Shown here piece after piece: positions 1-61,031 of a stretch of DNA of 61,031 nucleotides (the stretch's first letter is position 1; each line of letters opens with the position of its first letter). The notes under the pieces are model-generated. The model worked only from the letters and a program-made list of their open reading frames with translations, ran no database searches and was not told the DNA's origin. The DNA is from Oligoflexales bacterium (GTDB lineage: Bacteria; Bdellovibrionota_B; Oligoflexia; Oligoflexales; JALZUQ01). The stretch lies in assembly GCA_023301465.1 (NCBI GenBank), contig JALZUQ010000032.1, positions 1-61,031 of the forward strand, written 5' to 3'. A program made the position numbers and the translations under genes.

Positions 1-156
1 GGAACTGGAGTTGGTATTCTTGTTGGAGCCACTGTTGGAACTGGAGTTGGTATTCTTGTTGGAGCCACTGTTGGAACTGGAGTTGGTATTCTTGTTGGAA
101 CTACTGTTGGAACTACTGTTGGAACTACTGTTGGAACTACTGTTGGAAAAAGGGTT
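1..156. repeat. Coding tandem repeats, 36-nt and 12-nt units
   Basis: Positions 1-36, 37-72 and 73-108 are near-identical 36-nt units. Each is itself made of three 12-nt units. Positions 97-108, 109-120, 121-132 and 133-144 are four copies of the 12-mer ggaactactgtt, and more degenerate 12-mers follow towards 200. All units are in frame with the minus-strand lipoprotein, so copy number can change without a frameshift. Confidence 0.93.
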
Positions 157-677
157 GGAAATCTCGTAGGAGCAGCTGTAGGTAACAATGTTGGAATAAT
201 AGTTGGTTCTGTCAAAGTTGTTGTAGGTCTTACTGAAACTGATAACTCACACTCATTTTGTTGTGTACCTTGAGTAATAAATGCTTTTAAAACAAAAGAA
301 GTGGTGTCTATTAAAAGCGGTTTTATAGCAGTTATTTTTTGTCCTTCTCTTTTAAAAGCCTGAGTCTCTTTAAAGTCTTCTTTTACTTGAAACACTTCAA
401 TAGAGATTAAATCTGGAGACTCTATTTTTTCTATTATTTGTAACTCAAACGAATATAAATCATCAGGGTTTAGAGAGTTTTCTGGTTGCAAAAATTGGCA
501 TTGAGCACCAGTAAAGACAGTAGATTCTGTCGATATATCAACAGAAAATTCACTTCCATCCCCGATTGAAATTGAGGAATCTTGTGAAGACTCTACTCTA
601 AAGTTATTTTCTCTTTCTGTTTTTCCGCAAGAAAAGAGAATAAGAACTAAATGAAATAAAAAAAGTTGATAATTCAT
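1..677 (-). CDS. Lipoprotein with Pro/Thr tandem repeats, 3'-truncated by the window edge
   Basis: Reading on the minus strand from ATG at 677 gives an N-terminal signal peptide ending ILFSC, so Cys17 is a likely lipidation site. Residues 20 to about 150 form a non-repetitive domain with few cysteines. From about residue 155 the protein becomes a chain of four-residue P-T-x-x units (PTVV, PTRI, PTPV, PTVA) and is still repeating when the window ends, so the C-terminus is missing. I do not recognise the globular part. The Pro/Thr tail looks like an extended cell-wall or surface stalk. It is transcribed in the same direction as lepB upstream, with 126 nt between them. Confidence 0.8.
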   Translation of the reverse strand, partial: MNYQLFLFHLVLILFSCGKTERENNFRVESSQDSSISIGDGSEFSVDISTESTVFTGAQCQFLQPENSLNPDDLYSFELQIIEKIESPDLISIEVFQVKEDFKETQAFKREGQKITAIKPLLIDTTSFVLKAFITQGTQQNECELSVSVRPTTTLTEPTIIPTLLPTAAPTRFPTLFPTVVPTVVPTVVPTVVPTRIPTPVPTVAPTRIPTPVPTVAPTRIPTPV

Positions 678-803
678 GAAGCTTATATCGGTTTATCCAT
701 GAATTTCGATAAGAGAAATAAGGTAAAAACTACCACTTCACAGAAAAAAAACACTTAAGCCAATAAAGTTAAGATCTTAGAACACAACGTTCTAGCGAAA
801 AAG

Positions 804-1550
804 CTATTCAATAGAGGAAAAAAACCTCGCAAAACGAAAAGATGGCATCCATGAGCCGATATTCGGAAAGTACATACTCCAAATTACCATTTCAGCACGA
901 CCATAAATATCTTCTATTGGAACTGTTCCCCAAACCCTAGAATCTGATGAATTATGGCGATTATCCCCCATCACAAACACATGGTCTTCAGGGACAGAAA
1001 AAATAGATCCATCGCTTGGGAATTTAGACTCTTGCTGTAAATTCATAATCCTTTGATCGTGAATAATCCAATGTTGAAGTGAACCCAGTTGCTCAAAGTA
1101 AAGAGTCTTAAATTCTTTTGAGTCAGTAATATCATTAAGAATTGAAGCATCGTCTGCAATGGTTTGCTCCATCATTTTACCATTTATAAATAATTGGTCA
1201 TTTAATACCTGAACTTTATCTCCAGAAATCGCCACAATACGTTTAACCATATTGATGCCCGATTCCGTTTGAGAGTCAAATACAATCACTTCACCAACTT
1301 CTGGAGAAGACCATTGAAATGGAATAATATCCGTAAAAGGAATTCTAAATTGATAAGCAAGGTGATTCGCTACCAGTCGATCACCAACTTTTATGGTTGG
1401 TTCCATTGACGGTGTCGGAACATGGTAGGGTGCACCTACGGTCCACCTAAATGCCAAAACAATCAGTACTAATATACCTAGAGATTGAAGATTTTCGCGA
1501 CTAAAAAACGCAGGTTTTACAGCATTAGATTTTTTTGAAAAGAGTCCCAT
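804..1550 (-). CDS. lepB: Signal peptidase I
   Basis: This is the inner-membrane protease that removes signal peptides from Sec-exported proteins. One N-terminal membrane segment (about residues 22-38) is followed by the box B motif PTPSMEPT with nucleophile Ser48, the box D motif around general base Lys103 (MVKRIVAISGDKV), and box E GDNRHNSSDSR near residues 195-205. The length of 248 residues is normal for a short bacterial enzyme with one membrane anchor. It lies 24 nt downstream of a secreted protein gene in the same direction, so the two are probably co-transcribed. Its presence fits the high density of exported proteins in this window. Confidence 0.96.
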   Translation of the reverse strand: MGLFSKKSNAVKPAFFSRENLQSLGILVLIVLAFRWTVGAPYHVPTPSMEPTIKVGDRLVANHLAYQFRIPFTDIIPFQWSSPEVGEVIVFDSQTESGINMVKRIVAISGDKVQVLNDQLFINGKMMEQTIADDASILNDITDSKEFKTLYFEQLGSLQHWIIHDQRIMNLQQESKFPSDGSIFSVPEDHVFVMGDNRHNSSDSRVWGTVPIEDIYGRAEMVIWSMYFPNIGSWMPSFRFARFFSSIE

Positions 1551-1574
1551 TGTTTTCCTTAAATTCGTGAAGCT

Positions 1575-2654
1575 CTATTGAGCTTGAATAGTATTTGCTT
1601 TTTCTTTGGTTGCATTAATTGCTTCTTCCACTACTTCCAAATTATTTTGAAGCTTATCACTTTGGTTGTTACCTTTATAGCGGTTCATTGCATACTCAAG
1701 GTATTTCTTTGCTTTTCTTAAATGACGTAGCTTTGCTTTTGGGCTCCTGATAGGTAAAGAGCTTTGATAAGCCGCCGCTGCTTTTTGCCTGAGGGTTTCT
1801 ACAGCGGACTCATTCACAACATTTAAACCTGCTTTATCAGTAGAATCAGATAAAGTATCTATCTCTTCTAATGGTTTTATTGTTGGTTTGCTTCTTACTT
1901 GGCGTGGCTGGAGCTTGTTCAAAATTGACAATGTGGATGTATTATCAGTTTCTTGATCAGGCTCAGATTCATTTTGAGGGCTTTTTTGGGCTTGATATTT
2001 TTGGTGTATTCGGTTCCAACGATCAACTCGCTTATTCATTGCAATAGAAACCTGCCTATCGTAGACAACCGATTTTTTTGTTTTTTGAGTTGCAAGCAAT
2101 GCTAATTCAGTCACTTTGCCTGATTGGAGGAAGTGATTTTGCTTTAATGCACCCATAGGATCTACCTCATATAACCCAGATAACTCACCTAAATTCGTTT
2201 TTAAAGAATCGCCTAGAGTATCACTTTCTTGAAAAGAAGATGGGGTCTCCGTTTTAGAAATCGTTTGCTGGTGAAGCGTTGCTTTTAGTAAACCAACCAC
2301 TAAAGCTGCTTCGGATGCTGTTCCCGGTGTAGGGCTTCTATATTGTTCAAGGCTATCAATCTCAGAGTTTGTCAGCTTTGAAGTATGATTTAATAGCTGA
2401 GTATTTAAAAAACTCTTTGAACTTTCTTCAACCCTATTAGAATCCTGTTCATTATTAAATGCACTAGATAGACTAGCATTATCCTGATCCTGCAATGGCT
2501 CAAAAAAGTCTGATTTTTTGATATTTTGATAGCCAGTAGGCTTTGTTTTCTTCCATGGTAACTTCCAGCTCTTTTCTGAAACCTTCTCTGCTCTTTGAAA
2601 AGTTTGGCATTGAGCAATGATCAATGACAATAAAGAAACCAAAATAAACTTCAT
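1575..2654 (-). CDS. Secreted or lipid-anchored protein of unknown function, upstream of lepB
   Basis: The first 18 residues (MKFILVSLLSLIIAQCQT) form a short signal peptide. Cys16 could be lipidated, but Gln at the -1 position is unusual for a lipobox. The rest is hydrophilic and rich in Ser, Gln, Lys and Asn, and looks largely disordered. The last ~75 residues (about 285-359) are helical and basic (KLRHLRKAKKYLEYAM) and could form a TPR-like or coiled helix pair. I do not recognise a family. The 24-nt gap to lepB suggests an operon; a link to protein export is only inferred from position. Confidence 0.8.
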   Translation of the reverse strand: MKFILVSLLSLIIAQCQTFQRAEKVSEKSWKLPWKKTKPTGYQNIKKSDFFEPLQDQDNASLSSAFNNEQDSNRVEESSKSFLNTQLLNHTSKLTNSEIDSLEQYRSPTPGTASEAALVVGLLKATLHQQTISKTETPSSFQESDTLGDSLKTNLGELSGLYEVDPMGALKQNHFLQSGKVTELALLATQKTKKSVVYDRQVSIAMNKRVDRWNRIHQKYQAQKSPQNESEPDQETDNTSTLSILNKLQPRQVRSKPTIKPLEEIDTLSDSTDKAGLNVVNESAVETLRQKAAAAYQSSLPIRSPKAKLRHLRKAKKYLEYAMNRYKGNNQSDKLQNNLEVVEEAINATKEKANTIQAQ

Positions 2655-3010
2655 ACCTACATCCTAAAACATGTTTTAAAACTATTAGACTATGAATTTA
2701 CCATAAAAAACCATGACTTAAGAGGTTAAAATCTTAACAGCTCCCACCCAATTCTCACTTTTGGTGTTGTAAAAGGTGGGTTTTAGCTCTTTACAGCCCT
2801 ATTTCATCTCTTCTGATGGTTTTTTGTACATAATTTAGACAACTATCAAAAAGTAACACGCTAGCAAGAATAAAGGTTTATCTTTAACCCCCCTAAAATA
2901 CTTAGTTATTATTTGGTATTTGCTGGAACTCGTTTTGCAATCTTAGTTGTGTCTCTTCGGAGGCAAGTTGTTTTGAAGTTGTTTTTCCCTATGTTGTATC
3001 GGAGTTCATT
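2655..3010. other. Intergenic region between divergent genes (356 nt)
   Basis: No credible gene is seen here. The stretch should carry promoters for the minus-strand lepB operon and for the plus-strand lipoprotein at 3011. A possible hairpin pairs cccacc at 2743-2748 with ggtggg at 2775-2780, followed by four T; it is too weak to call a terminator. The ribosome-binding site for the plus gene is ggag at 3001-3004, 6 nt before ATG. Confidence 0.6.
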
Positions 3011-3745
3011 ATGAAAAAGTTGTTATTATGTTTACCTATCCTTATTAGCACAAGCATTGCTTGTAATTCAGAAGCGGAACTAACTGGAAATGTAAACCAA
3101 ACCGCACCAGAAATTGTTAATGTAGGCCCAAGCACACCTACTGAAACTACACCAAGCATCAATACACCCACTATCAATCAAACATCACCTGAAATTACAG
3201 GAAATGGTTTTGGACCAGACGGCACGCCAATTGCGAACCCTACTCAAGCAATCAATATTGACCCAACGATTAATCCAATCCAAAATAACCCGTATGTAGA
3301 TCAAATTGGATTTGGAAACCTTGGTCAGCCGAACCAAAACCCAGGTCAAAATGCTATTACAGGTATTCGTTTTACACCTGAACAAAACCCAGTAACTGAC
3401 GTAACTTATACTGGTGGACAATGGGTTGACACAAATAATATCCCAGTTCCAACAAACATCACTGGTCACGATCAATTCGGTAACCCAATCCCAGGAATCA
3501 CAAACTATCAAGGTCAGTGGTACTGTTCTAAAGGAAACCCAATCCCGGGCACTGTGACTGGATATAATAAACTTGGAAACCCTTCTTTTGATATCCCTTA
3601 CGGTTCGACTGGTTCTAAAGGTGGAAGTACGATCCCAACGAATCCAAGTCAAAATGATTGTATAGACTCTTGTTCATTCACTGGATTTAGCCCGAACCAA
3701 AATACTGCCGGTGGTTTTACTCCAAGTCAGAACAGTTCAAAGTAA
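3011..3745 (+). CDS. Low-complexity Asn/Pro/Gly/Thr-rich lipoprotein
   Basis: The N-terminus MKKLLLCLPILISTSIACNS is a lipoprotein signal peptide with Cys18 in the lipobox SIAC. The mature 226 residues have no obvious folded-domain core: Asn, Pro, Gly, Thr and Gln dominate, with loosely repeated phrases such as NQTAPEI/NQTSPEI, GNPIPGI/GNPIPGT and TGHDQFGN/TGYNKLGN. Only three cysteines occur near the C-terminal half. I do not recognise a family; a surface-exposed spacer or matrix protein would fit. The start is supported by ggag 6 nt upstream, and a strong terminator follows directly, so this is a single-gene transcript. Confidence 0.85.
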   Translation: MKKLLLCLPILISTSIACNSEAELTGNVNQTAPEIVNVGPSTPTETTPSINTPTINQTSPEITGNGFGPDGTPIANPTQAINIDPTINPIQNNPYVDQIGFGNLGQPNQNPGQNAITGIRFTPEQNPVTDVTYTGGQWVDTNNIPVPTNITGHDQFGNPIPGITNYQGQWYCSKGNPIPGTVTGYNKLGNPSFDIPYGSTGSKGGSTIPTNPSQNDCIDSCSFTGFSPNQNTAGGFTPSQNSSK

Positions 3746-3765
3746 TCAATATTTCAAAACGCTTC

Positions 3766-3801
3766 AAAGCTCACTACTTTACGGTAGTGAGCTTTTTTTT
3801 T
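3766..3801 (+). terminator. Rho-independent terminator after the Asn/Pro-rich lipoprotein
   Basis: The arms gctcactac (3769-3777) and gtagtgagc (3784-3792) pair perfectly around a 6-nt loop and can be extended by aaa/ttt. Nine T follow. It lies 20 nt after the stop codon and also separates the gene from convergent proS. Confidence 0.93.
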
Positions 3802-3864
3802 GCTTTAAACAAGAACAACAGATCGTTAGTTCTCATCAAAATGATAGCTTTATAGTGAAATTAC

Positions 3865-5346
3865 TTAGTAGCTTCGCCCAAACAAAGCAACTTTCTCAGG
3901 CTTCTTACCTGAAAAAACACAATCGCCGCTAAGCTCTTGATCTTCAATTGGCATACAACGAGCAGACACCTTTAGTTTTTTGCAAACTTGTTCATAATCA
4001 GAGTCTAAAGCAAAGTTCACTCTTGCAAATCCAGAGTCTGGGTTTTTAAAATACTCAATAAATTGATCTTTTGAAGAAATAGTTTCGATATTCTTATTGG
4101 TGAAGTCTTCAGACTTTTTGAGCAAATTATCTTGCATCTCCCCAAGCATTTCAACAACCTTGCTCTTGAATTCCTCTATAGCAATGCCTTGCTTTTTGTC
4201 TTGGTCTCTTCTTCCCATAAAAACTTGGCCTTTATCGAGGTCGCGTTTGCCTACTTCGATGCGAATAGGAACTCCCTTTTTGATCCATTCCCATTGTTTT
4301 CCACCACCACGGATATCACGGTCATCAATATGGACTCGAAGCTCTTCATCATCGTATTTTTTTGAACGAAGTTCTTTACGAAGGTTGTGACAAAACTCTA
4401 ACACTTCAGATCTTTGCTCTGGTGTTTTATAAACTGGGCATATCACTATTTGTTGCGGTGCTACTTTGGGAGGAAGAACCAACCCATTGTCATCGCTATG
4501 GGTCATCACTAAACCTCCAACCATTCGCGTGGAAACTCCCCAAGAAGTGGTCCACGCAAATTGTTTTCCGCCTTTTTCATCTGAAAATGAGATATCTGCA
4601 GCCTTTGAAAAATTTTGCCCCAAAAAGTGAGAGGTCCCTGCTTGAAGAGCTTTTTTGTCTTGCATCATGGCTTCGATCGTATAAGTCACCTCTGCACCGG
4701 GGAATCTTTCATCAGGAGTTTTTTCTCCGTGAATCACAGACATTGCGTTAAAGTCTCTTGCAAAGTCTCGGTAGACGTTTAGCATTTGCATGGTTTCTTG
4801 GATGGCTTCATCTTTGGTAGCATGAGCGGTATGGCCTTCTTGCCACAAAAACTCAGAAGTTCTTAAAAACAATCTAGTCCTCATTTCCCAACGTACAACG
4901 TTGGCCCATTGGTTGACCAGAATTGGAAGATCTCTATAGGATTGTGTCCAACGAGAAAAAGCTTCACCAATAATGGTTTCACTAGTTGGCCGAACAACCA
5001 ACGGTTCGTCTAGTTTTCCTGCTGGCTGGAGGTTTCCTTCTGAGTCAGCTTCAAGTCGGTGGTGTGTAACAACTGCACATTCTTTGGCGAACCCATCCAC
5101 ATGATCTGCCTCTTTTTGGAGATAACTGAGAGGGATAAAGAGTGGGAAATATGCATTTACATGCCCAGTATCTTTGAACATTTTATCTAAACGAGCTTGC
5201 ATTCTCTCCCAAATACCGTACCCCCAAGGCTTGATAATCATACAACCTCTGACAGGAGAGTTTTCTGCAAGGTCGGCAGCTTTGATGACCTGCTGGTACC
5301 ACTCTGGGTAGTTTTCTTGTCTAGTTGGCTGTATTGCTGTTTTCAT
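3865..5346 (-). CDS. proS: Prolyl-tRNA synthetase, archaeal/eukaryotic-type short form
   Basis: The enzyme charges tRNA(Pro) with proline. Class II motifs are visible: GCMIIKPWGYGIWE near the N-terminus, motif 2 around RWEMRTRLFLRTSEFLWQEG, and motif 3 around TTSWGVSTRMVGGL. The anticodon-binding domain carries DDRDIRGGGKQWEWIKKGVP, and the protein ends in GRSY, as in the archaeal-type enzyme. There is no editing insertion between motifs 2 and 3, unlike the longer bacterial type. The reading frame extends to a GTG at 5355, but ATG at 5346 is preceded by ggtga at a suitable distance, so I start there (493 residues). Confidence 0.96.
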   Translation of the reverse strand: MKTAIQPTRQENYPEWYQQVIKAADLAENSPVRGCMIIKPWGYGIWERMQARLDKMFKDTGHVNAYFPLFIPLSYLQKEADHVDGFAKECAVVTHHRLEADSEGNLQPAGKLDEPLVVRPTSETIIGEAFSRWTQSYRDLPILVNQWANVVRWEMRTRLFLRTSEFLWQEGHTAHATKDEAIQETMQMLNVYRDFARDFNAMSVIHGEKTPDERFPGAEVTYTIEAMMQDKKALQAGTSHFLGQNFSKAADISFSDEKGGKQFAWTTSWGVSTRMVGGLVMTHSDDNGLVLPPKVAPQQIVICPVYKTPEQRSEVLEFCHNLRKELRSKKYDDEELRVHIDDRDIRGGGKQWEWIKKGVPIRIEVGKRDLDKGQVFMGRRDQDKKQGIAIEEFKSKVVEMLGEMQDNLLKKSEDFTNKNIETISSKDQFIEYFKNPDSGFARVNFALDSDYEQVCKKLKVSARCMPIEDQELSGDCVFSGKKPEKVALFGRSY

Positions 5347-5477
5347 GATAATCACCAGTCGTTCGTTTGTTCTTGGTTAATTTATTATATTATCAGACAA
5401 TTGGCCACTAATATGAGAATGAATAAACTCACTCATTTATCTGATGGCGTTATGCATCAAAATAAGGAAAAACATCA

Positions 5478-6002
5478 TTGCTTAAACTCTTATTATTCAT
5501 CAGTTTTCTACCTTGCATACTAAGTTGTGGGTTGATTAAAAATATTGTTGGAGATCTGCTGACTCTTGAAGCCCAACAAAAACACTCACTTATTATTGAA
5601 CAGTCTTTTACAAGTGTAACCAATAGACAAGTCAGTTTACCATTAAATATTTCTACGGACTTCTCTAAAGAACTATCTGAGCGTGGAGAAACATTAGAGT
5701 CATTTTCTGAAATCATTGTCACAAGTGTTGAACTTGAAATTCTCTCCCCTACAGGGAAAAATTTTAATTTCTTAAAAGATATTTCATTTGAAATAGGTGA
5801 TGAGGTCATTGCTAACCTTCTTGATGTACCAAATAACCAAAACCCAATTGGACTTAATTCTAATAAACTTAATCTTACTTCATTTATTTCAAATGATAAT
5901 AAGCTTAACATTGAGATGACATTTGAGTTTCTAGAGACCATCGAAGAAAACTATAATGTTGAATTAACCTTGAAATTTGATATTAAAGCGAATGTTCTTT
6001 AA
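5478..6002 (+). CDS. Small lipoprotein of unknown function
   Basis: The protein has 174 residues. The signal peptide MLKLLLFISFLPCILSCG ends in a good lipobox (ILSC). The mature part is acidic and beta-rich, without other cysteines, and resembles no family I can name. The chosen start is TTG at 5478, supported by aaggaaaa 8-10 nt upstream; no in-frame ATG lies close by. Only 15 nt separate its stop from the cysteine desulfurase start, so the genes are probably co-transcribed even though a functional link is not evident. Confidence 0.75.
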   Translation: MLKLLLFISFLPCILSCGLIKNIVGDLLTLEAQQKHSLIIEQSFTSVTNRQVSLPLNISTDFSKELSERGETLESFSEIIVTSVELEILSPTGKNFNFLKDISFEIGDEVIANLLDVPNNQNPIGLNSNKLNLTSFISNDNKLNIEMTFEFLETIEENYNVELTLKFDIKANVL

Positions 6003-6017
6003 AAAGAGAGAAAAACA

Positions 6018-7196
6018 ATGGAAAATATTTATTTAGATAACCAAGCAACTACACCTGTAGACCCTATTATCATCGAAGCCATGGAGCCTTTTTTAGGTGC
6101 TAAATTTGCAAATGTAGGCAGTAGTCACTTGCTTGGCAGGGAACTTGGGTCTCATGTTAACACCGCTAGAGAACAAGTTGCAGCACTACTAGGCTGTAAT
6201 GATCATGAGGTTATTTTCACCTCTGGAGCGACTGAATCTAATAACATCGCTCTTCAAGGCCTTGCAAAAGCATGTGACCATATCGGAAAACATATTATTA
6301 CAAGCCCAACAGAGCACAAGGCTGTATTACAGGTTTGTGAATACCTAGCATCTCATCACGGTTTTGAACTAAGTCTTTGCCCCTTAGATGAGTTTGGAGT
6401 AGTTAAATTAGAAGAACTAAAAAAACTAGTTAGAACTGGAAAATCTGGCACTACAGACCGCACTCTTTTTATGAGTTTTATGGGTGCTAACAACGAAATC
6501 GGCACCGTTCAACCCATAAAAGAAATTGGAGCTATCGCAAAAGAAAACGATGTGTTTTTTCATGTAGACGCTGCACAGTGGGCTGGCAAAACTAAGTTTT
6601 CAATGTCAGAGTGTGGGATTGACCTACTCAGCATTTCTGGTCATAAAATTTATGGACCAAAAGGTGTTGGAGCACTGTATGTGAATGGCTCTAATCCAAA
6701 GCTAAAACTCACGCCACTATTTTTTGGTGGATCTCAAGAACGCGGAATACGGCCCGGCACCCAAGCTGTATTCTTAGACGTTGCGATGGGTAAAGCGTGT
6801 GAACTATCTCTAAAATCACTGGACACTGAACCGGCAAGACTCATGAAAATGCGAGATAAGATTTTATCAGAAATCACCACCGCACTTCCGGAAGTAAAAC
6901 TCATTGGCCACCCTACCAAACGCCTATGCGGAAACCTTAACCTTTGCTTTACGGGGCTTGATTCAGAAATTTTAATGCTTAGCCTGCAAGAAGTTGCTGT
7001 ATCAACGGGTTCTGCTTGCACCGCAAAATCCCCAAACCCTTCCCACGTTTTAAAAGCCGTCGGGTTATCAGATATAGATGCAAGGTCTTGCCTTAGAATT
7101 GGGCTTGGACGTTTTAATACTGAAAAACAAGTAGAGTTTGCAACAAACCGAATTATTCAACATGCAAAGATCAAACGAGACACAACACCTAACTAA
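6018..7196 (+). CDS. Cysteine desulfurase (NifS/IscS family)
   Basis: This PLP enzyme takes sulfur from cysteine for Fe-S clusters and thio-modifications. Family motifs are clear: FTSGATESNNIALQG, SPTEHKAVL, HVDAAQWAGK, the PLP-binding Lys210 in SGHKIYGPKG, and the sulfur-accepting Cys334 in STGSACTAKSPNPSHVL. The length of 392 residues is normal for the IscS/NifS group (class I). No iscU, iscA or iscR lies next to it; a BolA-like gene follows after 26 nt, which points to Fe-S metabolism. I leave the symbol empty because IscS and NifS cannot be separated without a tree. Confidence 0.95.
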   Translation: MENIYLDNQATTPVDPIIIEAMEPFLGAKFANVGSSHLLGRELGSHVNTAREQVAALLGCNDHEVIFTSGATESNNIALQGLAKACDHIGKHIITSPTEHKAVLQVCEYLASHHGFELSLCPLDEFGVVKLEELKKLVRTGKSGTTDRTLFMSFMGANNEIGTVQPIKEIGAIAKENDVFFHVDAAQWAGKTKFSMSECGIDLLSISGHKIYGPKGVGALYVNGSNPKLKLTPLFFGGSQERGIRPGTQAVFLDVAMGKACELSLKSLDTEPARLMKMRDKILSEITTALPEVKLIGHPTKRLCGNLNLCFTGLDSEILMLSLQEVAVSTGSACTAKSPNPSHVLKAVGLSDIDARSCLRIGLGRFNTEKQVEFATNRIIQHAKIKRDTTPN

Positions 7197-7222
7197 TACA
7201 CTATCAACAAAGGAATCTACCC

Positions 7223-7450
7223 ATGCCTAGCTCAGAAGAAATCATCACTAAGATTAAAGAAGCTTTTCCAAATGCTGATGTCAACGCCAGAGACCTAACC
7301 GGTGGTGGTGATCACTGGCAGCTATCTATTAAATCTGATCTTTTTAATGACAAGAACCTAATCGAGCAACATCAACTTGTGTATAAGCAACTAGGCGACT
7401 GGCTAAAACAAGAGATTCACGCTCTAACCCTAGATACTTCAGGAAAGTAA
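7223..7450 (+). CDS. BolA/IbaG-family protein
   Basis: The 75 residues cover a single BolA domain. Family landmarks are DLTGGGDHWQLSI, the candidate metal-ligand His in GDHW, and the C-terminal helix phrase IEQHQLVYKQLGDWLKQEIH with the conserved QHQLVY core. Small proteins of this type bind [2Fe-2S] clusters together with monothiol glutaredoxins and help distribute clusters. The gene follows the cysteine desulfurase by 26 nt in the same direction, consistent with an Fe-S mini-operon. No glutaredoxin is present in the window. Confidence 0.93.
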   Translation: MPSSEEIITKIKEAFPNADVNARDLTGGGDHWQLSIKSDLFNDKNLIEQHQLVYKQLGDWLKQEIHALTLDTSGK

Positions 7451-7479
7451 CTGTCACTAAAAAACCAGCTCTCTTTAGG

Positions 7480-8535
7480 TTAGTCCATACACTCGGTCGT
7501 TTCAGGAAAGCTAATAATCTGGCTAACCTCTTTTTTGGTTAGCTGCATTCCTAAACTTAAATTTGCTGCATTCACCAAAATTTTATTCATGCCTTTAGAG
7601 TAATTTTTAAACTCAAGTTTTTGCTGTTCTTTTTTGTAATTCTTAAACAATCTTGCGATCTTCACAGGAGTTTTACACGAAAAATCAAAGTCGCTCATTT
7701 CTACAATTGCAGGGTGTTTACTTTTTCGGTGTTTGAATAAAATCTTTTGAGAGTTTGGTTGATAAATGATTTGCCATTTTGTACCAATTTTTTGGTTTAC
7801 CTTTTCTAGTGCTTTTTTCGCATATTTAACAGGGTCTTGACTTATATCATATTGACTTAAGTGATCTGCTAAACGAATAAACCTATGCAGGGATTTTGTT
7901 GAAGTGGGCAGTCTTTTCTTTCCTGATTTAAACCTATTAAATGCATCTATGGACTCATCATAAGTTGAATTAGATACCCCAGTCACCTCTAAGTCTTTTC
8001 CAGTATGGATAACTAACTCTTTACCAACATACTCAAACACACCACATTCACCAGTTTTATCGCAAACCATATAATGAAGAGGAGCTACTCTTTTTTTGAC
8101 AGTAATGCTCTTAGCAAGTGCTATCGCTTCTTGTGTAGATGAAGCCATATCTAACTGATACTGAACCCATTGAAGCTCGTTCAATGTTGGTTGGTGAAAC
8201 TCAGAGAGGTGCTCACTTGACCTTAACATTAAAGCTTCTACCATTAAACCAGCTTCGTTCATGCCACCAATTGGAATTTCTCTTCCATGTTGAGCAAACC
8301 CAATACTTCCATACTTAGAAGTCCATTCAAGTGGTTTCATGTTTTCATGGTCTTTACCAAGTAATAATTGCTTCTTATTAACATGTTTTTTATTCAAAAT
8401 TGCTAAGCCAAAACTTACATGCCAATCATATGACTTTGCAAAAACTTTTTCTTTACTTGTTGGGATATTAAAAACAGAACAAGGAAGAACACTTCCAGAA
8501 TTTAGTATGCACAAAAAAAATATTAGAACCCGCAT
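7480..8535 (-). CDS. Choloylglycine hydrolase-family (Ntn) linear amide hydrolase, secreted
   Basis: Members of this family cleave linear C-N amide bonds, for example in bile salts, penicillin V or N-acyl homoserine lactones. An 18-residue signal peptide (ending SVLP) precedes Cys19, which becomes the N-terminal nucleophile after removal of the signal peptide, as the mechanism requires. Further landmarks are AKSYDW, PIGGMNEAGLMVEAL and the Asn in TGVSNSTYDES. At 351 residues it has normal length. The substrate cannot be told from the sequence. It converges on the bolA gene with 29 nt between the stops. Confidence 0.88.
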   Translation of the reverse strand: MRVLIFFLCILNSGSVLPCSVFNIPTSKEKVFAKSYDWHVSFGLAILNKKHVNKKQLLLGKDHENMKPLEWTSKYGSIGFAQHGREIPIGGMNEAGLMVEALMLRSSEHLSEFHQPTLNELQWVQYQLDMASSTQEAIALAKSITVKKRVAPLHYMVCDKTGECGVFEYVGKELVIHTGKDLEVTGVSNSTYDESIDAFNRFKSGKKRLPTSTKSLHRFIRLADHLSQYDISQDPVKYAKKALEKVNQKIGTKWQIIYQPNSQKILFKHRKSKHPAIVEMSDFDFSCKTPVKIARLFKNYKKEQQKLEFKNYSKGMNKILVNAANLSLGMQLTKKEVSQIISFPETTECMD

Positions 8536-8693
8536 TTCAACCCCTTAATGATTCAATATTGCTATCTTAGAACAACATAGTTCAAACAGCAATCATGGCT
8601 GCCTTCTAAGTCACATTGACACACTATGCAACCATAAAAAATTTTAATGGATAATACTTGGAATCATTCTAGAAAACCAAATGCGGGTACAAG

Positions 8694-8725
8694 GGCGACA
8701 CTGCTCTTACTTAAAGAACAGTGCC
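8694..8725 (-). other. Hairpin downstream of the giant lipoprotein gene
   Basis: cactgctct (8699-8707) and agaacagtg (8715-8723) pair with one mismatch, extended by gg/cc. The hairpin begins about 20 nt past the giant gene's stop, but on that strand it is followed by only a short, interrupted T run. It may be a weak terminator or an RNA 3'-end stabiliser. Confidence 0.4.
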
Positions 8726-8743
8726 AAAACAACATTAAACTTA

Positions 8744-11700
8744 TTAAAATGGGTTCTCAGTCCCTAAAGTTGGAACCGATGCTGGATGTTGATAAACCCT
8801 TGCAGAAACAGGTCCAAATTTAGTGGTTTCATCTTGGCTTGTATATTCATAGTAAACAAAGAATGGTTTATCAGATGTGATTTTTGTTCCTGCACTAAAA
8901 GAAATTGTATTTGCGGTAGATCCAAAATAAAGTTTCGCAACTTTTGCCCCACCAAGAACTGTGGTTCCAGAAATAGGAGCTGGTGATCCATCAGGATCTG
9001 TCACCGTGATGACCTGACCGTCTTCAGTACTCGCAACAGAAAGATACTGAGATTCCGTTGGTATCAAGTACTCATTATCAAGGTGTCTTTTTGGAAGAAA
9101 CGTAAAACTCTCACCACCATCACCATCAGCTTGAGTGATAGCAATGACTGGTTTATCTGACTCAATGTATGCACTAACTCCATTACCTTGAGTACCACTT
9201 TCATACCCGATTCTTTCACCTTTATCTGTATCACATGATTCTGATGTATTATCAGAATAGAAGATTGTACAAGTAGTTGCATCCTCCGTACCGGTAATCC
9301 AGATCCTACCTCCAGTAATACCAATCAACTCGGTATCTGCATCTACCAAAACAGTAGAATCTCCAACTCCACCATAATACATCCCTACAACAGGTAAAGT
9401 TGCGTCAACAATAGCAACATCGTGATTTGGAGTATAATCAATCGTAATAGGATTTTTCGAATTCACAACATCTGTTGTGGTATCTTGGAGTACACCTGTA
9501 GCATTATAATAGTTAATTGTAATCGTTGAAGCACTATCATTAGGATTATATAGATGCCAATGCCTTGGGGTATAACGGTTATCTGAATAACCAAACTTGG
9601 TTCCAGCCAAAGTTAAAGGAATAATCTCTTCAAACCCAGACGCATTATCAATCCTACCAGTGATCGGACCATTTGCTTGAACAATACCCTCAGCCGGATT
9701 GCTCAGTGAACTCAACGTCTCAGCAGTTAGTGTCAAGTTCTCTATCCCAGACCCTGTCGTAATGGGGATATTGACTTCGTTATTAGACGTATACGATTCG
9801 AATAAAAAATTATTACCTGAACTTCGAGGCTGGAAATACAAATCTTGCAAACTATCACTTGTTAACATCGCTAATTTATCTGATTGTCCGGTTAAGTTTG
9901 TGTTCCCATAGTACATGCAAAACTCATTCGTACCTGCCGCTTTAACCTGAACCCAGAAAGTTGAAGTTCCTGATGGATCCCAAACTTGAGTATAAAAGTC
10001 GAGTTTGACATTAGCATTATCATAAAAACTAATATCGTCTCCTGTTGCAGAAATGTTGGCATAATCACTCGGCATAGAAAGCTCAACTTTTACTTGGTAA
10101 CCTGCATCAATGGCTACTGGAGCTAAGGTAATACAGCGTTCAAACCCACCCGGAAAGCCTTCACCCGTGATACTACGATCTGAGTTTTGGGTTCCAATCC
10201 CATCAAAATAACTAAAATCAATGGTATCCGACTCGACTCCAAATAATTCAGGGGTGTAAGTCACCACTATCGTACAGTTTGCACCAGGTGCTATCGTTGT
10301 TCCACAGGTACCTCCTGCACCCGGGAAACTACTACCTTTAAATGCATATGGGGCAGCCAAACCAACTTCAGAGATTGTAGTTGCATCAAATCCACCCGTA
10401 TTGGAAACCGTGAATGTCTTATCATTTTCTGAGGCGATCAAAAGCCTACCATAATCAAAGGTTGGACCATCGCTAATTTCTAAAACCGCAACTTCAATTG
10501 CCTCTCCAGTGAGATCTCTCGTGGTCGTTTGTGTTTGAAAACCATCAGAGAAACTCAGCTCTATAGTTTCTGTAAAAACACCTGCCGCAGCCGAGTTGAA
10601 ATCAACCACAATCGCACAAGTCGAACCAACTGCTAAAGTTGTTCCACAATCGCCGCCAGTCCCCGGGTAACTACCGCCTAAATATTGGTAAGGTACCGTA
10701 AGAGTGTTGCTAGCAATTGCTGTTGCGTCAACGTCACCACCTTGAGTCACTGTAAATGTTTTACTATTTCCCACATCAGTACCGTTAAGCCCGTAGTCAT
10801 AAATCGCCGCATCAGAAATTGTTAAAGTCGCTGGAGATTGGCCATTACCTTCTATATTTCTTGTTGCTTGTTGAACCGTCAAACCATCGTTATAATTTAT
10901 TTCAATTGTGTCGAAATGAGGTCCTGTCGACTGCGGAATAAACTCGACGACAACTGAACAACTTGTGTTATTCCCAGCTAGAGTCGCCCCACAAGTACCG
11001 CCAGTTCCCGGATAACTTCCACCTAAAAAAGCATAGTGTAAGTTTAACCCAACACCAGTCATTGTTTTTGCTTCAAACCCACCAGAATTTGTCACAGTAA
11101 AAGTATGGGCATTTGATACCTGAAGAACACTATCGCCAAAATCATAACTTGGACTTTCAGATATAGTGATCAAAGCAGCTGACTCACCTACGCCCTCTAA
11201 ACCTCTGTCTGCAGTTAATGTTGAACTACCGTCGCTGTAGTCTAGACTAACAGTATCTGTAAAAGTACCGCTTGTAGAAGGTGTGAAGGTTACTACGATG
11301 GTACAAGAAGCACCCGCTCCTAAGTTTCCACCGCAAGTACCACCAGATCCCGGATAACTTCCACCCCTAAATGCAAACGGTGCAGCTAAACCATAGCCTG
11401 AAATAGTTTCTGCAACAAAGCCACCGACATTTGTCACCGTTAAAATTTGTTCACTCGTATCCGTATTAACAACATCACCAAAATTAAAAGTTGGAGCATT
11501 GCTTATTTCAAGCTGTGCTACGGGAACACCATTACCAATAAAAATACGGTCAGCAGTTGCGTTAGCAACACCGTCATCATAACTTACTTCTAAGACATCC
11601 GAAAAACCACCGACGGTAACAGGAGCAAATTCAACCACAACATCACATGTTGCATTGATTGCAAGTTCTCCTCCACAGTCGCCTCCTGTTCCTGGATAGG

Positions 11701-14700
11701 TTCCACCTTTAAAGTTAAAATTACCGGAAAGACCCTCACCATTCATGGATGTTGCGTCGGTTCCACCAGTGTTTGTTAAGGTTAGAACGACATCTGAAGT
11801 TTGATTGATGACAATATTTGAAAAATCATGGAATGGACCATTTGAGATTTCAACCAATGCAGGGCTCGTAGAAATTCCTTGAACTGCCCTTAAAGATGAC
11901 TGGGTTGTCACCCCATCGTTAAAACTTATTTCGATGGAATCACTAAAAGTGCCTGTGTTGGTTGGAGCGAAAACGACATCAATGAAGCAAGATGCTCCTA
12001 CCGCAAGGGTCACACCACAGTCTCCCGCAGTTCCCGGAAAGACTCCTCCTCCAAAACGAAATGGAATACCAAGACCTATGTCAGAGATTGCCGTTGCATC
12101 AACACCACCTGTGTTAGTTAGTGTAAATACTTTAGATGAAACAGATCCATTCGAAACAGATCCGTAATCATAGACAGGGCCATCGCTTATACTAATTGCT
12201 GCAGGATTTGCCCCTGTACCTTGTAAGTCACGAGTTGCTTGAGCACTTGCTGCACCATCGTTATAATCTAGGGTTAGTGTTTGAGTTGCAAGACCAGATG
12301 CACTCGGAGCAAACCTTACTACTAAAGAACATGATGCACCTGCATTAAGAACGACACCACAATCTCCGCCTGTTCCTGGATAATTACCGCCCGTAAAAAA
12401 GATTGGAGCTGTTAGTGCAGCAGCTGATAATGTCGTGGCATTATTTTCACCGCTGTTTGTCACCGTTAAAACTGCATCTACAAAAGCACCCGTTGCAATG
12501 GTGCCAAAATCATGTGTCGGGGCACTTGAAACCTCTAAGAGAGCAGCAGTTCCTGAATCACCACGAATGACACGTGAAATATTTTGCATGGTTGCACCGT
12601 CATTGTATGCAAGTTGTACTTGAGAAAAATCACTAGCTGATGCAGTTGGAGCATACTCTACTTCTAGCGTACAAGTTGCACCAACAGCTAAGACCGCAGC
12701 ACAATCTCCGTTTGTTCCCGGAAAACTTCCACCGACATATTGAAATGGAGCCGCAACTCCCGTCTCAGCCAATTCAGTCGCATCTACCCCACCAGTATGT
12801 GTAATCGTGAAAATTTGCGATTTTGTTGTACCGTTGACGATTCTTCCATAATCGAAGAATGGTCCTTGGTCTATGCTAAGAACAGCCGGATCAGCACCCG
12901 TACCTTTTACGTTTCTCGTAAGAGACTGAGTTGCTAAACCGTCTGAATAGCTTACATTGATAGTACTATTACTTAAACCATTTGATGTTGGATTAAATGT
13001 TACGACAACATTACAAGAGACTCCTCCCGCTAAGCTCGCACCACAACTTCCGCCTACTCCCGGAAACGCCCCTCCTTTAAATCCAAAAGGAGCACTTAAA
13101 CCCGCACCACTTAAATTAGATGCAACGGTTTGACCAGAGTTTGTTAAAACAAAAATTTGATCTATTGCAGAAGATGTCGCTTGTATTCCATAATCAAATT
13201 CTGGATCCTGATCAATTGCTAGTACAGCAACGGTATTTGCTGTACCTTGGATGGCCAAAGACTCTGTTCGAGCGTTAACTCCATTATTGTATGACAAATC
13301 AAAGGTATCTACTTGTGTTCCAGAAGCTGAGGGTGAATACTCTATTTCTACGAAACAACTCTGAGATTCGACAATAGTAGTTCCACAGGTACCGTTTGTA
13401 CCCGGAAATGCACCACCTGTATAAACAAAGTCTGGACCTGCTAAGGTTGGCACAACGGATTTGGCGTCACTTCCACCGACATTTGAAACGGTGAAAACTT
13501 TTGTATCGCTTTGAGATAAAATCAGTGCACCAAAATCAAAAGTCGGCCCGTTTGAAATCACTAACGAAGCAGGATCATGTCCATCCCCAAGCATAAATCT
13601 CGTAATTTGCTGAGTCGCAACTCCGTCATCATAATCTACTGTTAAAATATTTGAGTAACTATCATCTGCAGTAGGTACAAATTCTAAATCAAGAATACAT
13701 GATGCTCCCACAGCTAGAGTTGTTGTACAATCACCGGTAGTTCCCGGGAATATACCTCCAGCATATTCAAATGAAGGCGACAATGCAGAGTAAACCAAGT
13801 TACTTGCAATGAAAGCACCTGAATTCGTTACCGTGAGCTGTGCATTAGCAGAGAGACCAACCGTTACATCACCAAAATCTAATGTTGGTGCGTTACTAAA
13901 CGACAATAAAGCTCGACTAGACGCTAAGCCAGTTAACGGTCTTGTAGTTCCAGCTAAGCCAACCCCTGACGCGTAGTCTAGAACGATTTCGTCTGTGAAT
14001 GTTCCTGCTGCTGTTGGTCTAAAGCTAACTTCTACCAAACATGCTCCACCACCTACTAGGCTGGATCCACAATCACCGTTTGTTCCCGGGAAAGCACCAC
14101 CTGTAAACAAGTAAGGTAAACCCGTCAAACTCGAAATCATTCCTGTTGCAGTAAATTCACCATTATTCGTTACAGTAAATAACTTACTCGTCACCCCACC
14201 GACTGCCGTATTACCAAAATCATAGGTTACTGCATCAGAAATTTCTAAATCAGCAGGTGTCTGAGCAATTGCCGTTAGCGGACGAAGTGAATTGGTTATG
14301 GTAAGTCCATTATCATAACTTAGGTCAATGTCTGTCGTCAGAGTACCCGACGCAGTTGGTTCAAACTCTACGATTAAAGTACAAGTAGAACCGCTTACAA
14401 GTTGTGCGTTACAACTACCGCCCGTTCCCGGATATGTACCGCCGACATATTGGTAGTCACTCCCTAAACTCACACCACTGATGGATGTTGCTTCAATTCC
14501 ACCAGTATTTGAAACCGTAAAAGATTTTGAAGGTTTGCTACCAACCGCAACATTGCCAAAATCATATGTAGGACCATCAGATATTTCTAGAACAGCAATA
14601 CTCGAACCGTCACCAGTGACAGGCCTAGATGCCGTCACTGAACTAGTACCGTCATTATATGTGATATCAAAGGTTCCGGTGTAGTTAATAGAGTTTGTTG

Positions 14701-17700
14701 GCAAAAAGTCTACTACAACCGTACAAGTTCCCGCTGGAGGAAGACTCGCTCCACAAGTTCCGCCCGCCCCCGGGTAAGAACCACCAGAAAACTCAAATGC
14801 ACCTATTAAACCAGACCCAACCATGGATGACGCTGAGAGTCCGTTCGCATTACTAACCGTAAAAGTATAAGAAGTTATTGAACCCACCGCCCTCAGACCG
14901 TAGTCATAAGTCACTGCATCAGAAATCGTTAAGACTGCTGGAGGTTGTGAGGTGCCTTCTACATCTCTTGACACGGACTGGGTTACAGTACCATCAAAGT
15001 AATCAATTTGAATACTATCTGAGAGAAAACCTGTTGCCGTTGGGACAAAACTTACAACAATATCACAACTTGAAGACGCTGCAAGTGTGACCCCACAATC
15101 TCCACCTGTTCCCGGATAAGTTCCACCAGAAAACTCGAAACCAGATGATAGTAACCCAGTATCAGTTAAAGCTGTTGCTTCAAACTCTCCCGAGTTAGAC
15201 ACCGTCAAAGTATAATCCGTGGTCGTCCCAAAACCTACAGTACTAAAATCATATTTTGGGCTTTCATTAATAGATAGTACAGCTGGAGTTGCACCAGTCC
15301 CCATTAAATCAGAACTGACACTCACAACACTAGCACCGTTATTGTAATCTATCGAAACAAGTTCATTTGAAACTATAGAAGATGAAGGCGTATACTCAAC
15401 TGCAATACTACATGAAGCACTTACTGCTAAACTACTAACACAAGAACCCCCAATTCCCGGATAACTTCCACCTAAATATGAAAATGGAGCTGCAAGAGCG
15501 ACAGAACTTAATGCTGTTGCATTAGAACCACCGTTATTTGTTATCGTAAGCAAACTAACTTGGTTTGAAGCAATAGCAGTGATACCAAAATCAAATGAAG
15601 ATCCATGAGAAAACACAAGATTAGCAGGTGCATCTGCTGCACCATCTAAAACCATACTTTCTGTTTGTGTGTTTGCACCATCTTGATAACCAAGGTCAAG
15701 AGTACCTGTATGAACCGCTGAGTTTGTTGGAGCATACTCTAATATAATCGTACAACTTGACGTTGCCGGTAATACCGCCGCACAAGTTCCACCGCTACCC
15801 GGATAAGCTCCTCCAAAGTAATTGAATGGAGCAGCTAAACCTAACCCCGCAATGGAAGTTGCTTTTGCACCACCAGAGTTACTCACTAAAAGAGTAAAAG
15901 TATTCGAAGACCCTTGAGCAACAGTGCCAAAATCATATGGGCTGACTGGAGATAAGACCAACAATGCAGGGTTTAATGCCGTTGCTACAATAAATCTTGA
16001 TGCCGTTTGAGTTGAACCGCTATCATCGTAACTGATACTTAAATTCCCATTATCAGACTGAGGAGCTAAAGGGTCGTAACTCAACATAACACTACAAGAA
16101 GCTGCTGGTGCAAGAGTGCTACCACATGTGCCACCAGTACCGGGATAACTACCACCTAAAAAACTAAAATGGCCAGTGATGTTTCCATTTTCTGCAATAG
16201 AAGTTGCATCGACCCCACCGTTATTAGTAAACGTAAATGCTTTTTGTGTAGAAGATCCGATTGCATTTGCACCAAAATCAAAAATTGGCCCATCTGAAAT
16301 TTCAATAAGAGCTGGCCCTACACCTTCACCTTCAAGTGTGCGTGTCACAGACTGAATCGCTAAACCATCATAGAAACTAAGCTCAACATCGTCACTAAAG
16401 TTGCCTGTCGCAATAGGAGAAAAATCTACTACTATTGTACAACTTGCAGCACCTGCAAGTTTTGCAGCACACGTTCCCCCTGATCCCGGAAACGAACCAC
16501 CAAAAAAACTGAAAGGTGCAATTAAGCCAGTACCAGATAAAGAGCTAGCCTCAAACTCACCGTTATTTGTAACTGTCAAAATTTTTGAGGTCAATGAGCC
16601 AGTTCCATTAGGGCCAAAGTCATAACTTGGGCTATCAGAAACTACTAAGTCTGCAACGGTTTGAGCTGTTCCGGAAATCGGTAGCACAATACTTTGAGTA
16701 TTTGTGCCATTATTATAGCCTATCGTTAAATTTCCAGAGTTAGGCCCTGAAGCCGTCGGTGCATACTCAACCTCTAAAATACAATTTGAACCGTTAGGCA
16801 ATAAAGCCTTGCAAGTTCCAGAAGTTCCCGGAAAAACCCCACCTGTAAACACAAATGGTGCTACTAGGGTTGATTCTAAAATTGCAGTAGCATCAATCCC
16901 ACCGTTATTTGTTAATGTAAAAGTTTGTGTTTGCACACTCCCAACAGCATGCACACCATAGTCAAAAGACGGTGTTTGAGATAAGACTAAGTTAGCCGGT
17001 TGGGTTCCTGTTCCACTTAAAACCATACTTGGGTTTTCAAGTCCTGCACCACTTTGATAACTCACCTCTAAAGAACTCACTTGAGTTCCAGATACAGTTG
17101 GAGAAAAATCCACAATGACCGTACAAGTAGCTGCAGCCGCTAAAGCAGCACCACAATCTGCACCCGTTCCCGGGTATGCACCACCTAAAAATTGGTAAGG
17201 AGCAATTAACGCGACTGGTGTTATTGCTGTTGCTGCTGTTTGACCACTATTTGTTAAAGTGATGGTCCTTGTATTTGAGGAACCAATACTTCTTGCCCCA
17301 AAATCATAGCTTGGAGCATCAGAATATTGAATATTTGCAGGTGTTAAAGCGTTTGCTTCAAGAGTAATAGAAACGTTTGCAGCACTGACTGCGTTTTGAT
17401 AGTTAACTTGCAACGCTGAAGTTGCAGCACCTACAACAGATGGCACAAAGTCTACCTCGACAGTACAAGTTGCACCAGCATTGAGTGTCGTTCCACAATC
17501 ACCGGAAGTCCCCGGATAAACTCCAGAAGAAAAACCAAACCCTGAACTAAATGCCGGGACTGTCACCGAGGTTGCTGCTGCACCGCCAGTATTGGTAATC
17601 GTAAAAACTCTTTTTCCAAGACCACCGATAGAAACATCACCATAATCATAAGTTGGTGAATCAGAAATTTGCAGATTAGCAGCAACTGCTCCCAAGCCTT

Positions 17701-20700
17701 CCACATTTCTTAAAGAAGAAACTAATCCTGAACCATTATTGTATTCAAACTCAATGGTATCTGATTCCGCAATTGCAGCTGTAGGTATAAAGTCTATAAC
17801 AACCGTACAGTTTGAACCCCCAGCAATCGTTGTTGCACAAGTTCCTCCTGTTCCCGGAAATGCCCCACCTGCAAATGCAAATGGAGTTGCTAAACCGATT
17901 TCGCTGACAGCGGTTGCATCACCACTACCTGAGTTTGTCAGTGTAAATACCTTAGGCTCTACAGCACCAATGCCAACGATTCCATAGTCAAATACCGCAC
18001 CATCTGAAATTTCAATATTTGCAGGTGTTTCACCTTCACCAAGAAGATCTCTTGAAACAGACTGACTTGTAGCTCCATCATTATATTGAAAAACGAGAGA
18101 ATCATTAAAGCTACCAATAGAAGATGGATTAAACTCAACCTCCACTAAACAGGAAGCAGACCCAGCAAGAGTAGATCCGCAATCTCCTCCAGTTCCCGGA
18201 AATGCACCACCTGTAAATTGATAAGGACTTGCCAAACCAGTTCCAATAAGACTAGTTGCATCTGAATCACCATTGTTAGTAACCGTAAATAGTTTTGTTA
18301 AAGCATTACCTATCGTTGTAAGTCCAAAATCATGACTCGGAGCATCTGAGACACTTAGACTTGCAGGAGTACTTGCATTACCAGCAACATCTCTTGTCGA
18401 ACTTGCTGCTGCCGAACCATTTTGATAATTAATAGTAAGAGTATCTGTAAAACTTCCTGATGCTGTAGGACTAAAATCCACATTGATAGTACATGAAGAA
18501 CCTGAAGTAATTACCACACCACAAGATCCACCTGTCCCCGGATAACTTCCTCCAACAAAGACAAAAGGTGCTGTTAAAGTTGCAGCGTTTACACCACTTG
18601 CAGAAAAACCACCCGTATTTGTCAAAGTAAATGTTTTCGAAGTAACTGATCCTGTTGATGTATCTGCATAACTATAGACTGAAGGACCGTCAGAAATTTC
18701 GATGTTCGCATTTGTTTTACCGTCACCGGTGATAATTCGATTAACACTAGATGTGAGTGCACCATTGTCGTAAGTGAGCATGAGTTGACTCACAAAAGAA
18801 TTTTGAACACTTGGATTAAAACCAACCTCTAGAGCACAGGATGCACTGGCAGCTAAAACAGTTCCACAATCGCCATTTGTTCCCGGATAACTCCCGCCAA
18901 CGTAGGAATAAGGAGTTGCTAACGCAGCAGAACTAATAACCGTCGCCGGGATCGCACCATTATTAGTTACCGTAAAAATATGTTGAAGTGAAATATTTAA
19001 AGGTGTTTCACCATAGGCATAAAAAGGCATTTCACTGATTTCAAGAACGGCTGGGCTTCCTGACGCACCTTGAATTGAGCGTGTACTCGTGTTTGCAGCA
19101 ACACCATCTTGATAATTCACAGTGATAGTTTCGTTATTACTTCCTGTTGCCACAGGGGTATATTCAATAATCACCGTACAAGAAGCAGATGCTGCTAAGG
19201 TGTTTCCACATGTCCCACCTACTCCGGGGTAAGAGAGACCTAAAAATCTAAAAGAATTTGCAAGTGCTACCGTTGACAAACTAGTCGCATCGATACCACC
19301 ACTATTTGTTAGGGTAAATGTTTTACTGGTCACTGAACCATTTGCTCTTAAACCAAAATCAAATGTCGGAGCATCAGAAATTTCAATGAGAGCGGGGTCT
19401 TTGCTTTCCGCTTCTATATCTCTAGAAGCAACTCGGTTAATTGCACCATCAAAATAGTTCAATGTGAGGGTGTCAGAAAAAGTTGATACGGTTGTTGGTG
19501 CAAACTCAACCACAAGCTGACAAACTGCTGATGGGTTCAAAGTCGCTCCACACGTACCACCAGTACCCGGATAAGCACCACCTAGAAACCTGATATTACC
19601 GTTTAATGACGCCATATTGATAGCCGTTGCAGGAGAAGCTGCAGAGTTACTAACCGAAAATGTATGCGTAGTTGTGGAACCAACCGCGATTTCATCAAAA
19701 GTGTATGTCAATCCATCTGAAATCATTAAAATTGCTGGAGCGTTCGCCGTTCCTTGCAAAGAAATACTAACACTTTGAGTCGTTGTTCCATTGTCGTATT
19801 CCACTTCAAGAGGCTTGCTTTCAAAACCTGTACTCGTGGGAACGTACTCAATATCTAAAGTACAATTGGTGCTGGGCGTTAACGCTGCACTACAACTACC
19901 ACCCGTTCCCGGAAAGCTTCCGCCTTTATAACGAAACGGAGAAGAAAGACTAACGTCTGTAATACTTGTTGCGTCCATTCCACCTGCACTATGACTTAAA
20001 GTAATAGTTTTTGAATTAATAGACCCAAAAGCAACATTTCCAAAATCATAGGTAGGACCATCTGATAAAGTTAAAACAGCAGGAACTTCACTAGAACCTT
20101 CAATATTTCCGGATGTTGTTTGAGTTGCAACTCCATCATTGTAATTTAAATCAATTGCATCCGTATGTATACCTGCTGCAGTTGGTGAAAAATCAACCCT
20201 AATCGTACACTGTGCACCCACTAAAAGTGAACTGGCACAACTCGCACCAGAACCCGGAAAGACTCCACCAGTTACTGCAAAAGGAGCTGCCAAACCACTA
20301 ATATTAAGAGCGGTTGCAGTCGTTCCACCAGTGTTTTCTACTGTAAAAAATTGAGACTCAGTAGATCCATTTCCAAATAAACCGTATTGAAATAAAGGTG
20401 ATTCTGTAATCGTTAAAACAGCAGGATTTACTCCTTCACCATCAATGATTCGTGATGCCGTCATGTTATTGGTACCATCAAAGTAACTAAGATCTAATGC
20501 ATCTATTTCTAGGCCTGTAGCACTAGGAGTATAGGAAACCACCACCATACAAGACGCTGAAGGTGCTAATGTTGCTCCACAATCCCCACCTGTTCCGGGG
20601 TAAGCTCCACCAACAAAGCTATAATCTCCAGACAATCCACCAACCGCCATAGATGAAGCAGTAAAATTCCCACCATTAATAATCGTAAATGTTTTAGTAC

Positions 20701-23293
20701 TGGTATCCCCTAAAACGACTTCTCCAAAACTATAGTTTGGACCATCTGAAATCGTTAACATACCCGGAGTAACAGAAGTACCCATTAAAGGACGAGCTAC
20801 TGTGCTAGAGCTAACGGCGTCAAAATAACTAAGAGTGATATTTCCAGAGTCCGAAGTCACCACTGACGGACGATACTCCACTTCAATCGTACAGTTCGCT
20901 GCAACCGCAAGTGATGTACCGCAAGTCCCCGCAGTTCCCGGATAGTTATTACCACTAAAAGCGAAACTTCCATTTAATGTTGTTTCAGCGATAGATGTTG
21001 CTGCAACACCACCGATATTTTCTACTGTAAATGTCATTTTCATGACTGAACCATTGGACAAGGTTCCGTAATCAAAGGTCGGACCATCAGAGATTTGTAG
21101 TATTGCCGCAGCAACACCAGTCAATTTAAGGTTTCTAGATGTTGTTTGACTACCGTTACCATCTTGATACTGAATACTTAAAATTCCTGTTACCAAAGAA
21201 CTCGTGGTTGGTGCTGCAGTAATATCAATCGTACATGAAGCAGAAGGGCTTAGTGTCCCAGTACAATTACCTCCAGAACCCGGAAAAGCTCCACCTGTAT
21301 ATGAAAATGGTGCCGGTAAAACTCCACCTGTTACTAATGCAGCATCCACACCACCATTATTGGCGAGGGTTAGAAGACTAGGAACACTTGTACCTGCAGC
21401 AACCTGACCAAAATCCACTAACGGTGCACCAGAAAGCACAAGAGAAGCAGGCATAACAGCATCACCCTGAACAACTCTCGTTGTCGTTTGTGTACTAACG
21501 CTATCATTATAACTAATCGTTAAATTTTCTGAAACGCTACCTGTTGATGTCGGCTGGTAACTGACGTTCACAATACAACTTGCACCGATGCCTAACGTTG
21601 CACCACAACTACCGCCTATCCCAGGATAACTCCCTCCGGTGTAACTCATTGGTAGTGCCAAGGCCGCAGATGTTATAGACTGTGCAGTCGAACCACCACT
21701 ATTTGTAACGATAAAAGAACGCTGTTTGCTAAAACCAACTGGAGTCACTCCAAAATCAAAAACGGGACTGTCAGAGATAGTAAGTTGTGCTGCACCTTGA
21801 CCGGATCCAGAAATTGGACGTGAAACAGATAGAGCAGTCGCACCATCATTATAATTTAAAACAATAGAACTATTAACGACTCCTACAGATATGGGTGTAA
21901 AACTTACTTCAACAAAACAACTTGCACCACTCGCAATGGTTGTCGTGCAATCGCCACCCGTTCCCGGATAGACTCCACCTGTATATGAAAATGGAGCGGA
22001 GATACCAGAAGCATTGACTAATGTCGCAGCCGTTGCACCTGAGTTTGTCACTGTAAATGTTTTTGTGACAGTCGTTGTTAAAGAAGCACTGCCAAAGTTA
22101 AAGGTCAACCCATCTGATATACCTAAAACTGCATTTGCAGAACCGTTTCCTGTCAAAGTAGTTGTCAAAGATTGATTCGCAACACCGTCATTATAGTTAA
22201 CAACCAGTGAAGAACTGTCCGTGCCTACAGCAGAAGGAGTATACGCCACCTCCACTAAACATGATGAACCAACATTAAGCGTAGTCGTACAGTTTCCATT
22301 TGCACCAGGAAAAACTCCCCCGACATAACTATAAGGTGCCGCTAAAGAACCACCTGTTAAATTATTTGCAATGGTTCCACCCGTGTTGACGATTGCTACC
22401 AAAGCTTTATTCATACTACTAACTGCTGTCGGACCAAAATTGTAACTAGACCCATTCGAGTTTACTAACATTGCAGGGTAATTTACGGTTGCAATAATAT
22501 CTCTCACTAAAGAAAGAGTCGAAGAACCATTAAAGTAATCTATAGAGAGACGTACATTCATTGGGCCAACTGATGTTGGGCTCAAAGAAATCGATACAGT
22601 ACAAGACTGTCCTGCAGCCAAAGAACTTGCACAAGTACCTGAAGTACCCGGATAACTACCCCCTGCATAAGAGAAACCCGAACCTAATGTTGTTGGTAAA
22701 AAACCTGTAGCATTACCTGCAGATGGGTTCGTAATGGTAAATGTTTTTGTTTGTGTTGAACCAAGAACCACTGTTCCAAAATTAAAGACCGGACCATCAC
22801 TAATAACAAGTGCTGATGGGTTTGAAGACACACCTGAAACGGGGATTTCAAGAGTATTTCTTACCTGAGGGTCTTCAAGGTAATTAACCGTCACCATGGA
22901 AGTAGATGTTATTTGAGTAAAAGGAACAAACTCTAACTCAAGTGTACATTGAGCATTAACCGCTAATACCGCACCACAATCACCACCAATGCCGGGATAA
23001 CTTCCACCCGTAAACGCAAAAGGAGCAAAAACATTGACTATTCTCATGTCTCCAGCATCAAAACCACCAGTGTTTTCAATCACCACTTGCTTAACAGAAG
23101 TAGAACCAATTGTCGTAGGAGCAAACACAACCGGAATATCGCTGACAACGACCAGCTTTGCAGGCTCACAGTTTTCAACACCTGCAGGGCAGTGGTTGTC
23201 TTGAATTCCTTGATTTCTTCCTAACGGGTTATTATCATCGCTACACGATGCAATAAATCCCATTAAGCCTAAAAAGATAATAAGCTTCATCAT
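8744..23293 (-). CDS. Giant 4,849-residue lipoprotein with about 38 choice-of-anchor-D (ASH/HYDIN-like) Ig repeats
   Basis: The start MMKLIIFLGLMGFIASCSDD is a lipoprotein signal peptide with Cys17 as the lipid site. From about residue 45 to 4380 I count 38 units of about 115 residues. Each opens with a phrase like LEISDGPTFDFG, contains FTVTNTGG, then GGxYPGTGGDCG and a second Cys about 10 residues on (SCTVxVxFxPT), and ends with YNDG...R.xxGxG. This is the beta-sandwich repeat annotated as choice-of-anchor D; the paired cysteines could form a disulfide in every unit. A DUF2341-like domain (about 4380-4470) and a C-terminal beta-rich region of about 380 residues follow. The stop of the upstream LysM-barrel gene overlaps this start (TAATG), and gggggaa lies just upstream. 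A role as a surface fibre or adhesin is inferred. Confidence 0.93.
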   Translation of the reverse strand: MMKLIIFLGLMGFIASCSDDNNPLGRNQGIQDNHCPAGVENCEPAKLVVVSDIPVVFAPTTIGSTSVKQVVIENTGGFDAGDMRIVNVFAPFAFTGGSYPGIGGDCGAVLAVNAQCTLELEFVPFTQITSTSMVTVNYLEDPQVRNTLEIPVSGVSSNPSALVISDGPVFNFGTVVLGSTQTKTFTITNPSAGNATGFLPTTLGSGFSYAGGSYPGTSGTCASSLAAGQSCTVSISLSPTSVGPMNVRLSIDYFNGSSTLSLVRDIIATVNYPAMLVNSNGSSYNFGPTAVSSMNKALVAIVNTGGTIANNLTGGSLAAPYSYVGGVFPGANGNCTTTLNVGSSCLVEVAYTPSAVGTDSSSLVVNYNDGVANQSLTTTLTGNGSANAVLGISDGLTFNFGSASLTTTVTKTFTVTNSGATAATLVNASGISAPFSYTGGVYPGTGGDCTTTIASGASCFVEVSFTPISVGVVNSSIVLNYNDGATALSVSRPISGSGQGAAQLTISDSPVFDFGVTPVGFSKQRSFIVTNSGGSTAQSITSAALALPMSYTGGSYPGIGGSCGATLGIGASCIVNVSYQPTSTGSVSENLTISYNDSVSTQTTTRVVQGDAVMPASLVLSGAPLVDFGQVAAGTSVPSLLTLANNGGVDAALVTGGVLPAPFSYTGGAFPGSGGNCTGTLSPSASCTIDITAAPTTSSLVTGILSIQYQDGNGSQTTSRNLKLTGVAAAILQISDGPTFDYGTLSNGSVMKMTFTVENIGGVAATSIAETTLNGSFAFSGNNYPGTAGTCGTSLAVAANCTIEVEYRPSVVTSDSGNITLSYFDAVSSSTVARPLMGTSVTPGMLTISDGPNYSFGEVVLGDTSTKTFTIINGGNFTASSMAVGGLSGDYSFVGGAYPGTGGDCGATLAPSASCMVVVSYTPSATGLEIDALDLSYFDGTNNMTASRIIDGEGVNPAVLTITESPLFQYGLFGNGSTESQFFTVENTGGTTATALNISGLAAPFAVTGGVFPGSGASCASSLLVGAQCTIRVDFSPTAAGIHTDAIDLNYNDGVATQTTSGNIEGSSEVPAVLTLSDGPTYDFGNVAFGSINSKTITLSHSAGGMDATSITDVSLSSPFRYKGGSFPGTGGSCSAALTPSTNCTLDIEYVPTSTGFESKPLEVEYDNGTTTQSVSISLQGTANAPAILMISDGLTYTFDEIAVGSTTTHTFSVSNSAASPATAINMASLNGNIRFLGGAYPGTGGTCGATLNPSAVCQLVVEFAPTTVSTFSDTLTLNYFDGAINRVASRDIEAESKDPALIEISDAPTFDFGLRANGSVTSKTFTLTNSGGIDATSLSTVALANSFRFLGLSYPGVGGTCGNTLAASASCTVIIEYTPVATGSNNETITVNYQDGVAANTSTRSIQGASGSPAVLEISEMPFYAYGETPLNISLQHIFTVTNNGAIPATVISSAALATPYSYVGGSYPGTNGDCGTVLAASASCALEVGFNPSVQNSFVSQLMLTYDNGALTSSVNRIITGDGKTNANIEISDGPSVYSYADTSTGSVTSKTFTLTNTGGFSASGVNAATLTAPFVFVGGSYPGTGGSCGVVITSGSSCTINVDFSPTASGSFTDTLTINYQNGSAAASSTRDVAGNASTPASLSVSDAPSHDFGLTTIGNALTKLFTVTNNGDSDATSLIGTGLASPYQFTGGAFPGTGGDCGSTLAGSASCLVEVEFNPSSIGSFNDSLVFQYNDGATSQSVSRDLLGEGETPANIEISDGAVFDYGIVGIGAVEPKVFTLTNSGSGDATAVSEIGLATPFAFAGGAFPGTGGTCATTIAGGSNCTVVIDFIPTAAIAESDTIEFEYNNGSGLVSSLRNVEGLGAVAANLQISDSPTYDYGDVSIGGLGKRVFTITNTGGAAATSVTVPAFSSGFGFSSGVYPGTSGDCGTTLNAGATCTVEVDFVPSVVGAATSALQVNYQNAVSAANVSITLEANALTPANIQYSDAPSYDFGARSIGSSNTRTITLTNSGQTAATAITPVALIAPYQFLGGAYPGTGADCGAALAAAATCTVIVDFSPTVSGTQVSSLEVSYQSGAGLENPSMVLSGTGTQPANLVLSQTPSFDYGVHAVGSVQTQTFTLTNNGGIDATAILESTLVAPFVFTGGVFPGTSGTCKALLPNGSNCILEVEYAPTASGPNSGNLTIGYNNGTNTQSIVLPISGTAQTVADLVVSDSPSYDFGPNGTGSLTSKILTVTNNGEFEASSLSGTGLIAPFSFFGGSFPGSGGTCAAKLAGAASCTIVVDFSPIATGNFSDDVELSFYDGLAIQSVTRTLEGEGVGPALIEISDGPIFDFGANAIGSSTQKAFTFTNNGGVDATSIAENGNITGHFSFLGGSYPGTGGTCGSTLAPAASCSVMLSYDPLAPQSDNGNLSISYDDSGSTQTASRFIVATALNPALLVLSPVSPYDFGTVAQGSSNTFTLLVSNSGGAKATSIAGLGLAAPFNYFGGAYPGSGGTCAAVLPATSSCTIILEYAPTNSAVHTGTLDLGYQDGANTQTESMVLDGAADAPANLVFSHGSSFDFGITAIASNQVSLLTITNNGGSNATALSSVALAAPFSYLGGSYPGIGGSCVSSLAVSASCSIAVEYTPSSSIVSNELVSIDYNNGASVVSVSSDLMGTGATPAVLSINESPKYDFSTVGFGTTTDYTLTVSNSGEFEATALTDTGLLSSGFEFSGGTYPGTGGDCGVTLAASSSCDIVVSFVPTATGFLSDSIQIDYFDGTVTQSVSRDVEGTSQPPAVLTISDAVTYDYGLRAVGSITSYTFTVSNANGLSASSMVGSGLIGAFEFSGGSYPGAGGTCGASLPPAGTCTVVVDFLPTNSINYTGTFDITYNDGTSSVTASRPVTGDGSSIAVLEISDGPTYDFGNVAVGSKPSKSFTVSNTGGIEATSISGVSLGSDYQYVGGTYPGTGGSCNAQLVSGSTCTLIVEFEPTASGTLTTDIDLSYDNGLTITNSLRPLTAIAQTPADLEISDAVTYDFGNTAVGGVTSKLFTVTNNGEFTATGMISSLTGLPYLFTGGAFPGTNGDCGSSLVGGGACLVEVSFRPTAAGTFTDEIVLDYASGVGLAGTTRPLTGLASSRALLSFSNAPTLDFGDVTVGLSANAQLTVTNSGAFIASNLVYSALSPSFEYAGGIFPGTTGDCTTTLAVGASCILDLEFVPTADDSYSNILTVDYDDGVATQQITRFMLGDGHDPASLVISNGPTFDFGALILSQSDTKVFTVSNVGGSDAKSVVPTLAGPDFVYTGGAFPGTNGTCGTTIVESQSCFVEIEYSPSASGTQVDTFDLSYNNGVNARTESLAIQGTANTVAVLAIDQDPEFDYGIQATSSAIDQIFVLTNSGQTVASNLSGAGLSAPFGFKGGAFPGVGGSCGASLAGGVSCNVVVTFNPTSNGLSNSTINVSYSDGLATQSLTRNVKGTGADPAVLSIDQGPFFDYGRIVNGTTKSQIFTITHTGGVDATELAETGVAAPFQYVGGSFPGTNGDCAAVLAVGATCTLEVEYAPTASASDFSQVQLAYNDGATMQNISRVIRGDSGTAALLEVSSAPTHDFGTIATGAFVDAVLTVTNSGENNATTLSAAALTAPIFFTGGNYPGTGGDCGVVLNAGASCSLVVRFAPSASGLATQTLTLDYNDGAASAQATRDLQGTGANPAAISISDGPVYDYGSVSNGSVSSKVFTLTNTGGVDATAISDIGLGIPFRFGGGVFPGTAGDCGVTLAVGASCFIDVVFAPTNTGTFSDSIEISFNDGVTTQSSLRAVQGISTSPALVEISNGPFHDFSNIVINQTSDVVLTLTNTGGTDATSMNGEGLSGNFNFKGGTYPGTGGDCGGELAINATCDVVVEFAPVTVGGFSDVLEVSYDDGVANATADRIFIGNGVPVAQLEISNAPTFNFGDVVNTDTSEQILTVTNVGGFVAETISGYGLAAPFAFRGGSYPGSGGTCGGNLGAGASCTIVVTFTPSTSGTFTDTVSLDYSDGSSTLTADRGLEGVGESAALITISESPSYDFGDSVLQVSNAHTFTVTNSGGFEAKTMTGVGLNLHYAFLGGSYPGTGGTCGATLAGNNTSCSVVVEFIPQSTGPHFDTIEINYNDGLTVQQATRNIEGNGQSPATLTISDAAIYDYGLNGTDVGNSKTFTVTQGGDVDATAIASNTLTVPYQYLGGSYPGTGGDCGTTLAVGSTCAIVVDFNSAAAGVFTETIELSFSDGFQTQTTTRDLTGEAIEVAVLEISDGPTFDYGRLLIASENDKTFTVSNTGGFDATTISEVGLAAPYAFKGSSFPGAGGTCGTTIAPGANCTIVVTYTPELFGVESDTIDFSYFDGIGTQNSDRSITGEGFPGGFERCITLAPVAIDAGYQVKVELSMPSDYANISATGDDISFYDNANVKLDFYTQVWDPSGTSTFWVQVKAAGTNEFCMYYGNTNLTGQSDKLAMLTSDSLQDLYFQPRSSGNNFLFESYTSNNEVNIPITTGSGIENLTLTAETLSSLSNPAEGIVQANGPITGRIDNASGFEEIIPLTLAGTKFGYSDNRYTPRHWHLYNPNDSASTITINYYNATGVLQDTTTDVVNSKNPITIDYTPNHDVAIVDATLPVVGMYYGGVGDSTVLVDADTELIGITGGRIWITGTEDATTCTIFYSDNTSESCDTDKGERIGYESGTQGNGVSAYIESDKPVIAITQADGDGGESFTFLPKRHLDNEYLIPTESQYLSVASTEDGQVITVTDPDGSPAPISGTTVLGGAKVAKLYFGSTANTISFSAGTKITSDKPFFVYYEYTSQDETTKFGPVSARVYQHPASVPTLGTENPF
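10155..23161 (-). repeat. Array of 38 diverged coding repeats, about 345 nt each
   Basis: Counting the opening phrase (I-S-D-G/A-P-x-x-D-F/Y-G and variants) gives 38 units. They are clearly homologous as protein but diverged as DNA; I saw no adjacent pair that is near-identical at nucleotide level, so the array looks old rather than recently amplified. The period is very constant; a few units differ by a residue or two, for example an inserted Asn before the second Cys in the third unit from the C-terminus. Confidence 0.9.
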
Positions 23294-24351
23294 TAGTAAC
23301 TTCCCCCGTTAATAAAGTGCGAATAGCTAAGAGATGCAATGATCTCTCTTTGTTCCATTTCTAAAAAATCTGATTCTTTGTATTGTTGATGCCAGTGTGC
23401 TGTGAGATGAATTGCTGACTGCATAAATTGGTAACCTAACTTTGCACCTAACTGAAAACTAAACCCTTGAGCAACTACGTCACCAAACAAAAACTCAGCC
23501 TTGCCTGATAAATATAAATCCCAAGAAGACTTTGCTAAAATGTCTATTTCGTATTCAAGCCTAACAGGAATTACATGATCAACAGACATTTCAATATTGT
23601 TGATAACAGGAATAATATAGTTAAGCTCACCTCTTCTCTCTAGGTGAAGCGATAATTTACCCCAAGAGTCTGCAACATAACGGATACCCAGACCATAGAA
23701 CTCAGCCAAAAACCTCGTATCATTAATAAAGTTTCCAGCTGGAGCCTCTTCAAATAAATAATAAGTCAAACCTGCAGAAGCAATAACTTCAAACCTCTTT
23801 GAAAACCGATAAGCAACATCTAATGAATAGTTTGGGCTTAATTCATTTAAAAAACTACCTTCAGTCATATTTTTCTTTTCAGTACCATCGAGCCTACTCC
23901 AAGTTGCTCCAGCATTAAACTCTGTCCTTATGGTAGATTTTTTTATATTTCTTGTTGAATGAACTGGCTTAGATTTAGTTATACTTTTTGGTTCTGGAAA
24001 AATTTTTGTGTTTTTATTTTCTAGTTCTGAACAGTCAGCTTGAGTTCTAGTCATCACTTCATGGTGGCCCGAACGCAAACAACTTTGATGGTTTCGACTC
24101 ACTTCAAGACGAGGGATTGCAATCACCGTATCGGGATATATTAAATCACCTTTTTTGAGAATCGTAGGAAAGTTACTTGCAGTCAAGACTTTGATCTGAC
24201 TTCTACCAACATGACTCACACCAAAGTTTTTTAAAATATTTGTGAGTGTGTCATCTTTTTTAATAACGTAGTAACAGCTTGCACCATATAGACTACTGCT
24301 AAGATACAGCAGCATTAAAATGAGTAAACACATAATCCGGTTGAAAACCAT
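23293..24351 (-). CDS. LysM-like plus outer-membrane beta-barrel protein
   Basis: A signal peptide (to about residue 24, ending LYGA) is followed by a LysM-like segment: YYVIKKDDTLTNIL, then a mid part ending GDLIYPDTVIAIPRL, about residues 27-80. A Ser/Lys-rich linker (about 85-135) leads to a C-terminal half of alternating amphipathic strands (EFNAGATWSRL, AEFYGLGIRYV, LRLE-like runs) typical of a small outer-membrane barrel. LysM domains bind peptidoglycan, so the protein may tie the outer membrane to the wall. Its TAA stop shares one base with the ATG of the giant lipoprotein, which indicates translational coupling and a shared job. Confidence 0.8.
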   Translation of the reverse strand: MVFNRIMCLLILMLLYLSSSLYGASCYYVIKKDDTLTNILKNFGVSHVGRSQIKVLTASNFPTILKKGDLIYPDTVIAIPRLEVSRNHQSCLRSGHHEVMTRTQADCSELENKNTKIFPEPKSITKSKPVHSTRNIKKSTIRTEFNAGATWSRLDGTEKKNMTEGSFLNELSPNYSLDVAYRFSKRFEVIASAGLTYYLFEEAPAGNFINDTRFLAEFYGLGIRYVADSWGKLSLHLERRGELNYIIPVINNIEMSVDHVIPVRLEYEIDILAKSSWDLYLSGKAEFLFGDVVAQGFSFQLGAKLGYQFMQSAIHLTAHWHQQYKESDFLEMEQREIIASLSYSHFINGGSY

Positions 24352-24757
24352 GATACTTTTCCTTACAAAATCTGTGCGTTACCATCGGTGATCACCCCTT
24401 AAGTCATGAGTTGCAAGACTTTTGCCTAACCAGCAATTTAAACACTTGAAATAATTCATGTTCTGATTATTTTTGAAGCTTTTGTCAAAATTCTGATCTT
24501 TCATTACTCACATGAATGAATTTGGTAATACACCTATACAGACAATATTTGTTTATGACTTTGGTTCTAAACTCTGAATATTGTGACTATTTCGAAGATT
24601 TTTTACTTTCAAAAAATAAAAAATATATGAATTTTTTATCGTAGATTTATTTCTAAACACTAAAATATTTTTTATTTTTTCAACACTAGGCAAACTTTTA
24701 CTACCGTGCCATGATGAGAACAAATCATTCGACTTACTCAATGTCTCTGGAGCAATT
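24352..24757. other. Intergenic region between divergent genes (406 nt)
   Basis: I see no convincing gene. The region is strongly AT-rich and must hold promoters for the giant-lipoprotein operon (leftwards) and for the secreted CXXCH protein (rightwards). A perfect 10-bp palindrome ggtgatcacc lies at 24387-24396, 35 nt before the operon start. An inverted pair acaatatt (24542-24549) and aatattgt (24577-24584) lies further right. An antisense frame at 24553-24897 overlaps the next gene and is judged spurious. Confidence 0.6.
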
Positions 24758-25453
24758 ATGAAACTAATTACCATTGCTACTCTATTCTGCTCATTTGTTT
24801 CAATCGTTAATGGGCAAAACAAAACATTTGAATTAAATGTTTCTCCTTCGACGCACTTAGCACGACAAGACTTGGCTGCTTTGTTTTTTGAAAGCAACCG
24901 AAACGTTCACTCTGTCACTAAAAACAAAGACGGAAGCATCGTTGTAGAATTCTCAAAAAATGCAGGTGTTATGTATGATGCAGCAAAAAAAGTCACCTCA
25001 CAAAGTGACGCTTTCATGGTTGTGAGAGATGCATGGCAACAAAACTACATGAGACATCCCGAACAAGTTAAGCTTTCATTTGTAATGCCAAAAACTTTAG
25101 CTGAATTTACAAAGTTGACTAACTACTCACAATGGCCATCTAGCACAATACAAAGTGAGTTAAAAGATAGGCCCCGAAAAATTTATCGAACCAAAGACTT
25201 TAAAGGTCACATCATAAGAGTATCTGAGATGAACCTAAAACAAAAAGAAACACAAAACCACCCATCCAAAGAAGTAGAGATTGCGATCTCATTTGAGAAC
25301 AACTATGTATTTTTTGTTTTTGATGAGCACGGCAAACTTACATCTGCAGCACAGTTTCCGGATAGAAAGCTAAAAGCTCCTCTGTCATGTAACGGCTGTC
25401 ACTACGACCTAAAAACTAGAAGTATCGGTCGGTTTTTTAAAGCGGTCCCATAA
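24758..25453 (+). CDS. Secreted protein with one C-terminal CXXCH haem-binding motif
   Basis: A signal peptide (about residues 1-19, ending VNG) precedes 210 residues without recognisable family. Near the C-terminus stands CNGCH (Cys211, Cys214, His215), the standard attachment motif for c-type haem, followed by only 16 residues. The middle part has EVEIAISFENNYVFFVF strands and looks like an alpha/beta sensor or binding domain. The placement of a single motif at the extreme C-terminus is unlike class I cytochrome c, where it is N-terminal. It stands alone, convergent with argS, and aagcggtc/gaccgctt around its stop (25440-25476) could form a weak hairpin. Confidence 0.8.
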   Translation: MKLITIATLFCSFVSIVNGQNKTFELNVSPSTHLARQDLAALFFESNRNVHSVTKNKDGSIVVEFSKNAGVMYDAAKKVTSQSDAFMVVRDAWQQNYMRHPEQVKLSFVMPKTLAEFTKLTNYSQWPSSTIQSELKDRPRKIYRTKDFKGHIIRVSEMNLKQKETQNHPSKEVEIAISFENNYVFFVFDEHGKLTSAAQFPDRKLKAPLSCNGCHYDLKTRSIGRFFKAVP

Positions 25454-25500
25454 GTCATTATAGCTTTAGACCGCTTACTCATTCATTTTCTAAAAAATGC

Positions 25501-27279
25501 TTACATTTTATTGACTGTCTTGATTCCCAATAGGCCTAAGGCTTTTTTAAGGCTCGCCGCAAAGCCCCTAACTAGTTTTAATCGTGTTGCAATAGCGTTT
25601 TTATCTTCACCATCAAGAATCCTCACTTTTGCATAGTATGCATTAAAGCTTCGACACATCTGATAAAGATGAGAGCATAACGCCGAAGGACGGTATTGGT
25701 CGCAAGCACTCAATATCATCGCATCTAAATCAGCAATCATACGCACTAAACTCACCGCATCCTCGTGCTCTAACTCTGACGGCACTAAATCACCTTTATG
25801 GTGAGCTATGTCTTTAGATTTTCTCAATACTGCTTGGCTTCTTGCAAATGAATACAGCAAGTAAGGACCGGTATTACCCTCAAAACTTGTCCACTCATCT
25901 AATTTAAACTGGATGGTTTTATTGGGGTCCATGCTTAACATGCCATAACGAATAGCTGCAACAGCTAGGCATTTTGCAGTTTCATTTAACTGGTCGTTAG
26001 ACCAATCTTCTTTGTATTTATCTAAATGCTTCATCACTTCCACTAGGACAGCGTCACGCACTAATGCAAAATGAACCGCATTCCCTTTACGAGCTGACAT
26101 TTTCCCATCAGGTATCGTTACAAACGCATAGCTTAAATGATGACACTGATCTGCTTGAGGGAAACCCATCTCTTTTAGGGTTTCAAAAACTTGTTGGAAA
26201 TGAAGTGATTGCTCGTGAGCCACCACATAAATTGAACGATCAATATTAAATTGGTCATACTTAATCTTTGCAAGTGCCAAGTCTTTAGTAGCATACAAAG
26301 AGGCACCATTCGTTTTTCTTAGCATCAAAAACCCAAGCTTTTCATCTTTGAATCGGATACCAACGGCACCATCATCTTTGATAAAAACACCTTTTTCAAG
26401 ATACTCATCTACAAGTTTTTGAGAAAGATCAGTCATCTCAGATTCATAGAATATATGATCAAACTTGGCATCAAACCAAGTGTAGATCTCTTGAAATTCC
26501 TCCATGCACCATTCTTTTGTTTTTACCCAACGATCAAAGTGAGTCCTTTTTTTTGATTCTAAGGCATGGTGGATGGACCCGACCTGTTTTTTGAATTCGG
26601 TCTTCTGAGGCTCTTCAGCAGATGCTATTTGCTGCTTTGCCGCAACATATCGTTTTTCCAGCTCCATGACTCGTTCAGGGTTTGATGCTTCGACAGGGTC
26701 TTTATCAAACTGCCATAAGCACTCAGCGATATGAGTCCCTTCGTCACCAATATAATTCACTGGAACAACATCATTTCCACAGTAAGCAAGCATTCTCGAC
26801 AAACTATCACCAAGTGCAACATTTCTTACATGGCCGATATGAAAAACTTTGTGGGTGTTCGGTTGAGAGTACTCCACCATAACTCTAGATTTTTCTACTT
26901 GGAATAATTTACTCAAAGATTTTATATCAGTTAATGCATGATCTAAAACCTGAGAATGATAACTAGAAACCGATAAACCGATATTTAAAAAAGCACCCTT
27001 TGTGGTGACGCGAGAAATCTCAGGGAAATTTTGATCTTTGACAAGCTCACAAAGTTTTTCAGCTATTTGAGGTGGAGCAAGCTTAAAGGACTTTGCAAAC
27101 CTGAAACAAGGCAAACAAAAATCTCCAAGACTTGAATCAGGTGGGCGAGAAATCATCCCCCCAAAGTCAGAAGCTGATAACTCAAACTCTGCACCTTGTT
27201 GATTCGCTAAACTTTTTAGGCAGTTTAGAAGATCGCCTGACAACTTATTTTTTATTTCAATTGGGTGTTTTACGCTCAT
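25501..27279 (-). CDS. argS: Arginyl-tRNA synthetase
   Basis: The class I synthetase charges tRNA(Arg). The HIGH motif is at residues 147-150 in HKVFHIGHVRN, and the KMSK-type loop is DGKMSARKGN. The N-terminal additional domain typical of ArgRS and the alpha-helical anticodon-binding domain (EGNTGPYLLYSFAR onwards) are present. The C-terminus LGLLGIKTVNKM matches the family ending. The length of 592 residues is normal. Confidence 0.97.
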   Translation of the reverse strand: MSVKHPIEIKNKLSGDLLNCLKSLANQQGAEFELSASDFGGMISRPPDSSLGDFCLPCFRFAKSFKLAPPQIAEKLCELVKDQNFPEISRVTTKGAFLNIGLSVSSYHSQVLDHALTDIKSLSKLFQVEKSRVMVEYSQPNTHKVFHIGHVRNVALGDSLSRMLAYCGNDVVPVNYIGDEGTHIAECLWQFDKDPVEASNPERVMELEKRYVAAKQQIASAEEPQKTEFKKQVGSIHHALESKKRTHFDRWVKTKEWCMEEFQEIYTWFDAKFDHIFYESEMTDLSQKLVDEYLEKGVFIKDDGAVGIRFKDEKLGFLMLRKTNGASLYATKDLALAKIKYDQFNIDRSIYVVAHEQSLHFQQVFETLKEMGFPQADQCHHLSYAFVTIPDGKMSARKGNAVHFALVRDAVLVEVMKHLDKYKEDWSNDQLNETAKCLAVAAIRYGMLSMDPNKTIQFKLDEWTSFEGNTGPYLLYSFARSQAVLRKSKDIAHHKGDLVPSELEHEDAVSLVRMIADLDAMILSACDQYRPSALCSHLYQMCRSFNAYYAKVRILDGEDKNAIATRLKLVRGFAASLKKALGLLGIKTVNKM

Positions 27280-27386
27280 GCTTAGTTCTAACCAATGATC
27301 CCAAAAAAGTCACTTCCTGAAATACATCGTTCTTGAAAACCTTTGTTCTACTCTTTGTTCAACCTTTATTCCAACTAGGGGATATA

Positions 27387-28937
27387 ATGATCCATTCCAT
27401 TACCTACCAAGGCTGTAAAGGCCAGCTCATCCAAATAGAAGGAGCAAAGTCCCCGGGTTTTAGCGGCATACATCTCATTGGCAATGTTTCAGATGTGATC
27501 AAAGAGGGTAAAGAAAGAGCAAAAGCAGCCATTAACCATCTGGGAATCAGTCTGCCAGCACAAAAAATAGTCATGTCATTTTCACCTGCCGACACGCCAA
27601 AGTGCGGGAGCCACCTCGACTTAGCAGTCGCTCTAGAGCTACTAAGGCTTAGCGAACCTGATAACATCAAAATCCAGTGGGATAAAATCAAACCTTGGCT
27701 CGTTATGAGCGAACTCAACATTCGTGGTGACATGCCATATACTAGAAACTGCATTGCAGCATGCCTTGTTGCTCTTGAGCAAAAATTTGAAGGAATCATT
27801 ATTAGCCGAGCAAATTTTCAAGAGGTAGCGGGATTGTTAGCTTCCATTCGTGGCCATTCACACGCCCTAAAAGTACGTGCTTTTGATCATTTTAAAGATG
27901 TCTTAGATTTTTTAGTTTGTGATGATCACTACGAGCCTCCAAAGCCAAACCACACACAAAACAACATCAAACCGACACCAACCTTTCAAAACATGACATT
28001 TTCAAAAGAGCTTGAAGACATCGCTGTGGTGACTGTAGGCGGAATGCATTCTCTATTATTAAAAGGCACTCCCGGAACAGGTAAAACTCTATTTGCTCAT
28101 CAACTCTCTAGGTTTCTTCCAAGATTGGCTCCAAAAAATCACGTTGAAACCATGCAGGTATACTCCAGCCGAAGCGAACCCTTGCCTAATAGTGTATTAA
28201 AGGGAGTTGCACCGTTTCGCTCACCCCACCATCAAGCCAGTAGAGCTGCAGTTCTAGGATCTCAACAACAACCGGGAGAAGTCTCGCTTGCGAATGGAGG
28301 AATTCTATTTTTGGATGAGTTCCCTGAATTTCGAAGAGATATTATTGAAGGCTTAAGAGAGCCTATCCAAAATAAAAAAATTTATATATCACTTGCTCAA
28401 TTTAAGATTGAATGGCCCGCAGATTTCTTGTTTATAGCAGCCATGAATAATTGTCCATGTGGGTGGTATCAATCCAGCAAAAAAATGTGTTACTGCCCAA
28501 CATCAAAAGTTCAAAAATATCAAAACAAGATATCAGGACCAATTTTAGATAGAATTGATTTAATATATACCATGCCAGAAAAAAATCATTTCATTGATGT
28601 TTCTGAGGAGAAAGACAAGACTGAAAGCATTTCAAACCGTATTCAAGAACTACAATCATACATGTTTCAAAGAAACCAGCCCTTTCGCAAAAAATACAAC
28701 CACCATCTTCATATGGAAGAGCTAAAACAAACTCTAGGCCGAAATATTCCAGATATTGTAAAAACGATTGGAGAAGAAGCGACTCAGAGTCTCAGCACTA
28801 GATCATTTGTAAAACTCTTACGCGTCACAAGAACCCTAGCTGATGCGGATCAGGCCCCATCTTGCTCTGACCAACACATTCAAAAAGCTTTAAAGTGGGT
28901 TGGTTATCAAAAAGAAAGTGAGCTTAACGGGATTTAA
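27387..28937 (+). CDS. ComM/YifB-family AAA+ ATPase (Mg-chelatase-like)
   Basis: ComM proteins are hexameric helicases that help branch migration during integration of taken-up DNA. The N-terminal Lon-like domain is visible (KSPGFSGIHLIGNVSDVIKEG and CGSHLDLAVALELL). Walker A GTPGTGKT lies at about residues 227-234 and Walker B GGILFLDEFPEF follows. The C-terminal domain has the usual NCPCGWY cysteine cluster (with CYCP further on) and SGPILDRIDL. The frame is open from 27333, but ATG at 27387 has agggg 6 nt upstream and matches the family N-terminus, so I start there (516 residues). No other competence gene is nearby. Confidence 0.94.
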   Translation: MIHSITYQGCKGQLIQIEGAKSPGFSGIHLIGNVSDVIKEGKERAKAAINHLGISLPAQKIVMSFSPADTPKCGSHLDLAVALELLRLSEPDNIKIQWDKIKPWLVMSELNIRGDMPYTRNCIAACLVALEQKFEGIIISRANFQEVAGLLASIRGHSHALKVRAFDHFKDVLDFLVCDDHYEPPKPNHTQNNIKPTPTFQNMTFSKELEDIAVVTVGGMHSLLLKGTPGTGKTLFAHQLSRFLPRLAPKNHVETMQVYSSRSEPLPNSVLKGVAPFRSPHHQASRAAVLGSQQQPGEVSLANGGILFLDEFPEFRRDIIEGLREPIQNKKIYISLAQFKIEWPADFLFIAAMNNCPCGWYQSSKKMCYCPTSKVQKYQNKISGPILDRIDLIYTMPEKNHFIDVSEEKDKTESISNRIQELQSYMFQRNQPFRKKYNHHLHMEELKQTLGRNIPDIVKTIGEEATQSLSTRSFVKLLRVTRTLADADQAPSCSDQHIQKALKWVGYQKESELNGI

Positions 28938-28996
28938 TCATTTTGGTATCGCATACTTTTATGGCAACATAAAGATATCAAAGTAACGGAGCTAAG

Positions 28997-29587
28997 ATGC
29001 AAGACAAAACCCTTCACACTATCATTGCCATTATCGCCATTTGTTGTTTCGTACCGGGAATACTACAACCAATGCTGCATTTAGACATGACCGCAAATAT
29101 TGAGACACAAATCCTCGATAAGAATTTAAAAATTATGGATACCACCCATTCTATTATGGGTACATTAAAAGAACTATGGCAACATCAAGCTATTTTTGCT
29201 GCAATTCTTATCTTTTTATTTTCTATTGTAAATCCAATTGTAAAATCTGTGCTTTTCTTAACATGCCTATTTACTAGCGACAAAAAACTTCACGATCGTT
29301 ATCTTGCTTTTTTAGGCTTTGTGAGTAAGTGGTCTTTCGCTGATGTTTTAACTGTTGCTATCTTGATTGCTTACCTAACTGCCGCAAGAAACCCAGAGTC
29401 CATAAACGAAGTTATTTCTGTCATGGGCTTAAAGTTTCCTATTGAAATCACTCTACCTTTAGTTGCAAGCTTTGGTGCTGGTTTTTATTGGTTTACTGCA
29501 TTTTGTTTATTATCAAATGCAAGCATCTCAATATATATGCTTGGAAATAAACTACAAACAGTTCGTTCTGAAACTAATGGTTCCTAA
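28997..29587 (+). CDS. PqiA-domain inner-membrane protein
   Basis: The protein is 196 residues with four predicted membrane spans (about 7-27, 67-92, 110-130 and 150-172). The phrases ILIFLFSIVNPIVKSV, SKWSFADVLTVAIL and the closing ASFGAGFYWFTAFCLLSN match the paraquat-inducible protein A domain. PqiA works with MCE proteins in lipid transport between membranes in other bacteria; here no pqiB or pqiC partner is adjacent, so the assignment is to the domain only. It follows the comM-like gene by 59 nt. Confidence 0.78.
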   Translation: MQDKTLHTIIAIIAICCFVPGILQPMLHLDMTANIETQILDKNLKIMDTTHSIMGTLKELWQHQAIFAAILIFLFSIVNPIVKSVLFLTCLFTSDKKLHDRYLAFLGFVSKWSFADVLTVAILIAYLTAARNPESINEVISVMGLKFPIEITLPLVASFGAGFYWFTAFCLLSNASISIYMLGNKLQTVRSETNGS

Positions 29588-29636
29588 AGCAACAACCACA
29601 CAAGTTAAACAACTCATAACTAATTGATGGCTATGT

Positions 29637-30302
29637 CTATGGTTGATATTGATCATTCCATAAAGTTTGATCGTCTAACTTTAGATTAAATAAAATTTTA
29701 TGATTGTCTGCAATACTGGCGTGGAGCGACATTCTTTCAAGGTCTTCAACAAGAATATGAGACACATCGATATTTGAGTTTATCATCAATATAGGTTTTT
29801 TTAAGTTTGTTTCGCTATAAACTAAAATCCTTGGAGGTAGAATTTTTTTTCTGTGTTCCTGATCAAAAGTGATTTTTATACCATTTACATGTAAACTATT
29901 TGGGGTTTTATAAATTATAGTTCTTAAAACAAGCTTATATGCACCTAAAGTAACTTCATCAATAGTTGTAATCCACTTGTTTTTTGGTATCGAGTATTGA
30001 GACTGACGCTCTAAGTCTTTACGGTAACTATTTGTTGAGTTATGTTTTTTATCTCTAGACTTTTTCTTTTTGTCTTTTCTTCTCTTTTTTCGCCTTGCTT
30101 CTTTAATAGCTTTTTTTGAAACCACTTGCTGAAAAATCCCAAAAACTAAATCTTCTGGTTGGCCAGTTAAAAAGCCACTATTGCAAGTATCATCATTAAG
30201 CCCCACCTCAGACAAAGCCGGAGCAGAAAAAAGAGTAGCTATTACGAGAAGCAAAGATTTGTTTCTAATCAGGAAGTTGCCGCTATATCTATCGTGTTTC
30301 AT
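29637..30302 (-). CDS. Secreted protein with a strongly basic tract
   Basis: I do not recognise this protein. From ATG at 30302 it begins MKHDRYSGNFLIRNKSLLLV, and the signal peptide probably ends at ALS (about residue 31). About residues 60-90 are a Lys/Arg run (ARRKKRRKDKKKKSRDKK), after which a beta-rich domain of about 130 residues follows. The frame stays open to a TTG at 30338; neither start has a convincing Shine-Dalgarno sequence. The basic run could bind nucleic acid, LPS or acidic polymers, or be cleaved. Confidence 0.65.
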   Translation of the reverse strand: MKHDRYSGNFLIRNKSLLLVIATLFSAPALSEVGLNDDTCNSGFLTGQPEDLVFGIFQQVVSKKAIKEARRKKRRKDKKKKSRDKKHNSTNSYRKDLERQSQYSIPKNKWITTIDEVTLGAYKLVLRTIIYKTPNSLHVNGIKITFDQEHRKKILPPRILVYSETNLKKPILMINSNIDVSHILVEDLERMSLHASIADNHKILFNLKLDDQTLWNDQYQP

Positions 30303-30564
30303 TGTAAGAAAACTAATAGATATAAAGGAGTGAGTCAAACCTTAAAACTCTATGTGTATGAAAATGTTGAGTATTTTAGATCATAAAAAAGGAGTTATGA
30401 GTAAATTTATATCTTAAAACTTAGTTGTTTTGTATTTTTTCTAGACACTTACTAAACAAAACACACTTCAAACAGCAAAAAATCCAGAAAAAATAATCAC
30501 TTATACTTGGAATAGCTCTTGCTCTAATCCTACCACTTACTATAACCCAAGAAAAGAAGGCACC

Positions 30565-31020
30565 ATGAAACTCTCTATTCAGTCTGTTTTACAAATTCTA
30601 CTACTTAGTACTTTAGTTATTTCTTGTAGCAGAGGTGGTGACTCAGGACATGTGGTTATTCAACCAAAAGAAGTTATTGGTAATGATAGTCCTACTATAA
30701 AAGTTGGAGAAGCCGAGAGACTAGCTGAAGCAGAGAAAAAAACTGAAGAAGAAAGAAATGCTGAAGAAGAGACTCAATTGGAAAACATTAAAGATGCTAG
30801 AATCGAACTTCAGCTTGAAATATTTTCAGACGCAGATGACGAAGTCATCACTGATTTAAATGCTATGGAAGATGTTCATTACAAAACATTGTTAGCCACT
30901 GTCGAAAGTAGAGAAATCAAAGATGTTGGTAAATATACTGAATCTGTAGAGTCAGCAATAGACCTATATTTTGATAATGTTTATGGTGACTGGGATGTCC
31001 TTGATTACATTACTTTTTAA
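30565..31020 (+). CDS. Small acidic lipoprotein with coiled-coil segment
   Basis: The signal peptide ends in LVISCSRGG, with the lipid Cys at position 21. Residues about 50-80 are a Glu/Lys/Ala-rich helix (AERLAEAEKKTEEERNAEEE) that should form a coiled coil. The remaining ~70 residues are acidic and helical. No known family is apparent. It is followed after 28 nt by the convergent histidine kinase gene. Confidence 0.78.
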   Translation: MKLSIQSVLQILLLSTLVISCSRGGDSGHVVIQPKEVIGNDSPTIKVGEAERLAEAEKKTEEERNAEEETQLENIKDARIELQLEIFSDADDEVITDLNAMEDVHYKTLLATVESREIKDVGKYTESVESAIDLYFDNVYGDWDVLDYITF

Positions 31021-31048
31021 ATAGAAAAAGCTAGCATTCAAAAAATCA

Positions 31049-32761
31049 TTAAGACACTTTACGGGCAGAATTCTCTATATTTAAAGGAATTATTAGTTGA
31101 AAACAAGTATGAGAATTTAAAAGCTTATAGGATAATTCACCACCATGAGCTTTCGCTAATCCTTTTGAAATACTTAGACCTAAACCAGTACCCTCACCTA
31201 CTGCCTTTGAAGTAAAAAACGGCATAAAAAGTTTATTTAATATTTCTTTTTTAATTCCCAAACCACTATCTTGAACTTGAAAACATGCTTTTTCACCATC
31301 AGAGTATACTTTCAAGCCTACCCAAGGCTTCAAGTCATTTTGAACTGCATGAACAGAATTGCTCAACAAGTTTATTAATATTTGCGTAATATGCACTGAT
31401 CTACACTTCAAATCAAAGTCCTGAATGTCTACTTTCAATTCAATTCCTTGAGATTTAAATTTCTCAAGACATAGATCAATAGATTGTGTAGCGATACTCA
31501 AAGAAGAAAATTTTTCAAATGGGTCATCACTTCCGTCACGAGCAAAAGTTCGAAGACCTCTAACAATAGATGAAATCCTTGTCGTCATATCTAGGATAAC
31601 ACTTGCAGATTTGTTAAATTTTTCAGAATCTAATTTTTTTAAAACTGACAAAACTTGTAATTGATCTGCATTTGAAGCAATGATTGCTAAAGGATTATTA
31701 ATTTCATGTGCAATACCGCTTGCCATTTCACCTAGAGAGGCCATTTTTGAACTTTGTACTGCAAGCATTTCTTTTGATTTCAACTCTTCCATTAATTGAG
31801 ATTCATGAGTTCTATCTTTTATCCACCCGACAACTTTAGTTGGCTTGCTATCACTCCCCCTCAAACACGCACCTTCAATTTTTATATATCTATGAACAGA
31901 GTCTACTGCCACTTCACATCTATGCTTAAACCTTGGAGTTTCACCTTCAAGGTATTTTTGTATTTCATCATACAAAACTCGTCGATCATTTTTATGTAGC
32001 AACCTAAAAAAATCCTTAAAAGAAGAGTTCTCGTTAGGTTTATTGAATAATTTTTGCCAATTATTACCAATTTTGATATTCCCTTCCACTAAATCCCACT
32101 CCCAAACAACACTCGAAGTTGCGTCTAAAGCAAGGTTTAATCTATCGTTAAGATTTTTCTTTTCATTTTTCTCGTTTAAAAGCATTTGATTAAAGTCTTT
32201 ATGAGATTTTTCAAACAAATAAACAAAGTACAGAGTAAACCCCGAGACAACGGCAATAGCTAATACATTTCTAAACGAAGAACTCCAAAGCAACTCAATT
32301 CCAACAGAGCTCCAAGAACCATTGAGATAATAGAGCAAACTAACCGCAAAAATATTTAATAAAGCAGAGCAAAACCCGCCAACAACACCCAACATAAATG
32401 CAGAAGCTACAGGAAAGAAAAGAAGTACTAATAGTGGTGCAGATATCACTGTTTCTTCAAGAAAAAGCCCAGAAATTAAAATAATTTGAGGAATAAAACA
32501 ATGTACAACCAACGGGATCCAAAGCTTTTTGGTCCACTTTGAAATATACAAGCTAACAATCATGACAACGGCTAATGAGATAAGTATAAAACCACTATAT
32601 TTTGTAGACTCACGAAATGAAAATATTTCAGAAAACAGCAGGACCACTGGCAGTAATGTAAAAAATGTTGCTGAACCTACGATATAATTCCATTTAAACT
32701 TAAGCCAAGGCTTATTTTCAAGGATTTCTTTAGGGTAATAATCTAGAGTTTTTCTCATCAT
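31049..32761 (-). CDS. Membrane sensor histidine kinase with PAS-like domain
   Basis: The 570 residues show five to six membrane spans (about 24-185), a short coiled linker, a PAS-like fold (about 207-320, SVVWEWDLVEGNIKIGNNW), the HisKA helix with phospho-acceptor His352 in GEMASGIAHEINNPLAI, and an ATPase domain with N box LLSNSVHAVQ, G1 DSGLGIKKE and G2 GTGLGLSI. It belongs to the group whose kinase core follows a PAS domain directly. No response regulator gene is nearby, so it is an orphan. It starts 8 nt after the stop of a serine protease/cytochrome fusion gene and is almost certainly co-transcribed with it. Confidence 0.93.
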   Translation of the reverse strand: MMRKTLDYYPKEILENKPWLKFKWNYIVGSATFFTLLPVVLLFSEIFSFRESTKYSGFILISLAVVMIVSLYISKWTKKLWIPLVVHCFIPQIILISGLFLEETVISAPLLVLLFFPVASAFMLGVVGGFCSALLNIFAVSLLYYLNGSWSSVGIELLWSSSFRNVLAIAVVSGFTLYFVYLFEKSHKDFNQMLLNEKNEKKNLNDRLNLALDATSSVVWEWDLVEGNIKIGNNWQKLFNKPNENSSFKDFFRLLHKNDRRVLYDEIQKYLEGETPRFKHRCEVAVDSVHRYIKIEGACLRGSDSKPTKVVGWIKDRTHESQLMEELKSKEMLAVQSSKMASLGEMASGIAHEINNPLAIIASNADQLQVLSVLKKLDSEKFNKSASVILDMTTRISSIVRGLRTFARDGSDDPFEKFSSLSIATQSIDLCLEKFKSQGIELKVDIQDFDLKCRSVHITQILINLLSNSVHAVQNDLKPWVGLKVYSDGEKACFQVQDSGLGIKKEILNKLFMPFFTSKAVGEGTGLGLSISKGLAKAHGGELSYKLLNSHTCFQLIIPLNIENSARKVS

Positions 32762-32769
32762 TATTTATT

Positions 32770-34227
32770 TTATTGAGTATCTAAAAATGCTTCTAATGCA
32801 GATCTTTCATCTGCACTTAATGCTTTTACTACTTGCACCATTCTCGGTGGAACACCCGTTGAGTCAATTTCTTCTTTACTTCTACCTGCAGCAGAATCAT
32901 GGCAACCAGCACCTTGGCACTTATTTGCAAATAAAGCATTACCCGTACTTATCAATTTTTTAAGTTTTTCTGCTTTCTCTTTCTCCAGTCGATCTTTTTC
33001 TTCTTGTTCTTTTGCTGTTTTTTCTGCTTCTGTGTCTTCTTTTTCATCATCATTTGTGTCATTTTTTTGATCTTCAATTTCCAGAATTGAATGTTCTTCT
33101 TCTCCATCAAAATCAGATTGTACAGGACCAACGCTTGGGTGATTTGGTAGACCCACACCATTTGGAACTGCAGTAGTTCTGATACCGCTTAATGACTCTG
33201 TTGTCGAAGAGCTAGTAGATAGATACTCATAACCTGACGCAAGAGCAACCCACGAACCTCTAGCAGACTTAGGATTTGAAGATAGTTCAGCACCCATCCA
33301 AACTCGATCAGCACTCGTTAACTTTTTAGCATTTTCTGGAAAAATTATATTTGCACCTTTTTTATTTGCTGATGTAATAATTTTTGCAGCCTCTGAATCA
33401 GGGGTGATTGCAACAAAAGCATTGACTGCAAAGACCGCTTGTTTTGTATCTAAGTGAGGCTTGCCTTGATTATCAATCATTTCAACATACTTGTTACTGC
33501 CTGTGTCAGTCTTTCCTTCAATCTTTAAAAAGTAAATTCCAACAGCAAATCCAACCAAACGACCAGTCGAGTCAAAAACAGGACCACCAGAATCTCCCGG
33601 AGCTGCTAAGGCTTTAGCATTTTGATAAATAACATTTCCTCTTGAATCCCTATCAAATTTGAAAAATGAGTAGTTGAGATCTTTTGATGCATAAAAGATT
33701 GAATTCTCTCCTCTTCTGAGCTCTTGCTTTGAAGATGAGATTTTTGCTTGATTAATATCAAAGCTATCCGAACCAAAACCAAAAATTCTAAACTGTTCGC
33801 CTTTTTTCAAAGGAGTTGTTCTAATTACTGGTGTTGGTACCGATTGAAAAACATCAGATTGAAATATAACAATCGCAATATCTCGTTTAGCAGCTTCTTG
33901 ATTCACTGTTGAAGTATCAGCTAACCCATGAAATAACTCTACATGTTTAGGGTAATGAAAAATCTCTTTAAAAATTGCATAAAAATTTCCGGGTGCTGTC
34001 TCATTTTTCTTATAGCAATGAGCAGGCATCATCAGTGAATTCTTCGACACCACGACACCCGCACAAGTTATATTATTTCTTGCATCTGTTACAACTTTGA
34101 CAACCTCAAGGTAACTCCAGTTATTTACAACTTGGCCACCAGCAATTTTGACATCATTTGTTTCTTGTGAAAAAATTTTGCAAGCAGAAACACCTACTAG
34201 CATGGATAAAAATAAAATATACTTCAT
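32770..34227 (-). CDS. Trypsin-like serine protease fused to a C-terminal cytochrome c-like domain, lipoprotein
   Basis: The N-terminus ends in the lipobox VSAC (Cys16). An S1 protease domain follows: IAGGQVV near residue 28 resembles the activation site, His70 is in MPAHC, Asp116 in KRDIAIV, and Ser213 in APGDSGGPV. After about residue 350 comes an acidic, Lys/Glu-rich linker (about 385-425). The last ~55 residues resemble a class I cytochrome c: GNALFANKCQGAGCH, a possible axial Met463 in PPRMVQVV, and the ending LSADERSALEAFLDTQ. The haem motif is CX4CH (Cys437, Cys442, His443) rather than CXXCH. The gene is directly followed by a histidine kinase. Confidence 0.88.
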   Translation of the reverse strand: MKYILFLSMLVGVSACKIFSQETNDVKIAGGQVVNNWSYLEVVKVVTDARNNITCAGVVVSKNSLMMPAHCYKKNETAPGNFYAIFKEIFHYPKHVELFHGLADTSTVNQEAAKRDIAIVIFQSDVFQSVPTPVIRTTPLKKGEQFRIFGFGSDSFDINQAKISSSKQELRRGENSIFYASKDLNYSFFKFDRDSRGNVIYQNAKALAAPGDSGGPVFDSTGRLVGFAVGIYFLKIEGKTDTGSNKYVEMIDNQGKPHLDTKQAVFAVNAFVAITPDSEAAKIITSANKKGANIIFPENAKKLTSADRVWMGAELSSNPKSARGSWVALASGYEYLSTSSSTTESLSGIRTTAVPNGVGLPNHPSVGPVQSDFDGEEEHSILEIEDQKNDTNDDEKEDTEAEKTAKEQEEKDRLEKEKAEKLKKLISTGNALFANKCQGAGCHDSAAGRSKEEIDSTGVPPRMVQVVKALSADERSALEAFLDTQ

Positions 34228-34338
34228 TATAACCTCTCATGTATAAAGACCATTCGGACTTTTTAAACAAAGCTTGAGAGAGTGTAATCATTAATAGTTA
34301 TAAGCACTTACATGGAATCAACTTAGAATAATCATCAC

Positions 34339-36417
34339 TTAATGATAATATGCAATTGCTGCTTGAGCTTGGAACTCATATGGCGACTTGACACCTTGTA
34401 ACCGGATACCTAAATTCTTAGAAAACGGCAGTTGAATCCCAACTAAATGCCTGTAGTAAAACTCTTTAAAACGATCTTCATAAAACTTCACTTGAGACGC
34501 AAACATAAAATTAAAATCACTGGGAGTATTCACACGTAAACCAGCTTCTCCCCAGTAATCATATGTAAAGCCTGATTCAATAGCATCTGCATATTGCAGA
34601 GCAATATTCATTTTTGCATAAGGCTGAAAGACAAATGACTTGGTAAAGTTCTTAGAAATACCAATTCCACCAATCATACCACCAGCTAAGCAATTAAAAC
34701 ATCTTGGGTCTCGAATCCTATCAAAGCCCATATCTATTTGCCAAAGTGGTTTATGCCAAAGAGGACCAAAGCTGTTTCTAGCTTCGATACCTACTAATCT
34801 AAGTCTTTCAAGGTGAATTCTGTGTCCTTTATTATCAATATAAAACTCAGCTAACATCATTTCTAACCTTGAATAAGTAGGCATACCAAACACAGGGTCT
34901 AAAAAGTCGTGTAAAGCAACGCGAACTCCTAATATACCCTGGTGTTCTTTGAAACTATTCTCAAGATCTAACCCTCGGTAGCCTAAGGTCCAACGCATCG
35001 ATTCATGGGACTCATGTGGAGCGTTACTTGGCTTTCTTCTTAGTATGCCTGCAATCTTCTTTTCATGATCGGATTCCATTTGACTTCTTGTTAATAGTGC
35101 AACGTGCTTTTTTTTCAGAGTACTCGGATCTTTTTTGATAAGACCATCTAAATTTTGCATATCAAAATCATCTAAGACAGCATCTAAAGCAGGTGCGGTA
35201 ATACCTTTGATCTGAGATTTTTCTAGCCCTCTGAATTCATGAAACAAAGATTTTTCATCGTCATTCAACAAATTATAACGCTTTGAAACAATTGTAGATA
35301 AAGAAGGCCTAAATCCAATATGATCAAGATCAACCATGCCTTTTTGAATGGCTTGCTTAATGGTGTCGATAGGAATAATCCAAGGAGGTAAGCCCTCTAA
35401 AACTTTATAGCGTGGAGCAGCAACATCTAATACTCGTAAGATATAGTAAGAACAATTTTCATCAAAATAAAAATAGTCAAAAGCAGCCTGACCCATTTCC
35501 CATAAATGCTCTAAAAATAAGTTTTTTTCTGATTCCCTTAGTTTTAAAGGATATTCCCAGAGATCTCTTGACTCATAGTCACTATACTCGCGAACCTTAA
35601 AATAATAAGGGATTTTTGCATATTCTCCACGAAAGCCTCCAACCATTCCCATGACACCATATAGTAAAGCATTGCTTGTGGTAGGAATAGCTGCATAGTT
35701 GATGCCATAATCTAACAAATCACTTTTAACAGAATGATCATTTTGTTTTCGAAACTTACTCACCTTGAGAAAAGAGTGCCCAAAAGCTGAAGAAGGGTTA
35801 TTGAGATAATATGACGAAAAAACAAGTTTAATGACTTCTGTACCAAGCTTTTCACGGTAGTTTTGATAATCTTTACAACCAGCAAGTAATGCTTGGTAGC
35901 TCCAGCCACCCGTATGCTTTGCAAGAAAAGAAAGTCTTGCTGGATACTGACACCTTGCATTTTGTTGCACCTTTGCAGCATTCATCGTTAATAGCGTATT
36001 ATTTTCAAATGCTTTTATCGTTGCTTCAAGCTCTTGTTTTGGATTTTTTCTACCTTCTTTTGAAATAAAAAATTGAATACCATCTTCAAGGCTTTTACAG
36101 TCACTTCCTGAGCATGTCATATGTAGTAGCTGTAACCACTCAGAATCAAACGCTAAGCCTTTTTGATTCGACTGTTTGAGAACATCCGACCAAATAGGCT
36201 CTAACTTTAAATATTCAGTTTGGTCAGCTTCAACTTGAGCAAAAGCAGAGCTACAGAAAAAGAAAACACAAAAAAAGAGAGAGCCAACAGGCTCTCTCTT
36301 CTTAGATAGAAATATAGTTAGAAAACTATACGCGTGTGCACTCGCCTTGTAGCTTATTCGCTTCAATTTGATTAAGAATGCCACTGCCAATTTCCTCAAC
36401 TGATAAGCTTGGTGCAT
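34339..36417 (-). CDS. DUF4105 (Lnb N-terminal-like) envelope protein
   Basis: DUF4105 proteins carry a papain-like periplasmic domain related to the N-terminus of the lipoprotein N-acyltransferase Lnb. Here the domain is recognisable by SSYYLNNPSSAFGHSFLK (possible catalytic His), GMVGGFRGEYAKIPYYFKV and YFYFDENCSYYILRVLD with its conserved Cys. The C-terminal ~250 residues are barrel-like strands. The true start is uncertain: the frame opens at ATG 36417 inside the upstream DUF3015 gene, while the signal peptide (SLFFCVFFFCSSAFA) is encoded at about 36245-36295. A start between 36300 and 36330 would need a rare codon such as ATA. A terminator hairpin lies inside this stretch. Confidence 0.85.
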   Translation of the reverse strand: MHQAYQLRKLAVAFLIKLKRISYKASAHAYSFLTIFLSKKREPVGSLFFCVFFFCSSAFAQVEADQTEYLKLEPIWSDVLKQSNQKGLAFDSEWLQLLHMTCSGSDCKSLEDGIQFFISKEGRKNPKQELEATIKAFENNTLLTMNAAKVQQNARCQYPARLSFLAKHTGGWSYQALLAGCKDYQNYREKLGTEVIKLVFSSYYLNNPSSAFGHSFLKVSKFRKQNDHSVKSDLLDYGINYAAIPTTSNALLYGVMGMVGGFRGEYAKIPYYFKVREYSDYESRDLWEYPLKLRESEKNLFLEHLWEMGQAAFDYFYFDENCSYYILRVLDVAAPRYKVLEGLPPWIIPIDTIKQAIQKGMVDLDHIGFRPSLSTIVSKRYNLLNDDEKSLFHEFRGLEKSQIKGITAPALDAVLDDFDMQNLDGLIKKDPSTLKKKHVALLTRSQMESDHEKKIAGILRRKPSNAPHESHESMRWTLGYRGLDLENSFKEHQGILGVRVALHDFLDPVFGMPTYSRLEMMLAEFYIDNKGHRIHLERLRLVGIEARNSFGPLWHKPLWQIDMGFDRIRDPRCFNCLAGGMIGGIGISKNFTKSFVFQPYAKMNIALQYADAIESGFTYDYWGEAGLRVNTPSDFNFMFASQVKFYEDRFKEFYYRHLVGIQLPFSKNLGIRLQGVKSPYEFQAQAAIAYYH
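36269..36300 (-). terminator. Intrinsic terminator between DUF3015 and DUF4105, inside the signal-peptide coding region
   Basis: On the minus strand agagagagcc and ggctctctct pair perfectly (36290-36299 with 36276-36285) around the loop tgtt, followed by seven T. It begins about 26 nt after the DUF3015 stop. The same bases are in frame with the DUF4105 protein, and the T run encodes phenylalanines of its signal peptide. Confidence 0.9.
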
Positions 36418-36790
36418 GAAAAATGCTACTATAGCCTTGCTTCAATACTTTAGCAAGATTTGCAGAATCAGAACATCCTAAGATTTCAGCTAGCGTTTGG
36501 ATTGATTCACCTTCACCTTTAGATGCTTCAGTAGCCAATGCATATTGGTTCACATCTAAGAAGTTATTAAGCTCAGCACTAGAAGCACCTTCTTTACAGC
36601 CAGAAGTTCCAGAAGTGATTCCAAAAAACTGAGAGTAAAAAGAAGCGTTGGTAGTTGAAGCAAGAGTTTGCATCTTTTTACCGCCTAATAACATTTGACC
36701 AAGTCCACAACCTGCAGGACCTACAAATTTGTCTGCAAAAGCCATAGAGCCCATCATAAAAATTGCACAAGAAATTAATAATTTACGCAT
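36326..36790 (-). CDS. DUF3015-family periplasmic protein, copy 2
   Basis: A signal peptide (MRKLLISCAIFMMGSMAFA) precedes the DUF3015 fold: PAGCGLGQMLLG, then ATTNASFYSQFFGITSGTSGC and the C-terminal helical part with GCSDSANLAKVL. Cysteines pair at equivalent places in the paralogue just upstream, from which it is separated by 4 nt. The function of the family is not established. The genomic neighbourhood with DUF4105 suggests a common envelope task. A strong terminator follows. Confidence 0.9.
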   Translation of the reverse strand: MRKLLISCAIFMMGSMAFADKFVGPAGCGLGQMLLGGKKMQTLASTTNASFYSQFFGITSGTSGCKEGASSAELNNFLDVNQYALATEASKGEGESIQTLAEILGCSDSANLAKVLKQGYSSIFHAPSLSVEEIGSGILNQIEANKLQGECTRV

Positions 36791-36794
36791 ACGA

Positions 36795-37346
36795 TTACCC
36801 TTTCGTTAAGCTAGGTGAACAAGACTCTGTCAACTGACGATCAGCACGAATAATATTCGTGATTTGTCTACTTGACTCATAAGCATCTTCTGAGCCGAAG
36901 ACATCTACGTAGTTTTGTTTAATTTTTTGACCGAAGTAAGAAGCATCATTGCAACGAAAGATTGAAGCTAGTCCTGAGATTGACTCGCCTTGGCCTCTTG
37001 CACCTTCTTTTGAAACCAACTCACGGTTCATTTCAATAAAAGTAGCAGCTGCCATACCCATTCGAGGGATATCACAGTTTGAAGTACCGGAAGTAATACC
37101 AAAAGTTTGAGTTCCCCAGAACCCATTTGTGGTTGCAGAGAAAACCTGCATAAAGCCCGGCTTAGCACCGAAGATGATAGAACCAAGTCCACATCCAGCA
37201 GTTCCGTAGCCACCTTTAGACATCATTGCCTTCTTTTTTCTTTTCTTTCTTTTCTTTCTTTTCTTTTTCGCCATTGCATCTACAGATATTCCACCTGCAA
37301 ATAAAACTGCAAAACTAAGCATCCAAAAACGACATTTGTTTAGCAT
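36795..37346 (-). CDS. DUF3015-family protein, copy 1, with Lys/Arg-rich insertion
   Basis: The DUF3015 core is clear (YGTAGCGLGSIIFGAKPG, FGITSGTSNCDIP, IFRCNDASYFGQKIKQNYVD). Between signal peptide and core stands a run of Lys/Arg (KKKRKKRKKRKKK) that the second copy lacks. The frame is open to ATG 37361, but ATG at 37346 (MLNKCRFWML) has aagga at the right distance, so I start there (183 residues). The two copies are a tandem duplication that has diverged; only a few motifs are still identical. Confidence 0.9.
   Translation of the reverse strand: MLNKCRFWMLSFAVLFAGGISVDAMAKKKRKKRKKRKKKAMMSKGGYGTAGCGLGSIIFGAKPGFMQVFSATTNGFWGTQTFGITSGTSNCDIPRMGMAAATFIEMNRELVSKEGARGQGESISGLASIFRCNDASYFGQKIKQNYVDVFGSEDAYESSRQITNIIRADRQLTESCSPSLTKG
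37229..37269. repeat. 41-nt polypyrimidine/polypurine tract inside a coding region
   Basis: The plus strand from 37229 to 37269 is entirely C and T, with a recurring tttctttctttt pattern close to mirror symmetry. It encodes the Lys/Arg run of the first DUF3015 protein. Such tracts are prone to slippage and can form triplex DNA. Confidence 0.85.
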
Positions 37347-37410
37347 CTTGCATCCTTTCAATATTATAAATAATTACTTAAAGTATAAATTTGTTAGTTC
37401 AATAAAGCAA

Positions 37411-38283
37411 TTATTCACACATGAATTTTGTCAGTCTACTTCTGTAATCGTTGAAAGCGTTGAGCTGCAAGTGACTAAACCCCAAATAACTCCAAAATCT
37501 TTTAGGAGCTCTCCAAGCTGAGTATAATTCTTTACCAGACTCATAAGGAACCACCCAGTCTTGTTTACTATGGACCACAAGTACTTCAGGAAAAACATCC
37601 TTTTGAATCTTTAAGCCTAAAGAATCTTCATCACTCACAAAAACATAAGGAATCCACTGCAAAGGCCACGTCAGCCAGGATAGCTTTAATTTACGGCTGG
37701 CTACTTCTCGGTAGGATGAAAAACTACTTTCAATAATGATTTTTCGTATACGTTTTAATTGAACAGAGTCTTTAATCATCGCAAGAGAATGGGACATGAT
37801 CGCCCCTCCTAAGCTTTGCCCATAAAAGACGATGGACTTATCTTTAAATTCTGGTCGCTCTCCATTTAAAATAATTTGAAGGACTTCTAAAGATGTTTGA
37901 TGAATCGTCTCTCGGTTTGTTTTACCGGTACTTTTTCCATACCCAGGGTAATCAAAAATAAAATAGTCCATCCCAACCTCTTTTACCCATTGCAACAACG
38001 GAAAATGTGCTGAAAGATTTTGAGCATTCCCATGAAAATGTACAAGTATTGTATCCTTGCAAGGCCCGAGTTTTTTCTTTGGGATATAAAGCCCATCTAG
38101 GGTTATTTCATTTTTGAGTTTTAGTGGAAGGGAACTCCCCCCCCAAAAAGAACGGTAAGGATCAATATAGATTTTGTCGTCTGGATGATAATAAAGATGA
38201 TTACAACTAATAAAGCAACAAGCACAAAGGATAAGAATGATCAATGATCGCAATAGTGAGTTTTTAGTTAGCTTCGCTAACAT
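37411..38283 (-). CDS. Alpha/beta hydrolase, probably lipid-anchored
   Basis: From ATG 38283 the protein starts with a basic N-terminus and a hydrophobic stretch ending CCFISC, a likely lipobox. The hydrolase core shows the oxyanion region HFHGNAQNLSAHF, FDYPGYGKSTG, the nucleophile elbow YGQSLGGA, the acid in HSKQDWVVP and the catalytic His in LGFSHLQL. It resembles the YfhR/Bem46-type group; the substrate is unknown. An upstream extension to 38331 is open but has no reason to be translated. Its start overlaps the end of the methyltransferase gene by 20 nt, indicating an operon. Confidence 0.87.
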   Translation of the reverse strand: MLAKLTKNSLLRSLIILILCACCFISCNHLYYHPDDKIYIDPYRSFWGGSSLPLKLKNEITLDGLYIPKKKLGPCKDTILVHFHGNAQNLSAHFPLLQWVKEVGMDYFIFDYPGYGKSTGKTNRETIHQTSLEVLQIILNGERPEFKDKSIVFYGQSLGGAIMSHSLAMIKDSVQLKRIRKIIIESSFSSYREVASRKLKLSWLTWPLQWIPYVFVSDEDSLGLKIQKDVFPEVLVVHSKQDWVVPYESGKELYSAWRAPKRFWSYLGFSHLQLNAFNDYRSRLTKFMCE

Positions 38284-39088
38284 TTGCTTCTGCAACAATA
38301 TAAGCAATCCAAGACTCACAACCTGACTCACCGCTCGTTACTCTTTTAAACTCGCCGTTTCCCTCACCGTCATCGGTTGTACCTTCCCAATAAACATGGG
38401 TGTTTTTAAAACCAACTTCCTTTAAGACATCTCTGATTTCAGGAATCGTCCAAACCCTCCAATCATAAGTAAAGACCTCTTCTCGCTTTGGCTCACCTTT
38501 TCTTTTGAAATGAATGTGAAAGATCGAATGTCTTTCAATAGGGTTAAATGAATGATGGTCCCAATAATATGAAAAGTTCTCATCTTCATATTCTGTTTCT
38601 TCCACAGACTCTACCTCAACATCAGAACCACCAAAGATATCCATGATGAACATGCCATCTTTGTCTAAGCTGTCATATACACTCTGAAAATACTCTTTGA
38701 GCTTTTCTCTTTCTTTAAAAATAAAGTAAGAAAAATTCATAGCATTGATGACATCATACTCTCCGCCACTCATTTTTGTGACGTCTTGTTGCTTTGTCTC
38801 AACTCGGTTTTTTTCATGGTCATTTAACTGACTAAAATAATTCTTTTTACCGTACTCTAATGGTTCAGAGTCAAGGTCTACACCCACGGCTTGGTAATGA
38901 TCATTAATCTTTACCCACTCACAGCATGTAGCGTAAGTTCCACAAAAATCTTCACGTAGTTTTTTAGGGGTTTTACCCTTAATTTCACGGTAGACCTTTG
39001 CTAGAAATTTAGCGTCTTCTTCAGGGTTCTGAACTGATTCCACATAATATTTATATTTATCAAATTCAGGTAGTTCTTCTTTAGCCAT
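38264..39088 (-). CDS. Class I SAM-dependent methyltransferase
   Basis: The Rossmann fold is recognisable: LREDFCGTYATCCEWVK, motif I variant AVGVDLDSEPLEYGKK, QQDVTK with the acidic loop, and DVINAMNFSYFIF then DKDGMFIMDIFGG. The C-terminal half (EEVFTYDWRVWTIPEI) is typical of a subgroup often annotated only as methyltransferase. No substrate can be named. At 274 residues it is soluble, without signal peptide, and it is the first gene of a leftward operon with the lipid-anchored hydrolase. Confidence 0.88.
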   Translation of the reverse strand: MAKEELPEFDKYKYYVESVQNPEEDAKFLAKVYREIKGKTPKKLREDFCGTYATCCEWVKINDHYQAVGVDLDSEPLEYGKKNYFSQLNDHEKNRVETKQQDVTKMSGGEYDVINAMNFSYFIFKEREKLKEYFQSVYDSLDKDGMFIMDIFGGSDVEVESVEETEYEDENFSYYWDHHSFNPIERHSIFHIHFKRKGEPKREEVFTYDWRVWTIPEIRDVLKEVGFKNTHVYWEGTTDDGEGNGEFKRVTSGESGCESWIAYIVAEANVSEAN

Positions 39089-39239
39089 GATAATGCACCG
39101 TTATGATTGAGTTTATAGCTTCGCATCGTGTCACGTTCAATCTTGGCTGTCAAGAAATCATGCAAAGCTGCTTACTGATTGCTGATCTAGCACAAAAATG
39201 CCATGATCACGTAAGCTCGACTTTATATGGGGACCAATT

Positions 39240-39440
39240 ATGTTACATTTTTTAAGCAAGTCAAAATTGGGTTTATTTATAGCAGGTGCTGTCGCAACAA
39301 AGATTATGCAGTCTGAAGTAGGCAGTAACATTGCCAATAAAGCACTCGATACTGTTGAGTCGTTGCTATCATCTAAACAGGCCCAAGCGATCCGTGAATC
39401 AAAAGAAAAAACAAAAACGAAAAAAGCAAAAAAAGCTTGA
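39240..39440 (+). CDS. Small PacL-like membrane protein upstream of the metal ATPase
   Basis: The 66 residues comprise a Gly/Ala-containing hydrophobic segment (LGLFIAGAVATKIM, about 10-23), an amphipathic helix (about 25-50) and a basic tail (KEKTKTKKAKKA). A ggggac site precedes ATG. It ends 22 nt before the P-type ATPase start. The layout recalls the PacL/DUF1490 and DUF6110 small proteins found upstream of metal-exporting ATPases; the family match itself is inferred from shape and position, and the acidic/His metal tail of PacL1 is absent. Confidence 0.7.
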   Translation: MLHFLSKSKLGLFIAGAVATKIMQSEVGSNIANKALDTVESLLSSKQAQAIRESKEKTKTKKAKKA

Positions 39441-39462
39441 ATCATGATGAGATGAAACCAAG

Positions 39463-41817
39463 ATGCCAACAAATACCCTAAAAAATCAATACGACTGCGA
39501 CACACTACACCCAGGAGAAAACCACCAAGGCAGCCAAGAAAGCTGGACTGAACATTTAATGGATACTGTCCAGATTATTTCTCATACGAAAGGACGCATC
39601 AGGTTTCACTTAGGCTTTGAAGGTGATGAAATATTAAATGATGCAATACGTAGAGAATCATCAAAAAAAACTGGCATACAGTTTCGTTATTATAACTATC
39701 AAACAAACAATGTTTTATATTACTACACGGATGAAGTTACTGCTTCTGATGTTGCCTTGTGCCTTTTTCAATCTATTACAGAGTTTGCAAAAAGACATGG
39801 TGAATGTGAGATTGGCGACGACCACTCTCACGAACATGACAACCATGAGCACAACCATGAACACAACCATGAGCACAATCATACCCATGACCACTCAGAA
39901 GGAAGTGTTTGCGGGCATAATGATGAAGAAGACGAAGACTGCGGACATGATCACGGCAATCTTCAAACTCAAAAGCAATTTAACCGCGAAATAGTAAAGC
40001 TATCCCTCACCGGCATTGCTCTTGGGTATTTTATTTGGCGTCGCATGCGAAAAGGAACACCGGCACTCGCATCAGGACCAATTGGTTGGGTGAGTGCGAT
40101 TGCTACTATTACTGCTGGCTACCCTATTTTTAAAGGTGGCATTAAATCAGTTCAACCAAACCAAAAAATAAACGACGATACTCTTATCTCGATTGCTATT
40201 GCTGCCACTCTCATCATGAGAGAAAACATTACCGGCTTAAGTGTTGTGTGGCTAATTAACCTCGGACGTTTTCTCGAAGCAATGACCCTCAAAAAATCAA
40301 GAGATGAAATCAAAGCTCTTTTAGACCTTGCTCCTGACGAAGCTTGGTTAGTTATGCCAGATGGTAAAGTAGAAAAACAACCTGTCAAAACTATCGAAAA
40401 AAACGAAATCATAAGAGCTTTTAAAGGCGACCGTATTGCACTTGACGGCTTTGTAGAATCCGGAGAAGCCAGCATTATCGACAGCCACCTTAGTGGTGAG
40501 CCTCTCCCAAAATCATGCACGGCTGGGGCAAAGGTTTTTGCGGGAACCATCGTGGAAGATGGACAGATTGATATCAAAGTTGAAAATCTAGTGACTGAAA
40601 CAGCTATTGCAAAGGTAGTGGCAGAAGTACAAAAACTAAAACGCACGAAAGCCCCTATCGACCGATTTGGACAACAATTCGCTTCTAAATTTGTTCCAAT
40701 TTCTCTAGGAATTGCTGGTGGTGTTTACTTATTTACAAGAGACTGGCAAAGAGCCATCACCTCCCTTGTTATTGCTTGCCCATGTGCCGCTGGCCTAGCA
40801 ACACCTACGGCCGTATCAGCTGGAATTGGAAAAGCAGCCAAAAAAGGCATTCTCGTCAAAGGTGGCTTGCACTTAGAAAATGCTTCAAAAGCAAATGTAT
40901 TTGTCTTTGATAAAACAGGAACTCTTACAGTGGGCTTTCCGCAGCTCACGAAAGTAGAATGTTTTCATAAAGCATACTCTGAAGAAGAACTTTTATTTGT
41001 TGCGGCGTCCATTGAAAAATACAGCCAACACCCCCTCGCAAAAGTCATTGTAAAAACCGCTGAATCGCAAAATATAAACTTACATGAAGTTGAATCATTC
41101 AAAATCAATGCTGGCAAAGGCGTTCAGGGCGTGATTGATCATGAGCAATATTTTATTGGAAACTTTAAACACATATCAGCTTATGCCAATAACGATAAAG
41201 TAAAACCTTCTGCAAAAGCACTCACAGAAGTATATGTAGCCCACTCTGACAAAGGCATCATTGGAAGACTCAGTTTTCAAGATGAACTGAGACCGGGTAG
41301 CAAGCGAGTCATTTCCACGTTAAAAGAACTTGGACATGAAGTGGTTCTACTTTCTGGTGATAGACAAAATGTTGTGGATCAAGTAGCAAAAGAGCTTGAG
41401 ATTGATTTAGCCATTGGTGATGCCATGCCAGACGATAAAGCGAGCTTTATCCAAAGAAGACAATCCCAAGGTAAAGTGGTTGCCATGATTGGAGAAGGCG
41501 TCAATGATGCTCAAGCCCTTGCCGGAGCAGATGTGAGCATTGCCATTGCGGCTGGTCAGTGCGACATTGCGGTAGATACTGCAGATATCACCATTGCCGG
41601 CGACCATATCGAAAAAGTGCTGGATACACTTCACCTATCAAATCAAACCATTAGAACCATCAAACAGAATTTTGTTGCTTCTATTGGTGTGAATATGATT
41701 GGATTGGGCCTCGGAGCTGGTGGGAAGCTTTCGCCCTTTATGGCGGCCATCGTTCACAACCTGAGTACCATTGCGGTGGTTCTCAATTCCATGAGCCTCA
41801 GCAAAAAAAAGGTATAA
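39463..41817 (+). CDS. Heavy-metal translocating P1B-type ATPase with His-rich segment
   Basis: This inner-membrane pump exports a metal ion. The N-terminus has an HMA2-like domain (TKGRIRFHLGF, about residues 30-110) and then a His/Asp/Glu run (HEHNHEHNHEHNHTHDHS, about 118-165). The core shows SGEP in the actuator domain, the membrane metal site CPC (Cys439, Cys441), phosphorylation Asp483 in FDKTGTLT, the HP pair in QHPLAKV, and GEGVNDAQAL where most relatives have GDG. The last segment HNLSTIAVVLNSMSL resembles CtpC-type pumps. The likely substrate is a divalent cation such as Zn, Mn or Co, but sequence alone does not decide this. Two tiny membrane proteins flank it. Confidence 0.93.
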   Translation: MPTNTLKNQYDCDTLHPGENHQGSQESWTEHLMDTVQIISHTKGRIRFHLGFEGDEILNDAIRRESSKKTGIQFRYYNYQTNNVLYYYTDEVTASDVALCLFQSITEFAKRHGECEIGDDHSHEHDNHEHNHEHNHEHNHTHDHSEGSVCGHNDEEDEDCGHDHGNLQTQKQFNREIVKLSLTGIALGYFIWRRMRKGTPALASGPIGWVSAIATITAGYPIFKGGIKSVQPNQKINDDTLISIAIAATLIMRENITGLSVVWLINLGRFLEAMTLKKSRDEIKALLDLAPDEAWLVMPDGKVEKQPVKTIEKNEIIRAFKGDRIALDGFVESGEASIIDSHLSGEPLPKSCTAGAKVFAGTIVEDGQIDIKVENLVTETAIAKVVAEVQKLKRTKAPIDRFGQQFASKFVPISLGIAGGVYLFTRDWQRAITSLVIACPCAAGLATPTAVSAGIGKAAKKGILVKGGLHLENASKANVFVFDKTGTLTVGFPQLTKVECFHKAYSEEELLFVAASIEKYSQHPLAKVIVKTAESQNINLHEVESFKINAGKGVQGVIDHEQYFIGNFKHISAYANNDKVKPSAKALTEVYVAHSDKGIIGRLSFQDELRPGSKRVISTLKELGHEVVLLSGDRQNVVDQVAKELEIDLAIGDAMPDDKASFIQRRQSQGKVVAMIGEGVNDAQALAGADVSIAIAAGQCDIAVDTADITIAGDHIEKVLDTLHLSNQTIRTIKQNFVASIGVNMIGLGLGAGGKLSPFMAAIVHNLSTIAVVLNSMSLSKKKV

Positions 41818-41826
41818 GGAAAGAAA

Positions 41827-42063
41827 ATGCCAAAAAACAAAAACAAGTCATCAAAGAACAACATATCAACTGCCGTTACTTTTGGTGGAGGCCTTATTTT
41901 GGGAATTCTTCTAGCTCCACAGGCGAAGAAGATTATCGAAAAAGCCAAACCAATGTTTGATGATTTTCTTGATAATATGTCTACTACCGCTTCTAAAGCA
42001 GCAGAAAAAGGCACTGATATTATTGCAGAAGCAAAAGAGAAACTTCGTAATACTGACAAATAA
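41827..42063 (+). CDS. Small YtxH/PacL-like membrane protein downstream of the metal ATPase
   Basis: The 78 residues have a basic N-terminus, a glycine-zipper segment (TFGGGLILGILLAPQAKK, about 19-36) and a long amphipathic helix (about 38-75). The GGxLxGxLLAP pattern is the YtxH-like signature. It begins 9 nt after the ATPase stop with aaggaaag as ribosome-binding site, so all three genes form one operon. A chaperone or stabiliser role for the ATPase is inferred. Confidence 0.78.
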   Translation: MPKNKNKSSKNNISTAVTFGGGLILGILLAPQAKKIIEKAKPMFDDFLDNMSTTASKAAEKGTDIIAEAKEKLRNTDK

Positions 42064-42093
42064 CTTTCTATTAACTTCTACTTTCGTCATAAT

Positions 42094-42117
42094 CTTAGGG
42101 TGCCAACACACCCTAAG
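42094..42117. terminator. Perfect 9-bp hairpin after the metal-ATPase operon
   Basis: cttagggtg (42094-42102) and caccctaag (42109-42117) pair without mismatch around ccaaca. No T run follows on the plus strand (aaaacc instead), so termination is plausible but not proven; it could also be a regulatory or stabilising hairpin. Confidence 0.45.
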
Positions 42118-42259
42118 AAAACCTTGTAATGCCATGTAGCCCTAGGCTTCGTCTAATGTATTGACAATCCTTCTCAAAATGTTAAACCAATAATGTTTAA
42201 AAGTTCGATCAGAGCCATAAGAACCCTCGCAGGTACGCGTAAAGAAGATTGGAATACTC

Positions 42260-43294
42260 ATGAAGCAACTTATTGTTGTTATATTACTCGCTCAGCTATT
42301 TATACCCTCTGAAGCACTCCATGCATCCCCAGATAACAACTCCTGCTTTGAACAGTTTCTAAAAGAAATCCCTAAACCTTCACAACCAACCATAGAATCT
42401 ACAGAAAATATTTTCACAAAGACTTTTGTACCATCTATCATATCCGCAAGCGTTTGGTTTTTAGGTGTGAGAGTCATTCATAGCTGTTTAAAAAACGATA
42501 TAGAAGAAATGATGAGTAGTGCAGTATTGATCACTTTAGCAATTGATTTATTCATCACTTCACTGAGTCATTATATTTCTCAAAGTGATTCAAAAACTCT
42601 AAAAAACTTTCTGAATGGTAAATACGTTCCTACTCAAAGCGAGTTTATCAGCAGGAGTTTTGCTAATGTTATCGTTGGCACAACGGTCATTACTAGTTCT
42701 TGGATGTTAACGGGCACTTCATTCCATACTGCATTTATCAATGCACTTGGAGTTTGCACACCTGTCTATTTTACTCTTCAATGGATGAAAGACTACCTTT
42801 TTAGGAAGCTTCCTAAAGAGCAAGACAAGCTGTTTTTCAAACAATTCTTGAAGAAAAAATCTTTAACAAATCAAAACTCGCTGAATCTTTCAGAACTCCA
42901 AGATTACTTACTTGAATACCCTGTGGAGGATTGGTTTAAACACATAGCTTCAACAACCAAAATGCAAAAACTCATAGAAAAAACTACCTCACAAAAAGAC
43001 CCCATTAAAAAGAAGAAAAACAGAAGCAAACTATTACAGGTTATTTATAAATCGCTAGATTCAAAACGAATCCTAGACGTTATCCAACAAAACCAAAGTG
43101 CTCACTTTGAAAGTATTCATCAGTTATTTGAACTAATCACCAAAAGAAACGTCAAAAGAAGTCGAAGCCTATTTCTCTCTTCATTTATAGATATGGGTGT
43201 CTCTGTAGGTTTTGCTGGTGGGGTTTTACTTTATCACGTCACAAAAATGTCACAACAAGGCATTAGCTTTTTAAGCTTCTTTGGTGCAGGTTAA
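42260..43294 (+). CDS. Membrane protein of unknown function
   Basis: A cleavable signal peptide (about 1-23, ending LHA) is followed by four likely membrane segments (about 55-72, 83-103, 132-152 and 157-175), a hydrophilic helical part (about 180-310) rich in Lys and Ser, and one last hydrophobic segment (about 313-331, SVGFAGGVLLYHV). I do not recognise a family. It stands alone on the plus strand and ends 5 nt before the convergent transglycosylase gene. Confidence 0.75.
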   Translation: MKQLIVVILLAQLFIPSEALHASPDNNSCFEQFLKEIPKPSQPTIESTENIFTKTFVPSIISASVWFLGVRVIHSCLKNDIEEMMSSAVLITLAIDLFITSLSHYISQSDSKTLKNFLNGKYVPTQSEFISRSFANVIVGTTVITSSWMLTGTSFHTAFINALGVCTPVYFTLQWMKDYLFRKLPKEQDKLFFKQFLKKKSLTNQNSLNLSELQDYLLEYPVEDWFKHIASTTKMQKLIEKTTSQKDPIKKKKNRSKLLQVIYKSLDSKRILDVIQQNQSAHFESIHQLFELITKRNVKRSRSLFLSSFIDMGVSVGFAGGVLLYHVTKMSQQGISFLSFFGAG

Positions 43295-43299
43295 AATTT

Positions 43300-44868
43300 T
43301 TATTTTCTTGCATAAGAGCAAAAATTATCTCTATTCGTTTTGTGAAAAAATTCATCATTATAGGAAAAAGATGCAGTTGACCTCATACCCATTGCAATCA
43401 TCCCACTAGATACTTTTCTGATTTTCTTGTTGAGTCCCGGCTTAAATTTTCTTGCACAGTAGTTTTGCTTAAAATAAACTTTAGGATTTGTTAAAATTGA
43501 AGCTAAGAAAGCTGACTCATTGCCATTTAATTGTTTTGGGGCTTTTGAAAAATAAAAACTCGCTGCTTCTTTAACGCCATAAATTTCTGGACCGAACTCT
43601 ATTTTATTTAGGTAGTACTCTAAAATTTGCTGTTTTGTGAATAACGATTCAATTACTTTAGATGCCATGACCTCATATAACTTTCTGCTAATCTGCTTTT
43701 TCTTTGTTAATAAATAATTTTTGACGGTTTGCATGGTAATCGTAGACCCGCCGAGGGTGAATTTTTTGTCATTAATATTTTTAAGAAGTGAAGAAACCAA
43801 GGATTGCTCTAAAACTCCATCATGCCCATAAAAGCCACTATCTTCTGTTAGCACAACACTCTTTTTAAAATACCTCGAAATATTATAGTAACTAACCCAA
43901 TTTCTTTTTTGAATTTTTGTTTTTTTAAACCTCTCAAATTTTTCTCTGATTTTCAGTAAGGACAATGATCCTTTAAGGGGGAAACATTGATCCTTAAATT
44001 TAGTCAATCGAACTGAGTGTTTTTCATCTTGTTTTTTTAACTTCAAAGAAAAATCCAGAGAACCATTAAACGACAGCAAATCATGCTTTGAATCAAGTAA
44101 ATGAATTAGCTTTGAGTATGCTTGACAGCTATTATGTTCCCCATCCACAGACACCGACCAGTTGCTTTTGTTTTTTGACAAACCAATGTGAAAACTTAGA
44201 CTCTGATTTTCTGAAACATCTAAAGTGATTTTATTCTGAGGACTATAAATACTGGCAGTGTCTTTTTGTAATTTTAAATTACCATCTATTAAAATTTTTG
44301 GAATTTGAATTTTACTTGAACTAATGATTTCATGTGCGAATTTTAACTGGTCTATTTGAATTTTATAACTAAGAAATATAGCGTTTCTTAATATTTTAAA
44401 ATCATATTTTAAATTTAAACTACCATGGTTAGAAGAGGTATGACACACACCTGACTTTGCTTCACAAAGTAAATCCTCTCCCCTAATATTATTTTTATAA
44501 AGCTTTTTTGGGGTTAAACGCCAATTTTTTGCAGAAAATTTAAGCTTATCCAGTTTACTCCATAAAACAGACATGGAAACAAAACTTTGATTGATTTCTA
44601 CATCATTTAACACAAGATCAGCATACGAGTTTTTCACAACCACTTTCTGAATACTAGTACCAAAGTCGTGATGTGTAATTCCGTAAAGTTTTACATATGG
44701 GTTTATACGTTTTTGATATTTCGTCAGTACTTTTTTGACGGTTGCTTCACCTTTTGTTTGGATTTTAGTTAAAAAACTAAGTGCTAGTATACAAGTCACC
44801 ATAAAGACGGTAACTCCTAGTAATGCTTTTAAAATAACTCTTTGTTTCATGAGGTGTAAATCGGCCAT
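43300..44868 (-). CDS. GT51 peptidoglycan transglycosylase with a long N-terminal extension
   Basis: GT51 enzymes polymerise lipid II into glycan strands. The domain occupies roughly residues 320-495: EDSGFYGHDG with the catalytic Glu near 339, GGSTITMQTVKNYLL, RKLYEVMASKVIE, then LEYYLNKIEFGPEIYGVKEA. There is no penicillin-binding transpeptidase domain, so it is monofunctional like MtgA. Unlike MtgA (about 240 residues), it carries about 300 extra residues between a membrane anchor (about 13-33) and the catalytic domain, mostly beta-strand-like, reminiscent of AsmA-type repeats but not identified. Confidence 0.88.
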   Translation of the reverse strand: MADLHLMKQRVILKALLGVTVFMVTCILALSFLTKIQTKGEATVKKVLTKYQKRINPYVKLYGITHHDFGTSIQKVVVKNSYADLVLNDVEINQSFVSMSVLWSKLDKLKFSAKNWRLTPKKLYKNNIRGEDLLCEAKSGVCHTSSNHGSLNLKYDFKILRNAIFLSYKIQIDQLKFAHEIISSSKIQIPKILIDGNLKLQKDTASIYSPQNKITLDVSENQSLSFHIGLSKNKSNWSVSVDGEHNSCQAYSKLIHLLDSKHDLLSFNGSLDFSLKLKKQDEKHSVRLTKFKDQCFPLKGSLSLLKIREKFERFKKTKIQKRNWVSYYNISRYFKKSVVLTEDSGFYGHDGVLEQSLVSSLLKNINDKKFTLGGSTITMQTVKNYLLTKKKQISRKLYEVMASKVIESLFTKQQILEYYLNKIEFGPEIYGVKEAASFYFSKAPKQLNGNESAFLASILTNPKVYFKQNYCARKFKPGLNKKIRKVSSGMIAMGMRSTASFSYNDEFFHKTNRDNFCSYARK

Positions 44869-44928
44869 TCAAATGAATCATTTGAGTGTGAAGTTTATGC
44901 CTAACAAATCTCTAAACAAGTAAATGAC

Positions 44929-45363
44929 TTACCAATGTGGCTTATAGATGACTAATGCTACGATGATAACTAAAAGCACCGTTGGAACCTCGTTATAAAC
45001 CCTTAGCATTTTTTCAGAAGGTGCTTTTTCGGGGTTATCTCTTAATCTTTTAAAGATAGAATAGGCAAAAAATGTATAGAATGTCATTGCAAGTACCGCG
45101 AGTATCTTCCAGTGGAGCCATTTTTGTTGCATCATAGCAGGACTTAAATAAATCATACTCAAAGCAGCGGCCCAAGAAATAATCATAGATGGTGCGGTGA
45201 TAAATTTAAAAAGCCTCTTCTCCATAAGCCCAAGCAAGCTGCATATTTTTTCATCGTTTAAGTTTTGGCGATGGTAAATGAACAAACGCAAATAATACAG
45301 TAGCCCCGCCATCCAACAAATAATTGCGATCACATGTAAAGTCTTAAAAAATAAATAGCTCAT
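44929..45363 (-). CDS. hemJ: HemJ, protoporphyrinogen IX oxidase
   Basis: HemJ is the membrane protein that oxidises protoporphyrinogen to protoporphyrin in haem synthesis. The 144 residues hold four spans, with FKTLHVIAIICWMAGLLYYLR (the conserved His and WxxG region of span 1), ITAPSMIISW and WLHWKILAVL with its conserved Lys, and the closing RVYNEVPTVLLVIIV. The length and motif order match the family. The start is only about 45 nt from the divergent diheme-barrel gene, so the two promoters overlap. Confidence 0.93.
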   Translation of the reverse strand: MSYLFFKTLHVIAIICWMAGLLYYLRLFIYHRQNLNDEKICSLLGLMEKRLFKFITAPSMIISWAAALSMIYLSPAMMQQKWLHWKILAVLAMTFYTFFAYSIFKRLRDNPEKAPSEKMLRVYNEVPTVLLVIIVALVIYKPHW

Positions 45364-45407
45364 AGAAATCCTTGCACCTTTTTCATTGTGAGGATAACTT
45401 AATCTTC

Positions 45408-46952
45408 ATGATGAGAACACAAATATATACAAGACTTCTTTTTGTCGTTGCTATGACTGCTATGATGCCAAATCTAATAGCAGAACCTTGGTTAGCGATT
45501 CGTTATTCACAAAATTGTGCTGGCTGCCACGCTCCGGGCCGAAAAAATGTCGAGGCAATAGATCGACGTTGTAGTTTGTCCTGCCAAGGTTGTCATGTAA
45601 GCCCTTCTGGTGGTGGCATGCGAAACCACTACGGTAAATGGAATGAAGACAAATGGCTAGCTAGCTTTAAATCATCAAAGCTAGGTCACTCTAAAAACTT
45701 TCACAGCATGAAAGAACAAACATACCAACATGTGTCAAAAGCATTATGGCCAAGTAAACACGTCAAAGTATCTAAAGGAAAAGCATCAAAAACAAAAAAG
45801 AAACACACTAAGAAATACTCTAAGAAAAACTTTATTAAAGAGGGTTTCGGCTTAAAAACAAAGTCTGAGTACATGAAAGAAACCGACTATGACGACAAAC
45901 ACACTTTCAAAGTAACCGCAAAAAACCTAAATGAATTTACTGCTCAGATCCCTAAAGAAGACCCCTACCGCCAGATGCTGACATCAAAGGTGGATGCTGG
46001 AGCGGATATACGCACTCAGCTTTATCATGATCTTGATGGTGGCGAGACACACTATTTTTTGATGGCGGTAGATTTCGCAGCAAGATGGCGACCTATCTAC
46101 AAAAATGTACATGTTGTCTATGAGGCTCGTGCCTTTGGTGGACCTCAAAGTGAAACCAGACAAACACTTACTAGCCCATCGACTCGCAGCCTGTATTTGC
46201 TCGTTGATTACCTGCCTTATAATACCTACTTTCAATACGGTATCTATAAACCGCTTTTTGGAAACGCTGTTGCAGATCACACTAGAATGTCGAGACGGAT
46301 GTTTGCGGGAGCTTTTGGATCTCCAGGTAGAGGTGCAGACTACCAGCTAAACTTTGAAACTTTGAGTGTTGGTGCAGCTCCTAATGTTCCTTTTATCAAC
46401 CTACATTACATTATGAAAGCTCATCAAGGCGGACAGAGTACAGATGTTCAAGGTATTGCTGGAAACTTAGGCCTTAAATTTGTAACTCTTGGCGGCAATG
46501 TTAACTACTCTTTTTGGAGAACAAACAGTACTTCAGATGCTGGAGATAAGACAGAAGTAGAAATGCATTCTATCAATATTGGCGGAATGATTAGACCAAA
46601 ATTTAATGGTGTCACTCATCCTCTTGTCTTGAATGCAGAAGTGATGACATTAAATTTAGACCGAAAAAGCACGGATTTCCGCTCTACTGCTGTATTTAGC
46701 CTAGAATCATATTTTAATGTCTACAAAGAAAACTATGTCACGTTTGAAGCTGCTATTTCGAATACAGCCATGGACATGTCTATAGGGAGCTCTTCACAAT
46801 TTAAATTTGGCCTTCGTTCTTTTATTATGCCGGGAGTTGATGTCCAGCTTGGATACGGAATTGACAAAAATACAGTTGATCCTGTGGGGAATCAAGTCGC
46901 CCAATCAATGAACCGTGGGTCTATCACAAGTCAATTACATTTATACTTCTAA
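45408..46952 (+). CDS. Diheme domain fused to an outer-membrane beta-barrel
   Basis: After a signal peptide (about 1-22) the mature N-terminus has CAGCH and, 20 residues on, CQGCHVSPSGGGMRNHYGKW, two c-type haem sites. A Lys-rich linker (about 95-145) leads to about 340 residues of alternating strands (LYHDLDGGETHYFLMAVDFA, NIGGMIRPKFNG and the closing SITSQLHLYF with a terminal Phe), typical of a barrel inserted by BAM. The open frame reaches back to a TTG at 45372, but ATG at 45408 or 45411 starts directly before the signal peptide. An electron-conducting or haem-sensing porin is inferred. Confidence 0.85.
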   Translation: MMRTQIYTRLLFVVAMTAMMPNLIAEPWLAIRYSQNCAGCHAPGRKNVEAIDRRCSLSCQGCHVSPSGGGMRNHYGKWNEDKWLASFKSSKLGHSKNFHSMKEQTYQHVSKALWPSKHVKVSKGKASKTKKKHTKKYSKKNFIKEGFGLKTKSEYMKETDYDDKHTFKVTAKNLNEFTAQIPKEDPYRQMLTSKVDAGADIRTQLYHDLDGGETHYFLMAVDFAARWRPIYKNVHVVYEARAFGGPQSETRQTLTSPSTRSLYLLVDYLPYNTYFQYGIYKPLFGNAVADHTRMSRRMFAGAFGSPGRGADYQLNFETLSVGAAPNVPFINLHYIMKAHQGGQSTDVQGIAGNLGLKFVTLGGNVNYSFWRTNSTSDAGDKTEVEMHSINIGGMIRPKFNGVTHPLVLNAEVMTLNLDRKSTDFRSTAVFSLESYFNVYKENYVTFEAAISNTAMDMSIGSSSQFKFGLRSFIMPGVDVQLGYGIDKNTVDPVGNQVAQSMNRGSITSQLHLYF

Positions 46953-46990
46953 ATAAAATGCAGACCCTGTAAAAAAGAATAATAGCATGA

Positions 46991-49522
46991 TTAATCAAAT
47001 AGGTGATTTGCGTTTTTAGATTGCTTTAAGAAGCGACCAGAAACCCACCAACCAATAAATATTGCAATAAACACAACACTTGCTGATAGAAAAACTAATA
47101 GTTGAAGCTCTACAGAAAATATATTTCGAATCATGATGCGACTGATACCAAAACTAATGAGAATACTACTCATTGAGCCAACCATTACAGCCAGTAAACC
47201 AGTGATCCCAAACTCAAAGATCTGCTGCATGCGAATTTGCCTGAAACTCATTCCTATACACTTAGAGAGCTGCATTTGTTTCATGTCTCCATAGATTTTG
47301 CTATAGGCTATGGCGATTAAAACAGCAAACCCACTTAAGAGACAAAGTAACCCAACTGCCAGAATTATCTTCTCTAACTGAGTCACTAAAGCAATCAACC
47401 TTGAAACTACTTTTTTAACATCAAGCAAAGCTCCACCAACAAAACGTTTATAAAAGTTTTTTCGAAACACTTTTTCAGAGTCGGAAGTTCCTTTTATACT
47501 ACCCAAATACTGTGAAGGAAATCCCTCTAAAACTCCCGGTTGAAAAACCACAAAAAAATTAGGATCAAATGATGTCCACTGTATATGGCGAATACTTGTA
47601 ATAACGACATTGATTTTTTTATCCATAATGAGAAATTGTAAGGAGTCTCCAACATGTACACCAAGTCTTTTTGCAAACCTTCGTTCCAAAGAAATTTCAA
47701 TATCACCAGACCCTGAATAAACCCCTTGAAACCATTCGCCCTCAATGATTTTTTCTGATTTTTTTAGTTGAGAGTAGTATGAAAAATTATAAGTTCTATT
47801 TCTAGCCCAAGAAGCTGACTGCCCTTCTCTACTAAACTCTTCATTTTCTATATTTTCAACCCCAATGTCACGAATTTTAAGAAGACGTCCTTGAATCATT
47901 GGTGCAAACACACCCATACTCAATTGATGTTGGTTCGCCATTTTTGAAAGATCATCATAATCCTCTTTTTGCATATCAAACAAGAAGTAAGAAGGTAAGT
48001 CTTTAGAAATACCACCTTTACTTTTAACTTCTGACAATATGTTTTGACGTATCTGAGGAATAAGATTAATAAACGAGACACTAAAAGTTAAAGAGATTAA
48101 TGTCGCAATAAATCGGGATCGTTTGCGAGAAAGAGACAGCAACGACCAACGCAGTGGACCATTGACATATTCTGCTAACAACTCTATCAAACGTGATGCT
48201 ATCACCCCACAACAATACAAAAAAACAAACAACAGAGCTGAGACAGCAATAAAGACAGAACCCACCACCCAAGAATTCGATTGCCAAATTGCTAATGCTG
48301 TCACGATTAAAAAAAGAGGTATGTAAGATAGTGTAAAAGAAGATATTCTTTTCTTAGGTGATTTTAAAGTCTCACTTTGAAAAAGACTTGAACTTTTTTC
48401 ACTTAAAAAACTTGTTATTAATGGCATGCACCACGCAAGACTCAGTATAACTCCAAGTAAAATAGCTAAAAAAGAACCACTAAGATGAAAGACACCGGGA
48501 ACGACTAACCCACCTATTCCTCCAATAGTCCTAATCACCATAAAACATAACATGCTAACTAAAACACTTAAGGTTGTGCCAATTAACCCCAATATGACAA
48601 CCTGCCATACTAAATACTTAAGACAAAAATAGTAATCTGCACCTAATGACTTTAAGACGCCAAGAGATATTCTCTGCCTTAAGAGATAACTATGAAAAAT
48701 ATAAATCAGACCTACACCTGATAAGATCAGAGCAACTAACGAACAAAGACTCAAATAATCAGAAAGATACTTATACAACCTAGATGTTTGTTCATTAGCA
48801 CTTTGATGACCAAGAATTTTTGTAGAAGGATTATCCAAAACTTTCTTCATTTGAGAGATTTCTGACTTACCTAGCTCACAAGACACACATCGGTATAAGT
48901 AATGATACCTAGAGGTGGAACCCCTTGTAACCAATTCAGTTTCTTTTAAATGTTTTTTCGACATGTAAATTTTTGGAGCAAAACTTACAGCATTAACACC
49001 ACCCGTTGGCTCCTCTTCAATAAAACCACCAACGAGAAACTCTGATTCACCTAACTCAATAATATCTCCAACCGACATTTGAAATTGTTCGCGAATTTCG
49101 CTGGATAAAACCACGACCTTTTCATTGTGTATTCTTGAAAAATCAAATGTCTTGTTTTCAAAGATAAAATTTCCGTATAACGGGTAATTTTCTTCAACAA
49201 CACTAATTTGTGTTAAGTGCAAGTCTTCACCAAAGTCAACCATTGTAAAAAATGTTTGCTTGATAGTTTTTTGTTTCGTTTCTGGAATTATATTTTCAAC
49301 ACGTTTTTGTGTAGATTTTGGTACTTCTAACCTTGAAACTACTAAAAAATCAGCACCCATTAATTCTTTTGATTTTATTGAAACTTCAGTACTGGTAAGG
49401 CGTTTATACTGATCAAGTACAATTAGTCCCACTAAACCTATTGCTAAATTTAAAATAAAACTATAAACAAATTTCCTATTACCTTTTAACTCAGAACAAG
49501 CCAAAGAAAAGGGACTTAGCAT
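46991..49522 (-). CDS. ABC transporter permease, FtsX-like, YbbP type
   Basis: The 843-residue protein has the double FtsX architecture of YbbP/LolC relatives: a first span (about 19-38), a periplasmic domain, three spans around 260-370, further spans around 400-445 and 470-490, a second periplasmic domain, and three closing spans (about 720-830). The phrase LRQRISLGVLKSLGADYYFC and its counterpart QMQLSKCIGMSFRQIRMQQ are the coupling segments seen twice in this family. It lies one base after its ATPase gene. In enterobacteria the order tesA-ybbA-ybbP is conserved, as here. Substrate is unknown; lipid or lipoprotein handling is the usual guess. Confidence 0.9.
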   Translation of the reverse strand: MLSPFSLACSELKGNRKFVYSFILNLAIGLVGLIVLDQYKRLTSTEVSIKSKELMGADFLVVSRLEVPKSTQKRVENIIPETKQKTIKQTFFTMVDFGEDLHLTQISVVEENYPLYGNFIFENKTFDFSRIHNEKVVVLSSEIREQFQMSVGDIIELGESEFLVGGFIEEEPTGGVNAVSFAPKIYMSKKHLKETELVTRGSTSRYHYLYRCVSCELGKSEISQMKKVLDNPSTKILGHQSANEQTSRLYKYLSDYLSLCSLVALILSGVGLIYIFHSYLLRQRISLGVLKSLGADYYFCLKYLVWQVVILGLIGTTLSVLVSMLCFMVIRTIGGIGGLVVPGVFHLSGSFLAILLGVILSLAWCMPLITSFLSEKSSSLFQSETLKSPKKRISSFTLSYIPLFLIVTALAIWQSNSWVVGSVFIAVSALLFVFLYCCGVIASRLIELLAEYVNGPLRWSLLSLSRKRSRFIATLISLTFSVSFINLIPQIRQNILSEVKSKGGISKDLPSYFLFDMQKEDYDDLSKMANQHQLSMGVFAPMIQGRLLKIRDIGVENIENEEFSREGQSASWARNRTYNFSYYSQLKKSEKIIEGEWFQGVYSGSGDIEISLERRFAKRLGVHVGDSLQFLIMDKKINVVITSIRHIQWTSFDPNFFVVFQPGVLEGFPSQYLGSIKGTSDSEKVFRKNFYKRFVGGALLDVKKVVSRLIALVTQLEKIILAVGLLCLLSGFAVLIAIAYSKIYGDMKQMQLSKCIGMSFRQIRMQQIFEFGITGLLAVMVGSMSSILISFGISRIMIRNIFSVELQLLVFLSASVVFIAIFIGWWVSGRFLKQSKNANHLFD

Positions 49523-49523
49523 T

Positions 49524-50183
49524 CTAGACCCTTTCTAAATTTTTATCACTTAATATGTATTTCAATGAACAACGATCACCTAACTCTTTATTATGTGTCA
49601 CGAGAATTAAAGCTGTTTCATGTTGTTCACACACTTTAAACAGTAAATCCATCACTAATAAACCTGTTTTTTCATCAAGATTGCCACTTGGTTCATCTGC
49701 TAATAATAGTTTTGGGTTGTGAATAATTGCACGTGCAATCGCTACTCTTTGCTGTTCACCACCACTCATTTGTGAAGGAAAATGGCTCGCTCTATGATCT
49801 AACTCAACAGCTTTAAGCATTTCAAAAGCTCGATCCTTAGCACCATCAATTCCAAAAATCTCTAAAGGAAGCATACAGTTTTCAAGTGCTGTTAGATGAG
49901 GCATCAGATAAAAACTTTGAAAAACAATACCAATATGCTTTCCACGAAAGTCCGTCATTTGAGCTTCATTCATTGAACGGTAATTTTTTTGATGAAAAGT
50001 GATTTCACCTGCTGAGGGCACATCTAAACCAGCAAATAAGGACAAAAGTGTCGATTTACCAGACCCAGATTTCCCCATTATTGAACAAACATCACCTTTT
50101 TTAACCTCTAGATTTATATTTTCTAAAATCTGAATTTTTTCAGGGTTGTGATAGGACTTAGAAATATTCGTAAGTTTTATCAT
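49524..50183 (-). CDS. ABC transporter ATP-binding protein, YbbA/LolD type
   Basis: The 219-residue ATPase has Walker A GKSGSGKST (residues 37-45), a Q-loop VFQSFYLMPHLTALEN, the signature MSGGEQQRVAIARA and Walker B LLLADEPSGNLD. These are hallmarks of the MacB/LolD/YbbA group that works with FtsX-type permeases. It overlaps the esterase gene by 4 nt upstream and is one base from the permease. Confidence 0.96.
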   Translation of the reverse strand: MIKLTNISKSYHNPEKIQILENINLEVKKGDVCSIMGKSGSGKSTLLSLFAGLDVPSAGEITFHQKNYRSMNEAQMTDFRGKHIGIVFQSFYLMPHLTALENCMLPLEIFGIDGAKDRAFEMLKAVELDHRASHFPSQMSGGEQQRVAIARAIIHNPKLLLADEPSGNLDEKTGLLVMDLLFKVCEQHETALILVTHNKELGDRCSLKYILSDKNLERV

Positions 50184-50815
50184 TTTTTTTGTAGCACTTT
50201 CTTTTTGATTTTATTTTCATCGTGGATTTTCTTAATAGTATTAAAAACTAATTTTGAAATTTTACGGTAGCCATTTGGGTTAGGGTGAATTCCATCACCT
50301 AAATTCAAACTCTTTTCAGCAGCCACCCCTTCTAACAAAAATGGAATAAAAGGTAATTGATACTTTGTTTTTAGCTTCTCATAAATAGCTCGAAATCTCT
50401 TCGTGTATTTTTTCCCATAATTAGGTGGTGCATGCATACCAGCTAAAACCGCAACACCATTTGATTCAATTACTTTTTTAATCATGAATTCTAAATTTTG
50501 TTTCATTGCTCGAACAGATTTACCGCGAAAAGCATCGTTTGCACCTAAGGCAATTACTACAATTTTTGGTTTATGCTTTAATAAATAACCAGATATTTTT
50601 GATTTACCACCTGCAGTAGTATCACCTGAGATACCAGCATTAACAACCTTATACTGCATTCCAGAATTTCGAATCATCAACTGTAATTGGTTAGGGTAGT
50701 TATCTTTTGCTGAAACGCCATAACCTGCAGTCAAAGAATCACCAATCAATAATATTTTTTGATTTGCTAGTAAACAACTACTAAAAGTTAGGAATAAAAA
50801 AACAATTTGTTTCAT
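50180..50815 (-). CDS. tesA: SGNH-family esterase/lysophospholipase (TesA-like)
   Basis: A signal peptide (about 1-18) places the enzyme in the periplasm. The SGNH blocks are present: GDSLTAGYGV with nucleophile Ser27, the Gly in VNAGISGDTTAGG, Asn in ALGANDAFRGKS, and the Asp-His pair in GDGIHPNPNGYRKIS. E. coli TesA has thioesterase, lysophospholipase and protease activity. Its position directly before ybbA and ybbP is the enterobacterial arrangement. It overlaps both neighbours by 4 nt. Confidence 0.94.
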   Translation of the reverse strand: MKQIVFLFLTFSSCLLANQKILLIGDSLTAGYGVSAKDNYPNQLQLMIRNSGMQYKVVNAGISGDTTAGGKSKISGYLLKHKPKIVVIALGANDAFRGKSVRAMKQNLEFMIKKVIESNGVAVLAGMHAPPNYGKKYTKRFRAIYEKLKTKYQLPFIPFLLEGVAAEKSLNLGDGIHPNPNGYRKISKLVFNTIKKIHDENKIKKKVLQKK

Positions 50816-51654
50816 TTTAAAGAATTTGCATACCTTGCAAGTTCCTCAGTACCATCAAATCCAACTAGCAAACCAACAACATTCTGTTGGGCTTGCCAAG
50901 CAATCATGTTTAAATCATCTGTAGCATAACTATGATAAATTAATCCAAGCATATTGCCGGGCTCTGCATCAGGAAGGTCCGACAGTAAACCTTGATATTG
51001 AAAATAAACCAATCGTTTTGAACTTTGGCTTGTATATTGTACTGCTGCAATATCTGCAATTCCTTCATACTTTACAATCCTCGCACCCTCAATAACATAT
51101 GAAGAAGAGAATTTATCTAATATCATTGGCTTAAACTTTAGTGATTTATCAAGATCAAATAAATGTTCTATCTCAGATTTTGCATCTGTTTTAATAATCA
51201 ACTTATCCTCGGGGTTGTTCATCATAGACTGAGCTTCCCAAGATAGGTATTGAAGAGGCTTAAAACTAGATTTTGTAGTAGGAAGCATAGCATAGAGCAA
51301 ATACCCTACAATCAAGACAAGACCTATAAGCAACATTGAAATTCGTGTCATTTTAGTGGTTGTCTTGGCTTTGGCTATTTGATTAATTTTTGCAATTTCT
51401 TGGGTGTGTCTGGCGGTTGGGTCTTCAATATAAGAATGAAATGCATGCTTTTCTTCTACCGTAAGATGTTCTGAAGAAACCATGGTTTGTAATTTCCCAC
51501 GATAGTTAATAAATTTTTCTACTAACGCTGAGCCACCATTATCTTTTATTTGTGCTGAAAATTCATCTTTATCTTTTTGAACCATATTATCATCAGCGTA
51601 CTCATGTATACGTGCACAGATTACGTCTTCTAAAACTCGACTTGCATTACTCAT
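50812..51654 (-). CDS. Single-span protein resembling an anti-sigma factor
   Basis: The cytoplasmic N-terminal ~105 residues are helical (EDVICARIHEYADDNMVQKD resembles the anti-sigma segment in which a Cys and an acidic helix precede the zinc His), one span follows (about 107-127), and the periplasmic part of about 150 residues is alpha/beta (SYVIEGARIVKYEGIADIAAVQY). The zinc-binding HxxxCxxC set is not complete. It overlaps the sigma-like gene by 4 nt, which is the classical order for an ECF sigma and its anti-sigma. The assignment rests on architecture and context. Confidence 0.6.
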   Translation of the reverse strand: MSNASRVLEDVICARIHEYADDNMVQKDKDEFSAQIKDNGGSALVEKFINYRGKLQTMVSSEHLTVEEKHAFHSYIEDPTARHTQEIAKINQIAKAKTTTKMTRISMLLIGLVLIVGYLLYAMLPTTKSSFKPLQYLSWEAQSMMNNPEDKLIIKTDAKSEIEHLFDLDKSLKFKPMILDKFSSSYVIEGARIVKYEGIADIAAVQYTSQSSKRLVYFQYQGLLSDLPDAEPGNMLGLIYHSYATDDLNMIAWQAQQNVVGLLVGFDGTEELARYANSLK

Positions 51655-52091
51655 TGCATAACCTCCAAAAGGTTTTTTCTTCCCTCGATTAAATGTTTCA
51701 AAACAACACCATCTGACAGATCCATTAAGTTTTCTACTGAGTTTATGTTTAACCCGAAAACGTCCACTAGAATCACTACACTACGTGTCTCTATATTAAA
51801 TTTATTTAAGTAAGGAAATACTTTAAGGTGTTTAGAGGGATTCCCATTGTTTTTTCTCTCTAAAACCTCTCTCCACGCTTGTTTTAATAATTGAGGCAAG
51901 AGATCTTCATCACGATTAATTCCATTTAAGTGATCGGCAAAATGAGAATAAATAGCATTTGTAGCTTCTAAGGCTTCTGACTTTTTCAGCAAAGTAGCAG
52001 TTAAATACTGAAAAATTTTATGGGATAATGGACAAAGTTGATCAATAAAGAAGTCAACCGACGCTTCGGTGTTCGCAACGGATACAGCCAT
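51651..52091 (-). CDS. Degenerate ECF sigma-like protein
   Basis: The 146 residues resemble a shrunken ECF sigma factor. The C-terminal part (RSVVILVDVFGLNINSVENL, then MDLSDGVVLKHLIEGRKNLL) matches the region 4 helix-turn-helix pattern, including the typical ending in which a helix with basic residues closes the protein. Region 2 is hard to see; LPQLLKQAWREVLERKNNG may correspond to 2.4. It is the first gene of a five-gene operon. It could be a true sigma, or a relic that acts as an adaptor. Confidence 0.5.
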   Translation of the reverse strand: MAVSVANTEASVDFFIDQLCPLSHKIFQYLTATLLKKSEALEATNAIYSHFADHLNGINRDEDLLPQLLKQAWREVLERKNNGNPSKHLKVFPYLNKFNIETRSVVILVDVFGLNINSVENLMDLSDGVVLKHLIEGRKNLLEVMQ

Positions 52092-52181
52092 ATTTTCCTC
52101 GACCTGTTTTTTTAAATGAAATAGTCTACTTATATGTTAACAATTACTCTAATAGAGAATCAAGTATAAGGGCGACATTTG

Positions 52182-52919
52182 ATGTTTAAAGATAACTGGA
52201 AGCTAATTATTCCTGCCAGACTTGAATCCACAAGGCTTGAACGTAAGATGCTGCAATTACTAAAAGATAAACCGTTAATTGCCGTAACCATTGAAAACCT
52301 TTTACCTCTAATCAAAAACGGCTTGAGTATTTGCTTAGCCACTGACTCAGCTGAAATCAAAAAAGCCTGTGAACACCTCCCCATTGAAGTACAAATGACT
52401 GACAGTGAGATTACTAGCGGGAGTGAACGAGTATGGGTAGCGGCTAAAAAATCACCTACTAAATACATCATGAATATTCAAGGTGATGAACCATTTCTAT
52501 GCATTAAGACACTTGAAAGACTAATGAAATTCCATGAAGACTCATCTTTTGATATCAGCACATTAGCATTTGAATCAAACAGTAAATCTGACTACCTTAA
52601 CCCCAATAAAGTAAAAGTAGTTTTCAAAAAAAATAATGAAGCAATGTACTTTTCTCGAAGCCCCTTACCCTTCTACAGAGACTCAGAATCCTCGTTTCTT
52701 TGCAATTTACACCAAGGTGTATATGCCTATAACTATGAATCTTTGAAGGGTTTTTGTGAAATCCCACAATCCTACACGGAGAAATCTGAGAAACTAGAAC
52801 AGTTACGTGCCCTGGAAAATAATTACCGAATAGGCATCATGAAGTCCTCATTTCAATCCGAAGGTATTGATACGATAGAGGATTTAGAACTTGCACGACA
52901 AAAGCTACAAAAAATTTAG
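52182..52919 (+). CDS. kdsB: 3-deoxy-manno-octulosonate cytidylyltransferase
   Basis: KdsB activates KDO as CMP-KDO for LPS core synthesis. The family motifs are present: IIPARLESTRLERKML with the CTP-binding loop, IQGDEPFL, a YAYNYESLKGF region, EQLRALENNYRIGI and GIDTIEDLELARQ. The length of 245 residues is normal. ATG at 52182 follows aaggg at about 10 nt. The 3' end overlaps the next gene by 29 nt, so the two are translated from one message. Confidence 0.95.
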   Translation: MFKDNWKLIIPARLESTRLERKMLQLLKDKPLIAVTIENLLPLIKNGLSICLATDSAEIKKACEHLPIEVQMTDSEITSGSERVWVAAKKSPTKYIMNIQGDEPFLCIKTLERLMKFHEDSSFDISTLAFESNSKSDYLNPNKVKVVFKKNNEAMYFSRSPLPFYRDSESSFLCNLHQGVYAYNYESLKGFCEIPQSYTEKSEKLEQLRALENNYRIGIMKSSFQSEGIDTIEDLELARQKLQKI

Positions 52920-55860
52920 AGTTAAATATCATTGCATCTTAGCAATTAGCATCTTACTTACTTCACACATTGCAAACTGCCTACCAATTGGTTTTTTTAA
53001 AAACCAAAGCTATTTAGAATACCAAGAAATTAAAAACGACACATTCCACCTTTATTTTGATAAACGTTCAACCAGAGAAGCACAAATTGCACTTAAAACA
53101 TTAAATCAAGCGAAAATTATATTTGAAAAGTGGTTTAATGAAAAAACAGATGCACCATTACCTGTTATCATGTCAACAGAAACAGCAAACGCATCTTTTG
53201 CGAATTTAATAACCAACGCACTTGAAATTCAAACTAGAGGTAGAGGAGCTCCATCTCTATATGTTCATGAATTCACACATCACATGATGTACCGTTATTT
53301 TGATTTTCTAGGCCCATCTCAAATTACCTATCATACAGCTTTTTTGCCGAACTGGTGGATTGAAGGACTTGCAGAAACCTTATCTGTATCAGTATCATCA
53401 GCGGATCAAAGTACTCTTGAAAGAATCAAATCATACACAGGTAAATGGCCGACTTATAACAGCCTTCACAGCCTATATGGAGGTGGTGCACAGTCTTACA
53501 ATGGTTATGTTGTTTCTGGCGGGTTTACAAGATACCTATTTTCAAGAATAAAAGACCCTAGCCTCCATGAGATCCACACAAACCTTCGTGGAAAGTCATT
53601 AAACCCATTAATGTTAGTCCCATTTATTAAAGGCACTTTTGATCGCACGCTTGAAGATTTTGGTCTTCCAGAAGGACATGAGCTCTACAAACAATACAAA
53701 AAAGACGCAAAAAACAACTGGAAAAAATTGGGCTTTAAAAATTTAGAATTTCATTCAAACCATAAAAGCTTTGATGGATTTTTAAGAAACAGTGCTTACA
53801 TTGCACCTCAAAAACCTGAAATAAAAATATACAACAACAAGCTTTGGCTTCAAAAAAGTGTGAGAAATTATTCTAAAAAATCTTGGGCAAAAAATGACAA
53901 TTTACAAAGGATAAAAACGGATCAAATCATCACAGAAGCATTAAGATCAAAGACCATATCTTCTGGCACAAAAGTGCTATTTTATATTAGCGGCGAACAA
54001 AACATTAAAGGTAAAAAAACAAACATTATTCGAAAATGGTCACGCAAAAAACAAAAATTCATTAACTATATTAAGCGTTCAGCAACAATAGTCGATTTAT
54101 ATTTAGTGAATGATGAAATCCACTGGATTGAAAACAAAGGTGATAAAACAGCCGCATGCTTCAAAAAAAACGGATCAAAAACAAAATGCTATGCAGTCTG
54201 GGGGCAACCAGATATGGTAAATGTCCTTACTCATATTCAAAAAAACAATCAAAACAAACTACTTATTGCAAAGAAAACCCTAACACTTAAAGGCGATAAA
54301 TTTCAGTTGCAATGGTTAAACTTGCTCAACAAGAAAACTCAAAACATAAGTTTGAACGATGGAGCAACGATTACAAGAGCATCTATTTTAAACGATTCTA
54401 TTTACGCAATAGCCAAGGAACATAATCACTACAGCATCAGGCAGTATCGTAAAAGCGGGCAATGCATGCGAAAGTGGAAATTATCTGATTTACCTGTCTC
54501 AATCCTTGCTGAACCTTCATTTCTGAAAGTCTCTTTCACAGATGGTTATCAAAACGGACTAAAAAGATACTCTTATTCAAGCATTCCTTGGGAAAGTTGC
54601 ACAAAGATAAGACCTCAACAATCATTATATCTAGCTGCAACTCGCAACCCTGGTATCAGCTTTAAAAAAGCTCTCAATATCAGTAATCCTTGGAAACCAG
54701 ACAACTCAAATATTGCTTTAAGTGAATCAAAAAAACTTTATAATACTCCAGCTTTTTCTGTTAAGCGTTTGAAACCAAAAAGTATCTCTAATCGTTTTAG
54801 ACACGTCACGACCGTTCCTTGGTTAATTCAAGATCCATTTGGGTTAGCCGTCGGAGTTTTATCTGCACCGCTTATGGATGAAATGCAAAATCATGAGTTT
54901 AGATTGACTGCATTTTATGGGCTTAGTTCTAAATATGCTTCCTATAACTTACAGTACATTAATCGAAGATTTTGGCCTACCATCACGGCTTCCACTTACA
55001 GGGAGCTTCGTTATAATGGTTTCTTAGTTTTTGCGAATCAAGATGGATCAGGAAACTCAGCATTTGTTAGCTACATGGATGAAATTGGTGGAGATATTAA
55101 TTTTTCTTACCCGCTATATACTTTGGGAATTCAAGCAAATTTGAATATTAAATCTATATATGTTTCAAATTTTCTCAACCAAGATTTAAGCCCATTTCTT
55201 AGACAAGGGCTCCTCACAACCGGATCTTTTAATGTTAGTAAAAACTGGCGTTGGTCTAAATTCTCAGTAGGTTTGAGCGTGGGCGGAACGACTGCTCCAG
55301 ATTATATAAATAATAAATTTGAATACAATCAAATACGAAGCGGCATTTCTTTAGGGCTTGCACTTCCTTTTAAATCTAGCTTATCTCTTGGCGTTAGTGG
55401 TTCAAGAACAAGAGGAACAAAAACGAGAAACCTCAAAGAGCTTTACAGACCACTTATTACCTTTGTGCCGGGAGAAGGTGCCGGTGCAAATCAGTTTCAC
55501 TTTAATGCTGCTGATTATGCGACAGCAATACCTCGCGGTAGTTTGTTTGGAGCTCGCACTGGAGAAAACCAAGCTCGTTCTAAAGCTGATTTTAATCTTC
55601 CCATCATTAGACCAGTCGATCAAGTTTGGGGAATTGCATACGTCTCTCGTTTAGATTTTTCAGCTTTTGTAAACTATGGTGGGGCATGGAATGGTGATAC
55701 ACTACCTAAAAATGAAAATTTACTTTTAGCTCACGGATATGGTTTAGACTTGCAACTTGATATTAAAGGGTTAAACCTCAATGCTGGAATCGGTTTTGGA
55801 CAAGTGATAGGGTCACCTTTTGACTACTACGCACAACTTGGATTTGATCAGTTTTTTTAA
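52891..55860 (+). CDS. HEXXH metallopeptidase-like protein with C-terminal outer-membrane barrel
   Basis: A signal peptide (about 1-30, ending IANC) is followed by a peptidase MA-like domain: HEFTH at residues 126-130 supplies the zinc histidines and catalytic Glu127, and Glu158 in WWIEGLAET would be the third ligand (gluzincin pattern). A middle section (about 290-640) looks like repeated strands of a beta-propeller, and the last ~330 residues are barrel strands (LGLALPFKSSLSLGVSGSR, ending GFDQFF with terminal Phe). The start is a TTG overlapping kdsB by 29 nt; no better start is visible before the signal peptide. It may work on or through the outer membrane. Confidence 0.82.
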   Translation: MHDKSYKKFRVKYHCILAISILLTSHIANCLPIGFFKNQSYLEYQEIKNDTFHLYFDKRSTREAQIALKTLNQAKIIFEKWFNEKTDAPLPVIMSTETANASFANLITNALEIQTRGRGAPSLYVHEFTHHMMYRYFDFLGPSQITYHTAFLPNWWIEGLAETLSVSVSSADQSTLERIKSYTGKWPTYNSLHSLYGGGAQSYNGYVVSGGFTRYLFSRIKDPSLHEIHTNLRGKSLNPLMLVPFIKGTFDRTLEDFGLPEGHELYKQYKKDAKNNWKKLGFKNLEFHSNHKSFDGFLRNSAYIAPQKPEIKIYNNKLWLQKSVRNYSKKSWAKNDNLQRIKTDQIITEALRSKTISSGTKVLFYISGEQNIKGKKTNIIRKWSRKKQKFINYIKRSATIVDLYLVNDEIHWIENKGDKTAACFKKNGSKTKCYAVWGQPDMVNVLTHIQKNNQNKLLIAKKTLTLKGDKFQLQWLNLLNKKTQNISLNDGATITRASILNDSIYAIAKEHNHYSIRQYRKSGQCMRKWKLSDLPVSILAEPSFLKVSFTDGYQNGLKRYSYSSIPWESCTKIRPQQSLYLAATRNPGISFKKALNISNPWKPDNSNIALSESKKLYNTPAFSVKRLKPKSISNRFRHVTTVPWLIQDPFGLAVGVLSAPLMDEMQNHEFRLTAFYGLSSKYASYNLQYINRRFWPTITASTYRELRYNGFLVFANQDGSGNSAFVSYMDEIGGDINFSYPLYTLGIQANLNIKSIYVSNFLNQDLSPFLRQGLLTTGSFNVSKNWRWSKFSVGLSVGGTTAPDYINNKFEYNQIRSGISLGLALPFKSSLSLGVSGSRTRGTKTRNLKELYRPLITFVPGEGAGANQFHFNAADYATAIPRGSLFGARTGENQARSKADFNLPIIRPVDQVWGIAYVSRLDFSAFVNYGGAWNGDTLPKNENLLLAHGYGLDLQLDIKGLNLNAGIGFGQVIGSPFDYYAQLGFDQFF

Positions 55861-55959
55861 GCCATGCTTCAGACTTCACTTCATAAATAACTAACCTAAG
55901 TAACATCTAACTAGCTGTTAATTATGAAGAATCATCACAAACATCAACAAAACCGTCGC

Positions 55960-55990
55960 CTACCACACTTGCTTTGTGGTAGTTTTTTTT
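55960..55990 (+). terminator. Rho-independent terminator after the metallopeptidase-barrel gene
   Basis: ctaccaca (55960-55967) and tgtggtag (55975-55982) form a perfect 8-bp stem around cttgctt, followed by eight T. It lies about 100 nt after the stop and 40 nt before aroC, so aroC has its own start signal. Confidence 0.92.
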
Positions 55991-56031
55991 GTTCCATGAC
56001 GGTATTTATACCTATTCATTAAAGGGAATAC

Positions 56032-57147
56032 ATGAGCGGCAATTCATTTGGTCAATTATTTCGAATTCACACTTTTGGTGAGTCTCACGGACACAGTGTT
56101 GGCGTTGTCATTGATGGATGTCCAGCGAATATCAAACTTGACATAAAAGCAATTCAATTTGAACTCACTCGACGAAAACCCGGCCAGTCAAAAATCACCA
56201 CACCAAGAAATGAACAGGATTCATTAGAAATTCTATCGGGAATTGAAGGTGACATAACACTTGGTGGCCCTATTTGTATAACTGTTAAAAACAAAGACCA
56301 ACGAAAAAAAGATTATACAGATATCCATAAAGTTTTTAGACCCTCCCACAGTGACTATACTTACCATTCTAAGTATCAAATCCACGCCAGCTCTGGTGGT
56401 GGCAGAAGTAGTGCAAGAGAAACCATTGGGCGTGTAGTTGCAGGAGCAATCGCAAAACAAGTTATCAAAAAATTTGTCCCTGAATACGATACCATTGCTT
56501 TTGTTCAAAGTGTTCATCAAGTAAACTTTAAAACCAGTGATTATAAAGAATGGAATACTATTAAAAAAGTACGTGATGACACCGAAAAATCCATTGTACG
56601 CTGTCCTCACGCAGAAACCTCACAGAGAATGGAAGAATGCATTGTTAATGCAAAGTCTCAAGGAGACACTGTTGGTGGAGTCATACAGTCTATGACATAC
56701 AATACACCTGTAGGACTTGGAGACCCTGTCTTTGATAAACTTGAAGCAAACCTTGCTAAAGCAGTTTTAAGTATCCCTGCATGCAAAGGCTTTGATATCG
56801 GAAGTGGATTTTCTGGAACAACCATGCTTGGTTCAGAACACAATGATGCTTTTTACCATAAAAACAACAAAGTCCGTACTCACACTAACCACAGTGGTGG
56901 CATACAAGGAGGGATTTCTAATGGTGAACTCATTGTATTAAAGGCTGCTTTCAAACCCGTATCTACTATTTTCAAGCAACAAGACACCGTTTCAAAAACA
57001 GACCTAACAAAGACCGTTTATAAGCCTCAGTCTGGAAGGCATGACCCATGCGTGCTTCCTAGAGCCGTTCCTATTGTTGAGGCCATGGTTCATTTGTGTA
57101 TTGTCGATAGCTTACTTAAGCAGCGTGCTTTACAGCTAAATGCCTAA
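56032..57147 (+). CDS. aroC: Chorismate synthase
   Basis: The last enzyme of the shikimate pathway converts EPSP to chorismate with reduced FMN. Motifs: [17 protein letters not shown] at the N-terminus, [24 protein letters not shown], the [15 protein letters not shown] loop, and [18 protein letters not shown] at the end. Length of 371 residues is usual. It follows a strong terminator and stands alone; aroQ lies 1.6 kb away in the opposite direction. Confidence 0.97.
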
Positions 57148-57197
57148 GACATATACATAATTTACCTTTTTACACCTTATCTTTATCACTTCGATGT

Positions 57198-57226
57198 TTC
57201 ACCTCAACGTCAAATTAGAATATAAT
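57198..57226 (+). promoter_or_regulatory. Sigma-70-like promoter for htrA
   Basis: TATAAT at 57221-57226 lies 17 nt after TTCACC (57198-57203, four of six matches to the -35 consensus), within the 153-nt gap before the HtrA gene. The gene's ribosome-binding site is ggagg at 57291-57295. Confidence 0.5.
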
Positions 57227-57300
57227 AAACGAATCTCATTTTACTCTCATACAAAATCACTAAGATGGTATGGAGAGGCAAGTAGCGACTGGAGGATAAT

Positions 57301-58785
57301 ATGATCAAAGCCACTACCCTATTTTTAAGTTTTATGTTCTTGAGTTCCCATTTATTTGGCTACCAATTCCCAACAAACCAAAGGAGTAAAATAAACTCTT
57401 CCAAAGTTAGTGGAATCAAAGCACTTTCAAACGGCTTGAGTGAAATAGCTTCGAAAACTTCACCTGCACTTGTGTTTGTATCTATCGCCAAGAAGGTTTC
57501 ATATAACAATGGTGGAACCATCAATCCCTTTGAGTTTTGGTTTGGACCCGGCACCCCCGGAAACCAAGGGCAACGCAGAAAACCTAAAAAAAGTGGTTTA
57601 GGCTCTGGTTTTATTGTTGATTTAAATAAGGGATATATTATCACGAACAATCATGTTGTTGATGGTGCAGATGAAATCGAATTAAAATTATCAAACGGAA
57701 GTAAATATGCGGGGAAAATCATTGGTCGTGATAAGAACACGGATGTTGCTCTTGTGCAGATTAAAAATAATAAGTTCAACCGCAAAGGGTTAACTCAATT
57801 AACACTTGGTGACTCAAATAAACTTAAAGCTGGTGAGTTTGTTGTCGCACTTGGAGCACCTTTTGGACTAGAAGCAAGTTTGTCTTTTGGTGTCGTCTCA
57901 GCAACAGGAAGAGGAAACCTCAAGATTACTGAACTCGGTAATTTTATACAGACAGACGCTGCTATTAACCCTGGAAACAGTGGTGGCCCACTCATTAATA
58001 TGGACGGTGAAGTCATTGGCGTAAACACAGCAATTTACTCTCAAGCTGGCGGTTATAATGGCATCGGCTTTGCCGTTCCGTCTAACTTAGCAAAAAGTGT
58101 CGCAGAACAACTCATCAATAAGGGAAAAGTATCGCGTGGGTACTTAGGTGTTTTACTATCTGAAATTGACGAAGAAGATGCTGAAGACTTAGGTCTTCCA
58201 ACAGGCACAAAAGGAACTTTGATTTCAAACGTAGTTGAAGGCAGTGCCGCAGATAAAAGCGGTCTAAAATCCAATGACATCATTATCAAAGTTGATAATA
58301 AGAAAGCCACTACTAGAAAAGAAGTGCAAAATGCTATTGGATTGAAGTCTCCCGGTCAATCTGCATCAGTAGTCGTTTACCGCAGAAACACCTTTTCAAG
58401 GTCTTACCAACAAAAAACTATTAAAGTAACTCTTGGAGATTACCCAAATGAAAATCAATCTATTGCTGAGATATCAGGAAAAGGCGAACATGGCTTTGGT
58501 CTAACCCTTCGCAACCTAACAAATGATTTAAGACGTAAGTATAATATTATATCGAAAAAAGGTAGTTTTGTTGCAGACGTACAACCGAACTCTCCTGCAG
58601 ATAGAGCTGGACTTCAAAGAGGAACGGTCATCACAACCGTTATTACTCAAAACAGCAAAGGGCAGCGAAAATATCTAGACGATGTAACACCTAGAAAATT
58701 TAAAAACGTAGCAAATAAAAATAATAAATTAACACTGCAAATTGAATTTCAAGGAATGAAATACGTTCAGAGACTACGCAAATAA
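57301..58785 (+). CDS. HtrA/DegP-family periplasmic serine protease with two PDZ domains
   Basis: DegP-type proteases degrade or refold damaged envelope proteins. After a signal peptide (about 1-20) comes the trypsin-fold domain with His118 (NNHVVDG), Asp148 (KNTDVALVQI) and Ser227 (NPGNSGGPLIN). Two PDZ domains follow, the first at about 275-375 (RGYLGVLLSE, GSAADKSGLKSNDII) and the second at about 395-485 (NSPADRAGLQRGTV). The order and length (494) match Do-type proteases. Its last 19 nt overlap the convergent aroQ gene. Confidence 0.96.
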   Translation: MIKATTLFLSFMFLSSHLFGYQFPTNQRSKINSSKVSGIKALSNGLSEIASKTSPALVFVSIAKKVSYNNGGTINPFEFWFGPGTPGNQGQRRKPKKSGLGSGFIVDLNKGYIITNNHVVDGADEIELKLSNGSKYAGKIIGRDKNTDVALVQIKNNKFNRKGLTQLTLGDSNKLKAGEFVVALGAPFGLEASLSFGVVSATGRGNLKITELGNFIQTDAAINPGNSGGPLINMDGEVIGVNTAIYSQAGGYNGIGFAVPSNLAKSVAEQLINKGKVSRGYLGVLLSEIDEEDAEDLGLPTGTKGTLISNVVEGSAADKSGLKSNDIIIKVDNKKATTRKEVQNAIGLKSPGQSASVVVYRRNTFSRSYQQKTIKVTLGDYPNENQSIAEISGKGEHGFGLTLRNLTNDLRRKYNIISKKGSFVADVQPNSPADRAGLQRGTVITTVITQNSKGQRKYLDDVTPRKFKNVANKNNKLTLQIEFQGMKYVQRLRK

Positions 58786-59207
58786 ATTGCGTATAAAGCA
58801 AGGTAATATGAATGAAAACCTAGACCCATCATAACACCCTCAGAACTGGGGGCTGTTAATGAAGTCTTTCGAAACTCTTCTCTTGCTAGAATATTGGATA
58901 AATGCACTTCAAAAAAAGGTTTTTCTAAAGCCTTAGCCGTATCTGCAAGTTTCTGACTTTCATGAGTCCAAATGCCCGGGTTCATGACAAGATAGTCAAA
59001 CTCACTTTGTGCAACCTTGCCCACAAAGTTATCTTCATCATTTGTTTGAAAAAACTCTAAACTCATTTGATGATGAGGCTTCGCTATGTCTTTCGCACAC
59101 TGAGTTAGCTCTGTTTGCAAATCATCTAAGGTTTTTGTTCCATATATTTCAGGGTTTCTTTCACCCAATTTATCTAAGTGAAATCCATTTGCAATTAAAA
59201 TATTCAT
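58767..59207 (-). CDS. aroQ: Type II 3-dehydroquinate dehydratase, divergent
   Basis: The shikimate-pathway dodecameric dehydratase is recognised by LGERNPEIYG (conserved Arg and catalytic Tyr), NPGIWTHES (catalytic Asn), and the block EVHLSNILAREEFRKTS with the Glu/His pair and an active-site Arg. Two segments deviate: the usual NGPNLN is NGFHLD, and the usual QSNHEG is QTNDED. The enzyme is probably still active, as most catalytic residues remain, but substrate-loop differences make altered activity possible. It is 6 nt downstream of a TPR-like gene and probably in its operon. Confidence 0.87.
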   Translation of the reverse strand: MNILIANGFHLDKLGERNPEIYGTKTLDDLQTELTQCAKDIAKPHHQMSLEFFQTNDEDNFVGKVAQSEFDYLVMNPGIWTHESQKLADTAKALEKPFFEVHLSNILAREEFRKTSLTAPSSEGVMMGLGFHSYYLALYAIYLRSL

Positions 59208-59213
59208 GTGAGG

Positions 59214-60191
59214 TCAGCGACCAAGGTCGTCCACATTATTGAGTAAGTCTTTATAAAAATTAATTTGCTGGTCCACAACTTCCATGGACTCCATCTGATC
59301 TGCAATTTCTTCATCAATTTCTACTGGTTCACCCACAAGTTCGGCAGCAGTTTTCTTTGCTTGTTTGAGTTTTTGTAAAATTAAACCACTCTCTGGGTAG
59401 TTTTTTAAAAGACGACCATAAATATCAATTGCTTTACGGTAATGTCCTTGTTTTTCGTATATGGAAGCCATAGTGAGAGAGTCTAAACCTAGAAATTCAC
59501 TATCTTTTGGATCACGTCTTGTTTTTTCGTACGGGTTGAAAATCTCTGAAAGATGAACCTGATAGAAATTTTTTGCATAACTAAAATCAGGCTTTTGCTG
59601 AGAAGAAATATCTTTCTCTGTTGATACCTTAGATTGAGTGTTTCCATGAGAAGGAAGCTTCATCAGCAAGACTTTAACTTTACGCTTCTTAAAGTCATCT
59701 AACAGCATCTTTTTGACACTGTCTAAACCAGAGATCAGGAGTTTATCCATGACAGATTTAATTTTAATATGAGAGCTGATAGATTTTTCCATTTTTTGGA
59801 ATGCATTTTCAGCTAAGATTTGCTCATCATGAACCAAAGCTAACCTAAGGTATAATAAACTTGCTTGAAAGTTTGTATGAATATCAACACTTTCGTGTGA
59901 GATTTGATGCCACGCATTTGTAAGCATTCCTTGATCATACATCTCTCTAGCTAACGCTACACGCCCAAGACCAAAGTCAGGATGCCGCTCAACACCTAGC
60001 AAGAGGAGTTCAATGGCTTCTGTTTTTAGTTGGTATCTGCAAAGGATTTCAGAAACTGGCAGAAATGACTTAGAATTAGGATTTGACTGAAAACGCTTAA
60101 AGGACTCAAGCTCCTCACCCGCCAAACCAAGACTATTTAATATCTGTATAATACTTTGACTCATAGCTTGATTATAAGTTAAATGAGCCAA
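59214..60191 (-). CDS. TPR-like helical protein upstream of aroQ
   Basis: The 325 residues are helical. Two regions resemble tetratricopeptide repeats: about 48-110 (ILCRYQLKTEAIELLLLGVE) and about 238-275 (MASIYEKQGHYRKAIDIYGR, followed by YPESGLILQKLKQAK). No signal peptide is seen, so it is likely cytoplasmic. A first TTG at 60191 or an ATG at 60164 could be the start; neither has a strong ribosome-binding site. The C-terminal ~50 residues are acidic. Function is unknown; the gene position next to aroQ gives no clear hint. Confidence 0.75.
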   Translation of the reverse strand: MAHLTYNQAMSQSIIQILNSLGLAGEELESFKRFQSNPNSKSFLPVSEILCRYQLKTEAIELLLLGVERHPDFGLGRVALAREMYDQGMLTNAWHQISHESVDIHTNFQASLLYLRLALVHDEQILAENAFQKMEKSISSHIKIKSVMDKLLISGLDSVKKMLLDDFKKRKVKVLLMKLPSHGNTQSKVSTEKDISSQQKPDFSYAKNFYQVHLSEIFNPYEKTRRDPKDSEFLGLDSLTMASIYEKQGHYRKAIDIYGRLLKNYPESGLILQKLKQAKKTAAELVGEPVEIDEEIADQMESMEVVDQQINFYKDLLNNVDDLGR

Positions 60192-60248
60192 AGTTCCAAA
60201 TCATTTATATTTTCTCAATAAACAATGAAAGCACTGAGGAAAAGGCAT

Positions 60249-60887
60249 TTAAGGTGCATCTAACTCAGGCTGTAGAATACTGACACTAATCGTCGCAGCA
60301 TCTTCACTAGAGCCGGCAGTACCACTAATAGATGTAAATAAAATAGAGGCATCAATCGAGTCAGAACCACCCGGACCACACTTTGGAATAAAAGTATATG
60401 ATGCTACACCACAACTATCCGAACACCATTCACTTTTTGGCGTAGTGATTCCATGAAATTGATAAGGCGATACTTTAACAACAGAACCGGCAGATGGAGT
60501 GCCTTCACACCCATCACACACATCTACAATAGTTGGGTTCGTTTTACTCGCATCTCTTACACCTTCTAAGAGTGGGGTAAAAGCTATTCTCGGCAGTGGT
60601 TGTTGTTGCAGGTTCAAATTTGCTTTTTCATTATCGTCAAATTCTACAGATGATGTACCTGCAGAGTTATCTTTTGAAATCAAAAACCTTACTGTAACTG
60701 GCGTAGGGTCATCTATATTAATACACTGATATTGCTGTGAGCTACTATTAACAACAGTCACCTGATTTACTCCACTTTTTCCTGAAAATGTAGAAGAGCA
60801 ATCAATTGGACAAAAATTATCATCCGTAACATCTCCTCCACAAGCTTGGAGTAGACAAATCACTAAACTTATCCATAAAAAACGCAT
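60249..60887 (-). CDS. Cysteine-containing lipoprotein of unknown function
   Basis: The signal peptide MRFLWISLVICLLQACGGD ends with the lipobox LQAC (Cys16). The mature protein is about 197 residues and beta-rich, with about ten cysteines, several closely spaced (FCPIDCSS, VCDGCEG, CSDSCG), which suggests disulfides. I do not recognise a family. It is preceded on the same strand by a Gln-rich gene that ends 28 nt before its start, so it may be the distal gene of that transcript. Confidence 0.8.
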   Translation of the reverse strand: MRFLWISLVICLLQACGGDVTDDNFCPIDCSSTFSGKSGVNQVTVVNSSSQQYQCINIDDPTPVTVRFLISKDNSAGTSSVEFDDNEKANLNLQQQPLPRIAFTPLLEGVRDASKTNPTIVDVCDGCEGTPSAGSVVKVSPYQFHGITTPKSEWCSDSCGVASYTFIPKCGPGGSDSIDASILFTSISGTAGSSEDAATISVSILQPELDAP

Positions 60888-60914
60888 CCTAACATCTCCC
60901 CTATTGTGTCAAAC

Positions 60915-61031
60915 TTAAATATCATCAAGTTGTTGTTGTTCTTGTTGTTGGTACTCAGATTGTTGTTCTTGTTGTTGGTACTCAGATTGTTGTTCTTGTT
61001 GTTGGTACTCAGATTGTTGTTCTTGTTGTTG
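60915..61031 (-). CDS. C-terminal end of a Gln-rich repeat protein, 5'-truncated by the window edge
   Basis: Reading leftwards from the window end, 38 codons are open and end in LDDI and a TAA stop at 60915-60917. They consist of three copies of QQQEQQSEY and a partial fourth. The beginning of the gene lies outside the window, so the protein cannot be identified. Such Gln/Glu repeats usually form flexible tails or coiled coils. Confidence 0.7.
   Translation of the reverse strand, partial: QQQEQQSEYQQQEQQSEYQQQEQQSEYQQQEQQQLDDI
60933..61031. repeat. 27-nt coding tandem repeat at the right edge
   Basis: Three full identical 27-nt units and a partial one run to the last base. They code for the nine-residue unit QQQEQQSEY on the minus strand. 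Units are identical at nucleotide level, so copy number is probably unstable. Confidence 0.93.

Follow-up and report, generated by a model that had tools for sequence, protein, structure and literature searches.

The window, the whole stretch of 61,031 nucleotides analysed from an Oligoflexales bacterium, carries on its minus strand a gene pair composed of a lipid-anchored protease (32770–34227; 485 aa) and a histidine kinase (31049–32761). The protease gene is a single open frame that encodes an S1A domain, a linker and a C-terminal module with a CX4CH motif. The kinase gene follows 8 nt after the protease stop without an intervening terminator, and both genes are probably co-transcribed. The coordinates given for both genes in a first-pass annotation of the sequence proved exact, and the catalytic residues His70, Asp116 and Ser213 were found where it had placed them. 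The lipobox (VSA/C16), the acidic linker and the CX4CH motif (CQGAGCH, residues 437–443) that it had described are likewise present.

Upstream of the protease gene, the region 34339–37361 (minus strand) comprises a gene for an Lnb_N/DUF7840/DUF7843 protein preceded by two tandem genes for DUF3015 proteins; Lnb_N relatives were detected in 40 of the 58 genomes of the class. Other parts of the window encode a 4849-aa protein in which HYDIN/CFA65-like and ASH Ig-like domains predominate (8744–23293, minus strand), a P-type ATPase with a long N-terminal stretch rich in His, Asp and Glu (39463–41817, plus strand), and a protein of 526 aa (45372–46952, plus strand) that contains two or more CXXCH motifs and matches no Pfam model at E 0.001. 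An ordinary HtrA-type protease with PDZ domains (57301–58785, plus strand) contrasts with the protease bearing the candidate haem tail.

The predicted signal peptide of the latter, MKYILFLSMLVGVSAC (34180–34227, minus strand), ends in the lipobox, the layout of which recurs in many S1 relatives. It is followed by a putatively lipidated propeptide of 12 residues, CKIFSQETNDVK (34147–34182, minus strand). From this anatomy, cleavage at K27/I28 on activation would leave the lipid on the propeptide and free the enzyme. The S1A domain spans residues 28–300 (33328–34146, minus strand) and was recognized by the Pfam models Trypsin_2 (E 6e-10) and Trypsin (E 2e-9). The triad has S1A spacing and is accompanied by GDSGG, the zymogen-type start I28-A-G-G is located about 42 residues before the catalytic His, D212 directly precedes S213, and C55 and C71 represent the predicted disulfide pair, as supported by the alignment of relatives. 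In the chymotrypsin register, I28, C55, H70, C71, D116, D212 and S213 correspond to positions 16, 42, 57, 58, 102, 194 and 195, respectively. S1 matches were obtained in 24 of the 96 genomes searched, at identities of 22–36 %. Since most S1 relatives aligned from the class share the lipobox, a short segment and a K-[IV]-x-[GN]-G start, the protease is, as judged from sequence, a typical representative of a lipoprotein S1A family that has expanded in the lineage and is common in Oligoflexales.

The linker (residues 301–424; 32956–33327, minus strand) is of low complexity, acidic over residues 366–400 (43 % Asp/Glu) and then rich in Glu and Lys up to residue 424; a helix at 400–440 is predicted by a low-confidence single-sequence model. 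Residues 425–485 (32773–32955, minus strand) form a probable divergent single-haem mini-cytochrome c module, delimited by alignment with the module family described below. It contains CQGAGCH as putative haem-attachment motif (C437/C442/H443; 32899–32919, minus strand) and, as candidate distal haem ligand, Met463 (32839–32841, minus strand), which falls on the family's invariant Met position in the alignment. The motif is thus of the CX4CH type, not the CXXCH of class I or X183-like cytochromes. In shuffles of the protease's own residues, CX4CH arose by chance in 0.06 % and any CX2-4CH in 0.17 % of cases.

A domain search for S1 plus cytochrome c, as proposed in the first-pass annotation, returned the clear trypsin domain but no Pfam cytochrome in the tail (scan to E<=1), and NCBIfam cytochrome models did not match the tail either; the designation "cytochrome c-like" is nevertheless made probable by comparison with the module family. 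A PDB search with the tail alone yielded nothing significant, the CX4CH-containing cytochrome c3 (1i77) appearing at E 2.4. Single-sequence AlphaFold models were too poor for use (pLDDT 37 for the whole protein, 61 for the tail), Foldseek with the low-confidence tail model gave no match, and the helices flanking the module on its N- and C-terminal sides are predicted with low confidence only.

Searching the genome with the tail revealed one other CX4CH sequence, at the C-terminus of a second lipoprotein (G000:C38). This sister protein of 282 aa (L144, G000:C38:1-9000; 2917–3765, minus strand) consists of an N-terminal domain of no assigned family, an Asp/Asn-rich linker and a C-terminal CGNASCH mini-cytochrome. 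A profile built from the window tail and the sister module detected single-haem modules of the CXXCH type within the order, the hosts being a lipoprotein of 118 aa, a protein with tandem modules, a DUF1587 (PSD3) protein and one with FN3-like repeats. Predicted single-haem cytochrome c modules are accordingly attached to many lipoproteins across Oligoflexales. Four such modules alternate with FN3-like repeats in a 1106-aa ORF on the minus strand of L137 (G030:C15:1-9000). Unrelated proteins with a C-terminal CX4CH module (CGGAGCH and CERAGCH) are encoded by two further genomes of the order (loci L078 and L039), the latter locus also containing one CXXCH. The tandem HQLC-type repeat of a 114-aa ORF on the plus strand of L044 (G000:C48) is probably an array of repeats and not a haem protein. 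In an alignment of eight module family members, G, L, C, C, H, I, M and L are invariant; the window tail retains each of them, and the stretch between haem motif and Met is shorter in the window module than in the family. Searched against the PDB, the family profile matched entries named "Lipoprotein cytochrome c" (8qjg, E 5e-13; 8qj6, E 2e-12), and the family resembles X183 domains.

Affiliation of the window tail with this family was assessed from held-out scores, because the value of E 2e-16 obtained with the module in its own profile is circular. Against a profile made from CXXCH members only, the held-out sister module scored E 3e-12, which shows that true members of the family can have CX4CH. 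The window module, when held out, scored E 0.1 against the CXXCH-only profile and E 0.02 with the sister included, close to the best reversed decoys (0.15 and 0.02, respectively); it scored above all of 2000 permutations that kept its CX4CH. Given held-out values near those of decoys, yet above every motif-keeping permutation, the tail is regarded as a probable divergent member of the single-haem cytochrome c module family, and haem binding by it as likely. Haem attachment appears feasible in this cell, as the genome encodes many CXXCH cytochromes as well as two proteins with strong Cytochrom_C_asm matches, whose lengths of 673 and 243 aa are those expected of CcmF and CcmC; literature on the tolerance of Ccm for variant haem motifs was not found.

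The combination of protease and module was encountered in this genome only. Among the S1 relatives examined, none contains CX2-4CH in the protease frame, the haem module is absent from all 25 related protease loci, and no other protease is found among the module hosts examined. No orthologue of the fusion was detected in the 58 class genomes or in a collection of 84,980 species, scans of the latter relying on short exact or degenerate patterns. In this collection, the whole protein retrieved no relatives, and the S1 alignment retrieved seven, none of which has a kinase or a haem module in its vicinity; plasmids searched by tblastn gave no match. The gene represents a real, unusual fusion of two recognizable parts of known families.

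The kinase was assigned HisKA (E 9e-9) and HATPase_c (E 1e-18) by Pfam, as expected of a two-component kinase, and simple hydropathy suggests about six membrane spans. Its previous description as a PAS histidine kinase with five or six spans therefore holds for the kinase domains and the membrane region, but the PAS match (E 0.0015) is below the curated cut-off. The kinase is also, as noted before, not accompanied by a response regulator: Pfam scans of the main genes of the 61-kb window (a few ORFs of about 100–250 aa, mostly overlapping other genes, were left out) detected no such domain. Among the matches listed from the 58 class genomes, those to the kinase begin at residue 183 at the earliest and mostly around residue 300, i.e. 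they cover the transmitter and at most the PAS region, and none includes the N-terminal membrane region. As the kinase lacks a full-length relative in the class, conservation cannot serve as a test of its pairing with the protease. Searches by tblastn of 25 distinct S1 regions (up to about 5 kb on each side, less where contigs end) produced no match to the kinase, the Lnb_N neighbour or DUF3015. The suggested check for a conserved kinase neighbour thus placed the kinase beside none of the 25 related S1 loci; these homologues are distant paralogues and not orthologues, so that the proposed functional link is weakened rather than overturned.

We favour an envelope-anchored S1A protease with a tethered single-haem cytochrome c module, a proposal which, taken as a whole, we consider about evenly balanced between right and wrong. 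The protein would be exported and lipidated on Cys16, and a cut after Lys27 would free Ile28, such that the protease is activated in the manner of chymotrypsin and simultaneously severed from its lipid anchor. The C-terminal module, separate from the catalytic site and carried by a flexible stalk that is first acidic and then helical, would be a divergent cytochrome c of X183-like type, in which C437, C442 and H443 attach the haem and Met463 is the candidate sixth ligand. It would most likely function as an electron-transfer or docking unit that recruits the protease to a redox partner located in the envelope or extracellularly. All five cysteines of the protein find a place in this reading (C16 for the lipid, C55–C71 for the disulfide, C437/C442 for haem). 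Counting against it are the held-out E of 0.02–0.1, the shorter loop, the lack of a Pfam cytochrome match and the low-confidence fold; moreover, as no fusion orthologue was found, there is no conservation to show selection as a unit. The weak held-out score, the shortened loop and the lack of a Pfam match would also suit a small helical tail without haem, in which CX4CH is degenerate or convergent and its two cysteines are paired as a disulfide. Such a tail is rather unlikely, since the module outscores all motif-preserving permutations and retains the family-invariant residues, the sister CX4CH lipoprotein of the same genome is a clear family member, and CX4CH sequences recur in two other genomes of the order. 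A lack of any functional connection between the neighbouring genes, with the fusion having arisen recently and by accident in this lineage alone, would agree with the occurrence of the fusion in one genome without orthologues in the class or in the large species collection. This is extremely improbable, because a decaying accident would lose what is observed here: an intact frame, a structured linker and every family-invariant module residue.

Haem may also be bound while its redox chemistry is irrelevant, the module acting solely as a targeting or complex-docking tail of an otherwise ordinary envelope protease. The attachment of modules via flexible linkers to many unrelated hosts is in line with this, as is the case of MamE, an HtrA-type protease of magnetosomes that carries magnetochrome domains (PMC3971196, PMC3905215): mutants with impaired fixation of haem complement partly, whereas a protease-impaired variant fails to restore the phenotype, and the haem modules were judged to be of limited role (PMC3971196). 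Nothing specific contradicts such a tail, which is hard to tell by sequence alone from the favoured tethered cytochrome, and we consider it unlikely. The different effects of impaired haem fixation and impaired proteolysis in MamE also advise caution against assuming haem control in the present protein. The first-pass annotation had proposed precisely such control, with the redox state of the haem or gas binding switching the protease, which would then make or destroy a periplasmic signal for the adjacent kinase. The 8-nt spacing without terminator, the lack of a response regulator nearby and the multi-span membrane input region of the kinase are compatible with this proposal, yet we regard it as quite improbable: such a kinase stands beside none of the related S1 loci, the class matches listed lack its N-terminal region, Met463 as candidate sixth ligand argues for electron transfer and not for gas binding, and the module is also attached to proteins without protease or kinase. 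Gene adjacency is the sole evidence for a link between protease and kinase, the haem-controlled signal has no positive support beyond it, and literature on links between kinase, protease and cytochrome was not found. Signalling to the kinase is possible but speculative, and so is control of proteolysis by haem. A haem-gated zymogen, in which maturation and detachment from the lipid anchor depend on the redox state of the CX4CH cytochrome and the result is sensed by the adjacent membrane kinase, is highly improbable, and we know of no precedent for a proteolytic redox signalling pair of this kind.

If the favoured reading of a protease with a tethered cytochrome is correct, trypsin–haem fusions exist outside magnetosomes, and tethered cytochromes of the X183 type extend from polysaccharide-related proteins to a protease. 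The effect of a tethered haem on an enzyme would then become directly testable. The analysis also reveals that single-haem modules of one family, CX4CH variants included, are appended to lipoproteins across Oligoflexales; since Pfam misses the window tail, other such haem proteins may go uncounted.

With the S1A lipoprotein proteases of Oligoflexales, the window protein shares the lipobox, the short propeptide, the K-[IV]-x-[GN]-G start, the C42–C58 pair and GDSGG; it differs in the candidate haem module, which none of the relatives examined contains. The CX4CH attachment motif of its tail is shared with cytochrome c3 (1i77), which has a multi-haem fold, and the non-significant match at E 2.4 supports only that CX4CH can hold haem. 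X183 domains are small c-type cytochromes and electron-transfer modules in multi-domain secreted proteins with flexible linkers (PMC8981238, PMC10916295), with reported His/Met ligation (PMC10916295); they occur with DUF1587 and FN3 in Cbp2D of Cellvibrio and, as TtX183, in Teredinibacter (PMC8981238, PMC10916295). The window module resembles them as a probable small single-haem c module on a long linker with Met463 as candidate for His/Met ligation, and its relatives in the order adjoin DUF1587 and FN3-like repeats as in Cbp2D. X183 domains, however, have CXXCH and are attached to carbohydrate-related domains, whereas the window module has CX4CH and a shorter loop and is attached to a protease. 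MamE and the window protein are alike in joining a trypsin-fold protease to c-type haem module(s), the haem of the latter being probable, in one envelope protein. MamE is of the HtrA/DegP type with PDZ domains, a membrane helix anchor and CXXCH modules that usually lie in tandem, flanked by the trypsin and PDZ domains; the window protein is of the S1A zymogen type with a lipid anchor, no PDZ match and one C-terminal CX4CH module. The earlier assertion that protease–cytochrome fusions are rare can be upheld, although MamE provides a precedent (PMC3971196), so that the principle of combining a trypsin domain with c-type haem modules is already known. The window protein departs from MamE in protease type, anchor, number and type of haem motifs and the architecture without PDZ.
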